Origin: a virus
Reading direction: 5' to 3' (one strand)
IMG/VR virus record: IMGVR_UViG_3300042879_001583
Coordinates: 1-42,903 of that record
Length of the DNA stretch: 42,903 nt
Of the stretch, positions 1 to 42,903 are shown piece by piece. The notes under the pieces are model-generated. The model saw only the letters and a program-made list of their open reading frames with translations, searched no databases and was not told the origin of the DNA. How positions within the stretch are numbered: position 1 is the stretch's first letter; the number at the start of each line of letters is the position of its first letter. The translations under genes were made by a program, and so were the position numbers.

Positions 1-218
1 TTTGCCATAATACCACCAACTTTGGCAGCGGCAACGAAAACATACTCAGGTTCTTCTGAGCAAAAATACCTTTCGGTTTCGTCTTGATTCGTAAAATCTA
101 CATCATCACGAGTTCCTTTGATGATGTTGGTATAACCCTTACTCTCAAGATTTCTCACGATTGCCGAACCAACCATCCCGTTGGCGCCAGCAACTAATAC
201 TCTAGAATCACTGTCCAT
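1..218 (-). CDS. fcl: GDP-L-fucose synthase, N-terminal part (cut by window edge)
   Basis: Only the first ~72 codons are present. They begin [20 protein letters not shown], a Rossmann nucleotide-binding motif of the GXXGXXG type, and run to [11 protein letters not shown], which is typical of GDP-4-keto-6-deoxymannose epimerase/reductase (GDP-L-fucose synthase, also called WcaG). In the family this enzyme follows GDP-mannose 4,6-dehydratase in GDP-fucose synthesis, and that dehydratase gene lies immediately upstream. The ATG at 218 overlaps the end of the dehydratase gene by 11 nt and has a GAGG sequence upstream. The C-terminal catalytic part lies outside the window. Confidence 0.88.
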
Positions 219-1209
219 AAATGCACATATCCTCAACTAATTGTTTAAAAGAAATTTTAGGTTCCCAACCTAGTTTTTCCTTTGCCTTAGTGGCATCACC
301 TAATAAAGTCTCTACTTCAGCAGGTCGAAAATATTTAGGATTGACCTTAATAACCTCTTTTCCAGTAAAAACATCATACCCAATTTCATTAAGACCTTCA
401 CCCCTCCAAGTAATTTGCATACCAAAATAAGGTGCTGCTTCTTCTACAAAGTCTTTTACAGAATACTGAACACCAGTAGCAATTACATAATCTTCTGGTT
501 CATCTTGCTGAAGCATCAACCACATTGCCCTAACAAAATCATTAGCATGTCCCCAGTCACGTTTTGCATTCAGATTACCTAACTCAAGAACACTTTGCTC
601 TCCTGTAGAGATTTTGGAAAGTCCTTGAGTGATTTTACGAGTTACAAATGTCTCACCACGTCTTGGTGATTCGTGATTAAACAGAATACCAGTACAAGCA
701 TACATTCCATATGCTTCACGATAGTTTTTAGTTATCCAATATCCATAAAGTTTGGCACAACCATAAGGGGAACGAGGATAGAATGGAGTCGTTTCTGTCT
801 GAGGAGTTTCCTGAACAAGACCGTAAAGTTCGCTCGTAGAGGCTTGGTAAATGCGGACACGATTTTCCATACCCAAGAGACGCACTGCCTCAAGAACACG
901 AAGAGTTCCCACAGCATCGACATCAGCAGTGTATTCAGGCATCTCAAAGGATACTTTGACGTGACTCTGAGCACCAAGATTGTAAATTTCATCAGGTTGG
1001 ACTTTTTGTATAACTCTTACTATATTAGTAGAATCTGTTAAGTCTCCGTAATGTAACTTAACATTTTGATACAAATGGTCAATACGATGGGTATTGATCA
1101 GGGAAGATCTTCTTACAATGCCATGAACTTCATACCCTTTCTCCAAAAGGAGTTCGGCAAGATAAGAACCATCTTGACCCGTGATTCCCGTTATTAAAGC
1201 AACTTTCAT
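208..1209 (-). CDS. gmd: GDP-mannose 4,6-dehydratase
   Basis: This 333-aa extended short-chain dehydrogenase converts GDP-mannose to GDP-4-keto-6-deoxymannose. It shows the NADP-binding start [18 protein letters not shown], then HYGDLTD, the catalytic triad region STSELYG and YGCAKLYG (YxxxK), and the family hallmark [17 protein letters not shown]. The length is normal for the family. Its start overlaps the stop of the exostosin-like gene by ATGA, and fcl follows downstream, so the two GDP-fucose genes are coupled. The product could feed fucosylation of an envelope or virion glycan; the acceptor is unknown. Confidence 0.95.
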
Positions 1210-2090
1210 TTCGAAATAATTTTACCAATAGTGTTTACCGCGCCGTCCCAAGAAAGATAATTGTTGTAGCAGTACTGCCCATATTCTAGCATATCTTTGT
1301 ATTCACCGCTCTGAATAAGTTGATCAACTTTGGCAGGAATGTGATGAATTTGATCTGGAGAAATCATCAAACAAAGTTTATTCCAATTAATGTACTCTCT
1401 AAAAGGTAACCAGAATTTATCGCTGATATAAATGGGAATACAACCCATTTGAATAGTCTCATAAAATCTGAAAGATGCGGGACCATATCCACGAGGGCAT
1501 AGTCCAAAAATAGAGTCACTCAAAAGAGTTCTAAACGTATCAACATCCTCCTGAGAAATTGCTGCTGAAGATGTATCATACAGATTATACCCATCAATAT
1601 CACTCAGAGTATCAAACATTTTCTCTCGTAACTCGTGAGTACGCCTTCCACAGAAAACAACTTTATATTGCTTGTTCTCATTCTCAATCAAAGGATGAGG
1701 GTCACAAAGAAGAGGAATAGGTTCATAAACAGAATTCTCACCAATAGGAGAACTAAAACTTCCAGATGCAGCAAAAATTTTACAATTTGGAAGTTCTACA
1801 AGAGTTCCACCATCATACTGAACAACAGTAAAAAATTTCTCATTAGGTAATTGTTCAATAACATGAGAATAAAAAGTAATCAGTGGTTGTACATTTTTCC
1901 CATATCCATTCAGAAGATGGTAGGCAGTCCACTGAATAGGAAGATAAATGTAATCACTATCAATATTCTGTAAATTTTGACTGAAAAAATTATAACAATG
2001 TTTTTCAATCAAAGGATTATTTCCCTGATGTGGGGGATAAATCATATTCATCTCAGGTAAAAAGACCTGAGGAATTTCAAGCATTCGCAT
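1206..2090 (-). CDS. Exostosin-family (GT47-like) glycosyltransferase
   Basis: This 294-aa protein has the exostosin-type signature in its C-terminal half: [18 protein letters not shown] followed by [16 protein letters not shown]. In exostosin/GT47 proteins this is the nucleotide-sugar binding region (SxFCLxPxG...R..EA...GCIPVI). There is no signal peptide or membrane segment, so it would act in the cytoplasm. It overlaps the GT2 gene upstream and gmd downstream. An ATG two codons later (2084) is an equally possible start. The donor and acceptor sugars cannot be read from the sequence. Confidence 0.75.
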
Positions 2091-3027
2091 TTTTAATCAT
2101 CTCCTCATACATTTGTGATGCTGCACCAGCAGCGCGGCCCGTCATGCTCCAAAAACTATCCACTCTAAGACGGTGGTAATAATAAAGATCAGGAAGAACT
2201 TGGAACTTACCTTGATTAGTTAACCAATAATATGAAAAAGCAATAACATCGGCAGCATGAGGTTCTACAGTAGGATCCTCAACTACTTTAAGTAAAGAGT
2301 CAACATAATGGTTTCTGTTAACAAAAAAGTTTCCAGTATTTAAAAATCCATTTACACCCAAACCAACACCAACTTTAGATGAAAGTTCTGTTTCTAAATC
2401 AAAAAAGTTTTGTACTCCCCTAAGGTCGAAAGGTTCATACCCAAACCGACGATGATTCCAATCATCCCAAGCGCGGTATCCTTCCTTCCTTTCCATAATT
2501 GGAACACTTGGACAATAGCAAGTTTTATTATCCCATTCTTTAACATTATAAAGAGCAGATATGCTACCATCAACTAAAAAGTTGTCGCTATCTAACAAAT
2601 ATACCCATTCGTTTTTTGACTCTTTAACTGCTTTAAACTTGTTTCTAAATCCACCAAGATTTTTTTGATTCCTAATAATTTTAATTTTTTTAGATTGTTC
2701 ACTAACATCTCTAGCAGTTAAAAGATAAATTGATGCAGCAGATCCATGAATATTTTCTGGAACTTCTGTACTATGCTTTATAGAATCATCAAAATAATCT
2801 TCTGAGCGATAATCACTTATCAATCTAAAATTTGGATCATAACTAATCTTATATCCATTTAGTAAATAAGAAACAAATTCTAATAAAGAATAATATTGCT
2901 CATCGGTTGATCTATCATCACAAATAACAATTTCATCGACACGATCATCAAATAAAGGAATTCTAATAGCATCTTCAAGATAATCAACACTATTATAAAG
3001 AGGAATTGCAACTGTAATATTTTTCAT
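2077..3027 (-). CDS. Family 2 glycosyltransferase
   Basis: The 316-aa protein opens with NITVAIPLYNSVDYLEDAI and IVICDDRSTD, the GT-A nucleotide-binding start of family 2 glycosyltransferases. NQKNLGGFRNKFKAVKES and WVYLLDSDNF follow; DSD is the metal-binding DXD motif. The ATG at 3027 overlaps the previous stop as ATGA and is preferred over a GTG three codons upstream. An insertion lies between the first beta strand region and the DXD. It should transfer a sugar during glycan assembly; specificity is unknown. Confidence 0.87.
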   Translation of the reverse strand: MKNITVAIPLYNSVDYLEDAIRIPLFDDRVDEIVICDDRSTDEQYYSLLEFVSYLLNGYKISYDPNFRLISDYRSEDYFDDSIKHSTEVPENIHGSAASIYLLTARDVSEQSKKIKIIRNQKNLGGFRNKFKAVKESKNEWVYLLDSDNFLVDGSISALYNVKEWDNKTCYCPSVPIMERKEGYRAWDDWNHRRFGYEPFDLRGVQNFFDLETELSSKVGVGLGVNGFLNTGNFFVNRNHYVDSLLKVVEDPTVEPHAADVIAFSYYWLTNQGKFQVLPDLYYYHRLRVDSFWSMTGRAAGAASQMYEEMIKNANA

Positions 3028-3851
3028 AGAAGACACGTATCAAGTAACATTTTATAGTATTCCACTTCTGTATCTGGACAAGATTCCAGTGAATAGTGTG
3101 GATTGATTTTACATTCAGAATAAGTTTTAGTCGCACCAATCCATTGACCCATTATAAGATCTCTTTCATTAAGATATTTTTCTTTGATACAATGCTCAAT
3201 ATCACTAACTCTATTACCAAATACAGAAATTTTACCAGGATGTCGAGATGATATAGAAGATGGTTCAGGATATCTCAAAGGCATTTTAAGAGATCCAATA
3301 ATTCTTGCACCTGTTGATTTAATATAATCAGATCCCATTAACTCAAACTGCCAGGGATTTCCCACTTTAGAAAGAACATCAATTAAAAATTGACGACGCC
3401 AAATACACAACTGAGTTGTTGCAGAATAGTTTGCTTCTTTTTTAAGAACATAAACATGATCATCTATCAAAGAATAATCATTCATTCGATAAGAAGGACT
3501 GATTCCCAGTTTTGCTGCACCAATAGAATAGTCATCTTTCATATAATCTAAAAGATCATGATATGCATCAAGGTCTATAAAATTACTTAAGAGATAATCA
3601 TCTAGTCCAAAAATAATAAAATCATCACTAACCCTAGAAAGGTAATCTACAAGATACTTTGACCAGGCATCTGGACCTCCTTTCTGATCAACATCAAGAG
3701 CAATATAAGATCCAGTTACTAACTGCCCAGTATAGTCACCATAATTGAGAAAGAAGAACTCAAACTCACCAGGCATATACTTATTCATTAAATAAGAACT
3801 GGCAGCAAGAACTTTCTTACTGCCTTCATATCCCACTAGAATGGTTTTCAT
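3024..3851 (-). CDS. Putative glycosyltransferase-like protein of the sugar cluster
   Basis: This 275-aa protein has no clear named family. The segment DDFIIFGLDDYLLSNFIDLD resembles a GT-A acidic metal site (DDY), and SATTQLCIWRRQFL resembles the acceptor-side region of some GT-A transferases, so a glycosyltransferase role is inferred. It has no signal peptide or membrane span. It starts with an ATGA overlap on the UDP-sugar dehydratase gene and ends with an ATGA overlap on the GT2 gene, which ties it firmly to the glycan operon. Confidence 0.5.
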   Translation of the reverse strand: MKTILVGYEGSKKVLAASSYLMNKYMPGEFEFFFLNYGDYTGQLVTGSYIALDVDQKGGPDAWSKYLVDYLSRVSDDFIIFGLDDYLLSNFIDLDAYHDLLDYMKDDYSIGAAKLGISPSYRMNDYSLIDDHVYVLKKEANYSATTQLCIWRRQFLIDVLSKVGNPWQFELMGSDYIKSTGARIIGSLKMPLRYPEPSSISSRHPGKISVFGNRVSDIEHCIKEKYLNERDLIMGQWIGATKTYSECKINPHYSLESCPDTEVEYYKMLLDTCLL

Positions 3852-4708
3852 ACCAACTCCATGATCTCCTCAATAGTAAATCTTTCTACCTCAGAAGAAT
3901 CTGGGCCATCCTCTAGGATCATTTCGTGCAAATTTTCACCAGGTTGCAGTCCAATTGTCTTAACTTTGTGAGTCTCACCTTTTGGATGATACTTACGAAT
4001 CATTGCTTCCAAAAGATTGCCAACTGACATTGACTTCATCTCAGGCACATAAGGTTTTGAATCTTCAGCATCGTTTAAGCAATCAAAGATAAGATCAATT
4101 GCTTGATCAACAGTCCAATAGAAACGAGTTGCTTCAGGATCAGTGATAATTACTTCCTCATCATTCTGAAGACGATCTTTCCATTTGCAAAGAACAGATC
4201 CAGTAGAATACAGAACATTACCGTAACGAACGGTTCTATACTTTGTACTAGGATTCATTCTCTCATAATCAGTAAACAAACGTTCGTGAAGAAGTTTACT
4301 AGCACCATAAACACCACTTACTTGTGCTGCCTTATCAGTACTAATTCCAAGAATAAACTCAATCGGATACTTGCGAGTCATCTCCAAAATATTCAGAGTG
4401 CCATTGACATTACCAAGAACACACTCTCGAACATTTTGTTCTGCCAAACCAACGTGCTTAAATGCAGCAAGATGAAAAATAGCATCTACACCCTGTACTG
4501 CTTTTTCTGCACAGTAAGGATCAGCAATGTCTCCAGGAATAATCTTAACGAATGGAAACTTCTCTTTGAGAGCTACAAGTTTTCCTTCGTTACGAGAAAT
4601 AGTTACAATGTTGGTACATCCTGCTGCCCAAAGACGAGCAATCAGTTCTTGTCCAAGAAATCCAGCACCACCAGTAACAAGGTAAGTTTTGTTTTTATCT
4701 AGAATCAT
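3848..4708 (-). CDS. UDP-GlcNAc 4,6-dehydratase-like SDR (PseB/FlaA1 family)
   Basis: The 286-aa extended SDR shows LVTGGAGFLGQELIARL, then VDAIFHLAAFKHVGLAEQNV, the family pattern (AAxKHV...E) of UDP-N-acetylglucosamine 4,6-dehydratases of the PseB/FlaA1/CapE type, then GISTDKAAQVSGVYGASKLL with the YxxxK catalytic lysine. These enzymes begin the pathways to pseudaminic acid, FucNAc or QuiNAc. The ATG at 4708 is preferred because GGAG lies 6 nt before it; a TTG four codons upstream is a weaker alternative. Both ends overlap the neighbours by 4 nt. Confidence 0.82.
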   Translation of the reverse strand: MILDKNKTYLVTGGAGFLGQELIARLWAAGCTNIVTISRNEGKLVALKEKFPFVKIIPGDIADPYCAEKAVQGVDAIFHLAAFKHVGLAEQNVRECVLGNVNGTLNILEMTRKYPIEFILGISTDKAAQVSGVYGASKLLHERLFTDYERMNPSTKYRTVRYGNVLYSTGSVLCKWKDRLQNDEEVIITDPEATRFYWTVDQAIDLIFDCLNDAEDSKPYVPEMKSMSVGNLLEAMIRKYHPKGETHKVKTIGLQPGENLHEMILEDGPDSSEVERFTIEEIMELV

Positions 4709-5442
4709 TTTACTCTCCAAATCGTCAAGCTTTCACGCCACCAAAAATAAAACTTTTTATATGCATAAGACTGTCTTAAAAATGCATCAGTCTTTTCTTT
4801 ATCTAATTCGAATCCCCAAGCATTCATTAGTTTTTCTACATCATATGTAGGCAATGGACTGATGTGCTGTGGAGGAGCATCAAGTGGGGGATAAGTGCTG
4901 CTCCAAGTTAGAATTAGATACTTTCCAGTCAACTTCTTTAAGTTATCAAGGAATACATCCAAGTATTTTGGATCTACGTGCTCAGCAACTTCAGTACAGT
5001 TAACCAAATCAAACTTTAACTCTTCCTCAAATGGATCACGAATATCAAAGATGTTAATACATTCTTTGACTTCATCATCAGCATTTTCCCTTTGATACTC
5101 AAAATATTCGATACCACAGGCATCTGCACAGTCTAACATATTATAGACTAGATGACCAGTCGAGCATCCAATATCACAGAAAGTATTAATCTCATCCATA
5201 TTAAAGGTTGAGAGAATGCACTTATAAAACTCATCATAAGGAGAAGAATCCTCTCTAAGTTCCAACTCAGGAGGATACATTATATCAATATCGATTTTGC
5301 CATCTTCTTTAAAAGAAAGGCGTGGACTGCGCTCAAGGATATGAGGATCAAGCACAGAATGATTCTTTCCGATCACATTGGAAATTCGATCATTCCAAGA
5401 TAAAAAGTTTTCGTAAAATTGTTCGATCGTTCTCTCAGTCAT
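4705..5442 (-). CDS. SAM-dependent class I methyltransferase
   Basis: The 245-aa protein carries FCDIGCSTGHLVYNML, a variant of the glycine-rich SAM-binding motif I, then CGIEYFEYQRE (acidic end of strand 2) and FDLVNCTEVAEHVDPKYLDV, the motif IV region with the EVAEH signature of Methyltransf_11/23-type enzymes. It is probably a sugar O- or N-methyltransferase because it lies inside the deoxysugar operon with ATGA overlaps on both sides. The substrate is not deducible. Confidence 0.82.
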   Translation of the reverse strand: MTERTIEQFYENFLSWNDRISNVIGKNHSVLDPHILERSPRLSFKEDGKIDIDIMYPPELELREDSSPYDEFYKCILSTFNMDEINTFCDIGCSTGHLVYNMLDCADACGIEYFEYQRENADDEVKECINIFDIRDPFEEELKFDLVNCTEVAEHVDPKYLDVFLDNLKKLTGKYLILTWSSTYPPLDAPPQHISPLPTYDVEKLMNAWGFELDKEKTDAFLRQSYAYKKFYFWWRESLTIWRVK

Positions 5443-6302
5443 TCTCTTTCCAACAAAACGTGATTTCCTTTGCCTTCATATGCCAAATAATCAACACCTT
5501 CATAAAGAGGTGGTTCATCAATTTGATAATTGGTCCATTCACCAAAGTATGGACGATTGATATCAATGATTCCAGCGATAGCATCAATCGAAGATCCAAC
5601 ATCAAGAAAAACCGCATCGGTATAGTTCTTGAGACGATGAATCAGTCCAGACTTAACGTGCCCCATTCCCATCAAGAAAATCTTAGATGAAGAATTAATT
5701 AATTGTTGCCCGATTAGTTTTTCAGTTTCATCAATATCATCACAAGCAAATCGTTGGGGAAGAGAAATATAATCCTCAAACTTTTCGAGTCCAAGATATT
5801 CCTGATACTGAGGTGCTTCCATCAGATTCTCAATGATCTTCATTTTACGATCAGCACCAATCAAACCAATCTTTCCAGCAAAGGTTTTCAGTAACCACTT
5901 ATTAGCAACCAACCCGTAACCGTACTCAGCAGGAAAGTCAATATTAATGCCTGGAAGAACCTCTCTAAAGCGTTCACGATTTTCAGGGTAAATCTCACAA
6001 GTATAGTAATCACACTTTGTAGCACCTTCTACGAATGCCTGGTGATCAATCTGAGCATATGACTTACTCAGTGCTCTGCGACCAGGAGCAGCACTACCAA
6101 TACCTTCTTTCTTTAAGAAGAAGTAATCTCCATCACCAAACTTATAGAAAGTAGAAGACGCTCCACCATCTACAAGTTCTACAAGAAGAGATTTAAATTT
6201 CTCAAGATCTTCCTGGAAAGTTGGAAAAGTTTCCGAATTACCAAAGCAAGGATGAGTATCTAGATTAGTAGACTCTTCGATTTTATAAAGATCCAAATAC
6301 AT
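5439..6302 (-). CDS. DUF1792/GT-D-like putative glycosyltransferase
   Basis: This 287-aa protein contains YKFGDGDYFFLKKEG near residue 55, close to the RFGDGE motif of DUF1792 (GT-D fold) glycosyltransferases, and a C-terminal IFLMGMGHVKSGLIHRL followed by AVFLDVGSSIDAIAGI, which resembles the family's terminal nucleotide-binding strands. The assignment rests on these motifs alone and is moderate. It lies between the sugar aminotransferase and the methyltransferase genes and overlaps the latter by ATGA. Confidence 0.55.
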   Translation of the reverse strand: MYLDLYKIEESTNLDTHPCFGNSETFPTFQEDLEKFKSLLVELVDGGASSTFYKFGDGDYFFLKKEGIGSAAPGRRALSKSYAQIDHQAFVEGATKCDYYTCEIYPENRERFREVLPGINIDFPAEYGYGLVANKWLLKTFAGKIGLIGADRKMKIIENLMEAPQYQEYLGLEKFEDYISLPQRFACDDIDETEKLIGQQLINSSSKIFLMGMGHVKSGLIHRLKNYTDAVFLDVGSSIDAIAGIIDINRPYFGEWTNYQIDEPPLYEGVDYLAYEGKGNHVLLERE

Positions 6303-6303
6303 A

Positions 6304-7476
6304 TCAGTCCTCCGTTACAATGGTGCCGTGATAAACTGCTCTCTTACCATCATAAGAAGAAATACGTTTCTCACCATAGTATTCCTTAACCCAATAGATC
6401 ACATAATCAATATCTTCTTGGGTCATACCAGGATGACAAGGAAGACTCAGCAATTTCTGCCATTCACGATCTGCAACGGGATAATCACGATTCTGTTTTA
6501 CAACACTGTACTTGTGCAGTGGTTTAAAGTGAACACTGGTGTGAATTTTCTTATCTGCAAGATAGTCAATCATATCACCACGTTCAGCAGCAGGAACACG
6601 GGCACAGTAATACTGAACTGTTTCACTGTGAGCAGGAGTGCGAATCAGTCCCTCAAGACCTTCGTTATAGCACTTCTGAATATGACGACGCCACTCAAGA
6701 TTCTTAGGCAGTTTCTTCATCTGCTCCAAACAAATAGCAGCAGAAAGGTCGATCATATAGCACTTGTAACCAAGAACATCAACCTCATAATCCCAAGAAT
6801 AACCAGGTTTGCCAGTCAGACCATCATCCTTACGAACACGGGAATAGGTGCTGCTGATACCCAACCAAGTCATAGGAATAAGTTTCTCATACAATTCCTT
6901 ATCATTGGTAGTAATCATTCCACCATCACCACAAGGCATTGTCTTCACTGCCTGGAATGACCACACTGCAACATCACCCTTCGTTCCAGCACCAGGAGTA
7001 TAGCAACTATGAGCACAATCCTCTAGGATTAAACCATCATAGAACTTACGAATTTCATCGATAGGAGCAGGAGTTCCTGCATGATTTACTGCGATGATTG
7101 CTTTCGTATCTGCACGAAGATTCTTACGCACATCTTCAGGATCCAAGCACAGAGTATCATCAAGAACATCAACAATGTTTGATGTGCAGTTATTCCAGAG
7201 GGGAACAACAGCAGTTGTCATAAAAGAAATAGTAGGATTGATAATGTCACAATCTTTAATTCCCAGTGCCTTCAGCACAAGATCTTGTCCACTAGTTGCA
7301 CTGTTGACTGCAACAGCATACTTAGCACCGACCAGTTCAGCAAACTTCTTCTCAAACTCTGCAACTTTTGGTCCTTTACCCCACCAACCACTCTCAATAG
7401 ATTCTCTCAGAGAGTTAAGTTCTTCTTCTCCACCAACAGGACGAAGAACAGGAAGCATAGTATCACGAATTTTCAT
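6304..7476 (-). CDS. DegT/DnrJ/EryC1/StrS-family sugar aminotransferase
   Basis: The 390-aa PLP enzyme has the family landmarks in order: GWWGKGPKVAEFEKKFAEL, VNSATSGQDLVLKALGI, GLILEDCAHS (Asp153 contacts the PLP nitrogen) and VWSFQAVKTMPCGDGGMI with the PLP lysine at Lys178. Family members transfer an amino group from glutamate or glutamine to a keto-sugar, so it may act on a 4-keto-6-deoxy sugar made by a neighbouring dehydratase. AGGAGG lies just before the ATG. The next gene starts 2 nt after its stop. Confidence 0.9.
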   Translation of the reverse strand: MKIRDTMLPVLRPVGGEEELNSLRESIESGWWGKGPKVAEFEKKFAELVGAKYAVAVNSATSGQDLVLKALGIKDCDIINPTISFMTTAVVPLWNNCTSNIVDVLDDTLCLDPEDVRKNLRADTKAIIAVNHAGTPAPIDEIRKFYDGLILEDCAHSCYTPGAGTKGDVAVWSFQAVKTMPCGDGGMITTNDKELYEKLIPMTWLGISSTYSRVRKDDGLTGKPGYSWDYEVDVLGYKCYMIDLSAAICLEQMKKLPKNLEWRRHIQKCYNEGLEGLIRTPAHSETVQYYCARVPAAERGDMIDYLADKKIHTSVHFKPLHKYSVVKQNRDYPVADREWQKLLSLPCHPGMTQEDIDYVIYWVKEYYGEKRISSYDGKRAVYHGTIVTED

Positions 7477-7489
7477 TTAAATCCTCCTA

Positions 7490-8191
7490 TCAGCAAACGT
7501 GAAAATTGTTAACATCAAGAACCTTTCGGTTTCTTTCCCAGTCATTACGAACCATACCCAACCATTCTAACCATTCATACTCAAATTTATTTTGATTCAC
7601 AAAGTTATAAAGAAGTTGTTCGGATCCAACACTTTGAGAGGGATCGGTTTCCATATAGTTTATAGCATAATTTGCATAATCAAGCATAACAGAAGCATTC
7701 ATCGAGAAAAACATATCATTATAAAGTCCTTGTTTATGACTCTCTACAAACTTACCATTTAGAAATGCAAAGTCTGGATTTGATAGAAGTGCTTGTTTCT
7801 CTAGTCTTTCTGTTCTCTCAAAAACGTATGGGCAAGTAAAGAAACGTCTTGCCGTGATGTAAGAAATATTCTTATAATTATCTAGGTCAGTTTCCTCAAG
7901 GGCAGTTTTGAGCATCAACAACTCACCCATACCCTTGTTTTTTGTTCCAATATTTCCTTCACTTCCAGTGACACACATTTCTTCTTCTGAAAGAAATTCT
8001 CTCAGTTCATCATTTCTAATTTCTTCAGGATCATTAATAGTATTCTCACAGATTAACAGATCAAAAGAATCTGGAAGAACTCGTTTAAGTTGCTTGAGAC
8101 AGATCAGATACTCTTCTTCTCTAGCATCATTAACCTCATCAGGCAACTGAACAGGTCGCAAGGAACAAAATCCAAGTGCTAAATGTTTCAT
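7490..8191 (-). CDS. Uncharacterised protein of the sugar cluster
   Basis: I do not recognise this 233-aa protein. It begins MKHLALGFCSLRPVQLPDEV and is rich in acidic and aromatic residues. The segment SYITARRFFTCPYVFERTER and the C-terminal WLEWLGMVRNDWERNRK are the most distinctive parts. There is no signal peptide or membrane span. Its position between the SDR gene and the aminotransferase gene, in the same direction and with short gaps, suggests a role in glycan assembly; a divergent glycosyltransferase is possible but unproven. Confidence 0.6.
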   Translation of the reverse strand: MKHLALGFCSLRPVQLPDEVNDAREEEYLICLKQLKRVLPDSFDLLICENTINDPEEIRNDELREFLSEEEMCVTGSEGNIGTKNKGMGELLMLKTALEETDLDNYKNISYITARRFFTCPYVFERTERLEKQALLSNPDFAFLNGKFVESHKQGLYNDMFFSMNASVMLDYANYAINYMETDPSQSVGSEQLLYNFVNQNKFEYEWLEWLGMVRNDWERNRKVLDVNNFHVC

Positions 8192-8207
8192 ACAAAAAGA
8201 CAGTTTT

Positions 8208-9050
8208 TTACATTATATCAGGAAGATGGTCAAAGCACAAGTAGTCAAGACCATCCTGTAAAGGTATGGATACTTGGAATCCCAATAAACGCAATTTATT
8301 AACATTCAGAGTAAAATTCTTTGCCTGAACTCTACGATAAAATTCTGGTGTTTCCACAGATATAATTTCACTCTTACTAAGAAGCATTTGCTTTGCGAGA
8401 AGAATGATCTCTCGATAAAGTTCTGGAGATCCTGCACCAATATTATAAATCGAATTCAGTTCTCCTTTGTCCATCACGGTTCTAATTGCACGTGATACAT
8501 CCTCAACGTGCATATAATCACGATAGTATTCACCATTATCGTAAAGAGTAATAGGTTTATCTTCTTTGAGAAGATTCACCATATGACCCAAAACATTCTT
8601 TGTATTTGATTGCGTTTTATCGTGTCCGTAAATACTGGCACTACGAATAATACGATATTTTACATTAAATGTCTCACAAAAAGAAACAAGTAATTGTTCT
8701 GCTGCTCTCTTTGTAATTGAGTAAAATCCTTTTGGATCGCAAGGATCAGTTTCTTTTGAGTCTAGAATATCATTACCATATACAAATCCAGTACTGATGT
8801 AATTAAAAACAGTATCAGTATTCTTGCAATGCTCAAGAACTTCCATTAGAACATTTAGATTTGTATTAATATCTAAATGCAAATCATCAAATACATTGTA
8901 ATTACTGGTTGTACTTAAAAAGTAAACGATATTATTAGATTGTGGTTGGCGTTCTTCACGAGGAATGACAATTACATCATCGGCATAAAGACGAGAAAAA
9001 ACACTGCCGACAAATCCTGTTCCACCATAGACAGAGATTTTATCAGACAT
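8208..9050 (-). CDS. NAD-dependent epimerase/dehydratase (RmlD- or GalE-like SDR)
   Basis: The 280-aa extended SDR has VYGGTGFVGSVFSRLY at its start, FNYISTGFVYGN in the serine/threonine catalytic region and GFYSITKRAAEQLL with the YxxxK motif. With rmlB and rmlC just upstream in the transcript, a dTDP-4-keto-rhamnose reductase (RmlD) role is attractive, but the sequence is also compatible with another sugar epimerase or reductase. The ATG at 9050 overlaps the epimerase stop by 8 nt; a GTG three codons upstream is the alternative. Confidence 0.8.
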   Translation of the reverse strand: MSDKISVYGGTGFVGSVFSRLYADDVIVIPREERQPQSNNIVYFLSTTSNYNVFDDLHLDINTNLNVLMEVLEHCKNTDTVFNYISTGFVYGNDILDSKETDPCDPKGFYSITKRAAEQLLVSFCETFNVKYRIIRSASIYGHDKTQSNTKNVLGHMVNLLKEDKPITLYDNGEYYRDYMHVEDVSRAIRTVMDKGELNSIYNIGAGSPELYREIILLAKQMLLSKSEIISVETPEFYRRVQAKNFTLNVNKLRLLGFQVSIPLQDGLDYLCFDHLPDIM

Positions 9051-9588
9051 ATTTCTCACAATCTTTCAGAGTTTTTCCTTCAACATCTTTTGGAGAGAGA
9101 AGAGGTTCACCATCTATTTTCCACTCAATACCCAATTCAGGATCATTCCAAAGAAGACTTCTTTCATTTTCAGGACTGTACTCATTCGTAACCTTATAGA
9201 AGAATTGAGTATCATCTTCCAAAGCAAGAAATCCGTGAGCAAATCCAGGAGGAGTCCACAGAGAAAGATTATTTTTATCAGTCAGTGTGATCGAAAAATG
9301 CTGTCCAAAAGTTTTTGAGGATTGTCGAAGATCAACAATTACATCTTGAGCAGAACCACGAACGATTCTTACAAGTTTTCCTTGTGGTTTTTTAATCTGA
9401 TAGTGCAAACCTCTCAGCACATTCTTTTTGGAACAAGATAAATTATCCTGATAAAAATCTGCGTGAAAATCAGTGACTTCACGAAACTTTTTTAGATTAA
9501 ATGGAACAGAAAAATATCCACGATCATCTTTATATTGATTGATCTCAAAAATCCAGGCACCTTTTAGTTTAGTTTCTACTGCTTTCAT
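9043..9588 (-). CDS. rmlC: dTDP-4-dehydrorhamnose 3,5-epimerase
   Basis: This cupin enzyme shows the family start MKAVETKLKGAWIFE, then DDRGYFSVPF, FYQDNLSCSKKNVLRGLHYQ with the catalytic histidine, and SLWTPPGFAHGFLALEDDTQ. The family epimerises dTDP-4-keto-6-deoxyglucose at C3 and C5. I chose the ATG at 9588 because it matches the usual family start; an ATG nine codons upstream (9615) would extend the overlap with rmlB to 47 nt. It lies directly after rmlB. Confidence 0.92.
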   Translation of the reverse strand: MKAVETKLKGAWIFEINQYKDDRGYFSVPFNLKKFREVTDFHADFYQDNLSCSKKNVLRGLHYQIKKPQGKLVRIVRGSAQDVIVDLRQSSKTFGQHFSITLTDKNNLSLWTPPGFAHGFLALEDDTQFFYKVTNEYSPENERSLLWNDPELGIEWKIDGEPLLSPKDVEGKTLKDCEKYV

Positions 9589-10495
9589 ACCATTTAATTG
9601 TGTTTCTAAGTCCATGTTCTAAAGAATACATTGGAGTCCAAAACAAAGTATCTCTAATCTTTGAGATTTCCGTTGAGTATCTACGGTCGTGTCCTGGTCT
9701 GTCCTGAACGTATTCTATCATATCTTCATCCCTTCCCATCATCTGTAAGATTTTTTTAACCAAATCAATGTTTGCAACCTCACACTCACCACCAACATTA
9801 TACTTCTCACCATTTATACCATTGTTCCAAACCTTAGTTAAAGCGAAACAATGATCCTGAACATATAACCAATCCCGTACTTGCAAACCATCGCCATATA
9901 CAGGAATCTTTTTGCCGTCCAAGATATTCAGAATCGTTTGAGGAATGAACTTCTCTTTATACTGTCTAGGACCATAATTGTTAGAACAGTTTGTAATATT
10001 TACTGGCAATCCGTGAGTATAGTGATATGCCATTACAAAATGGTCGCTTGCTGCTTTCGATGCTGAATATGGATTTCTTGGATTATAGATTGTGTTTTCA
10101 GTAAAAGATCCATATTCTATAGACCCATAAACTTCATCAGTAGAAATATGAATGAACTTATCTACTTCATACTTAAGAGCAAGATTTAAAAGATTTACTG
10201 TTCCATTCACATTCGTATGGATGAATGGGGTACAATCTTTAATGGAATTATCTACGTGACTTTCTGCAGCAAAGTGAAAGATTGTTTTAATTTTATGTTT
10301 GGAGAAAACATACTCACAAGCATCTTGTGATACTATATCAATGGTATAAAATTTAACAAGATCTGGAATATTATGCCAATCAGCAGCATAAGTTAGTTTA
10401 TCAATACAAATTATTTCTTCATCAGTAACTTTAACCAGATGATGAAGAAAATTACTTCCAATAAATCCTGCGCCGCCTGTAACTAATATACTCAT
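9569..10495 (-). CDS. rmlB: dTDP-glucose 4,6-dehydratase
   Basis: The 308-aa protein has ILVTGGAGFIGSNFLHHL at the start, IFHFAAESHVDNSI, HISTDEVYGS (Thr/Asp/Glu catalytic residues) and NPYSASKAASDHFVMAY with YxxxK, then NCSNNYGPRQ. These are hallmarks of dTDP-D-glucose 4,6-dehydratase, which makes dTDP-4-keto-6-deoxyglucose for rhamnose and other deoxysugars. It overlaps the cytidylyltransferase stop upstream by ATGA and rmlC downstream. It is slightly shorter than typical bacterial RmlB (~340-360 aa). Confidence 0.95.
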   Translation of the reverse strand: MSILVTGGAGFIGSNFLHHLVKVTDEEIICIDKLTYAADWHNIPDLVKFYTIDIVSQDACEYVFSKHKIKTIFHFAAESHVDNSIKDCTPFIHTNVNGTVNLLNLALKYEVDKFIHISTDEVYGSIEYGSFTENTIYNPRNPYSASKAASDHFVMAYHYTHGLPVNITNCSNNYGPRQYKEKFIPQTILNILDGKKIPVYGDGLQVRDWLYVQDHCFALTKVWNNGINGEKYNVGGECEVANIDLVKKILQMMGRDEDMIEYVQDRPGHDRRYSTEISKIRDTLFWTPMYSLEHGLRNTIKWYESSRN

Positions 10496-10983
10496 TTTTG
10501 ACCATACTTTTCTAGAAGTTCTGGAGAATACTGCAAGATATCTTTAATATCTTTTTCTTCTCTTTTTGCTTTCTCAAGTTCGTAAACTCTATTTCTAAGT
10601 TCCGTAGTTGAGTATTGATGTCTCCTCAAATGATAGTAAATTTCTATATCATTATCAATACAATATTGCTTTCCAGTAAAATCAATGTCTTTATATTCTT
10701 CACTTAAAAACCTAATATGAAAGGTTTGAGTTTTGATTAGATTTAGAAGATCTGCTTCTGTATCATAAACAAGAATCTCATCTACATATTTGCAACCCTG
10801 AACTTGAGCATATCTCTCATAAATGGATTGCACTGGTTTATTTTTTAAACTAGGTCTATCAATTGTTGGATCGACCTGAAGTGCTACCTTTAAGTAGTCG
10901 CACATTTCTTTTTCCATCTTGAGCATCGTAACGTGCCCAGCATGAAAAAGATCAAAGCAACTACAATTAAAACCGATCTTCAT
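10492..10983 (-). CDS. Cytidylyltransferase (TagD/RfaE2-like)
   Basis: The 163-aa protein has the nucleotidyltransferase signature MKIGFNCSCFDLFHAGHVTM with HAGH (the HxGH motif) at residues 14-17, and a C-terminal YSTTELRNRV matching the family's (R)xxxxST-R region. Such enzymes join CTP or ATP to glycerol phosphate, phosphocholine or heptose phosphate, so it could activate a polyol or heptose for glycan decoration. It is the first gene of the sugar operon. A TTGCAT-17-TATAAT promoter embedded in a terminator hairpin lies just upstream. Confidence 0.82.
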   Translation of the reverse strand: MKIGFNCSCFDLFHAGHVTMLKMEKEMCDYLKVALQVDPTIDRPSLKNKPVQSIYERYAQVQGCKYVDEILVYDTEADLLNLIKTQTFHIRFLSEEYKDIDFTGKQYCIDNDIEIYYHLRRHQYSTTELRNRVYELEKAKREEKDIKDILQYSPELLEKYGQK

Positions 10984-11003
10984 ATAAAAAAAGCTTTCAT
11001 ATT

Positions 11004-11038
11004 ATTATACTAAAAAAGGAGAGTTTATGCAACTCTCC
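11004..11038 (-). promoter_or_regulatory. Composite terminator plus sigma70-type promoter before the sugar operon
   Basis: On the minus strand an 8-bp hairpin (11018-11025 with 11031-11038) is followed by a run of Ts (11012-11017), a classical intrinsic terminator. The hairpin apex supplies a -35-like TTGCAT (11027-11032), and a perfect -10 TATAAT lies 17 bp downstream (11004-11009). The element could end upstream transcription and start the sugar operon, whose first ATG is at 10983. Confidence 0.7.
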
Positions 11039-11040
11039 CG

Positions 11041-11170
11041 TAGGTCTTTCAGGCTCGCCACCAATTCTTTGACTGGAAATTGGAAACCAGGCGGGAGAGA
11101 GTCCCATCCGCACCAACGTCATTTGAGAGATGCCGTAAACTCATAAGGGGTCATATTGACTCCACCACTT
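11041..11170 (-). other. Non-coding stretch with a possible structured RNA
   Basis: No convincing gene is seen between 10983 and 11175. On the minus strand CCAATT (11078-11083) pairs with AATTGG (11061-11066), and the flanking CTCCCGCC and GGCGAG can extend the stem. An 11-codon ORF and a ~36-codon ORF cross it, but the second runs through the terminator and neither looks coding. A leader RNA is possible. Confidence 0.35.
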
Positions 11171-11174
11171 GGTT

Positions 11175-11402
11175 TTAAGAAACCAAGAAAAGTTGGGTTA
11201 ACTTTGATATTTCGGTGATACCAAAGAATGCACATAAGAATAGTACATCCCAAAGTTTAAGTTTGATAGCAAAAGGTACTGTGAGGAGACCTCCAATAAC
11301 TTTAATTGCCAAACCGTATTTAAAATCTCCCCACAACATAGTTTGATAACCGATTATGAGAAGAAGGTTCCCAAGATATCTTAGGATACTTGTCTTTGAC
11401 AT
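11175..11402 (-). CDS. Small membrane protein, unknown function
   Basis: The 75-aa protein has hydrophobic stretches at roughly residues 8-24 (YLGNLLLIIGYQTML), 30-48 and 50-73, consistent with two or three membrane segments, separated by a few lysines. I do not recognise a family. It starts with ATG at 11402 and lies downstream of the 71-aa and 85-aa genes. It probably inserts into the host inner or thylakoid membrane; a holin-like role cannot be excluded but nothing specific supports it. Confidence 0.65.
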   Translation of the reverse strand: MSKTSILRYLGNLLLIIGYQTMLWGDFKYGLAIKVIGGLLTVPFAIKLKLWDVLFLCAFFGITEISKLTQLFLVS

Positions 11403-11448
11403 AAGGGGTTTGCTCCCGACCAGTGCTGTTAACGTCCATCCGTGACGA

Positions 11449-11706
11449 TTAATCCCAGTATTCTTCCGTGCCTCTTACATAACACGGCACACGATCTGGA
11501 TCTAACCATTTCGCATACTCGATATCTTCCATTGCAGTAGTACATTGTAGACCGTTATCAAAAAGATAAATGTCATTCCAACGTTTGGTATACTCGTTTT
11601 TCTTTTGTAAACGATAATCGGGTTTATCGTTAATTTCTAAAATACCCGCCTCAATAAAACGGTATCCCTCACGCTCCAACAAAACCTTCGGAAGTTTTGT
11701 AATCAT
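11449..11706 (-). CDS. Uncharacterised small protein
   Basis: This 85-aa soluble protein is rich in charged and aromatic residues. It begins MITKLPKVLLEREGYRFIEA and ends RVPCYVRGTEEYWD. No family was recognised. Its ATG overlaps the stop of the 71-aa gene as ATGA, so the two are translationally coupled and share the strong promoter at 11941-11969, placing it among the early genes. Confidence 0.72.
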   Translation of the reverse strand: MITKLPKVLLEREGYRFIEAGILEINDKPDYRLQKKNEYTKRWNDIYLFDNGLQCTTAMEDIEYAKWLDPDRVPCYVRGTEEYWD

Positions 11707-11918
11707 ACTACCTCAACGGACTCAAGATCACCTGCGACATATTCCATAAGCATTTCATAGTCGTCAAGGGGGTCACCTGAAAATACAACCCCTACATTTT
11801 CATAGTAGCGGCGAACCTTTTTATAAAGTTTCGGATTCTTTACATCAAGGTAGATTTCCCCGTTAGCAGCAAGGCGAAGAGTGCTAACATCTTTCTTGAA
11901 TTTTTGGATCAGAGACAT
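11703..11918 (-). CDS. Uncharacterised early protein
   Basis: The start at 11918 gives a 71-aa protein, MSLIQKFKKDVSTLRLAANG onward, with an acidic C-terminus. An open frame extends 35 codons further upstream, but it crosses the promoter and tRNA-Pro, so the internal ATG is taken. The promoter TTGACA-17-TATAAT lies immediately upstream with a short leader. The function is unknown. It is coupled by ATGA to the 85-aa gene. Confidence 0.75.
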   Translation of the reverse strand: MSLIQKFKKDVSTLRLAANGEIYLDVKNPKLYKKVRRYYENVGVVFSGDPLDDYEMLMEYVAGDLESVEVV

Positions 11919-11940
11919 TGTTTTGTTTGTTGACCTAGTT

Positions 11941-11969
11941 ATTATAAGTGGTTTGGACTTGGGTGTCAA
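11941..11969 (-). promoter_or_regulatory. Consensus sigma70-type promoter
   Basis: The minus strand reads TTGACA (11964-11969), 17 bp, then TATAAT (11941-11946), matching the bacterial consensus at all 12 positions. It precedes the 71-aa gene (ATG at 11918) by about 20 nt and lies just downstream of tRNA-Pro. Confidence 0.88.
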
Positions 11970-11993
11970 GTGTGCCAGTGAAGAAACTGGCAA

Positions 11994-12067
11994 TCGGAAT
12001 GACAGGATTCGAACCTGCGACATCTCGCTCCCAAAGCGAGTGCTCTACCAAACTGAGCTACATTCCG
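11994..12067 (-). tRNA. tRNA-Pro(UGG), first copy
   Basis: A 74-nt cloverleaf on the minus strand: acceptor CGGAATG/CATTCCG, D arm GCTCAGTTTGGTAGAGC, anticodon loop TTTGGGA and T loop TTCGAAT. CCA is not encoded. It has its own promoter (12083-12111). A second tRNA-Pro(UGG) occurs at 24855-24928. Confidence 0.95.
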
Positions 12068-12082
12068 TTGCTCACAGAACTA

Positions 12083-12111
12083 ATTATACTACTTCTTGTG
12101 CCCCCTGTCAA
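12083..12111 (-). promoter_or_regulatory. Consensus promoter for tRNA-Pro, inside a coding region
   Basis: The minus strand has TTGACA (12106-12111), 17 bp and TATAAT (12083-12088), again a full consensus match. The -35 and spacer lie inside the last codons of the 50-aa membrane protein gene (stop at 12089), so tRNA-Pro can be made independently of the metabolic operon. Confidence 0.88.
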
Positions 12112-12241
12112 ATGGAGCCCAGTGCTGCCATTCGTATTTATGAATTGCCCATATACCCATAATCGGCAAAACAATCAAAAGATAACCAATAATACCTAGT
12201 GTATAAGGGTTTTCAAGAACCCATCGTGCAAAGTGTGTCAT
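12089..12241 (-). CDS. Small membrane protein coupled to the PTOX cluster (50 aa)
   Basis: This 50-aa protein begins MTHFARWVLENPYTLGIIGY, has one hydrophobic segment (about residues 14-33, LGIIGYLLIVLPIMGIW) and a short charged tail rich in Trp, His and Lys. It overlaps the previous stop as TGATG, so translation is coupled to the 40-aa protein and PTOX. No family was recognised. A single-span accessory protein in the membrane that holds PTOX is a reasonable inference. Confidence 0.75.
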   Translation of the reverse strand: MTHFARWVLENPYTLGIIGYLLIVLPIMGIWAIHKYEWQHWAPFDRGHKK

Positions 12242-12363
12242 CAGTGTGCCGTACCGTTTCCTTTGTAATCATCAGAATCATAATATCCACCACGAGTTCC
12301 AAAGTATAAGGTCACTAATACAAAAGGAACTGAAACAAATAAAAGTACTTTTGCCAATAACAT
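12241..12363 (-). CDS. Small membrane protein coupled directly to PTOX (40 aa)
   Basis: The 40-aa protein has an N-terminal hydrophobic segment (MLLAKVLLFVSVPFVLVTLY) and a polar tail with GGYYDSDDYKGNGT. Its ATG overlaps the PTOX stop as TGATG, and its own stop overlaps the next ATG the same way. Such reinitiation joints suggest equal expression with the oxidase. It has the size of photosystem or cytochrome b6f small subunits, but I cannot match it to one. Confidence 0.75.
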   Translation of the reverse strand: MLLAKVLLFVSVPFVLVTLYFGTRGGYYDSDDYKGNGTAH

Positions 12364-12863
12364 CAAACCATCTCCATAGCTCTTGAGAGTTCAATATAAT
12401 GATTGATTTCATCAACTGCGATTTCACCTATCTTAGAGTCTTCTGGATGGTCCCAGAAGTAGTTTAGATAGGTCTCTGTAGCGTGATACTCAATACCTGC
12501 GTTCAGGTGATAAGCAGAGACAGGAGCAATAAAGTAATAACCCACCAGAATCCAATAATAGATGAGAACCAAGTGATAAGCAATAAAGCGGTCATACCAA
12601 CGGTCGGCACCACCACGCCTTTCCATTTCGATGAGATGTTCGGTTTCATTGAGTGTCTGTGCGAAGTGTTCTTTCATTAAGTAGTAGTGTGATAAGTCTC
12701 TGAGTCCTAATGATTCTTTGAGATGTAATACACTAACGAAAGCAAAGTATGGTGCTCTGGCAATTGTTTCAAGCACCCAGAATCTTTGTATGGGTAAGTC
12801 ACGATACAGAAAGTCAATGATTGATATCGTGACTGTTAGAACTATATCGTTGAACTTTTTCAT
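12363..12863 (-). CDS. Plastoquinol terminal oxidase (PTOX)
   Basis: This 166-aa di-iron quinol oxidase moves electrons from plastoquinol to oxygen, relieving over-reduction of the thylakoid pool. All expected ligands are visible: Glu32 in VLETIARAPYF, Glu73 and His76 in NETEH, Glu125 in IEYHATETY, and Glu152 and His155 in DEINH. It is shorter than cyanobacterial PTOX (usually above 200 aa), lacking N-terminal sequence, but the core is complete. Its ATG overlaps the stop of the 55-aa gene. PTOX genes are known in marine cyanophages. Confidence 0.93.
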   Translation of the reverse strand: MKKFNDIVLTVTISIIDFLYRDLPIQRFWVLETIARAPYFAFVSVLHLKESLGLRDLSHYYLMKEHFAQTLNETEHLIEMERRGGADRWYDRFIAYHLVLIYYWILVGYYFIAPVSAYHLNAGIEYHATETYLNYFWDHPEDSKIGEIAVDEINHYIELSRAMEMV

Positions 12864-13027
12864 GCAAAGACTCCTGGTACATAATTGATTCTTTCACGAA
12901 TCTCATCCAGAATAACTCCATACTCCCTGAATCTTCTGTCTCCTGCAATGAAACATCTCTGTCTCATCCATACAGCATCAGCCAAAAGTTTCAGTTCGTA
13001 TTCTGAAAAATCTTTAAATCGTTCCAT
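12860..13027 (-). CDS. Uncharacterised 55-aa protein between gnd and PTOX
   Basis: The protein begins MERFKDFSEYELKLLADAVW and is rich in Arg, Glu and Phe, with a likely helical structure and no membrane span. It has AAAGGAG before its ATG and overlaps PTOX by ATGA. The function is unknown; its placement in the pentose-phosphate/PTOX operon points to early metabolic takeover. Confidence 0.75.
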   Translation of the reverse strand: MERFKDFSEYELKLLADAVWMRQRCFIAGDRRFREYGVILDEIRERINYVPGVFA

Positions 13028-13039
13028 TAGAAAACTCCT

Positions 13040-14062
13040 TTATCTTACATGGTGGCCGCCGAACATATAACGCATACCATTTAGAATTTTGGCTGCGAAA
13101 GTGCCCAGATTGCGTGAATTAAATCTTTCATAAAGCGCAGTGGTGATGACAGGAGCGGGAACCCCCAGATCCACAGCGGCAGTAACCGTCCAACGACCCT
13201 CACCACTGTCGGATACACCTCCAGCGAATTGTTTAAGCTCACTATTGCCGCGTAACACATCAGCAGTAAGATCAAGTAACCAAGAACCAACAACGCTACC
13301 ACGGCGCCATAACTCAGCCACCTCAGCAACATCAATATCATAGCAGTAACTTTCTGGATCCGCCATAGGGGCAACCTCTGCATCTCCTTCTCTGACATAC
13401 TGGGCACCTGCATTAGCGTTCTTGATGATGTTAAATCCTTCTGCGTATGCTTGCATAATACCATACTCAATGCCATTATGCACCATCTTCACAAAATGAC
13501 CAGCACCAGGACCACCACAATGCAACCAACCATGTTCTGCAGAGGTTATGTCTGAGTCAAATTGAGTCCTGGGGGCAGAGTCGATTCCTGGAGAGAGGGC
13601 ATTAAAAATGCGCGAACAAGTGGCGACTGCAGTATCTCCACCCCCAACCATAAGACAGTATCCACGATCCAGACCATAAACACCACCGCTAGTGCCACAA
13701 TCAATATATTGGATACCCATCTTTGCCAGACGTTCTGCTCTCTTCCGACTGTCTTTAAAATTGCTATTGCCATGATCAATAATAATATCTCCTTCACCAC
13801 AAAATCGTAGTAACTCATTGATTGTCTCCTCTACTGTTTCTGCAGGTACAACCATTTGAAAAATTCCTGGTTGTTTACCACTTTTTACTACTTGAACAAG
13901 ATTTTCAATAGTAGTTGTAACTCCATTAACAAATCCCTTTTCATAAGCTTCCTGAGCCTTTTCATAATTTCTCCTATAACCCCAGACTTCTATTCCAGCT
14001 TTCATCATGCGGCGGGACATTCCTTCCCCCATCCTTCCAAGTCCAATTAATCCTACTTTCAT
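13040..14062 (-). CDS. gnd: 6-phosphogluconate dehydrogenase (decarboxylating)
   Basis: The 340-aa enzyme oxidises and decarboxylates 6-phosphogluconate to ribulose 5-phosphate with formation of NADPH or NADH. It shows GLIGLGRMGEGMSRRM (nucleotide binding), IDCGTSGGVYGLDRGYCLMV and GPGAGHFVKMVHNGIEYGIM with the catalytic Lys and the HNGIEY signature. The length fits the short form of the family. It lies 10 nt after zwf in the transcript, and the two make the oxidative pentose-phosphate branch, supplying pentose and reductant for nucleotide synthesis. Confidence 0.95.
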   Translation of the reverse strand: MKVGLIGLGRMGEGMSRRMMKAGIEVWGYRRNYEKAQEAYEKGFVNGVTTTIENLVQVVKSGKQPGIFQMVVPAETVEETINELLRFCGEGDIIIDHGNSNFKDSRKRAERLAKMGIQYIDCGTSGGVYGLDRGYCLMVGGGDTAVATCSRIFNALSPGIDSAPRTQFDSDITSAEHGWLHCGGPGAGHFVKMVHNGIEYGIMQAYAEGFNIIKNANAGAQYVREGDAEVAPMADPESYCYDIDVAEVAELWRRGSVVGSWLLDLTADVLRGNSELKQFAGGVSDSGEGRWTVTAAVDLGVPAPVITTALYERFNSRNLGTFAAKILNGMRYMFGGHHVR

Positions 14063-14071
14063 AACTCTCTC

Positions 14072-15403
14072 CTATTTGAGCTTGAGTGGATAATCCCACT
14101 TCGTAATAAGTTCTGTTTTAGATAAAGGCCCCCAAACACCTTCATTATAAAGATATGGTAGTGTCATAATACGACATTGATCTCCAGTACATAGAAGATC
14201 ATCAACGATTCTCCAAGACTCCAACACTTCATCCGCATGAACAAAGTGTGATTGATCTTCGTTGATTGCATCATAAAAGAGTTTCACATAACCATCAATT
14301 GCTTTTTCTACAGGATAATGATACTGAAGAATTGCGGGTTCTACCATATCATTTAGTCCAGGAGATTTAATGTCAATACGCATATCCAGATGGGGATCTG
14401 GTTGCAGCCTCATTACAATTCGGTCATTACACTCGTGACCATCAAAGAGTTGTTGTGGAGGTGCTTTAAATTTAATCACAACTTCAACACAACCAACTGG
14501 CATCTTTTTACCTGTCATAAAGTAGAAAGGAACACCCTTCCATCTCCAGTTATCTACATACAAATCACCCGCAACAAAAGTTGGAGTCTGTGAATCTGGA
14601 TTTACTCCGTCTTCACCTTTGTACCCATCATATTGACCAAGAACTACATTATCACCCAACCTTGTTGCAGCAAGAACCTTAACCTTCTCTCTGCGAATTT
14701 CTTTAGCATCATTCCTACAAGGAGGTTCCATTGCAATCAATGCAAGCACCTGAAGCATATGATTCTGAAGCATATCTCTTACGGCACCAGCAGTATCATA
14801 ATACTGAGCACGACCTTCGCAACCGATTGTTTCAGTTGCAAAAATCTGTACTTCTTCTATGAAATTTCGGTTCCATAATGGTTCCAGAAGTATATTGCTA
14901 AAGCGGGTGGCAAGGATATTATTAACAGTATCTTTACCGAGATAATGGTCAATGCGATATACTTGTTTCTCGCGTAGATATCCAGAAACCACAGATTGTA
15001 AATAATTAGCAGATTGAAGATCGGTGCCAAAAGGTTTCTCAATAATGACTCTTGATTTTTCTGCGTCATCTAACTTACCTGCTTCTTTTAAGTTTGTAAT
15101 AGCATCGGCATATCTTTCTGGTGGAACAGAAAGAAAATAAGTTGTGTCTTCATAAGATTCCAATAATTTAAGAGATTCAGAATCACTCAAATCACAAGGT
15201 ACATATTCAAGTCTTTTAATAAACTCTTGAGAATAATTACCAAGAACTTCCACCCAACTATCCTTAGAATGTTGGGTTCGAGAAGCACCAATAATTTTGA
15301 GTCCTTTTGGCAAAAGACCTTTCTTATGAAGAGTATGCAGTGCAGGTATAAGTTTTCTGCGACATAAATCTCCTGTCGCACCAAAAATTATAATGTTTTT
15401 CAC
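14072..15403 (-). CDS. zwf: Glucose-6-phosphate 1-dehydrogenase
   Basis: The 443-aa enzyme converts glucose 6-phosphate to 6-phosphogluconolactone with NADP. It has FGATGDLCRRKLIPAL at the start, EKPFG (122-126) and the active-site motif RIDHYLGK (150-157). It starts with GTG at 15403, overlapping the talC stop as GTGA. It is slightly shorter than typical bacterial Zwf (~480-510 aa). Together with gnd and talC it supports the cyanophage strategy of raising pentose-phosphate flux. Confidence 0.95.
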   Translation of the reverse strand: MKNIIIFGATGDLCRRKLIPALHTLHKKGLLPKGLKIIGASRTQHSKDSWVEVLGNYSQEFIKRLEYVPCDLSDSESLKLLESYEDTTYFLSVPPERYADAITNLKEAGKLDDAEKSRVIIEKPFGTDLQSANYLQSVVSGYLREKQVYRIDHYLGKDTVNNILATRFSNILLEPLWNRNFIEEVQIFATETIGCEGRAQYYDTAGAVRDMLQNHMLQVLALIAMEPPCRNDAKEIRREKVKVLAATRLGDNVVLGQYDGYKGEDGVNPDSQTPTFVAGDLYVDNWRWKGVPFYFMTGKKMPVGCVEVVIKFKAPPQQLFDGHECNDRIVMRLQPDPHLDMRIDIKSPGLNDMVEPAILQYHYPVEKAIDGYVKLFYDAINEDQSHFVHADEVLESWRIVDDLLCTGDQCRIMTLPYLYNEGVWGPLSKTELITKWDYPLKLK

Positions 15404-16062
15404 TTTTCTTTAACCGAATTTAATACTTCTTCCCAGTCCTTCTGGAAAAGATCTAGACCCTTATCGGTCAAGATGTTCTTGTACATTCCCCAGAAAACAA
15501 CTGGAGGAATTGTAACCACATCTGCACCATTGAGTGCAGCCTGTTCTACTTGTCGCACATCACGAATGGATGCAGCAAGAATCTGTGTAGATGTTCCAGA
15601 GTAATCAAATGCCTTACGAATGTTTTTGACGATCTCAACACCATCAATTGAGTTGTCCATCCATCTTCCCACAAAAGGAGAGATAAATGTTGCACCTGCT
15701 TTGGATGCAAGGATTGCTTGTGCAACCGAGAACACCAAAGTTACATTGGTTTGAATTCCTTTATCGGAAAGAGACTTACAAGCCTTAAGCCCTTCTACCG
15801 TGCAGGGAACCTTAATGGTGACTGCAGGTGCGATTGAGTAAAATTTCCTTGCTTCTGAAAGCATTTCTTCTGCGGTGTCTGCAACAACTTCCGCTGAGAT
15901 GCTTTCTAAGTTCTCAAACTTAGAAAGTTCAGTAATGACTTCTAGAAGTTGTCTACCGCTTTTGAGAATGAGTGATGGGTTTGTAGTGACTCCATCAATT
16001 AACCCCGTCTCATATGCTGGTTGAATAAACGATACATCAGCCGTGTCTAAAAAAATCTTCAT
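15400..16062 (-). CDS. talC: Transaldolase (TalC / fructose-6-phosphate aldolase-type)
   Basis: The 220-aa protein begins MKIFLDTADVSFIQPAYETG and has GVTTNPSLILKSG and VTIKVPCT with the Schiff-base Lys84, then FVGRWMD, typical of the short TalC family widely found in cyanophages. It acts in the non-oxidative pentose-phosphate pathway. AGGAG precedes the ATG. It follows five tiny genes and is coupled to zwf by GTGA. Confidence 0.95.
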   Translation of the reverse strand: MKIFLDTADVSFIQPAYETGLIDGVTTNPSLILKSGRQLLEVITELSKFENLESISAEVVADTAEEMLSEARKFYSIAPAVTIKVPCTVEGLKACKSLSDKGIQTNVTLVFSVAQAILASKAGATFISPFVGRWMDNSIDGVEIVKNIRKAFDYSGTSTQILAASIRDVRQVEQAALNGADVVTIPPVVFWGMYKNILTDKGLDLFQKDWEEVLNSVKEK

Positions 16063-16072
16063 ATACTATCTC

Positions 16073-16162
16073 CTATTGCGGATAAGCGTTGTTTAGTCCC
16101 CAAATAACAAACAATCCAATTGATCCAAAAAGTAAAAATGAAGATATAAAAAGATTACTCAT
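16073..16162 (-). CDS. 29-aa membrane peptide upstream of talC
   Basis: MSNLFISSFLLFGSIGLFVI is almost wholly hydrophobic and is followed by a short polar end (WGLNNAYPQ), so it is a single-span membrane peptide. Its start overlaps the 37-aa gene by 8 nt. The stop is 10 nt before talC. It resembles the small one-helix subunits of photosynthetic complexes in size only; no family match is claimed. Confidence 0.65.
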   Translation of the reverse strand: MSNLFISSFLLFGSIGLFVIWGLNNAYPQ

Positions 16163-16268
16163 TGTCTTCATCCTCATAAGTAGATGGTTCTTCAAATAAT
16201 TCTTGCATTTTTTGTTGTAAAACTCTTTCTTGTAACTCTTGTAAATCTTCCTCTGTAAGAGTGATCAT
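16155..16268 (-). CDS. 37-aa acidic peptide
   Basis: This short, glutamate- and glutamine-rich protein begins MITLTEEDLQELQERVLQQK and ends EDEDNE; it is probably one amphipathic helix or coiled coil. It is joined to the 59-aa gene by ATGA and overlaps the 29-aa gene. The coupled overlaps argue for real translation. Function unknown. Confidence 0.65.
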   Translation of the reverse strand: MITLTEEDLQELQERVLQQKMQELFEEPSTYEDEDNE

Positions 16269-16444
16269 TTGCCTTTGAGTAGTTCCTCTATTCTTTTACG
16301 CATATTTGTACTATCCTGTTTCATATAGTCACGCAATGAATAACCACGTTGTCCTCTCATAATACAAGTGCCCTGATAAAACATTGTGGCAGCAAATACC
16401 AACAATAGGACAATGCCTATTATTTCAGGGTAATGTTGATCCAT
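16265..16444 (-). CDS. 59-aa single-span membrane protein
   Basis: It begins MDQHYPEIIGIVLLLVFAAT, giving one membrane span at about residues 8-23, followed by a basic and polar C-terminal domain with RGQRGYSLRDY. Its start lies inside the end of the 66-aa gene (25-nt overlap) and its stop overlaps the next ATG. The function is unknown. Confidence 0.7.
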   Translation of the reverse strand: MDQHYPEIIGIVLLLVFAATMFYQGTCIMRGQRGYSLRDYMKQDSTNMRKRIEELLKGK

Positions 16445-16620
16445 GGTAGTACAGGTGGAATAACACCTACGAGTCTTAAAAGTCCCTCAGCAAATAAAGA
16501 AAGAACCACCCAACCGACGCACATACTAATGATAGAAGCATTACGGTTGTGTCTTCGTATAGCAGCATTGATCATCTCCTGTACTTCAGAACGACTTACA
16601 AGTTCGTCTTGTGGTTCCAT
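16420..16620 (-). CDS. 66-aa membrane protein
   Basis: The protein has a polar N-terminal helix (MEPQDELVSRSEVQEMINAA) followed by a basic stretch and a hydrophobic C-terminal half (about residues 29-62), giving one or two spans. The ATG at 16620 overlaps the stop of the 49-aa gene by one base (TGATG); a GTG one codon earlier is the alternative. Unknown function. Confidence 0.72.
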   Translation of the reverse strand: MEPQDELVSRSEVQEMINAAIRRHNRNASIISMCVGWVVLSLFAEGLLRLVGVIPPVLPWINITLK

Positions 16621-16769
16621 CACTTCTCATCTCCAAGAAACTTTGCCAGAGGGTCTCTTCTGGTCTTAGCGATTTCCACTGCTCTTTTGTAGAACATATT
16701 GTCTGTATTTCCAGACTGTTCGAAGGTCTCCTTGATCTTCACCCAGTTCTCATAGGTGTGCTGATCCAT
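16620..16769 (-). CDS. 49-aa protein, first gene of the talC-zwf-gnd-PTOX operon
   Basis: The protein begins MDQHTYENWVKIKETFEQSG and ends FLGDEK; it is soluble, charged and probably helical. It is the first gene after the promoter at 16796-16823, so the operon would start here. The stop overlaps the next ATG. I do not recognise a family. Confidence 0.72.
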   Translation of the reverse strand: MDQHTYENWVKIKETFEQSGNTDNMFYKRAVEIAKTRRDPLAKFLGDEK

Positions 16770-16795
16770 AGGGTTATGAATAAGTATACTACTAT

Positions 16796-16823
16796 ATAAT
16801 AGTTTTTCTTTTTACAGTGTCAA
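16796..16823 (-). promoter_or_regulatory. Sigma70-type promoter of the metabolic operon
   Basis: The minus strand has TTGACA (16818-16823) and TATTAT (16796-16801) separated by 16 bp, with an overlapping TTATAT at 18 bp. It precedes the 49-aa gene (ATG 16769) by about 27 nt and should drive the genes down to 12,089. Confidence 0.75.
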
Positions 16824-16885
16824 GTTATTGTGTTGATATCAAAAAAGTGTTTAAGAAAATCTTAAATTATGTAATATTTGTAACA

Positions 16886-16971
16886 AGGAAGATCAGGGAT
16901 TCGAACCCTGGAACGCTATTAACGTTAATAGTTTTCAAGACTATCGCCATCAACCACTCGGCCAATCTTCC
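16886..16971 (-). tRNA. tRNA-Ser(UGA)
   Basis: An 86-nt class II tRNA: acceptor GGAAGAT/ATCTTCC, anticodon loop CTTGAAA, a long variable arm formed by the palindromic TAACGTTA region, and T loop TTCGAAT. The discriminator position is U rather than the usual G. It stands alone with its own promoter. Confidence 0.93.
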
Positions 16972-16976
16972 ATTTG

Positions 16977-17011
16977 TGGTATAATATACTATATCTATTT
17001 AATTTTGTCAA
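16977..17011. promoter_or_regulatory. Overlapping divergent promoters between tRNA-Ser and the plus-strand pair
   Basis: Minus strand: TTGACA (17006-17011), 17 bp and TATATT (16983-16988), placed to transcribe tRNA-Ser. Plus strand: an extended -10, TGGTATAAT (16977-16985), without a good -35, placed to transcribe the 17012 gene with a leader of about 20 nt. The two -10 regions overlap, so the promoters may compete. Confidence 0.7.
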
Positions 17012-17620
17012 GTGCTTATAAAACCACCGTCAAAAAGAATTGAGTTTGAAAAACTTTTAAGAAATCTTGGGTATAAAGACAGATCACCTGTCTATTTCGA
17101 AGAGAAAGTAACCAAGCAAATTAACTATGTTTTGCCTAGTGGAAAAGCAATGGGGTTTTATAATACTATTATACCATATTACAATAAAAAGTCATATCTC
17201 TATACTGAATTTTATCAAAGCTATCACGAACCAAATATTAAAGAACGAATTTCATCACTTGCTGAAAACATTCTTTTTAGTGAAAAAACAAGAATCGGAG
17301 AAGTTTATTGGAAAGTTGTTTATACAAACGATCCCACAGAATTTACGTTGGAAGAACGAAGAGCAATTTTTGGATATTTTATCAAAGATGTAAAGAACTG
17401 GTTTACAAATGGATTTGTAAAGTTCGAACCAAGAGAAGGTGATATGCTAGTTTCCAATCCATACGGTCCAAAAATTAATAAAGGATTCACAAGCGAATCA
17501 ATGGATGAAGGAACAAAGCAAAGAGCATTGTGGAATAAAAGACTTGGATTTGGAGATCTCAAATCAGATGGTTTTTGTTATGCAAGATACGATCAAGATT
17601 TAAAATTGCGCCCACTATGA
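17012..17620 (+). CDS. Uncharacterised protein, first of a tandem paralogous pair
   Basis: This 202-aa protein begins at GTG 17012 (MLIKPPSKRIEFEKLLRNLG). It shares with the next gene the pattern RxxFExLIxxLGYKDRSP at the N-terminus and LGFGDLxxxGxxYAxxDxxLxLxP at the C-terminus, so the two are paralogues. No known fold or catalytic motif is recognised; YKDRSP and the repeated Phe/Gly pattern are the best landmarks. It is on the strand opposite to nearly everything nearby, under its own promoter, and ends with an ATGA overlap on its partner. Confidence 0.8.
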   Translation: MLIKPPSKRIEFEKLLRNLGYKDRSPVYFEEKVTKQINYVLPSGKAMGFYNTIIPYYNKKSYLYTEFYQSYHEPNIKERISSLAENILFSEKTRIGEVYWKVVYTNDPTEFTLEERRAIFGYFIKDVKNWFTNGFVKFEPREGDMLVSNPYGPKINKGFTSESMDEGTKQRALWNKRLGFGDLKSDGFCYARYDQDLKLRPL

Positions 17621-18237
17621 GCAAAATTTATCCACCAAAAGTAAGAAGAGATTTTGAAAGATTGATTATCAAACTTGGATATAAAGATCGGTCTCCTATT
17701 TGTTTAAAAACAAACAGAGAAACTACTAAGATTGCAAAAGAATGTTTTCCAATATCAATTAACTACATAGAATTTTTTGCTATTCATTATACAAATAAAA
17801 AAAGTTATGTTTATGAACAATATCTAATTGATAGAAAAATTTTATCTAAAAAAGATATCACTAAAAAATACAAATACTTATTAGATAAAATAAAATTTAG
17901 TGAGGGAAAAATAAGTGAAATTGGTTGGCAAATAATGTGGGATCGTCACCCATCAATGTTGACCAAAAATCAACATAAAAAAATTCTCTATAGGATCATT
18001 AGAGAATTAAAAGATATGAGAGATAATAGAAAATATTTTACTACAGCATATCCCAAACAAGTCCTTGTTAGTAAGCCTTGGGGAAATCAACTATACAATC
18101 CAATTGATTCTGAAGATGACTTGGATCTAGTAAGAAAAAGATCTTTAATGAATTCTAAATTTGGTTTTGGAAACTTAGACGAATACGGACACGAGTATGC
18201 AATATTTGATGATACTCTTTATCTAAATCCTATCTAA
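17617..18237 (+). CDS. Uncharacterised protein, second of a tandem paralogous pair
   Basis: The 206-aa protein (MSKIYPPKVRRDFERLIIKL) aligns by eye with the upstream gene at both ends and in the central SEGKISEIGWQIMWDRHPSM / SEKTRIGEVYWKVVYTNDPT region. It is lysine-rich with more AT-rich codons than its partner. The two probably arose by tandem duplication and then diverged. Its end overlaps the convergent zinc-ribbon gene by 8 nt. Function unknown; an early host-takeover or anti-defence role is only a guess. Confidence 0.8.
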   Translation: MSKIYPPKVRRDFERLIIKLGYKDRSPICLKTNRETTKIAKECFPISINYIEFFAIHYTNKKSYVYEQYLIDRKILSKKDITKKYKYLLDKIKFSEGKISEIGWQIMWDRHPSMLTKNQHKKILYRIIRELKDMRDNRKYFTTAYPKQVLVSKPWGNQLYNPIDSEDDLDLVRKRSLMNSKFGFGNLDEYGHEYAIFDDTLYLNPI

Positions 18238-18487
18238 TCTCAAAATCTAACTTTCTAACCTTACGTTGCCTTCTTGCTTCTTGATATGCAAGATCTTCGT
18301 TAGTCAGAACACCAGATTTTTCTTTTGCTTTTGTGGCATTTAACATCAATACTTGAGACAAATCGACCGCAGATATTACACCATTGCGAATAACTGCCAT
18401 ATTTGGACATCCACAAGACACTGTTTTTCCAGTAATGCCTTCCAACTCCTTACCACAGGAGCGGCATCTGATTCTTAAATTTTCCAT
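18230..18487 (-). CDS. Small zinc-ribbon protein
   Basis: The 85-aa protein starts MENLRIRCRSCGKELEGITG and then has VSCGCPN: CRSC near residues 8-11 and CGC near 29-31 are candidate zinc ligands of a treble-clef or ribbon type. The C-terminal half is helical, charged and basic (ARRQRKVRKLDF). It could bind nucleic acid or a host polymerase, but this is inference. It converges on the plus-strand pair with an 8-nt overlap and follows the Dps-like gene. Confidence 0.75.
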   Translation of the reverse strand: MENLRIRCRSCGKELEGITGKTVSCGCPNMAVIRNGVISAVDLSQVLMLNATKAKEKSGVLTNEDLAYQEARRQRKVRKLDFEIR

Positions 18488-18518
18488 TAATCATTACCTT
18501 AACAAAATCAATAATTGT

Positions 18519-19091
18519 TTATTGTGCTGGTTGTTCTTCTGCGGGAACTTCTTGCTCTACAGGTTGCGCTGGAACTTCATCGGTTTCCTCAACTTGAGGT
18601 ACTGCCTTTTCACTAAAAGATCTTAGCATCCAAACAAATTTACCGTGTGATTCCATTAAGTCCTGAAGAAGATTTGCAGTTGCTAACGTTCTTTGTGCCT
18701 CTGCTTCTTCAGCTGCTTCTGTCAATAACTCAATTAAAATTTGATTATCATTCAGAAGTTGCTTAATCATTTCAGTTCCTTTGGAAAGTGGTTTTCCTAA
18801 GGTTACCGACTTTAAACCATTTTCATCAGTAGAAACAATATTCGTCCCTTCACCAATAGTGGAAACTTCTACAATTCTACTAAGTGTTCCAACAGGGCGA
18901 ATATTCAGATATCTCATGTGTTCAGAGAGACGATCGATCTCCTCAAACATTGATTCGTATTGATTACCAAAAACTTCATGGAACTGATGAAAGTCAGGTC
19001 CTACAACGTTCCAATGGTAAACCCAAGTCTTGTGAAACAGAAGAAATAAATTCGCCTGAACATCACTTAGAAGTTTAAAAAGTCTTTCCAT
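18519..19091 (-). CDS. Dps/ferritin-like protein
   Basis: The 190-aa protein matches the Dps family: FHKTWVYHWNVVGPDFHQFH and FEEIDRLSEHMRYLNIRPVG contain the His, Asp and Glu residues of the intersubunit ferroxidase site, followed by a four-helix core up to about residue 160. The last ~30 residues are a Pro/Glu/Gln-rich tail (PAQPVEQEVPAEEQPAQ) that is unusual. It may sequester iron or peroxide or bind DNA. A TATAAATA late promoter lies 18 bp upstream of the ATG, so it is expressed late and may be packaged. Confidence 0.87.
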   Translation of the reverse strand: MERLFKLLSDVQANLFLLFHKTWVYHWNVVGPDFHQFHEVFGNQYESMFEEIDRLSEHMRYLNIRPVGTLSRIVEVSTIGEGTNIVSTDENGLKSVTLGKPLSKGTEMIKQLLNDNQILIELLTEAAEEAEAQRTLATANLLQDLMESHGKFVWMLRSFSEKAVPQVEETDEVPAQPVEQEVPAEEQPAQ

Positions 19092-19108
19092 TATACCAGT
19101 TTTTTAGG

Positions 19109-19116
19109 TATTTATA
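19109..19116 (-). promoter_or_regulatory. T4-type late promoter for the Dps-like gene
   Basis: The minus strand reads TATAAATA, identical to the T4 late promoter consensus, 18 bp upstream of the ATG at 19091 and just downstream of tRNA-Val. Confidence 0.8.
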
Positions 19117-19119
19117 AAG

Positions 19120-19191
19120 TGGGCGATGACGGATTCGAACCGCCGACCAATTGCGTGTAAAGCAACTGCGCTACCGCTGCGCTAATCGCCC
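19120..19191 (-). tRNA. tRNA-Val(UAC)
   Basis: A 72-nt cloverleaf: acceptor GGGCGAT/ATCGCCC, anticodon loop TTTACAC, T loop TTCGAAT, discriminator A; CCA is not encoded. It lies between the Dps-like gene and two small early genes. Confidence 0.94.
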
Positions 19192-19199
19192 ATAAAAAG

Positions 19200-19364
19200 T
19201 CAAAGTTGATTCATAAGATATTCAACTGTATTTGCCACATCATTCATAGCATCACGAAGATTTTCCCTTTGACCAGATTCTTGTTTAACGATTGGGCGAG
19301 AATCCTCAACAAGAGTCCAGCGCCATTGATTCATATCCTTACAGAACCAAAGATTAATTTTCAT
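19200..19364 (-). CDS. Uncharacterised 54-aa protein
   Basis: It begins MKINLWFCKDMNQWRWTLVE and ends with a helical segment (DAMNDVANTVEYLMNQL). The N-terminal half resembles a small beta-strand unit with several Trp residues. The start at 19364 overlaps the preceding gene by 11 nt. No family was recognised; the gene lies in the leader region before tRNA-Val. Confidence 0.7.
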   Translation of the reverse strand: MKINLWFCKDMNQWRWTLVEDSRPIVKQESGQRENLRDAMNDVANTVEYLMNQL

Positions 19365-19512
19365 TCTTAAAGTACTCCAGTTCTATCCAACGAAGAAGTG
19401 TATTATAAGCATAGATTGACGCTTCTGTACAATTATCTTCTTTGAGTCTTTGGATATAATACTCAAGTGCCTCAATGACCATTTCACGGTCTTTCTGGGA
19501 AATAAGAGACAT
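19354..19512 (-). CDS. Uncharacterised 52-aa protein
   Basis: It begins MSLISQKDREMVIEALEYYI and is predicted to be almost all helix, with many Glu, Arg and Tyr. GGAGG lies 5 nt before its ATG. It follows the composite terminator-promoter at 19534-19567 and overlaps the 54-aa gene. Function unknown. Confidence 0.72.
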   Translation of the reverse strand: MSLISQKDREMVIEALEYYIQRLKEDNCTEASIYAYNTLLRWIELEYFKNEN

Positions 19513-19533
19513 AAACCTCCTAACTCATTGATT

Positions 19534-19567
19534 ATGATACATTAAAAAGGGGGTTTTGTCAACCCCC
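19534..19567 (-). promoter_or_regulatory. Composite pstS terminator and downstream promoter
   Basis: On the minus strand a GGGGGTT/AACCCCC hairpin (19549-19567) followed by TTTTT terminates pstS. The hairpin apex carries TTGACA (19557-19562), and TATCAT lies exactly 17 bp further on (19534-19539), 22 nt upstream of the 52-aa gene. The same DNA appears to stop one transcript and start another. Confidence 0.72.
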
Positions 19568-19576
19568 CTCTATGTA

Positions 19577-20554
19577 TCACTTCTCACCCATACCGATTTG
19601 TTGCACCTTAATACGGGAACGATTCAGAATAGAACCAGAAAGAGGAACATAACCGAGATCATCAGCAATCGACTGAGCCTTAGAGCTCAGAGCGTAGTTC
19701 AGAGCATCACGAACAGCAGATGCCTTACCAGGAGCATAACCACTCTTATAAGCAATAATCCAGGTCAGAGTAGAGATAGGATAGGCACGAGCACCTGCGG
19801 GATTGGGGTCTTCGCCAGCAAGAGTCACAGGATCCAGTTTGATACCGTTCAGAGCGGCGGCACCAGTCACAGCAGAAGGTCCAACAAACTTACCTGCCTT
19901 GTTCTGAAGCACGGCAGCTTGGAGTTTGTTAGCACGAACAAATCCAGTATTCAGATAACCGATACCACCAGGAGTGTTGGAAAGAGTTCCAGCAACACCT
20001 TCATTACCTTTTGCACCGACTCCAACAGGCCAATTGATGGATTTACCAACACCAGCAGTCCAACCACCAAAAGCATCCAGAGAGTTGGTGAATGCATAGG
20101 TAGTTCCAGAACCGTCTGAACGATGAACAACTCTGATAGAACCAGCAGCACAACCAACTTGCTTCCAGTCCTTGATACGACCTGCAAAAATATCAACAGT
20201 TTGCTTCTGAGTCAGTTTCAGTTTGCAACCAGGTTTGTTATAAGCAACAGCAATCGTTCCACCCACCATAGGAATCTGAACAACACCACGCTTTACTTTT
20301 GCTGCTTCTTTTGCTTTGATGGGTTCGTCGCTTGCTCCGAAGTCAACTGTGCCCGCAACAAATTGACGAATACCAGCACCAGAACCAACGGACTGATAAT
20401 TAACCCTGTCCCCAGTAGTTCGTGCATAATCTTGGAACCATCGTTGATAAATTGGTGCAGGGAAGGTAGCACCAGCACCATTGAGAATAGGTCCAGCAAG
20501 TGCAGTGGTAGGAGCAAGAGCAAGACCGAGTGTAGCAATGTGTTTGAGTTTCAT
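19577..20554 (-). CDS. pstS: Periplasmic phosphate-binding protein PstS
   Basis: The 325-aa protein has a signal peptide (MKLKHIATLGLALAPTTALA) and then GPILNGAGATFPAPIYQRWF, VNYQSVGSGAGIRQFVAGTV, VDFGASDEPI and HRSDGSGTTYAFTNSL, the phosphate-binding loops of PstS. It binds phosphate in the periplasm and hands it to the host PstCAB transporter. Pho-box-like repeats and a TACAAT -10 lie upstream, so host PhoB/SphR may induce it during phosphate starvation. pstS is known in cyanophages. A porin gene lies upstream. Confidence 0.96.
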   Translation of the reverse strand: MKLKHIATLGLALAPTTALAGPILNGAGATFPAPIYQRWFQDYARTTGDRVNYQSVGSGAGIRQFVAGTVDFGASDEPIKAKEAAKVKRGVVQIPMVGGTIAVAYNKPGCKLKLTQKQTVDIFAGRIKDWKQVGCAAGSIRVVHRSDGSGTTYAFTNSLDAFGGWTAGVGKSINWPVGVGAKGNEGVAGTLSNTPGGIGYLNTGFVRANKLQAAVLQNKAGKFVGPSAVTGAAALNGIKLDPVTLAGEDPNPAGARAYPISTLTWIIAYKSGYAPGKASAVRDALNYALSSKAQSIADDLGYVPLSGSILNRSRIKVQQIGMGEK

Positions 20555-20576
20555 AAAAATTAAAAACTTCTTTGTA

Positions 20577-20609
20577 ATTGTACTCGATTAAGTTTAAGAG
20601 AAAGTTAAA
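20577..20609 (-). promoter_or_regulatory. Pho box and -10 upstream of pstS
   Basis: On the minus strand TTTAACTT (20602-20609) and CTTAAACT (20591-20598) are separated by 3 nt, matching the cyanobacterial Pho box layout of two PyTTAAPyPy(T/A) octamers (8/8 and 7/8 positions). Eight bases later comes TACAAT (20577-20582), a -10. No good -35 is present, as expected for an activator-dependent promoter. Confidence 0.72.
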
Positions 20610-20620
20610 TGTCACCAAAC

Positions 20621-20648
20621 ACCAAAAAACCTCCCCGAAAGGAGGTTT
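20621..20648 (-). terminator. Intrinsic terminator of the porin gene
   Basis: On the minus strand AAACCTCC (20641-20648) pairs with GGAGGTTT (20627-20634) around a 6-nt loop, followed by more Ts. It lies about 20 nt after the porin stop. Confidence 0.85.
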
Positions 20649-20666
20649 AGAGGTATCAGGATATTA

Positions 20667-22145
20667 TCAGAACCTGAAACTGGTCTGAATCACACCACCG
20701 TAGTTAGAAGATGCGTTCTTAAATGCCTGATTATTGGAGACATAGAAGATTGCAGGGGTGATGCTGATGTTATCACTAACCTTGTAACGATAGAAGGCTT
20801 CCCACATCAGAGCATCCTTACTCAGGGTAGGTGCATTGCCAGGTTGACCGATGGCGAAACCAGAGGCATTACCCTTAGCAAACACATCGCTCCACTGAAC
20901 GCCTGCCATCCAAGTCTGAGAGTTGGTTGCAGCATTAGGAGTTGCAGGACCACTCACATAGTTCCAACCATAAGCAGCACTCACAGAAGGAATAATACCA
21001 GAGGTCTTAGGTTGCCAGTAAGCATTCAGAGCATAACCGTTGGAGGTTTGGTTAGCGGCAAGAGTACCAGCATTACCAGCAACACCATTAAAGGTACGAA
21101 CGCGAGTGCCTTCAGTACCATTACGATAACCAAATGCGATACCGTACTGAGGAGCACGATAACCGAACTGTGCCAGAGTATTCAGAGCACCAGAGGCATC
21201 AAATTCACCTTTGGTAGAATCAGAACCGTTCTGAGCAACATAGTTCAGGTTAGCAACGAAACCTTTCTTACCTGCTTGTGCCCACTGAGCACCGAAACCA
21301 GAACCAGTTGCCTTGTTGTAGACACCAGGAGCACCAGCAACAGCAAAGAAGTCAAGAACATCCGACTTATAAGCAGTAGGAATCCATGCCATCTCAGTGT
21401 TCCGAACCAGAGCACCAGCAGTCAGGGTTACGCCCTTAGCAAGTGCTGGGAAACTGTAGTACAGACGATCAAGATTGACTTGGTTCGCATAAGATTCTGC
21501 CTTATCCAGTTTGAACAGAGAAGAGGAAGAACCGAAAGGTTGCGAAGAGAAGTTACCAGAACGCAGACGAGTGCGAAGCAGGTCCTTACCAGTGAACGAA
21601 GTGTCAAAATTCAGACGAAGATCGTAGTTAAATGCAGTGTTGCCAACGTTAGAATTGTTAGCAAGACGAGCACCTTCTACGCCACCAAGAACAAAGGTTG
21701 CTTCACCCTTGAGTTTGGTTGTGGTAGAGAACTGAGTTGCCTGAAGTTGACCAACCTGAGTTTCCAGTTTAGCAACACGACCACGAATGACAGTGAGTTC
21801 ATTAGAGAACTCATTCATCAGACGAGAAAGTTCATCAGTAACTTCAGTTACACGATCAAGGCAAGCATTCAGAAGTGCTGCTGCCTCAAAACGGGTCATT
21901 GACTTACCACCACCATAGGTGCCATCTGGATAACCAGCAACACATCCATAACGCTCAACAAGATTATTGAGTGCCTGATATGCCCAATCAGTGGGCTTTA
22001 CATCAGACAATTGAGTGATACTCGAAACCTGCTCAGAAGAAGTGTATTGGTTGACTGCTGCCATATTAAGGTCTGCCGCATTCGCAGCAACAGGAGCAAC
22101 CATTCCCAGAGCAACAGGTGCAAGCATCAGTTGTTTGAGTTTCAT
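20667..22145 (-). CDS. Cyanobacterial-type outer-membrane porin (SLH plus OprB)
   Basis: The 492-aa protein has a signal peptide (ending ANA, ~24 aa), an SLH domain at about residues 40-98 (SDVKPTDWAYQALNNLVERY and MTRFEAAALLNACLDR), a coiled coil at about 100-135, and an OprB/Som-type barrel to the C-terminal Phe (VIQTSFRF). These are the major porins of cyanobacterial outer membranes; the SLH domain binds the peptidoglycan-linked polymer. It is clearly host-derived. In the phage it may keep or change nutrient uptake; beside pstS, phosphate entry is a fair guess. Confidence 0.92.
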   Translation of the reverse strand: MKLKQLMLAPVALGMVAPVAANAADLNMAAVNQYTSSEQVSSITQLSDVKPTDWAYQALNNLVERYGCVAGYPDGTYGGGKSMTRFEAAALLNACLDRVTEVTDELSRLMNEFSNELTVIRGRVAKLETQVGQLQATQFSTTTKLKGEATFVLGGVEGARLANNSNVGNTAFNYDLRLNFDTSFTGKDLLRTRLRSGNFSSQPFGSSSSLFKLDKAESYANQVNLDRLYYSFPALAKGVTLTAGALVRNTEMAWIPTAYKSDVLDFFAVAGAPGVYNKATGSGFGAQWAQAGKKGFVANLNYVAQNGSDSTKGEFDASGALNTLAQFGYRAPQYGIAFGYRNGTEGTRVRTFNGVAGNAGTLAANQTSNGYALNAYWQPKTSGIIPSVSAAYGWNYVSGPATPNAATNSQTWMAGVQWSDVFAKGNASGFAIGQPGNAPTLSKDALMWEAFYRYKVSDNISITPAIFYVSNNQAFKNASSNYGGVIQTSFRF

Positions 22146-22171
22146 AAAAATGTTTTATGTACTATAGGACA

Positions 22172-22264
22172 AATGAGGTTTTGTAGATAAAACCTCAGTA
22201 TTTAGAGAGTCTTAAGCAAATCTTAAGATGGAAGTATCTTACAGCACTTTTGGTCTTATGTCAA
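22172..22264 (-). promoter_or_regulatory. Regulatory region of the porin gene
   Basis: On the minus strand a TTGACA-17-TAAGAT promoter (22236-22264) is followed by three octamers at an 11-bp period: CTTAAGAT (22220-22227), CTTAAGAC (22209-22216) and CTAAATAC (22198-22205), each separated by 3 nt as in Pho boxes. The third contains the late box CTAAATA. A 9-bp hairpin (TGAGGTTTT with AAAACCTCA) follows at about 22172-22195 in the leader. Early, host-regulated and late expression all look possible. Confidence 0.6.
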
Positions 22265-22281
22265 CTAAGATTTGGTTAAGA

Positions 22282-22353
22282 AGCGGATTAGGGGATTCGA
22301 ACCCCTGACGAACTGCTTGGAAGGCAGCCATTCTACCACTGAATTAAATCCGC
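22282..22353 (-). tRNA. tRNA-Gly(UCC)
   Basis: A 72-nt cloverleaf: acceptor GCGGATT/AATCCGC, anticodon loop CTTCCAA, T loop TTCGAAT, discriminator U. Last gene of the main tRNA array in the direction of transcription. Confidence 0.94.
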
Positions 22354-22461
22354 AATGGTGGGGATTTACCCAGCCTCAGGTTTCCCTTCACAGGCACGGA
22401 ACCCCACGCACTTCACTTCACACGGACATGAGAAGTATAAGACATAATAAAAATTATGTCA
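22354..22461 (-). other. Spacer in the tRNA array
   Basis: No gene is seen. It contains short complementary stretches such as GGTGGGG with CCCCAC, so it may fold after tRNA processing. Confidence 0.4.
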
Positions 22462-22533
22462 AGCCCCCGACAAGATTCGAACTTGCGACCAGCGGTTTAC
22501 AAAACCGCTGCTCTACCACTGAGCTACAGAGGC
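22462..22533 (-). tRNA. tRNA-Thr(UGU)
   Basis: A 72-nt cloverleaf: acceptor GCCTCTG/CGGGGGC with two G-U pairs, anticodon loop TTTGTAA, T loop TTCGAAT. A tRNA-Thr(GGU) is also present in the array. Confidence 0.92.
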
Positions 22534-22659
22534 AAATGAGTAGTGAGTGCCCACCACTCGCGGAAGACACTCTCCGCAACTAGCGGGGGTGATCAAATCC
22601 CCGACCTAAGAAATCTTAGGATTTAGTAAGGAAGACCCGAATATTTCCAGACCTTCCGA
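22534..22659 (-). other. Structured spacer in the tRNA array
   Basis: No ORF of note. It holds consecutive inverted repeats: GCGGA/TCCGC, GGGG/CCCC and a near-perfect CCTAAGA-AA-TCTTAGG hairpin. These could be processing signals or a small stable RNA. Confidence 0.4.
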
Positions 22660-22732
22660 CTGGGGCGGCAGGGATCGAACCTGCGACCTAGATGTTAACA
22701 GCATCCCGCTACTACCGCTGAGCTACACCCCA
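22660..22732 (-). tRNA. tRNA-Asn(GUU)
   Basis: A 73-nt cloverleaf: acceptor TGGGGTG/CGCCCCA, anticodon loop CTGTTAA, T loop TTCGATC, discriminator G as in bacterial tRNA-Asn. Confidence 0.93.
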
Positions 22733-22797
22733 ATATTTGTTTTTATGTGTAAGGGAAAGGAGAGCTCTTGGACGGAACCGCAGGATCACTTTCCCAG

Positions 22798-22868
22798 TGG
22801 AGAATAGCAGAATCGAACTGCTAATAAGTGCTTGCAAAGCACCCGTTATACCGTTTAACTAATTCCCC
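22798..22868 (-). tRNA. tRNA-Ala(UGC)
   Basis: A 71-nt cloverleaf: acceptor GGGGAAT/ATTCTCC with the alanine identity pair G3-U70, anticodon loop TTTGCAA, T loop TTCGATT and a 4-nt variable loop. The palindromic anticodon region could be misread as Cys on the other strand. Confidence 0.92.
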
Positions 22869-22875
22869 AAATTGG

Positions 22876-22947
22876 AGGCGGGGGGTGGAGTTGAACCACC
22901 TACCTGAAGCTTATGAGACTTCTGTGCAACCATTACACTTCCCCACG
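22876..22947 (-). tRNA. tRNA with CAU anticodon (Met type, initiator-like acceptor)
   Basis: A 72-nt cloverleaf with encoded CCA at 22873-22875: acceptor CGTGGGG/CCCCGCC leaving a C1-C72 mismatch, anticodon loop CTCATAA, T loop TTCAACT. An unpaired 1-72 position is the hallmark of bacterial initiator tRNA, but the three G-C pairs of the initiator anticodon stem are absent. Elongator Met or lysidine-Ile remain possible. Confidence 0.82.
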
Positions 22948-23067
22948 ATGAAGGGTTAAGTGTGATACACCTCATCAGGATGTAACAGGGACTCAACCTC
23001 CAACAATTTATATATTAAGGTATTTCCAAGAGTTTGTCAATACCTTTGAACCAGTTTAAAAAGTGTC
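22948..23067 (-). other. Spacer between tRNA-Met and the HNH gene
   Basis: No gene. A hairpin AAGGTATT/AATACCTT (about 23019-23048) lies just downstream of the HNH stop on the minus strand and may protect the mRNA end or weakly terminate. Confidence 0.45.
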
Positions 23068-23538
23068 CTACTGAAAGAGATATTCTTTCCATTCAGAAAC
23101 TTTTGTTTTCTGAAGATCCAAAACTACTCGACTAATTGGAGATTCTGGAGTCTTTTGTAAAACCATATTGGTTTCTTTAAGAAGTTTATCTCCTTTTTTA
23201 AGATTACAATCTGTGCAGCAAGCAACCAAATTTTCCCAAGTATCTTGACCACCTTTAGAACGAGGAATTACATGGTCGATTGTAAGATCATTTTTAGATC
23301 CACAATACTGACATTCATAATCATCCCGTTTATATATCAGTGCTCTCGTTGGGTAATTAGATTTTCCATAGGAAAATGGAAGTTTCACATAATTTACCAA
23401 ACGAATAATTCTCTTGGAAATGAGTTTTGCCTTTTGTTTAAAGAGCAAAACAATTGCACGTTTCCAATTAGTAAAGTGTAGTGGTTCGTAAGAACTATTC
23501 AGAACTAGTACAATCGAATGTGGTTCTACTAATTCCAT
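23068..23538 (-). CDS. HNH endonuclease
   Basis: The 156-aa protein has a complete HNH domain in its C-terminal half: DDYECQYCGSKNDLTIDHVI with Cys76/Cys79 and catalytic Asp89-His90, then PRSKGG, and WENLVACCTDCNLKKGDK with the Asn and the second zinc Cys pair. The N-terminal ~60 aa (VLVLNSSYEPLHFTNWKRAI) are typical of bacterial and phage McrA-like HNH proteins. It sits inside the tRNA array and has a CTAAATA late promoter (23561-23567). It may be a free-standing homing enzyme or a packaging or DNA-degradation nuclease. Confidence 0.93.
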   Translation of the reverse strand: MELVEPHSIVLVLNSSYEPLHFTNWKRAIVLLFKQKAKLISKRIIRLVNYVKLPFSYGKSNYPTRALIYKRDDYECQYCGSKNDLTIDHVIPRSKGGQDTWENLVACCTDCNLKKGDKLLKETNMVLQKTPESPISRVVLDLQKTKVSEWKEYLFQ

Positions 23539-23560
23539 TTTCCTATCACACCTCTATTGA

Positions 23561-23567
23561 TATTTAG
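23561..23567 (-). promoter_or_regulatory. Late promoter for the HNH gene
   Basis: The minus strand reads CTAAATA 22 nt upstream of the ATG at 23538, the cyanophage variant of the T4 late box. Confidence 0.65.
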
Positions 23568-23578
23568 ATTTAAAATGG

Positions 23579-23650
23579 CACCCTGAGAGGGATTTGAACC
23601 CCCGACTTCTTCGTTCGTAGCGAAGCACTCTTCCACTGAGTTACCAGGGC
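23579..23650 (-). tRNA. tRNA-Arg(ACG)
   Basis: A 72-nt cloverleaf with CCA encoded (23576-23578): acceptor GCCCTGG/TCAGGGT, anticodon loop CTACGAA, T loop TTCAAAT, discriminator G. Confidence 0.92.
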
Positions 23651-23654
23651 GTGG

Positions 23655-23726
23655 CGAAGGGTGAGGGATTCGAACCCCCATCGCAAGGTTTTGGAGACCT
23701 GCATCTTACCATTAGACCAACCCAAC
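23655..23726 (-). tRNA. tRNA-Trp(CCA)
   Basis: A 72-nt cloverleaf with CCA encoded (23652-23654): acceptor GTTGGGT/ACCCTTC shows two U-U mismatches at pairs 2-71 and 3-70, anticodon loop CTCCAAA, discriminator G. The weakened acceptor stem may be edited or simply decaying. Confidence 0.87.
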
Positions 23727-23730
23727 AAGG

Positions 23731-23803
23731 TGTCCGTGAGAGGATTCGAACCTCCAACACCTACCCCCTCAAGGTAGTGCCTCTTCCATTGGGCTACACG
23801 GAC
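23731..23803 (-). tRNA. tRNA with GAG anticodon (Leu codon CUC), short variable loop
   Basis: A 73-nt cloverleaf: acceptor GTCCGTG/CACGGAC perfectly paired, anticodon stem CTACC/GGTAG, loop TTGAGGG, T loop TTCGAAT, discriminator A. Leu tRNAs are normally class II with a long variable arm, but here it is only about 5 nt. Confidence 0.85.
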
Positions 23804-23807
23804 TTAG

Positions 23808-23879
23808 TTCCAGAACTAGGATTCGAACCTAGATGAACGCCTTCAAAGGGCGGTGTCCTGCCAGTTAGACGATTCTGGA
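23808..23879 (-). tRNA. tRNA-Gln(UUG)
   Basis: A 72-nt cloverleaf: acceptor TCCAGAA/TTCTGGA, anticodon loop CTTTGAA, T loop TTCGAAT, discriminator A. Confidence 0.92.
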
Positions 23880-23884
23880 ATAGG

Positions 23885-23960
23885 AGTTCAGGGTGGGATT
23901 CGAACCCACGATGATAGAAGTTTTGCAGACTTCCGCATTCGACCACTCTGCCACCTGAAC
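23885..23960 (-). tRNA. tRNA-Cys(GCA)
   Basis: A 76-nt cloverleaf: acceptor GTTCAGG/CCTGAAC, anticodon stem GAAGT/ACTTC, loop CTGCAAA, T loop TTCGAAT, discriminator U as in bacterial tRNA-Cys. Confidence 0.92.
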
Positions 23961-23964
23961 AAAG

Positions 23965-24036
23965 AGCCCTCAGTGAGAATCAAACTCACGACCTCATTCT
24001 TACCAAGAATGCGTTCTATCACTGAACTATGAGGGC
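23965..24036 (-). tRNA. tRNA-Thr(GGU)
   Basis: A 72-nt cloverleaf: acceptor GCCCTCA/TGAGGGC, anticodon stem CATTC/GAATG, loop TTGGTAA. The T loop is TTTGATT, with U instead of the nearly universal C56. Confidence 0.9.
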
Positions 24037-24038
24037 GG

Positions 24039-24109
24039 GGTGACGTATGGGAATTGAACCCATCTGGGCGGTTCCACAAACCGCTGCCTTACCACTAGGA
24101 TAACGTCAC
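24039..24109 (-). tRNA. tRNA-His(GUG)
   Basis: A 71-nt cloverleaf: acceptor GTGACGT/ACGTCAC, anticodon stem GCGGT/ACCGC, loop TTGTGGA, discriminator C, T loop TTCAATT. The -1 position would be U in the transcript rather than the usual encoded G. Confidence 0.92.
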
Positions 24110-24110
24110 A

Positions 24111-24184
24111 TAGCAGTAGGTGGATTTGAACCACCGTCCATAGGAATATGAGTCCCGTACTCTACCAGACTGAGCTATACTGCC
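24111..24184 (-). tRNA. tRNA with CAU anticodon, second copy (elongator Met or Ile2)
   Basis: A 74-nt cloverleaf: acceptor GGCAGTA/TACTGCT (G1-U72), D arm GCTCAGTCTGGTAGAGT, anticodon loop CTCATAT with a weak stem, T loop TTCAAAT. It could be elongator Met or an AUA-reading Ile tRNA needing lysidine. Confidence 0.85.
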
Positions 24185-24188
24185 AAGG

Positions 24189-24271
24189 CGGAAGATGTTG
24201 GATTCGAACCAACGGAGGTTTTACCCTCACGGTTTAGCAAACCGCTGCATTAACCGCTCTGCCAATCTTCC
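24189..24271 (-). tRNA. tRNA-Ser(GCU)
   Basis: An 83-nt class II tRNA: acceptor GGAAGAT/ATCTTCC, identical to that of the tRNA-Ser(UGA) at 16886, anticodon loop TTGCTAA, long variable arm (GAGGGTAAAACCTC), discriminator G. Confidence 0.93.
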
Positions 24272-24284
24272 ATATCGTAGGTGT

Positions 24285-24368
24285 ATCATTTGAGAGGATT
24301 TGAACCTCCATTGCCGCCCTCCAAAACGCAAGTGCTATGGCGGAGTGTTACCGTTACACTACAAATGA
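24285..24368 (-). tRNA. tRNA-like gene with a 20-nt anticodon loop (isotype undetermined)
   Basis: The minus strand shows a perfect acceptor stem TCATTTG/CAAATGA, D arm GTGTAACGGTAACAC, T arm with TTCAAAT, and a perfect anticodon-position stem CCGCC/GGCGG. The loop it closes is 20 nt (ATAGCACTTGCGTTTTGGAG) instead of 7. No class II fold fits. Removing 13 nt could restore a 7-nt loop, for example one with UGG. It may be an interrupted, special-purpose or decaying tRNA. Confidence 0.7.
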
Positions 24369-24584
24369 TATCCTTACGTTGCTTACTCCTAGATTCTACT
24401 CATCAGATTTACTTGTTGGACCTAATCGTTGGAATACTCGCTGCGTTCAACTTATTACCCTGTCTCGACTTGAACGAGACTGTTTTCTATAGCCTTTGCG
24501 TTTGTTAGTAATAAGCATACTGACAGGTTTCTTTTACCTTTCAGTTTTCCGTTCAACCCAACTTTGGAATAAAGTTTGGGCAAG
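24369..24584 (-). other. 216-nt spacer with a lone T-arm-like hairpin
   Basis: No credible protein gene. The minus strand has GTCTCG-TTCAAGT-CGAGAC at 24462-24480, a perfect 6-bp stem closing a 7-nt loop that looks like a tRNA T arm, but no matching acceptor stem was found. It could be a tRNA remnant or a small RNA. Confidence 0.4.
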
Positions 24585-24656
24585 TGGAACCGACAAGATT
24601 TGAACTTGTGACCGCACCCTTATCAGGGGTGTGCTCTACCACTGAGCTACGATTCC
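24585..24656 (-). tRNA. tRNA-Ile(GAU)
   Basis: A 72-nt cloverleaf: acceptor GGAATCG/CGGTTCC, anticodon stem CACCC/GGGTG, loop CTGATAA, T loop TTCAAAT, discriminator A. Confidence 0.94.
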
Positions 24657-24777
24657 ATCAAGGTAGGAGTCGATATCAACAACCTACCAGTTTCAGTTTT
24701 CGGACTGAAAAACCTATCACTAACCAACCGAAGTTTCATAACGGAGGAAGTGAATCTCCGTGACCATAAAGGTCAAG
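24657..24777 (-). other. Structured spacer (four successive hairpins)
   Basis: No gene. Inverted repeats in order on the plus strand: GGTAGG/CCTACC, TTTCAG/CTGAAA, ACGGAG/CTCCGT and TGACC/GGTCA. Their density suggests a folded RNA between tRNA-Ile and tRNA-Phe, perhaps a processing signal. Confidence 0.45.
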
Positions 24778-24851
24778 AGGGAACAATCGGATTTGAACCG
24801 ATAACACCATGATCTTCAATCATGTGCTCTACCAATTGGAGCTATGTTCCC
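24778..24851 (-). tRNA. tRNA-Phe(GAA)
   Basis: A 74-nt cloverleaf: acceptor GGGAACA/TGTTCCC, anticodon stem CATGA/TCATG, loop TTGAAGA, T loop TTCAAAT; the discriminator is U instead of the usual A. Confidence 0.93.
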
Positions 24852-24854
24852 AAG

Positions 24855-24928
24855 TCCAGATGAAAGGATTTGAACCTCCGACTTCTCCGCCCCAAACGGA
24901 GTGCTCTACCAAACTGAGCTACACCTGG
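24855..24928 (-). tRNA. tRNA-Pro(UGG), second copy
   Basis: A 74-nt cloverleaf: acceptor CCAGGTG/CATCTGG, anticodon stem CTCCG/CGGAG, loop TTTGGGG, D arm the same as in the first tRNA-Pro (GCTCAGTTTGGTAGAGC), discriminator A. Confidence 0.93.
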
Positions 24929-24932
24929 ATAG

Positions 24933-25005
24933 TAGTCCCAACGGGATTCGAACCCGTGTCTTCACTGTGAAAGAGTGATGTCCTTGGCCTCTAGACGATG
25001 GGACC
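24933..25005 (-). tRNA. tRNA-Glu(UUC)
   Basis: A 73-nt cloverleaf: acceptor GGTCCCA/TGGGACT, anticodon stem TCACT/AGTGA, loop CTTTCAC, T loop TTCGAAT. Confidence 0.93.
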
Positions 25006-25202
25006 AGATGGGAGGGGTATCCCACACGAAGTCACTTATGGATTACGCTTCGTAGCCTTATGAATCCTGCCATCATCCGATGGTGGTTAGGAATCCCTCC
25101 CCAATTCCAGTTATTACTACGACATTCTTCTGCAAACTGGCAACCTCTGAAGAATACGTGCTACAACCACCAAGGAGGGAAACTCCATCGGCAGCGTAGC
25201 GA
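25006..25202 (-). ncRNA. Possible structured RNA with a pseudoknot, in the tRNA array
   Basis: This 197-nt spacer has no good ORF. It carries hairpins 25026-25031/25048-25053 and 25070-25074/25079-25083, then a 7-bp closing stem 25094-25100/25174-25180. That stem encloses two interleaved helices: CCAGTT 25107-25112 with AACTGG 25135-25140, and ATTCTTC 25124-25130 with GAAGAAT 25149-25155. This is an H-type pseudoknot arrangement. The T4 tRNA cluster also contains small stable RNAs of unknown role. Confidence 0.4.
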
Positions 25203-25275
25203 CGACCCTAACGGGATTCGAACCCGTGATACCACCGTGACAGGGTAGCGTGATAGACCACTTCACTATAGGGTC
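25203..25275 (-). tRNA. tRNA-Asp(GUC)
   Basis: A 73-nt cloverleaf: acceptor GACCCTA/TAGGGTC, anticodon stem CTACC/GGTGG, loop CTGTCAC, discriminator G. Confidence 0.93.
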
Positions 25276-25321
25276 AAGAGCACAATCCACTACCAATGGT
25301 ATCATTGGGCAGATCATGCAG

Positions 25322-25412
25322 TGGGAGAGAAGGGAATCGAACCCCCGATGGTTCTAATGTAACGGTTTTACAGACCGCCGCCACACATATTGCCGACAGT
25401 AGCCACTCTCCC
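25322..25412 (-). tRNA. tRNA-Tyr(GUA) with an enlarged D loop
   Basis: A 91-nt class II tRNA: acceptor GGGAGAG/CTCTCCC, anticodon loop CTGTAAA, 15-nt variable arm, T loop TTCGATT. The D arm is about 24 nt (GCTAC/GTGGC closing a 14-nt loop), longer than usual. Confidence 0.9.
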
Positions 25413-25416
25413 ACGA

Positions 25417-25488
25417 TGGGTCTGGTGGGACTCGAACCCACAACTTCCAGGTTAAAAGCCCGTTACTCTACCATTGAGTTACAGACCC
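25417..25488 (-). tRNA. tRNA-Lys(UUU)
   Basis: A 72-nt cloverleaf: acceptor GGGTCTG/CAGACCC, anticodon loop CTTTTAA, T loop TTCGAGT, discriminator A. The outer anticodon-stem pair is not complementary. Confidence 0.92.
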
Positions 25489-25678
25489 GATAATATAGGA
25501 TAAATATTCAGTTGTCTAGGTTCTGGGAGAGGGGTGATCCCTCAACCACTTGATTAGAATACCACCGTTTGGTCTCTGGGGGGAGATTGGTGGACACTTA
25601 GGAAACTGTCACAGGCAACAAAAAAGGGGAGGAAACTTTTGGTTTCTCTCCCCTCTTTGCTTTTATGAATTACATATC
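25489..25678 (-). terminator. Non-coding stretch containing a strong intrinsic terminator
   Basis: No gene is seen here. On the minus strand AGGGGAG-AGAAAC pairs with GTTTC-CTCCCCT (about 25627-25655) and is followed by TTTTTT (25620-25627), ending the transcript of the 33-aa gene. Read-through would be needed for the tRNA promoter at 25983 to reach the rest of the array. Confidence 0.8.
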
Positions 25679-25780
25679 TTACATATGTCTATCCATATCC
25701 GCAAACAGGGGAGCACCCTCAATATGCCAATAGCGGCAATCGAGAATACTAAACTGTTTTGTGGGCATTGGGTAAGACAT
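25679..25780 (-). CDS. 33-aa protein, single-gene late transcript
   Basis: This tiny ORF encodes MSYPMPTKQFSILDCRYWHI followed by a short tail ending DMDRHM. It has a perfect TATAAATA late promoter 22 nt upstream (25802-25809) and a strong terminator downstream, so it looks like a dedicated transcript. No family was recognised. The ORF is short, but the flanking signals make it credible; alternatively the transcript is a non-coding RNA. Confidence 0.6.
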   Translation of the reverse strand: MSYPMPTKQFSILDCRYWHIEGAPLFADMDRHM

Positions 25781-25801
25781 TGTTTTCGACCTAAGTGTTT
25801 T

Positions 25802-25809
25802 TATTTATA
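25802..25809 (-). promoter_or_regulatory. T4-type late promoter for the 33-aa gene
   Basis: The minus strand reads TATAAATA, 22 nt before the ATG at 25780, between two tRNA genes. Confidence 0.8.
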
Positions 25810-25833
25810 AGACTTTTTTCTCAAAAAGTCAAG

Positions 25834-25907
25834 CGCCTCAGGTAGGATTCGAACCTACGGCTAACCGCTTAGAAGGCGGATACTCTAGTCCACTGAGTTA
25901 CTGAGGC
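25834..25907 (-). tRNA. tRNA-Arg(UCU)
   Basis: A 74-nt cloverleaf: acceptor GCCTCAG/CTGAGGC, anticodon loop CTTCTAA, T loop TTCGAAT, discriminator G. It is the first tRNA of the array after its promoter. Confidence 0.94.
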
Positions 25908-25982
25908 ATAAAGTAGGTTCCTATCGCCGCCATTCCTGAACCTACTGAAGGGGAATGTCGCAGTTGATCTCTCAACCCTCAT

Positions 25983-26011
25983 ATTATACCACCTGTTGGG
26001 AGGGTCGTCAA
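25983..26011 (-). promoter_or_regulatory. Sigma70-type promoter of the tRNA array
   Basis: The minus strand has TTGACG (26006-26011), 17 bp and TATAAT (25983-25988). It lies about 75 nt before tRNA-Arg(UCU). The leader contains a GTAGGTTC/GAACCTAC hairpin (about 25914-25946). Confidence 0.85.
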
Positions 26012-26014
26012 CAC

Positions 26015-26188
26015 CTACCCAAATCTATTTTCAGAACCTTGATTCTTTTTGACAACTTCAGAATTTTTTAAATTTATTTCTTTTAATTTTTTATAATCGA
26101 TTCCTAAATGTCTAGAAAATGCTTCCAAGTCTTCGTGTCCCAGTAATTTTTTAGACTCTGGATCTTCTTTAAACCCAAAATTGTGCAT
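26015..26188 (-). CDS. Uncharacterised 57-aa protein
   Basis: It begins MHNFGFKEDPESKKLLGHED and is lysine-rich and helical, without a membrane span. AGGAGG is positioned 7 nt before the ATG. It follows the 135-aa gene by 17 nt and ends only a few bases before the tRNA-array promoter. Function unknown. Confidence 0.75.
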   Translation of the reverse strand: MHNFGFKEDPESKKLLGHEDLEAFSRHLGIDYKKLKEINLKNSEVVKKNQGSENRFG

Positions 26189-26205
26189 TTTACAACCTCC
26201 TAAAT

Positions 26206-26613
26206 CTAATTACAATTTTCTACCCAATGAGCACAGATTCTCATTTCTCCGCCAAGAAGTTTTGATTCTCCTGTTTGCAAATTAGTATCAATTTCTTTAT
26301 TAATATATCTAGGCATATAACGCTTATTTGATTCTTCGATGAAGCGATTATATTCTGGAATCGCTTCATTAATGGCACGATCCACATCACGTTTAACTCT
26401 GCGTTCTACTTTGTCAGGATCTTTAAGTATAAGTTCATTAAGAATAGTTTGTGGGAAATAAGTTCTTTGCATTTCGTCCAATAAATCCCAAAGTCCATTT
26501 TCAGATACTCCAGTACATTGTGAGAGTGCTGCAATAAGAGTTGATAATACAATACTGACAATTATTAGTTGTTTTTTATCTGGTTTCTTTTTTCCAAAGT
26601 TAAAATTAATCAT
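26206..26613 (-). CDS. Uncharacterised protein with an N-terminal membrane anchor
   Basis: With the ATG at 26613 the protein has 135 aa: MINFNFGKKKPDKKQLIIVS, then a hydrophobic helix ending ALSQC, then a hydrophilic helical domain. A lipoprotein is conceivable, but Gln before the Cys fits a lipobox poorly, so a signal anchor is more likely. A GTG six codons upstream is an alternative start. A hairpin (GGGGAGT/ACTCCCC) lies directly before the ATG and an AATAAATA late box beyond it. The gene follows the tail-lysozyme gene. Confidence 0.7.
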   Translation of the reverse strand: MINFNFGKKKPDKKQLIIVSIVLSTLIAALSQCTGVSENGLWDLLDEMQRTYFPQTILNELILKDPDKVERRVKRDVDRAINEAIPEYNRFIEESNKRYMPRYINKEIDTNLQTGESKLLGGEMRICAHWVENCN

Positions 26614-26646
26614 AGGGGAGTTCTGCAGCACTCCCCCGTATTTATT
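26614..26646 (-). promoter_or_regulatory. Late promoter and start-site hairpin
   Basis: The minus strand has AATAAATA (26639-26646), then a 7-bp hairpin whose 3' arm ends 1-2 nt before the ATG at 26613. It has no U-tract, so it is not a normal terminator and may mask the ribosome site. Confidence 0.5.
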
Positions 26647-26654
26647 CTATTGTA

Positions 26655-27296
26655 TCAAACTTCTACCGTGATCAGTCGGTTGGCATAGTCATGTGCATAC
26701 GAAGTGCGGGCACCATGATGCCCCCAACCAATCCAACTATACGCATAGTCCATGTAGCGATTGATAGACTTTCCAGGAGTTTTCATCCTGTCCTCAATTC
26801 GTTGCCACTGAACCTCAGTCGTTAGATAACGAAGTTGCGTATGAAGTGATGATGGTGAACCACCATACTTCTTAGCAAAATCACCCAATCCATAATATCT
26901 GTTGGCAGATGTCCATTGAATCAGTCCGTAACCGCGACCGCAGTTACCCCAACTGGTTCTGCTACCACCTTCACAAATGTTAGGAACAAAAGTTGATTCC
27001 TGACGAATATTACCCATGATGGTAGCAAGGGCGTTTCTGTCTTTAATACCACGTTCCTGGAAAAATGCCAGGGTAGCATTCTCATGTTCATTACACCCTT
27101 TACAAATTAACCTTGTCTCTTTAGGTTTCTCGGGAGCAACCTCGCGGATTGCTGTCTTTGATGTAGGCTCCTCTTTAATAACTAATACTGGTGGAGGACC
27201 ACTCACAGGTGGAGGAGGAAACACGCTAGGCAGTGTTGCCGTACTGGTTGTAACCGTTGCCACAAGAGGCAGGGCTACTGTAAAGATATTTTGCAT
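26655..27296 (-). CDS. Phage tail-lysozyme-domain protein
   Basis: The 213-aa protein has a hydrophobic N-terminus (MQNIFTVALPLVATVTTSTA), a Pro-rich linker (PSVFPPPPVSGPPPVLV) and a lytic domain from about residue 75: NALATIMGNIRQESTFVPN, GYGLIQWTSANRYYGL and SIDE-LIKE helical repeats to the end. This matches the Phage_lysozyme2 (tail lysozyme) family, which cleaves peptidoglycan, with Glu in RQEST the likely catalytic acid. The late box CTAAATA (27432-27438) is about 135 nt upstream, behind a structured leader. Confidence 0.87.
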   Translation of the reverse strand: MQNIFTVALPLVATVTTSTATLPSVFPPPPVSGPPPVLVIKEEPTSKTAIREVAPEKPKETRLICKGCNEHENATLAFFQERGIKDRNALATIMGNIRQESTFVPNICEGGSRTSWGNCGRGYGLIQWTSANRYYGLGDFAKKYGGSPSSLHTQLRYLTTEVQWQRIEDRMKTPGKSINRYMDYAYSWIGWGHHGARTSYAHDYANRLITVEV

Positions 27297-27513
27297 TAAA
27301 ATTGATTGAACTCTACATCCTAATAGAGAAAGCGCACTTCCCCTTTCTCAAGGGGCGATCTCCTAGGCTCTAATTTCACATCACAGACTCATGATGTAAT
27401 CCCTGTTATGGGATTTTCCATATTAAGTTTTTATTTAGGATTTGTCAAGTAAACCGTAGTCCAATTTTAAAAATGGTATTGCTAAATACTTGTAGTGTTT
27501 TATTCACAGAACG
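27297..27513. promoter_or_regulatory. Divergent late promoter region with structured leader
   Basis: Two late boxes face away from each other: CTAAATA on the minus strand (27432-27438) and CTAAATA on the plus strand (27482-27488, 25 nt before the ATG at 27514). The minus-strand leader carries hairpins AATCCC/GGGATT (27398-27415), ACATCA/TGATGT (27378-27397) and a CCCC/GGGG hairpin near 27340. No gene is seen here. Confidence 0.65.
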
Positions 27514-27975
27514 ATGAAAAGATTAGTACTTATCTTTTCGTTATTCTTCACTACTCCTGCTTTTGCTGGTGAAATCACATCAAAAATCACTGACTCAATT
27601 CAATTAAGCGTTCAGGGTGCAGCGGTCCAATCAGAAAGAGTCGGTGCCTCGTATGCAGCCTCAGGCACGAACATTAATGTAACAACTCTTGGAGGAGTTG
27701 GTGGAGCAGGTTCTTATGCGATCAACACAAACGGACAAGCATTTAGTTTCTCTGAAACATCAATTACTGCAGATGTTGATGTTACCTCTCAGTCGGCAGC
27801 TTCTGGAACAATTGCTTCTCCCAACCTTTATGGCAACTCTACTACTCAGTTAGGTGGTTCTGCAGGTTCTCTTTCAGGCACTCTAAGTGGAACTGGTGTT
27901 CCTAGCGTTACTGCTGGTGGTCCTGGATCAACTGGTACAGCACAAAGAACCGTTGAGTTAAGCGTATTCAAGTGA
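27514..27975 (+). CDS. Secreted Ser/Gly/Thr-rich protein, first of a four-gene late operon
   Basis: This 153-aa protein has a clear signal peptide (MKRLVLIFSLFFTTPAFAGE) and a mature part low in charge and rich in Gly, Ser and Thr (GGVGGAGSYAINTNGQAFSF), suggesting beta structure. The phrase GTNINV and the FSFSET pattern recur in the next gene (GTNINI, FQFSET), so the two are distant paralogues. Its stop overlaps the next GTG as GTGA. Function unknown; periplasmic or outer-surface. Confidence 0.8.
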   Translation: MKRLVLIFSLFFTTPAFAGEITSKITDSIQLSVQGAAVQSERVGASYAASGTNINVTTLGGVGGAGSYAINTNGQAFSFSETSITADVDVTSQSAASGTIASPNLYGNSTTQLGGSAGSLSGTLSGTGVPSVTAGGPGSTGTAQRTVELSVFK

Positions 27976-28334
27976 GACACATAACTCTCGGACTGATTGC
28001 AGTTCTGGGAGTTATAAGTCCTTCATACGCTGGACCCGTAACTCCCAACTTCACCAGTGGGACCATTACCTCAGAGACCAAAACTCGCACTGAAGTTGTA
28101 GAAACTATCAGGCAAATAGAGTATTCTACTGGAACATCTTACACAGTAACTGGCACCAACATCAATATACCAGGAACTCCTGCTCCTGGTATGAATTACA
28201 CAATTCAAACTCAAGGTGCTCCATTCCAATTTAGTGAGACTTATCTGACTCCTGGAGTGGCAAAAGAAACATGGATAGACAGAAAAACAACAGAAGATTC
28301 TATAACAAATACCATATCAGTCTTTACACAGTAG
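27972..28334 (+). CDS. Secreted protein, second of the four-gene late operon
   Basis: The 120-aa protein starts at GTG 27972 and has a signal peptide (MRHITLGLIAVLGVISPSYA), then a beta-rich domain with YTVTGTNINIPGTPAPG and GAPFQFSETYLTPG that parallels the preceding protein. It overlaps the first gene by 4 nt and the third by 64 nt. No known family is recognised. Confidence 0.75.
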   Translation: MRHITLGLIAVLGVISPSYAGPVTPNFTSGTITSETKTRTEVVETIRQIEYSTGTSYTVTGTNINIPGTPAPGMNYTIQTQGAPFQFSETYLTPGVAKETWIDRKTTEDSITNTISVFTQ

Positions 28335-28882
28335 TCTTTCTTTTACTGTTGACATTGACTGGATCAAACAGATCTAGAGCAGAACAAGCACCATCAAATA
28401 CTAACATCGCAGGACCTTCAGCATCTGCTACTGGTAACGTAACCAACCAAGCAGTTCAGGTGCTTCAGGGTCCTTTTGCTTTGAATACTTTTGGTGCTGG
28501 TGTTTCTTGTCAGGGACCAACATTAAATTTCCAAACCTTTGGATATAATAACACCAACATGAATAATGATCCAGGAAGTTATCAAACTGGTTCATTAAAT
28601 GTTGGTCTTTCCGCAGGATTTTCTATTCCTCTTGATGGATCATTACAAGAACTTTGCAAAACAAGAGCTAGGACCGAAATTACAAGGCAACAAGCAGAAG
28701 CAGATAAGGCAAGACTTGATTTTGAGTTAGTCAGATTATTGAAGTGTGGTGAAGCAATGAAAAATGGAATTTCATTTCATCCACAAAGTCCTTATGCAAA
28801 AATATGTGCTGATATTGTTGTGAAATATCCACGAGTACAGGATGTAGCAAATGGAAATCAAACCAATCCAAATAAGAAGTGA
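28271..28882 (+). CDS. Secreted or anchored protein, third of the four-gene late operon
   Basis: This 203-aa protein has a basic start (MDRQKNNRRFYNKYHISLYT), a hydrophobic segment at about residues 19-31, then an extracytoplasmic domain with two cysteine-bearing regions (GAGVSCQGPTLNF, LQELCKTRAR, LLKCGEAM) and a helix rich in Arg, Ala and Gln. It starts inside the previous gene and ends inside the next, so all four genes are made together. The function is unknown. Confidence 0.78.
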   Translation: MDRQKNNRRFYNKYHISLYTVVFLLLLTLTGSNRSRAEQAPSNTNIAGPSASATGNVTNQAVQVLQGPFALNTFGAGVSCQGPTLNFQTFGYNNTNMNNDPGSYQTGSLNVGLSAGFSIPLDGSLQELCKTRARTEITRQQAEADKARLDFELVRLLKCGEAMKNGISFHPQSPYAKICADIVVKYPRVQDVANGNQTNPNKK

Positions 28883-29528
28883 ACCTCCACCTATCATTCC
28901 AACAATAGAACCTCCTGTAACTCGCAGATCAGAACGAACTGTGATACCTGAAATTGATATGCCTATCGTCAATATGCCAGATACAACTATCAAGTATCCT
29001 GTGATTAATGTTCCAACTCAAGAAGAATTTGATGCTGCAGTCAGAGCAGAACAAAGAAAGCAAGAAGAAGAAAAGGAAGAAAAGACTAGAGGACTTCCTG
29101 ATACTCAACCAGTTCTACCACAGGTACAAGTTCCTGTTCAGGATACTCAAGATAATCGGAATATTCCCGATCAACCTTCTACAAATACAAATCTAGGAGT
29201 TCCCATCATTGAAGTACCAATCATCGGGGAAGTTCCCATCCCACCTAAAGAGCAGGTTATTCTTGCTGGCACCACTGCTACTGCTTCTGTCGCTGCGGCT
29301 CTTGTTGGGAAATCTTTGGTGGAATGGATGGTAAACAAAATGAAACCGATTGTTCAACAAATATTTGTAAGGGGTAAGAAACTCCTCAACAAAGATCTTA
29401 CTCCTTATGAACTTCAGGTTTATTTTGCCTTTGAAAAAACTGCTTCACTTAAGAAAGTCAATAAGTTACTCAAAAAAGAACACAAGAAAGAAAAGAAAGA
29501 ACAATACAAAAAGTTTCACGAGAAGTGA
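28851..29528 (+). CDS. Proline-rich membrane-associated protein, fourth of the late operon
   Basis: The 225-aa protein starts with a long Pro/Ile/Val-rich extended region (EIKPIQIRSEPPPIIPTIEP onward), then a charged helix with EEEKEEK, another Pro-rich region, a hydrophobic segment (ILAGTTATASVAAALVGKSL, about residues 136-156) and a very basic C-terminus (LLKKEHKKEKKEQYKKFHEK). The extended region could span the periplasm. It converges on the thermonuclease gene with no gap. Confidence 0.75.
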   Translation: MEIKPIQIRSEPPPIIPTIEPPVTRRSERTVIPEIDMPIVNMPDTTIKYPVINVPTQEEFDAAVRAEQRKQEEEKEEKTRGLPDTQPVLPQVQVPVQDTQDNRNIPDQPSTNTNLGVPIIEVPIIGEVPIPPKEQVILAGTTATASVAAALVGKSLVEWMVNKMKPIVQQIFVRGKKLLNKDLTPYELQVYFAFEKTASLKKVNKLLKKEHKKEKKEQYKKFHEK

Positions 29529-29942
29529 TTACTTTTTACGCTTCGCATCCAGTTCAGCAAAGTTCTTGACTTTTGTTCCACCATCATAAGTCCAGGCATA
29601 ACCTTCAGCAATCATCTGATTGTTCAGCGAAGTCTCTTCACCGTTGATAAACAAGTGCCCGATGATGCGACCATACTTCTCTGTGGAGTCTGGAAGTTCA
29701 GTCTTGATGATAATATCTTTGGCAAATTCTAATCTGTTTTTCAACCAATCCTTTGATTCAAGTCCATATTTCTTTTCTTTCGCATCAGAGGTGCGACTCT
29801 CAGGAGTGTCAACAGCAGCAAGGCGAATCCGTTTAGTAAGAGATATATCGAACCCCAAATCAATATCAGCGTCAATAGTGTCCCCATCGACTACTTTATG
29901 GATTTCTCGAATACGATATATGTATGGGTCTTGATTTGACAT
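29529..29942 (-). CDS. Thermonuclease (staphylococcal nuclease homologue)
   Basis: The 137-aa enzyme has the SNase core: VVDGDTIDADID (Asp19 and Asp21), KRIRLAAVDTPES (Arg40, Asp45, Thr46 and Glu48) and TEKYGRIIGHLF (Arg92), equivalent to the calcium site and catalytic Arg35, Glu43 and Arg87 of the staphylococcal enzyme. It lacks an obvious signal peptide, so it would cut nucleic acid in the cytoplasm, or from virions. A late box CTAAATA (29968-29974) lies 25 nt before the ATG, inside the 70-aa gene. Confidence 0.92.
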   Translation of the reverse strand: MSNQDPYIYRIREIHKVVDGDTIDADIDLGFDISLTKRIRLAAVDTPESRTSDAKEKKYGLESKDWLKNRLEFAKDIIIKTELPDSTEKYGRIIGHLFINGEETSLNNQMIAEGYAWTYDGGTKVKNFAELDAKRKK

Positions 29943-30154
29943 CAGAAAGGAAACTTAATACTCCCAGTATTTAGTTTCGGAATAGGCAATTTCTCAAATG
30001 CCTTATTGACTTGCTTCTCTACAACAGCACCAACAAACTCCTCTGGATTATTCAGAATTTTCTGTGCTTTTTGATAAGTCACATAAGCACCATAACAAAG
30101 TGCTCCACTAATCGCCAGACTTGTCGCTGACAGAATGATCGCTAGGTTCTTCAT
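29942..30154 (-). CDS. Small membrane-anchored protein
   Basis: This 70-aa protein begins MKNLAIILSATSLAISGALC, a hydrophobic anchor or signal sequence, followed by a helical domain (VTYQKAQKILNN, AVVEKQVNKAFEKL) and a Pro-rich end. The start lies 47 nt inside the 50-aa gene in a different frame, and its stop overlaps the thermonuclease ATG (ATGTC/TGA). An embedded arrangement like this is seen in spanin pairs, but no lipobox is present in either. Confidence 0.72.
   Translation of the reverse strand: MKNLAIILSATSLAISGALCYGAYVTYQKAQKILNNPEEFVGAVVEKQVNKAFEKLPIPKLNTGSIKFPF
29968..29974 (-). promoter_or_regulatory. Late promoter for the thermonuclease gene
   Basis: The minus strand reads CTAAATA 25 nt before the ATG at 29942, inside the coding end of the 70-aa gene. 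Confidence 0.6.
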
Positions 30155-30260
30155 CTTTCATCTCCAATGCAGCTAATCGAAGTATATAGTAAATGATATA
30201 CGCCACAAAAGTAAGACCACAAGATAATATTATAAAAACACCCCAAGGAAATTCACCCAT
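30108..30260 (-). CDS. 50-aa single-span membrane protein
   Basis: It begins MGEFPWGVFIILSCGLTFVA, with one membrane helix to about residue 29, then a short acidic tail (EMKDEEPSDHSVSDKSGD). The ATG overlaps the metallopeptidase stop (TAATG). The last 47 nt also encode the start of the 70-aa gene in another frame. A paired lysis function (holin or spanin-like) is possible but not shown. Confidence 0.68.
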   Translation of the reverse strand: MGEFPWGVFIILSCGLTFVAYIIYYILRLAALEMKDEEPSDHSVSDKSGD

Positions 30261-31006
30261 TAGTATTTTCCTTCTACACAATATTCCGATTTTTTATTTG
30301 GAGTATAAGGTTTTAATCCCTCTCTCGGAGTCATCCATCCACAACCAATCAACCATTCCATTGTCATTGGTGTTGGACGAACTTGTTCCCAGAGTGGTCC
30401 CTTAGCACACATCTCCAAATATTTTACGGTTTGACCAGACTGTTCTTCTGCCCAGTTGGCATCTGCCTCCCATGGCACAGCACGACTTTGCATCATTGAT
30501 TCATATGCAAGTCTTGTACTCTTCATTACCCAAGATGGAATCTCAGAATCTTGATGGACTTGTGCCATAAAAGATGTTTCGATCCCACCACCCATACAAT
30601 CCTGAACTACATGCCATCCTTCATGCCTCATCGTTCCTAGAAATTCTCTAGGATCTCTTAAAAGTTCTTCATTTACAAAGAAACGATTGTATTTTGGTTT
30701 ATAAAGTCCGACCGTTCTTGGTGTGAAATATCTACTTTGCCCAACATATACTGGAACATTAACTTTGTTTAGAGCAGTTAGAATATTTTTAATCTCTTCT
30801 CTAAACGGATCAAAAGACTTATCTAAAAGTAAAGCAGAGTCTGGTGTAAGTTGTTCGACTCCTTCTGTACATTCTCTGAGTATCATACAACCCATTGCCG
30901 CAGCACTATATGCGGGAACGGTTGGTTGACTCTTTAATATTTTTTCGGCATTAACTGGAAGTGTAAAGGTTGATAATAACCCAAGTATTGTGAGGATTTT
31001 TTTCAT
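30260..31006 (-). CDS. Secreted zinc metallopeptidase-like protein
   Basis: The 248-aa protein has a signal peptide (MKKILTILGLLSTFTLPVNA) and the motif TMRHEGWHVVQDCMGGG, an HExxH zinc site (His128, Glu129, His132). A plausible third ligand is Glu180 in WEADANWAEE, giving a gluzincin-type layout. Several cysteines (GCMILRECTEG, IGCGW, SEYCVEG) suggest disulfides in the periplasm. It could cut envelope or capsule-associated proteins or peptidoglycan cross-links. It lies among lysis and envelope genes and overlaps both neighbours. Confidence 0.8.
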   Translation of the reverse strand: MKKILTILGLLSTFTLPVNAEKILKSQPTVPAYSAAAMGCMILRECTEGVEQLTPDSALLLDKSFDPFREEIKNILTALNKVNVPVYVGQSRYFTPRTVGLYKPKYNRFFVNEELLRDPREFLGTMRHEGWHVVQDCMGGGIETSFMAQVHQDSEIPSWVMKSTRLAYESMMQSRAVPWEADANWAEEQSGQTVKYLEMCAKGPLWEQVRPTPMTMEWLIGCGWMTPREGLKPYTPNKKSEYCVEGKY

Positions 31007-31203
31007 TCATCCCACCATCCTTCTTGTTTATGAATCCAGACTTTCAGGTCTTTTACATAATTTCTCAAGATCTGGGCCTGTTCTTCATGCCAATAGTCAC
31101 CCGTCTCCATGTGAAGACGGGTGTGATTATCTATTGCTTTGAGAATCTGATGTATCGGAGCATTCCAACACTCCCTCTTTGGAGTGTTCCACTCTCGCGG
31201 CAT
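31003..31203 (-). CDS. Uncharacterised 66-aa protein
   Basis: It begins MPREWNTPKRECWNAPIHQI and is rich in Trp, His and Glu; the middle (LHMETGDYWHEEQAQILRNY) is probably helical. There is no signal peptide. It overlaps the metallopeptidase by ATGA and follows the 38-aa basic protein by 13 nt. Unknown function. Confidence 0.7.
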   Translation of the reverse strand: MPREWNTPKRECWNAPIHQILKAIDNHTRLHMETGDYWHEEQAQILRNYVKDLKVWIHKQEGWWDE

Positions 31204-31216
31204 AATACCTCATTAT

Positions 31217-31333
31217 TTACTTTTTCTTTCCACCGTTTTTTGCCTTTTTGGCAGTTGCGTTTCCCTGATTCTGTTTGGAGTTCTTTTGACCTCCAGCAGA
31301 ACCTTTCTTACCTTTATTTGGTGACTTTGACAT
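31217..31333 (-). CDS. 38-aa strongly basic protein
   Basis: It begins MSKSPNKGKKGSAGGQKNSK and consists mostly of Lys, Gly, Asn and Ser with no hydrophobic core, so it is probably disordered and nucleic-acid binding. AGGAG precedes the start, which overlaps the stop of the previous gene as TAATG. It may condense DNA or bind RNA; this is inferred from composition only. Confidence 0.68.
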   Translation of the reverse strand: MSKSPNKGKKGSAGGQKNSKQNQGNATAKKAKNGGKKK

Positions 31334-31674
31334 TATGCTCCTGTGCGGGGTTGGACATATCCTTCACCCTCATCAACCTTTGTTTCCAGTGCTTCTACTC
31401 TTGCCTCAAGAGTTTCTGGAGCAGGTGGTTCTGGTGGAGTTTCTACTACTTCTTCTCTGCGTGGTTCTTCTTTCTTTTCATCTTCTTCATCACCACCCTT
31501 CTTCATTGTATTAATACCAAAGGTAGCGGCAGAAGCAGTAAAGACCGTCGCAATGAAAGTGGGGTCCATCTTGGATAGAGCCCCAGCATAACTAGCAGTT
31601 AGAAGAGCAGCAGACCATCCTAGGATGGCAATACGAATTACTTGCCCCAAAGCATTCTCCTTTTTCTTGTCCAT
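31333..31674 (-). CDS. Small membrane protein with acidic coiled-coil tail
   Basis: With the ATG at 31674 the protein has 113 aa. It starts MDKKKENALGQVIRIAILGW, has hydrophobic segments (ILGWSAALLTASYAGAL and PTFIATVFTASAATFGIN), then a highly charged, Glu/Pro-rich region ending in a coiled-coil-like LEARVEALETKVDEGEGY. A longer frame upstream runs into the barrel gene and lacks a ribosome site. The late box CTAAATA (31701-31707) is 26 nt upstream. Two spans plus a charged tail are compatible with a holin, but this is only a suggestion. Confidence 0.7.
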   Translation of the reverse strand: MDKKKENALGQVIRIAILGWSAALLTASYAGALSKMDPTFIATVFTASAATFGINTMKKGGDEEDEKKEEPRREEVVETPPEPPAPETLEARVEALETKVDEGEGYVQPRTGA

Positions 31675-31700
31675 CAGTGTCCGTGTGATGAAGTCTGTCT

Positions 31701-31723
31701 TATTTAGGTTTTTAGAACCTAAA
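31701..31723 (-). promoter_or_regulatory. Late promoter merged with a hairpin at a gene end
   Basis: The minus strand has TTTAGGTT/AACCTAAA (31703-31723) with the barrel gene's stop codon in the loop. The 3' arm forms part of CTAAATA (31701-31707), the late promoter of the next gene. There is no U-tract. Confidence 0.6.
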
Positions 31724-34036
31724 CTTGACCTTAGCAGCAACAGAATTATTAGTAACTCCGTTGTTTACTCCGTGAGAACCCTCAACAAATAACATTTCTT
31801 TATAATCTACAGAAGCAGTTACATCATAAGAACTATCAGTTCCATAAGAACCTTCTACACTAACACCAAAGAGATCCTTTTTCTTACCACCAAAACGAGT
31901 TTCAAGTTTGAGACCCGCTTCACCAATATGAGTGGTTTGATTAAAGTCACCAACACTTCTTGCAGACTGAATAGACCCAGTTTCAGTGTAAGCATTTCTG
32001 TTTACATTCTGAACGGTATAACCGATAAATGGTTTTACTGCCTTATGTAAATGCCAATATAAACGATTAGACACCCACCACTCAGAACCAGTTGTTTCAC
32101 CAGCATTATTAAAGACACCTTCTACAGTTCTATTATACTTATAGTTGCTGTTCGCAATCGCAGCATTTGTATTCAGAGTGAATGTATTACCTCTGAGTTC
32201 ACTGAATACTCCGAAGTGATCTTTGGTCTGCTGTGTCCTTGAGTCAACACCATTAAGGTTTATGTTGATTTTATTATACTGGAAACCAAGAGTCCAACCC
32301 TTAGTTACATCAAACTCAAATCCACCACCAAAGATCTTGGAATCTGCGTTGTATCCATCAGCATTGTAGGATTGAACAAATCTATTGTTCTCAAATACTC
32401 TTAATCTTTGCTTACCTGTGGTTGGTTCATGATTCAGAAGTCCATTAATACCATCATTAATTCCATCAAGAACTTCTAGTTGATCTACACGACCAAAGAG
32501 AGAATCATAAGTATGAGAAATCGTAACATCATTCCAGAGTTCATAAGTATCAACAGGAGTTCCGTTGGTTACAGTTTCATTTCCAGAAGCATCAGTCGTT
32601 GTTGTAACTGGTGTTGTGGTGATGGTTCTGACCATCGGAGTTGTTGTGGTCTTCGTATGATGTCTTGCGATTCTCTGAACTCCTTTGTTTTCAGAAGCAT
32701 CGTGTTCAGTGAGTGTGATATTTACAACTGGAAGATTTGAAGACTGAACAGATGCCTGAGCAACTGATGGTCTTGTGATTGCGGTTGAGTCAAGTGCGGT
32801 TGCAGTTACAACAGAAGTTGGAGAACCATTTACAGAAGAAGTGGTTACAACTGGTGTTCCTGATGAAGTTGTTGTGGAACCATCAGAATATGTGGTAGTT
32901 GTAACTGGTGTTGTTGTGGTAGTTGTGGTATCAACTGGCGTTGTAGTAACTACGGTATCAGTATAAGTTATAACTCTTGGATTTCCATCAGCATCAGTAT
33001 CTGTAACAGTTCTAGTTACATAAGTCGTCGCAGAACTTGATGATGTAGAAGTAGAACTTGTAACCGTATTTGTGGTTGTAGTTCCTGTGACTGTTGGTGT
33101 AGAAGGAGTTGTGGGAGCAGAAGCAGAACCAGCATCAACAACAGTAAAGGTTGATGGAGTAGAACCACCAGCACCACCAGCAACAGCACCAGAACCAGCA
33201 GCAAACGCAGAAGGTCCAAAAATATATGCGTATTGAATATTTACAATATCTCCAGCAGAAATGCCAGAGAACATAAATCCAAGACCGATGGTGTGGTCTC
33301 CACTTGGACCACCATTTGTTCCATTATAATAATCTTCTGGGTTTGTAGACCAACCAGCACTGATTCCAGAGTTTACACCACCAATCTGACCTGTGAATAG
33401 ACCTAATGCATACTTGGATACTAGTGCTTCAGAAAGGACAACGTTGGTTGCTGGAATACCACCAGCATATCCTCTAGTATTATCTGTTCTAGAACTATCT
33501 CCTGCTGCTGCTCTAGCGTCTGGATCTGTAAATCTACCAAAGTAAAGCGTAGGAACATTAATTAGAAACTCTAAACGAGTATTGATATCAACAAACTGTT
33601 GGTTATCATTAAAACGATAGTCGTGTTCTATATTAAACTCGGTAACAGATCCCGACCATACAGCACGATTATCATAAGTCAATCCGCGATATGAAACACC
33701 AGAATAATCTACAAGTGTTCCAGTAATCTGTGCTCCTCCAACACTATTATTGTTATTATAATAGTTGAAAAGAACAGTTGAACCATCTTTACCTCTAACA
33801 GTAAATCCTTCAAAAGGATTTCCAGGAGTCAGGTAATCGTATGCTGGATTGAACGTTGCGGTTCCAGTTGAATCATACTGAATACCAGGAGAAGTTGCTC
33901 CACCAGAACCAACGGTTCCAGCATCGTTAACTCCAATCTTTACATAGTTCCCCTGTAAAGTAAGGGGTGCAGCGATTGCACTACTACCCATCAAAAGAGC
34001 AGACGCTGCTGCAAGCGCCCTTTTAGCGTAAGACAT
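31712..34036 (-). CDS. Autotransporter-like outer-membrane beta-barrel protein
   Basis: This 774-aa protein has a signal peptide (MSYAKRALAAASALLMGSSA), a globular N-terminal domain (to about 270), then a long Thr/Ser/Val-rich low-complexity stretch (about 280-410, e.g. TTTTTTPVTTTTYSDGSTTT), a second domain, and a C-terminal region of alternating hydrophobic/polar strands ending in KVKFRF, the terminal Phe expected for BAM-inserted barrels. No adhesin family was identified. It may sit in the host outer membrane or be a host-recognition fibre. A GATAAATA late box is 140 nt upstream (34176-34183). Confidence 0.75.
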   Translation of the reverse strand: MSYAKRALAAASALLMGSSAIAAPLTLQGNYVKIGVNDAGTVGSGGATSPGIQYDSTGTATFNPAYDYLTPGNPFEGFTVRGKDGSTVLFNYYNNNNSVGGAQITGTLVDYSGVSYRGLTYDNRAVWSGSVTEFNIEHDYRFNDNQQFVDINTRLEFLINVPTLYFGRFTDPDARAAAGDSSRTDNTRGYAGGIPATNVVLSEALVSKYALGLFTGQIGGVNSGISAGWSTNPEDYYNGTNGGPSGDHTIGLGFMFSGISAGDIVNIQYAYIFGPSAFAAGSGAVAGGAGGSTPSTFTVVDAGSASAPTTPSTPTVTGTTTTNTVTSSTSTSSSSATTYVTRTVTDTDADGNPRVITYTDTVVTTTPVDTTTTTTTPVTTTTYSDGSTTTSSGTPVVTTSSVNGSPTSVVTATALDSTAITRPSVAQASVQSSNLPVVNITLTEHDASENKGVQRIARHHTKTTTTPMVRTITTTPVTTTTDASGNETVTNGTPVDTYELWNDVTISHTYDSLFGRVDQLEVLDGINDGINGLLNHEPTTGKQRLRVFENNRFVQSYNADGYNADSKIFGGGFEFDVTKGWTLGFQYNKININLNGVDSRTQQTKDHFGVFSELRGNTFTLNTNAAIANSNYKYNRTVEGVFNNAGETTGSEWWVSNRLYWHLHKAVKPFIGYTVQNVNRNAYTETGSIQSARSVGDFNQTTHIGEAGLKLETRFGGKKKDLFGVSVEGSYGTDSSYDVTASVDYKEMLFVEGSHGVNNGVTNNSVAAKVKFRF

Positions 34037-34175
34037 AAAAAGTCCTCTATGACTCAGTGTGTACTAAACGAAACAAACTAAAGTTGTTTAAAAGTAAAGT
34101 ATTCACCAAGTCTCAGAGGACTCGGGGTATGTAGATTCAGACCAGTTAAGATCAAGAATCAGTAATGATTGTAAC

Positions 34176-34183
34176 TATTTATC
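34176..34183 (-). promoter_or_regulatory. Possible late promoter of the barrel gene
   Basis: The minus strand reads GATAAATA, overlapping the end of the lysozyme gene and 140 nt before the barrel ATG. The long leader between has no ORF of note. Confidence 0.45.
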
Positions 34184-34850
34184 CCTTCTTCCAGGCTTCA
34201 CCCTCTGCCTTACGGCGTCTTGCGAGACCTGCTTCCACATTAGAACCAGGATTGCGGTAGAGATAAAGAGCATCAGGAACTAAGTCCCACTCCTTATTCT
34301 TCAGGCGTTTAGTAATAGTATTAAAGTTATCACCACCGTAGAAACCAGCGCCGAGATTATAAGCAAAGCTGAGAAGAGCGCCTCTTTTTCCATCTGACAT
34401 TTCCCCCCAATGTGGAATTTTACGAAGTGCAGGAAGAAACTGGTTCTTGCACTGACTAATCAATAGTTCATCAGCTTCCTGTTGTGTGATTTGATCACCG
34501 AGTTTAAATGGTGAACCGTCCTTCTTACGAGTGGAACCCCAACCAATTGTGATTGGAAGATTACCCGTGAGAGGATCGGGATATGCCTTTAGATGACATC
34601 CCTCAAACTCTTTGATCAACTTAATGCCCATTTGTGGGACATCATCACCACTCGTTACAGGAGCTGCAGCAGCAGGAGCCGCGGCTGGTGCAGCACTAGT
34701 CTTTTTTCCGCGATAAATCTCTGCCCAATCTACATTGTCCTCAAGGAACTTAACTGGGAGGTTATCTTCTAACCACTGAACTGCTTTAACGTGATTAGGA
34801 TTCTTCTCGTCATAAAACTTGAAGAAGTTGTGTAGATCAATTCTTGCCAT
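34179..34850 (-). CDS. GH24 (T4-type) lysozyme with an N-terminal module
   Basis: The 223-aa endolysin hydrolyses peptidoglycan. Its N-terminal ~45 aa (LHNFFKFYDEKNPNHVKAVQ) form a module shared with the C39-like protein upstream, followed by an Ala/Pro linker (about 52-66) and a GH24 domain: LIKEFEGCHLKAYPDPLTG with Glu83 and Asp92, and ITIGWGST with Thr101, equivalent to Glu11, Asp20 and Thr26 of T4 lysozyme. No signal peptide is present, so it needs a holin or is part of the virion. Confidence 0.93.
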   Translation of the reverse strand: MARIDLHNFFKFYDEKNPNHVKAVQWLEDNLPVKFLEDNVDWAEIYRGKKTSAAPAAAPAAAAPVTSGDDVPQMGIKLIKEFEGCHLKAYPDPLTGNLPITIGWGSTRKKDGSPFKLGDQITQQEADELLISQCKNQFLPALRKIPHWGEMSDGKRGALLSFAYNLGAGFYGGDNFNTITKRLKNKEWDLVPDALYLYRNPGSNVEAGLARRRKAEGEAWKKG

Positions 34851-34983
34851 TGTTGCCTCCTATATTTGGAAAGTATATATCGAATAATTCACTTGCTTCT
34901 TTGTGTTTACCGTGATTTGTGAGTTTTTTCACTTCTTCCAGAATTTTTTTCTTAAACTCAGTCGAAGATCCTTCCCCACCCAT
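34837..34983 (-). CDS. Uncharacterised 48-aa protein between lysozyme and C39-like genes
   Basis: The start at 34983 is chosen because AGGAGG lies 5 nt before it; the open frame extends further upstream inside the C39-like gene without a ribosome site. The protein begins MGGEGSSTEFKKKILEEVKK and is helical and charged. It overlaps both neighbours (25 nt and 14 nt). Function unknown. Confidence 0.68.
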   Translation of the reverse strand: MGGEGSSTEFKKKILEEVKKLTNHGKHKEASELFDIYFPNIGGNNGKN

Positions 34984-35629
34984 CATTACCTCCTGGGCAC
35001 CAACGATGCTTGAGAACTGCTTTGGTGTAAATGGTCTTCTTACCATTTGTCACGGGACCAGTATAGTTATCGTTCAGAGAACCATAAGGATCGTTTACAT
35101 AGTATCCTTTGCCGTCTGGTGTCTTACCGATAACTACACACATGTGCCCACCAGTAGGGTTAGATAAAGAACCGCGATGCAGGATACCAATAACAACAGG
35201 TTTCCCAGCATCAAGACTCTTATCAATGTCAGCAAAAGAAAGATTGTAACTAAAGTGTGACTTAACTCCATAACCTGCCAGAACTTTTGTCTGTACCGCA
35301 TGGTCAGTCGTATCGCCAATCGCAAATACTTTTTTGACATACTCATCATCACCTTTAATGCTTCCTGGTTTGAGGAACGCAAGGCACATAGCGCACGATG
35401 AACTGTTACAAGTTCTATGTGCATCTCTGTAGTTGTCTACTTGATTAAAATATGGAACTGCAAGAACTGCTGGCGTTGGTGGTTTGGTTCTAAAAATACC
35501 AATCCAGTCAGTCTCCGAATCATCCATAAATTGAGCAGGAAGGTTATCTTCTAACCACTGAACTGCTGCTACGTGATTTGAATTGCTATCGTCGTAAAAC
35601 TTAAAAAAGTTATGAAGATCTAGGGTCAT
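34958..35629 (-). CDS. C39-like cysteine peptidase with an N-terminal module
   Basis: The 223-aa protein starts with the same module as the lysozyme (LHNFFKFYDDSNSNHVAAVQ, then WLEDNLP). After a Pro-rich linker comes a Peptidase_C39_2-like domain: VPYFNQVDNYRDAHRTCNSS with the likely nucleophile Cys74, GGHMCVVIG with His162, and YVNDPYGS with Asp180. It would cut peptides, possibly peptidoglycan stems or virion proteins. No signal peptide. It precedes the lysozyme gene, so both may be targeted to the same place. Confidence 0.82.
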   Translation of the reverse strand: MTLDLHNFFKFYDDSNSNHVAAVQWLEDNLPAQFMDDSETDWIGIFRTKPPTPAVLAVPYFNQVDNYRDAHRTCNSSSCAMCLAFLKPGSIKGDDEYVKKVFAIGDTTDHAVQTKVLAGYGVKSHFSYNLSFADIDKSLDAGKPVVIGILHRGSLSNPTGGHMCVVIGKTPDGKGYYVNDPYGSLNDNYTGPVTNGKKTIYTKAVLKHRWCPGGNDGWGRIFD

Positions 35630-35813
35630 CTTCTTCTTCTCCTATGTACTCTAGTGAAACAATATCATGTTCTTCAATTTCGGGATTTAACCACTCACAA
35701 AACTCAATTCTAACTGAGTATGCGTTTTCATAATCTTTGTTTTCACATAGAAAATGAATTCTATCAAGTGCCCAATCATGAGATTGCTTCAGAGTCGTCT
35801 CTAGAGTTTGCAT
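35610..35813 (-). CDS. Uncharacterised 67-aa acidic protein
   Basis: It begins MQTLETTLKQSHDWALDRIH, is helical, and ends with an acidic tail (YIGEEEDDPRSS). The start lies 38 nt inside the GIY-YIG gene and its end overlaps the C39-like gene by 20 nt. No family was recognised. Confidence 0.7.
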   Translation of the reverse strand: MQTLETTLKQSHDWALDRIHFLCENKDYENAYSVRIEFCEWLNPEIEEHDIVSLEYIGEEEDDPRSS

Positions 35814-36231
35814 AGAAATAATCCTTTCGCATATAGCGACCTAATATGTTCGAATTATAATACGCAGGTTCTCCAGAGTCAAGAGCCTCTGTCAACACAT
35901 TATTTATGAAAAGTTGTCTTGTTTCTTCGAAGTTACACTGTCCTTTTGTTTTATGGAGACTAAGTATTGTTCTGTCGCAGGATGCTTTTCCCCAAATGTC
36001 AATATCGGATTTGAGTTCAGGACAGGAGCCGTAATATCTTTTCCAATCGGACTCTGACTTAACTTTTCTAGATTTTCCTCTTGGTGTGCGGAAAGACCAG
36101 AAATACTTTCTACCAATATAACTACGACCAGTTTTATTGCAGTGAATATGATAAACAAAACCAAAACTATCTTGAATATCAGAAGACTCAAAAATTTCCC
36201 CATTGAATCTCCAGGGATTTTCATAACTCAT
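35776..36231 (-). CDS. GIY-YIG-like endonuclease
   Basis: The 151-aa protein contains DSFGFVYHIHCNKTGRSYIG followed by RKYFWSF, matching the GIY-YIG pattern (FVY...YIGR). The later SESDWKRYYGSCPELKSDI and ETRQLFINNVL resemble the rest of the catalytic fold as found in T4-type phage nucleases. It may cut DNA during recombination or act as a homing enzyme. A GATAAATA late box (36254-36261) lies 22 nt upstream, and a composite terminator-promoter lies beyond that. Confidence 0.75.
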   Translation of the reverse strand: MSYENPWRFNGEIFESSDIQDSFGFVYHIHCNKTGRSYIGRKYFWSFRTPRGKSRKVKSESDWKRYYGSCPELKSDIDIWGKASCDRTILSLHKTKGQCNFEETRQLFINNVLTEALDSGEPAYYNSNILGRYMRKDYFYANSRDDSEAIS

Positions 36232-36253
36232 ACTAAGAATCTTTATGAGCTAT

Positions 36254-36261
36254 TATTTATC
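36254..36261 (-). promoter_or_regulatory. Late promoter for the GIY-YIG gene
   Basis: The minus strand reads GATAAATA 22 nt before the ATG at 36231. Confidence 0.65.
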
Positions 36262-36279
36262 TCTAACCCTAGCAAAGCG

Positions 36280-36314
36280 ATTCTAGCAATAAAAAAGGGG
36301 GTTTGTCAACCCCC
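36280..36314 (-). promoter_or_regulatory. Composite terminator plus promoter
   Basis: On the minus strand GGGGGTT-GAC-AAACCCCC followed by TTTTTT (36291-36314) terminates the 812-aa gene. Its apex is TTGACA (36304-36309), with TAGAAT 18 bp on (36280-36285). It is nearly the same sequence as the element after pstS. Confidence 0.68.
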
Positions 36315-36335
36315 AAGAATTATGTTAGGATGGGA

Positions 36336-38774
36336 TCAATTGTTATCCATTTTAATTTTTGTTCCTGTTGCTTCACCTTTTCTCTTAGCACCTTTAGATT
36401 GATACCCAGTAATATTCTTATCAGTTAGTTCTTGTCCAGCGAGATATGCCTCTCTGTTCTTACGTCCTGCCGCCTGTCTTTGTGCCTCAATTGCTTTATC
36501 TTTTGCTTTAGTTAAACCAAGCGCACGTGCTGCCTTACCGATGATTCCATCGTCTGCACCAACCGCTTTTGCTTGTTTGATAACCATTTTGTCACCTTTC
36601 TTAGCAAGGTAACCAAGTCCACCTTTACCTAGAGCAATACCACCTTGCTTATTTACATTTGCAGCGGTTTTCATATTCTCTGGAGTTGCAGTCAGTGGTT
36701 TTTTGGCGTTCTGAGAACCAACGAGTGCTTCTTTTCTTCTTGGAGCTTCTTTTTTACCACCAATAGCATTAGAAGCAAGCATACCAGCACCTAGAGCACC
36801 AGCACCTAGAAGTCCTGCGGCGAGAAGTCCTTTTCTACCGCCACCACCTTTGCCAAGTGCTGCAGCGGCACCTTTTGCTGCCTTAGCAACTCCAGTTGCA
36901 GTAGTACCAGCAACTAAAGCACCACTCTTACCACCTGCTTTTGTCATTGCTCCTTTAGGGGAAGAAACAAGTGCTCCACCTTTACCGCCTCCGCCTCCAG
37001 CAGATCCTCCACCAACTAAACCACCACCTTTACCACCACCTTTACCACCTCCAGCAGCAGATGTTGCTGCTTTAGTAACATCTTTAACATTTACTGGTTT
37101 AATAGATGCATCAACCATTTTTCCAGGTTTTGCACCCGATGTTAAAGCACCTGAGGGGGATTTAACAAGGGATCCAGGTTTTCCTGCTTTTGTCATCGCT
37201 CCACCAGGAGACTTAACAAGTGCTCCACCTTTACCACTTCCTTTAAATCCCTTACCAAAGTCCGATGCTGCTTTTTTTAAAGTTTTACCCAACTGCTTAG
37301 TTGCTGGACTCTTAGCAACTTGCCCAGCAATTGATCTTGCCTTATTAATACCAACAATTAGTTTACCTAATGCTGGTAAGATATTTTCAGCAATAAGAAT
37401 ATCAATAAATTCATCTTCAGTATAATCAGATAAATCATAACCTTCAGCAATAAGACCCTCAACAATGAAATTATATTCATCAGCAAGATATCCAGCTTGC
37501 TCTAAAACAATGGACTGGATTGCATCTGAATCCATTTCCATCATTACATAAGATGCTTCTGCAAGAGTGTCAACTTGATTAGTCTCAAAAAGATAATCAA
37601 GAACTACGTCAAAAGCATCATATGATTCTTTTTTAGTTGCCGCTTCTGCTTTCTTTTTATCTTTTTCTTGTTGTGCCTTAAGATCTGCTTCTACTGATTT
37701 TGTATCAATCTTTCCAGCACCTTCTGGGCCACCCATTAATTTTTCACCTCTTTCTGCAGCAGCTTTTACTCCTGCTTCACCACCACCTGCTTTTTTGGAT
37801 GCTTCCATTTCTGCACGAGTTGGAGTTCTTACTTCATATTCAGTTCCACCTTTGGTTTTTCTTGTTGCAAAAGTTTTACCTTCGAGATCCTCATTACCTT
37901 TTCTACCACCAGGTGACAATTGACTTGTTGGTTTTGCTGGTTTTTGTGGTTTAGGTGGTTTTGCTGGTTGTGTTTTAGCACCAGCAGCACCAGATCCAGC
38001 AACAGATGGGGTAGATGGTGCTGCAGGAGCACCTTTTTCAGTTTGCTTAAAGAACTTCTCTCCAGATTGGGAATAAGTTACTTTCCCTTTCTTACCGCCG
38101 AGAACTGCATCATATTCTTTTCCAACTGTAACTTTACCGCCTTTACCACCAGCAGCTGCCACTGTTTGAGGTCCTGATTGTGCTCCAGACTTCTTATCAA
38201 CACTGGCACCAGCACCAGCAAGTTTTGCTCCAGCATATCCTGCTAAACCAGCAGCACCGAGACCAAGAGCAGCTTTACCAATTCCAGGAAGTTTTGGTGC
38301 AACTTTTGCAGCAATATCTTTTACTTTACCTACTGCACCACCGAGTGCCTTTCTAACACCAGGACCAGCAGCTCTTTTGAGGGCAACTTTAGCAGTTCTC
38401 GCAGCAGGAGCAACTGCTTTCATTGCACCTTTACCAAGAAGTTTTAATCCACTTACAATTCCTCCAAGACCTTCATCAAGTCTTGCGAGTTCAGTTTCGA
38501 TATGCTCTTCAGAAACTGTGCCCTCAGAAATCACAGGAGGGTTCATATAATATTCGAGAATATCTGTTTCAGAAGAATTGGTTAGAAAACCAACAACTCC
38601 CTCAGCAGTATGACCACTCGCAATCATATTATATGCAATTGTTGAGAAAATATCCTCAACAAGATTTGCAAGTTCTTCGTCATAATAATCTGAAGTTTCA
38701 TCGAGTGATGATTGATCTTGAGTCGCAATGTGTTCGTAAAGATACGAAATATCCTCTAAGTTAAAACTTGACAT
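36336..38774 (-). CDS. Large Ala/Gly/Lys-rich probable virion protein
   Basis: This 812-aa protein alternates low-complexity basic regions (GGKGGGKGGGLVGGGSAGGG; repeats of GALVKSPGGAMTKAGKPG type) with short acidic helical units such as AFDVVLDYLFETNQVDTLAE and YNFIVEGLIAEGYDLSDY. The same helical unit occurs in the next gene upstream. The composition suggests a head-internal or scaffold-like protein that may be processed, but no family is proven. A TATAAATA box fused to a terminator lies 29 nt before the ATG. Confidence 0.7.
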   Translation of the reverse strand: MSSFNLEDISYLYEHIATQDQSSLDETSDYYDEELANLVEDIFSTIAYNMIASGHTAEGVVGFLTNSSETDILEYYMNPPVISEGTVSEEHIETELARLDEGLGGIVSGLKLLGKGAMKAVAPAARTAKVALKRAAGPGVRKALGGAVGKVKDIAAKVAPKLPGIGKAALGLGAAGLAGYAGAKLAGAGASVDKKSGAQSGPQTVAAAGGKGGKVTVGKEYDAVLGGKKGKVTYSQSGEKFFKQTEKGAPAAPSTPSVAGSGAAGAKTQPAKPPKPQKPAKPTSQLSPGGRKGNEDLEGKTFATRKTKGGTEYEVRTPTRAEMEASKKAGGGEAGVKAAAERGEKLMGGPEGAGKIDTKSVEADLKAQQEKDKKKAEAATKKESYDAFDVVLDYLFETNQVDTLAEASYVMMEMDSDAIQSIVLEQAGYLADEYNFIVEGLIAEGYDLSDYTEDEFIDILIAENILPALGKLIVGINKARSIAGQVAKSPATKQLGKTLKKAASDFGKGFKGSGKGGALVKSPGGAMTKAGKPGSLVKSPSGALTSGAKPGKMVDASIKPVNVKDVTKAATSAAGGGKGGGKGGGLVGGGSAGGGGGKGGALVSSPKGAMTKAGGKSGALVAGTTATGVAKAAKGAAAALGKGGGGRKGLLAAGLLGAGALGAGMLASNAIGGKKEAPRRKEALVGSQNAKKPLTATPENMKTAANVNKQGGIALGKGGLGYLAKKGDKMVIKQAKAVGADDGIIGKAARALGLTKAKDKAIEAQRQAAGRKNREAYLAGQELTDKNITGYQSKGAKRKGEATGTKIKMDNN

Positions 38775-38803
38775 CTTAAAATATTCTGGTGCTTTTATAG
38801 AAA

Positions 38804-38835
38804 TATTTATAAAAAAAGAGGGTCGGATGACCCTC
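38804..38835 (-). promoter_or_regulatory. Terminator fused to a late promoter
   Basis: On the minus strand GAGGGTC-ATCC-GACCCTC (38818-38835) plus seven Ts terminates the 400-aa gene, and the U-tract leads straight into TATAAATA (38804-38811), the late promoter of the 812-aa gene. Confidence 0.82.
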
Positions 38836-38856
38836 TCGTAAAAGTTGTAGGATAAA

Positions 38857-40059
38857 TCAGGCTTCTTTTAACTTATTTGCACCTTCACCACCAGACTTAT
38901 AATCTTTGTTACCTTCCTTATATCTTCTATAAGCAGGAGTATTTAATTTTCTATCTAAATCAGTAACAGTAAATCTTTGCTCAATAATACCCTGAATTTG
39001 TTCAGGAGACATATTTGCCATCAAGGCAATTGCTTGCTCATTAGTGTCAGCGTGTCCTTCAGCAACAAGATACTCAAGAATGAAATCAAAATTATCTGGT
39101 TGATATGAATTCATTTGAGGAACTCTTCTATCACCACCGATTGCAGTATTTTTTCTTGCATTATTGATTTTTTTATCAACTGCACCTTTCATTGCTTTCA
39201 TACCTTTACTAGCAGCATAAGCACCGCCAGCAGCTAATGCACCTTTAAGAAGAAGACCTGCAATCTCATCAATCTGTTCACCTTCTGCCTCATAATGTGC
39301 ATTAACCACACCTTGTCTTGCTTGTGATGCTGCTCTCATTGCACGAAGTTCTGCTGCTTGTGCTGCAAGAGATGGTTTTTTAGCAGGAGCAGCAGCAGGA
39401 GCGGCAGCAGGTCTAGTAGCGGCAGCGGGAGTAGGTCTAGCAGCGGCAGCGGGAGTAGGTCTAGCAGCGGCAGTAGCAGGTCTAGCGGCAGTTGCGGGAG
39501 TGGCAGGTCTAGCAGCGGTAGCGGGTCTAGCAGCGGCAGCAGGTCTAGCAGCAGGGGCAGGTTTACCTTGATCCATTCTACCAAGATTTGCTCTACCTTG
39601 TGCGATTACCTGAGATGTGCTCATGCCCCTTCCTTGCTGAGCCTTGGCATTTCCACCACCAGCAGAATATGCTGCTCTATCAGCAGCAGAGAGACCAGAA
39701 ACACCAGTAGAAGTTACTGATGCACCTTTAGGAGCTGTGGTTCCAAATGATTTTTGTGCAGCAGGTGCAACTTTTGCGCCAGCAACTCCACTAACAGCTG
39801 GTTTTTTTGCACTAGGAGATCCCCCACCACCAAATCTTTGTTGCCTTAAGGCATCGATTCTCGCAGCAGATTGTTTTTGAGCTGCCATCTGCGATCTAAC
39901 TTTATCAACTGCAGCCTGTCCACCAAAATTTACAGCAATCTCATCAATTTGCTCGACTTCTTCTTCATTAATTTCATCAACAATTTCTTCTTTAGAAGAA
40001 TAAACTTCTTTATATGCTTGCATTAAATTCGCAACTTCACTACCAGTAAGTCTAGACAT
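38857..40059 (-). CDS. Ala/Pro-rich probable virion protein with acidic IDEIA repeats
   Basis: The 400-aa protein has an acidic N-terminus (IVDEINEEEVEQIDEIAVNF), a middle of tandem ARPATAARPATPATAARPAT-like repeats (about 170-235), a second EGEQIDEIAGLLLKGALAAG region and a C-terminal helical unit DNFDFILEYLVAEGHADTNE that matches units in the 812-aa protein. It is probably disordered between folded ends. A structural or internal head protein is inferred. It has its own late promoter and terminator. Confidence 0.7.
   Translation of the reverse strand: MSRLTGSEVANLMQAYKEVYSSKEEIVDEINEEEVEQIDEIAVNFGGQAAVDKVRSQMAAQKQSAARIDALRQQRFGGGGSPSAKKPAVSGVAGAKVAPAAQKSFGTTAPKGASVTSTGVSGLSAADRAAYSAGGGNAKAQQGRGMSTSQVIAQGRANLGRMDQGKPAPAARPAAAARPATAARPATPATAARPATAAARPTPAAAARPTPAAATRPAAAPAAAPAKKPSLAAQAAELRAMRAASQARQGVVNAHYEAEGEQIDEIAGLLLKGALAAGGAYAASKGMKAMKGAVDKKINNARKNTAIGGDRRVPQMNSYQPDNFDFILEYLVAEGHADTNEQAIALMANMSPEQIQGIIEQRFTVTDLDRKLNTPAYRRYKEGNKDYKSGGEGANKLKEA
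39399..39560 (-). repeat. Alanine/arginine/proline coding repeat
   Basis: Within the 400-aa gene, tandem imperfect copies of about 24 and 12 nt encode ARPAT/ARPTPA units. On the plus strand they appear as GCAGCGG/TCTAGC blocks. They are candidates for strain-to-strain length variation. Confidence 0.7.
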
Positions 40060-40085
40060 TTTTTCTTTTTAGTTCTTTATAAATT

Positions 40086-40117
40086 TATTTATAAAAAAAG
40101 AGGGTCTTTTGACCCTC
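40086..40117 (-). promoter_or_regulatory. Terminator fused to a late promoter
   Basis: On the minus strand GAGGGTC-AAAA-GACCCTC (40100-40117) and a T-run end the nrd transcript, followed immediately by TATAAATA (40086-40093), 26 nt before the ATG at 40059. Confidence 0.82.
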
Positions 40118-40274
40118 ATTTCACATCATCTTGAGTTTTACCCAACCATTCCTTTTCATAATCAAAATCTCCAAAAAGAAAATCATCATATTCTGCTGCC
40201 TTTCGATAGGCATCTAATTGTGCTTCTAGATCCCACTCAAAGTTGGAATCCTGCAAAGGAGTCTTTGGTGACAT
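40116..40274 (-). CDS. Uncharacterised 52-aa acidic protein after nrdB
   Basis: With the ATG at 40274 it begins MSPKTPLQDSNFEWDLEAQL and is acidic and aromatic (AEYDDFLFGDFDYEKEW). GGAGGA lies upstream. It overlaps the nrdB end by 38 nt; a longer frame inside nrdB is not favoured. Its stop is followed directly by the terminator hairpin. Function unknown. Confidence 0.7.
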   Translation of the reverse strand: MSPKTPLQDSNFEWDLEAQLDAYRKAAEYDDFLFGDFDYEKEWLGKTQDDVK

Positions 40275-41379
40275 CTTGCTTAATTCCTCCGACGATGTAG
40301 GATTCGACTTCGGTTTCTTGTGGAGCAACTTGAAGACCTTTTGAGGAAATCCAATGCTCAGTCCAAGGAAGTGGATTATTTTTTGCTGAAATGTCATAAA
40401 TCGGTTTAAGTCCAATTGCTTTCATTCTACGGTTAGCAATCCATTCGACATACTGCTGTAACAGTTTGTCGTTAAGACCAATCATCGAACCATCTTTAAA
40501 CAGATATTCTGCCCAGAGTTTTTCTTGATTCACAGCATTCTCAAAGGTCTTGTAGAACCATTGCTCTTCTTCTTTGGAGATACGTGCCATATCAGGGTCA
40601 TCACCTTCTTTCCATTTGTTTAGAATGTTTTGAGTGATGACCAAATGCTGATTCTCATCACGAGCAATCAGTGAGATGATTTTTGCACTTCCCTCCATAA
40701 GCTTGAGTTCGCCAAACGCAAAACTACAAGCGAAGCTGACGTAAAAGCGAATACCTTCAAGAATATTAACGTTTGCAACTGCTCTGAATAGTTTTCTTTT
40801 GAGTTCATACCTTCCTTCTAGTGCGGATGGAACTTGCTCCAAAGCGTGGACCCACTGACTCGAATTGTCATAAAAATGAGCGGCATTAATGAAATCATTA
40901 TACGCCTCAGTTACACTGACGGCACGTTCCATAATACGATCTTCTTTGAGAATCGTATCGAAGACTTCAGATGGGTCCGAATAAACATTTTTGATAATAT
41001 AAGTATAGGAACGGGAGTGGATCATCTCCATAAACTCCCAGACCTTCATACACGCTTCCAGTTCGGGAAGTGAACAGTATGGAGCAAATGCCATACCAGG
41101 TCCACGACCCTGAACGGAGTCCAACATTACCTGATACTTCAGGTTGCTGGTGAAGATGTGTTTTTGTTCTGGGCGTAGCATATGATAGTCGCTACGGTCT
41201 TTTTGAAGAGAAACCTCTTCGGGTCTCCAGAAGTAACCCAGTTGCTGTGTAGTTAGTTTATCGAAGATTGGGTATTTGTAAGAATCATATCTTTGGATTC
41301 CTAGTGGCTGTCCAAAAAACATTGGTTGTTTTTTGGTGTCTACTTCCTGAGGATTAAAAACGGTCATTGATTCGACCAT
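40237..41379 (-). CDS. nrdB: Ribonucleotide reductase class Ia, beta subunit
   Basis: The R2 subunit houses the di-iron/tyrosyl radical. From the ATG at 41379 (GGAGG 8 nt upstream) it has 380 aa; a GTG 14 codons earlier is the alternative. EFMEMIHSRSYTYIIKNV contains the iron ligands Glu118 and His121 and radical Tyr125, and ISLIARDENQHLVITQ the second Glu and His. With NrdA it makes deoxynucleotides for phage DNA synthesis, using reducing power that the pentose-phosphate genes could supply. Confidence 0.96.
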   Translation of the reverse strand: MVESMTVFNPQEVDTKKQPMFFGQPLGIQRYDSYKYPIFDKLTTQQLGYFWRPEEVSLQKDRSDYHMLRPEQKHIFTSNLKYQVMLDSVQGRGPGMAFAPYCSLPELEACMKVWEFMEMIHSRSYTYIIKNVYSDPSEVFDTILKEDRIMERAVSVTEAYNDFINAAHFYDNSSQWVHALEQVPSALEGRYELKRKLFRAVANVNILEGIRFYVSFACSFAFGELKLMEGSAKIISLIARDENQHLVITQNILNKWKEGDDPDMARISKEEEQWFYKTFENAVNQEKLWAEYLFKDGSMIGLNDKLLQQYVEWIANRRMKAIGLKPIYDISAKNNPLPWTEHWISSKGLQVAPQETEVESYIVGGIKQDVTKDSFAGFQL

Positions 41380-41401
41380 TGATTTTTCCTCCAAACCTGT
41401 T

Positions 41402-42903
41402 TTAAATCTTACAAGACTCACAATCTTCCTCCTCTGATTCTAGAATATCGGAAATTAAATTTTCAAGAGACTGTTTGGTTTCTTCAACCTCATCAGTCTT
41501 ATGATCATAGGTATTTTGATAGTAGGATGTTTTCCACCCGTACTTATATGTAGTTAAAAGGTCCTGTGCCATTACTGAAGTCGGGACTTCATTATCTGGA
41601 TAATTTTGCGGGTTATAGGACCAGTTTCCACTAATCGCCTGATCAAAGAATTTTTGCATAACAGCAACAACATTGATATAACCGCGATTGCTAGGCATAT
41701 CCCACAGAAGCGTATAATTGTTCTTAAGTGTTTGATACTGGGGAACAATTTGCTTAAGTGGACCCTTCTTCGACTTCTTAACGGACAAGTATCCGCGAGG
41801 TGGTTCGATTCCATTGGTTGCATTTGACACAACGGAACTGCTCTCCGAAGGCATTTGTGCGGACAACGTGCTGTTCCGTACTCCATATTGCTTGACCCGC
41901 TCACGAAGCGACTCCCAATCATACTTAAGTTCGTTAGGTACAATTTCGTCTACATCTCTCTTGTAAGTATCTATAGGGAGAATGCCATTGCCATATTTGG
42001 TTCTGTGTGAATATTCACACGCACCTTTTTCTTTGGCAAGATCAACAGTTGCCTGAATCAAATAATACTGGAATGCCTCAGTCAGATCATGGACCAGTTT
42101 CCAGGCGCCAGGATCATCATAATGCTCACCGTGCTTAGCGAGATAGTGTGCCAAACCAATAAAACCTACCCCAAGTGAACGACGTGCTCTGGTGGCGATT
42201 TCTGCTGCTCTGACGGGGTATCCCTGAAAATCAATGAGTTCATCAAGACTCCTAACAGCAAGATCACAAAGAACTTCAAGATCCTCAAGATCCCTGATTT
42301 TGCCAACATTAATAGCAGAAAGGATGCAAAGAGCAATTTCACCATCAGGATCATCAATATGCTGAATAGGTTTGGTAGGCAGAGTAATTTCTTGACACAG
42401 ATTGCTCATCTCAACTTTATCCATAAAGGAAGAGTGAGAGTTGCAGTGGTCAATGTTCATAATGTAAACACGACCAGTTTCAGCACGTTCTTTCAGGAGG
42501 TCCAGAAAGAGTTCTTGAGCTCCGATAGTCTTTCTTGGAATAGACTCATCTCGTTCATAACGTACATACAACTCGTCAAAAGCATCAGTTCCAAAAGCAT
42601 CATACAGACCAGGAACTGCGTGTGGGGAGAAGAGTGAAACTTCTTCGTTCTTGATGAAACGTTCATAGAACAGTTTGGAGATTTGGATACTGTAGTCTAA
42701 CTTACGAACACGGTTATCTTCGGTTCCTTTGTTATTCTTTAATACTAGGATGTCTTCGATCTCTTGGTGCCAGATTGGGAAGTGGACAGTTGCTGATCCA
42801 CCTCTGATGCCATTTTGAGTGCAGCATCGGACAGTTGCTTCAAACTTTTTGAGGAAAGGGACAACACCTGTGTGCTGAACTTCTCCACCTCTGATTTTAG
42901 CGT
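41402..42903 (-). CDS. nrdA: Ribonucleotide reductase class Ia, alpha subunit (5' end outside window)
   Basis: The visible 499 codons are the C-terminal part of NrdA. They include ATVRCCTQNGIRGGSATVHF, MNIDHCNSHSSF and EMSNLCQEITLP (Asn, Cys and Glu of the radical active site), ARRSLGVGFIGLAHYL, the NSTLSAQMPSESSSVVSNAT loop (substrate phosphate binding) and the terminal CESCKI, whose two cysteines pass electrons to the active site. The frame is open to the window edge. It is followed by nrdB after 22 nt. Confidence 0.96.
   Translation of the reverse strand, partial: AKIRGGEVQHTGVVPFLKKFEATVRCCTQNGIRGGSATVHFPIWHQEIEDILVLKNNKGTEDNRVRKLDYSIQISKLFYERFIKNEEVSLFSPHAVPGLYDAFGTDAFDELYVRYERDESIPRKTIGAQELFLDLLKERAETGRVYIMNIDHCNSHSSFMDKVEMSNLCQEITLPTKPIQHIDDPDGEIALCILSAINVGKIRDLEDLEVLCDLAVRSLDELIDFQGYPVRAAEIATRARRSLGVGFIGLAHYLAKHGEHYDDPGAWKLVHDLTEAFQYYLIQATVDLAKEKGACEYSHRTKYGNGILPIDTYKRDVDEIVPNELKYDWESLRERVKQYGVRNSTLSAQMPSESSSVVSNATNGIEPPRGYLSVKKSKKGPLKQIVPQYQTLKNNYTLLWDMPSNRGYINVVAVMQKFFDQAISGNWSYNPQNYPDNEVPTSVMAQDLLTTYKYGWKTSYYQNTYDHKTDEVEETKQSLENLISDILESEEEDCESCKI

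What the first reader, a model, noticed from the sequence alone, without database searches (positions are those of the whole stretch)
31712..34036. Phage-encoded autotransporter-like barrel
A signal peptide, a Thr/Ser-rich stalk-like segment and a C-terminal barrel ending in Phe suggest a protein put into the host outer membrane late in infection. Possible roles are superinfection exclusion, altered surface adhesion, or a virion fibre. The long leader may regulate it.
Basis: partly seen in the sequence, partly recalled or inferred. Interest (0 to 1): 0.6.

Follow-up and report, generated by a model that had tools for sequence, protein, structure and literature searches.

The report
Cyanophage autotransporter with swappable display domains
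A virus of picocyanobacteria carries, beside its cell-bursting genes, a gene for an outer-membrane "autotransporter" that should display a protein domain on the infected cell; relatives have exchanged that domain many times among three unrelated types, two of which also occur in bacterial autotransporters.

Summary
Window 31712-34036 (minus strand) encodes 774 aa: Sec-type signal peptide, ~275-aa N-terminal domain, Thr/Ser-rich stalk (45% T+S), linker helix and a 12-strand barrel ending KFRF. The barrel alone passes Pfam Autotransporter (PF03797, E=4e-15), and its AlphaFold model matches NalP, EstA, BrkA and EspP barrels best. It is a phage-encoded type Va autotransporter.

(2) Domain A (this window) and domain B also head autotransporters of Proteobacteria. 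(3) The gene sits between lysozyme and a small membrane protein (DUF6450), behind a T4-type late-promoter motif. (4) Its ~130-nt leader is a covarying hairpin, absent from Rfam, that buries the start region.

Best reading: a late-made protein displaying an exchangeable domain on infected cells, probably altering phage or cell adhesion near lysis. Anatomy is well supported; the role is inference. A virion fibre is unlikely. UniProt already labels some phage proteins "autotransporter beta-domain"; I found no study of them.

The parts
31712..34036 (-). Autotransporter gene, 774 aa
   Evidence: Open frame; 261 IMG/VR stretches encode relatives of its barrel; purifying selection
33968..34036 (-). 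Signal peptide, residues 1-23 (MSYAKRALAAASALLMGSSAIAA)
   Evidence: Sequence shows basic n-region, hydrophobic core, small-residue c-region; conserved across family. No predictor run.
33137..33967 (-). N-terminal (displayed) domain, type A, residues 24-300
   Evidence: 48-53% identical to the N-terminal domain of alphaproteobacterial autotransporters
32501..33136 (-). Thr/Ser-rich stalk, residues 301-512
   Evidence: 45% T+S; predicted as long beta strands
32435..32479 (-). Linker helix before the barrel, residues 520-534
   Evidence: AlphaFold model
31715..32404 (-). 12-strand barrel, residues 545-774, ending KFRF
   Evidence: PF03797 E=4e-15; model and Foldseek to NalP, EstA, BrkA, EspP
34034..34167 (-). 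Structured 5' leader RNA (model R1)
   Evidence: Covariation above shuffles and slid controls; 151 bits to model R1, which this sequence helped to build; no Rfam match
34040..34123 (-). Main hairpin of the leader; its 3' strand holds AGAGGA just before the start codon
34134..34160 (-). Small upstream hairpin of the leader
34176..34182 (-). T4-type late-promoter motif (ATAAATA)
   Evidence: Motif match; NTAAATA stands upstream of 56 of 61 homologous leaders at type-specific distance; NATAAATA is the cyanomyovirus late motif (PMC2984593)
34179..34850 (-). Phage lysozyme (endolysin), immediately upstream
   Evidence: PF00959 E=1e-21; upstream in 55 of 64 loci
34958..35629 (-). C39-like peptidase (endolysin family)
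   Evidence: PF13529 E=7e-14; phrog_10051 endolysin
31333..31674 (-). Small membrane protein, DUF6450; two hydrophobic stretches, holin-like by eye only
   Evidence: PF20048 E=6e-16; downstream in 58 of 67 loci

Best explanation
A classical (type Va) autotransporter encoded by a lytic T4-like cyanophage. Made late from its own late promoter, it is exported by Sec, its C-terminal barrel is inserted by the host BAM machinery, and the stalk carries an N-terminal domain to the cell surface. That domain is a cassette which phages exchange, probably by recombination between conserved flanks, so the exposed part varies in kind while each domain is kept by purifying selection. The likely use is to change what the infected cell, and its envelope fragments after lysis, bind: masking receptors so that progeny are not lost to infected cells or debris and rivals are excluded, or else acting as an adhesin. 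The leader hairpin probably holds translation back, delaying or limiting insertion of the barrel. Shown by computation: domain order, barrel family and predicted fold, cassette exchange, lysis-gene context, late-promoter motif, covarying leader. Inferred: surface exposure, timing, translational control and the biological role.
For: PF03797 on the barrel; 12-strand model, best PDB matches all autotransporter barrels; domain A heads alphaproteobacterial autotransporters, and the Sphingobium one checked has PATR repeats and a PF03797 barrel; domain B heads a 2004-aa bacterial protein of the same layout; three domain types on one barrel family, 19 changes on the barrel tree; pairs with 94-100% identical front DNA and 87% identical barrels but unrelated domains (L023/L110); purifying selection; lysozyme upstream, DUF6450 downstream; late motif; leader covariation and stability.
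Against: No experiment. The signal peptide was judged by eye. The N-terminal domain could not be modelled. Known exclusion proteins are usually early (PMC9586334), whereas this looks late. Intragenic recombination within the barrel could inflate the number of type changes. Whether cyanobacterial hosts process such barrels was not tested.
Confidence: 0.6

Rival explanations
1. Lysis accessory: the barrel weakens or opens the outer membrane at lysis, in place of spanins, working with the neighbouring endolysins and the DUF6450 protein.
For: Fixed place between lysozyme and DUF6450; late motif.
Against: Does not explain three exchangeable N-terminal domains shared with bacterial autotransporters. 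Most cyanophages with DUF6450 lack the gene.
Confidence: 0.12
2. Virion-associated adhesin or fibre.
For: Late motif; T/S-rich stalks occur in fibres (general knowledge).
Against: Signal peptide; autotransporter barrel; no fibre or tail family match.
Confidence: 0.05
3. Leader hairpin as intrinsic terminator or attenuator, or as an mRNA stabiliser, rather than a translational brake.
For: A U-rich run follows the stem directly in all three leader types; in type II the last bases before the start codon stay mostly unpaired.
Against: Terminator-like sites elsewhere near here are short GC-rich stems with small loops and longer T runs; this stem is long and interrupted with a long apical part, and its U run is broken by C in many members; the start region is strongly paired in most type I and III examples folded.
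Confidence: 0.35
4. A captured bacterial gene without a role in the phage.
For: Kinship of domains A and B to bacterial proteins.
Against: Purifying selection in domain and barrel, fixed context, conserved promoter motif and leader, wide spread.
Confidence: 0.03

Closest known systems
Type Va (classical) autotransporters, Pfam PF03797: NalP, EstA, BrkA, EspP, Hbp
   Same: Signal peptide, N-terminal passenger, linker helix, C-terminal 12-strand barrel ending in Phe.
   Different: Phage-encoded, in a lysis neighbourhood with a late-type leader; Thr/Ser-rich stalk in place of a long beta-helix; passengers swapped between close relatives.
Autotransporters of Sphingomonadaceae and Caulobacteraceae (L125-L134)
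   Same: Same N-terminal domain A at the same position (48-53% identity).
   Different: They join it to a long PATR-type passenger; the phage joins it to a short Thr/Ser-rich stalk and a different barrel subfamily.
'Autotransporter beta-domain containing protein' of uncultured Caudovirales phages (A0A6J5R861, A0A6J5L9T3, A0A6J5KUW0)
   Same: Phage proteins with the same barrel class; best structural matches in BFVD.
   Different: Database labels only; I found no paper on them. Their genes were not compared here.
T5 Llp and similar superinfection-exclusion proteins
   Same: Phage protein acting at the outer membrane to keep phage from binding infected cells and lysed fragments (possible shared role).
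   Different: Llp is a small early periplasmic lipoprotein that acts on FhuA (PMC9586334); this is a large, probably late, autotransporter with unknown target.
Inhibitory hairpins of T4 genes e, soc and 49
   Same: Hairpin over the translation start of a T4-type late gene near a late promoter (PMC3014915).
   Different: In T4 gene e the structure blocks longer early transcripts; here the promoter motif lies upstream of the whole hairpin, so late RNA should keep it.

Membership tests
Type Va autotransporter (PF03797) | C-terminal barrel of the autotransporter family | tested here: met
   56.7 bits, cut-off 26
Type Va autotransporter (PF03797) | 12 strands preceded by a helix, autotransporter fold | tested here: met
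   AlphaFold model, and Foldseek best matches NalP (TMt 0.72), EstA, BrkA; prediction, not a solved structure
Type Va autotransporter (PF03797) | N-terminal Sec signal peptide | tested here: inconclusive
   Clear by eye and conserved; no predictor available
Type Va autotransporter (PF03797) | C-terminal aromatic BAM signal | tested here: met
   Phe at last and third-last positions, invariant in 24 homologues; the usual Gly of the motif is not conserved
Type Va autotransporter (PF03797) | N-terminal passenger of a kind found in autotransporters | tested here: met
   Domains A and B head bacterial proteins of autotransporter layout
Type Va autotransporter (PF03797) | Beta-helical passenger (common, not universal) | tested here: inconclusive
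   No beta-helix or PATR family matched; stalk modelled as long strands; N-terminal domain not modelled well
Type Va autotransporter (PF03797) | Passenger carried across the outer membrane | not testable with these tools
   Needs experiment
Trimeric autotransporter adhesin / YadA-type phage tail protein | Short trimeric YadA-type anchor or YadA head repeats | tested here: not met
   No YadA family match; single-chain 12-strand barrel instead
Superinfection-exclusion protein (functional class) | Blocks adsorption or entry of related phage | not testable with these tools
   Needs infection assay
Superinfection-exclusion protein (functional class) | Early expression (usual) | tested here: inconclusive
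   Promoter motif points to late expression; no transcript data
Known Rfam RNA families | Leader matches a covariance model | tested here: not met
   No match at gathering score; best below-threshold hit is a chance miRNA-type match at E=2.4; leader types II and III also none

The most novel reading that the evidence does not exclude
Lytic cyanophages run a cassette display system: a late, RNA-gated autotransporter shows one of a few interchangeable surface domains, giving infected cells and their debris a phage-specific adhesion or exclusion type, and the leader hairpin is a new class of phage translational switch that times outer-membrane insertion to lysis.
Probability: 0.2. Interest if true: 0.82.

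Novelty: new variant of a known kind. Interest (0 to 1): 0.6.

Why it matters
To my knowledge the phage-made outer-membrane proteins that have been studied are few and mostly small. A full autotransporter with exchangeable N-terminal domains, two of them shared with Proteobacteria, kept beside the lysis genes of T4-like cyanophages, suggests that lytic phages rebuild the surface of dying cells in a type-specific way. It gives a concrete gene, defined cassette boundaries and a defined RNA element with which to test control of superinfection, loss of progeny on debris, or cell adhesion in picocyanobacteria. The covarying leader is a candidate new RNA family.

Tried and rejected
Full-length Pfam, PHROG and NCBIfam scans found nothing useful; scanning the barrel alone did. 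Virion fibre rejected. Known RNA family rejected for the leader. The pattern-based search of bacterial genomes for the phage barrel found none, which is weak evidence because it sees close patterns only. Domain C had no match in 299 sampled genomes, without a positive control. Domain A rang in only the known genome among 337 sampled class members, so it looks rare. The DSL-LC02 barrel as query gave no relatives. Cyanobacterial host genomes could not be searched, as no handle for one was reached.

Full report
What is there. The ORF lies at 31712-34036 on the minus strand, 774 aa. From the sequence: signal peptide (1-23), N-terminal domain (24-300), a Thr/Ser-rich stalk (45% T+S in 306-512) and a C-terminal domain ending SVAAKVKFRF. 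The whole protein matches no Pfam or PHROG family and has only a chance NCBIfam hit, but the C-terminal 292 residues alone match Pfam Autotransporter at E=4e-15, more than twice the cut-off. The AlphaFold model, built on 25 sequences, shows a helix and then 12 strands at good confidence; the N-terminal domain is poorly modelled. Foldseek against the PDB returns NalP, EstA, BrkA, EspP, Hbp and AaaA first. The barrel identification therefore rests on two partly independent tests.

Where it comes from. The window is an IMG/VR virus record. Its ribonucleotide reductase genes match T4-like Synechococcus and Prochlorococcus phages. The autotransporter has relatives in the Kyanoviridae genomes DSL-LC02 and DSL-LC03 from a lake, where it is labelled 'hypothetical' and 'autotransporter outer membrane beta-barrel domain-containing protein'. 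In IMG/VR 261 stretches encode relatives of the barrel (fragments and near copies included). Only two of 50,697 phage records have it, although 389 carry the downstream DUF6450 gene, so it is an optional gene in this group. Twelve IMG/VR records and the two phage genomes were searched: each holds one copy except one 4.9-kb contig with two convergent copies.

Cassettes. Seventy-five distinct members with a complete front fall into exactly three N-terminal types (C 37, A 21, B 17), with no BLAST link between types. On a tree of 73 barrels the type changes at least 19 times where two would do; well-supported branches alone force at least 10, 8 and 7 changes for C, A and B. Individual pairs make it plain: L023 and L110 have identical leaders, 94% identical signal-peptide DNA and 87% identical barrels, yet domains B and C. 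Within types dN/dS is about 0.08-0.4, in the domain and in the barrel. So variation comes by exchange of whole domains rather than by rapid point change. Among type A members the length before the barrel clusters near 400, 515 and 590-630 residues, which suggests one, two or three ~100-aa stalk repeats; this was read by eye and not tested as a repeat.

Bacterial kin. Domain A (48-53% identity over about 255 residues) is the N-terminal domain of long proteins in Sphingobium, Sphingosinicella, Sphingomonas, Phenylobacterium and a Caulobacteraceae MAG; the Sphingobium one was checked and has PATR repeats and a PF03797 barrel. Domain B heads a 2004-aa protein from another genome of the same phylum, with what looks by eye like an extended autotransporter-type signal, PATR-like repeats and a barrel-like C-terminus. 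Domain C found no bacterial match in a small sample. Two of the three phage domains thus occupy the same position in bacterial autotransporters, which is the best evidence that they are displayed domains. The direction of transfer was not tested.

Context and timing. Lysozyme lies immediately upstream in 55 of 64 loci and DUF6450 immediately downstream in 58 of 67. ATAAATA at 34176-34182 fits the cyanomyovirus late motif NATAAATA (PMC2984593). In the window as a whole the motif is no commoner than chance (10 seen, 10.5 expected), but NTAAATA stands upstream of 56 of 61 distinct homologous leaders, at -134 to -149 in one group and -100 to -109 in the other. This is good but indirect evidence for late expression.

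Leader. Between the motif and the start codon lies a ~130-nt RNA with a small hairpin and a long interrupted hairpin that abuts the start codon. On 31 sequences 14 of 31 pairs show changes on both sides (3.9 +/- 1.4 in shuffles) and 95.5% of cells pair, against 25-49% when slid. Eight leaders folded have energies 3.2 to 7.6 standard deviations below shuffles. A second leader type (II), with an unrelated stem sequence, has the same layout, though its pairs vary little and give only weak covariation. Both leader groups occur with A, B and C domains, so the leader goes with the front of the gene and not with a given domain. In type I the AGAGGA and, in the window, the AUG are paired in the predicted fold; all 16 type II leaders and 10 of the others lack a Shine-Dalgarno-like motif. 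Model R1 finds it once per record, only here, apart from matches to the same place on the opposite strand, and it matches no Rfam family. T4 uses hairpins of this kind on genes e, soc and 49 (PMC3014915), but in gene e the structure acts on early read-through RNA. I read it as a translational brake, with attenuator or mRNA stabiliser as live alternatives.

Role. The anatomy points to surface display in infected cells. Cassette exchange argues for interaction with something variable outside the cell. Two uses fit: masking or altering receptors (excluding rivals and saving progeny from infected cells and debris, the purpose given for exclusion proteins in PMC9586334), or adhesion. The phage also carries a set of nucleotide-sugar and glycosyltransferase genes next to a wcaG RNA, which suggests wider surface remodelling. 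Late timing argues for action near lysis. A lysis-accessory role is possible but does not explain the cassettes. None of this has been tested experimentally.

Novelty. BFVD lists three 'autotransporter beta-domain' proteins from uncultured phages as its top matches, so such barrels in phages are already annotated. I found no publication on them in the library searched, and a search of the DSL-LC paper for the word found none; subscription journals were not covered. New here are the cassette exchange, the bacterial kinship of two displayed domains, the lysis-gene setting and the leader RNA.

Noticed in passing
window 11047-11144 (-): wcaG RNA (Rfam RF01761, 98.9 bits) at the head of a run of nucleotide-sugar and glycosyltransferase genes (window 208-10983, minus strand): GDP-mannose dehydratase, GT2, GT47, aminotransferase.
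   Followed up: partly
window 11994-25907 (-): 25 tRNA genes by Rfam in this phage fragment, most between 22282 and 25907.
   Followed up: no
L144 (IMGVR_UViG_3300049893_001559) 3-1109 (+) and 3435-4868 (-): Two convergent autotransporter genes on one 4.9-kb contig, each followed by its own DUF6450-like gene; may be a real duplication or a chimeric assembly.
   Followed up: partly
L003 4181-4552: DSL-LC02 has a second small signal-peptide protein (123 aa, ends KVRYSF) annotated 'outer membrane protein' beside its glycosyltransferases.
   Followed up: partly
L026 5857-8081: The autotransporter frame is interrupted here near the start of the stalk (one frame ends at 6945, the barrel lies in another): assembly error or disrupted copy.
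   Followed up: no
window 36336-38774 (-): 812-aa Gly/Lys-rich protein with repeated motifs and no Pfam or PHROG match, directly behind an ATAAATA motif.
   Followed up: no
window 31333-31674 (-): DUF6450 membrane protein, present in 389 cyanophage records, looks holin-like by eye (two hydrophobic stretches, charged tail) and follows the endolysin/autotransporter genes; function unknown.
   Followed up: partly
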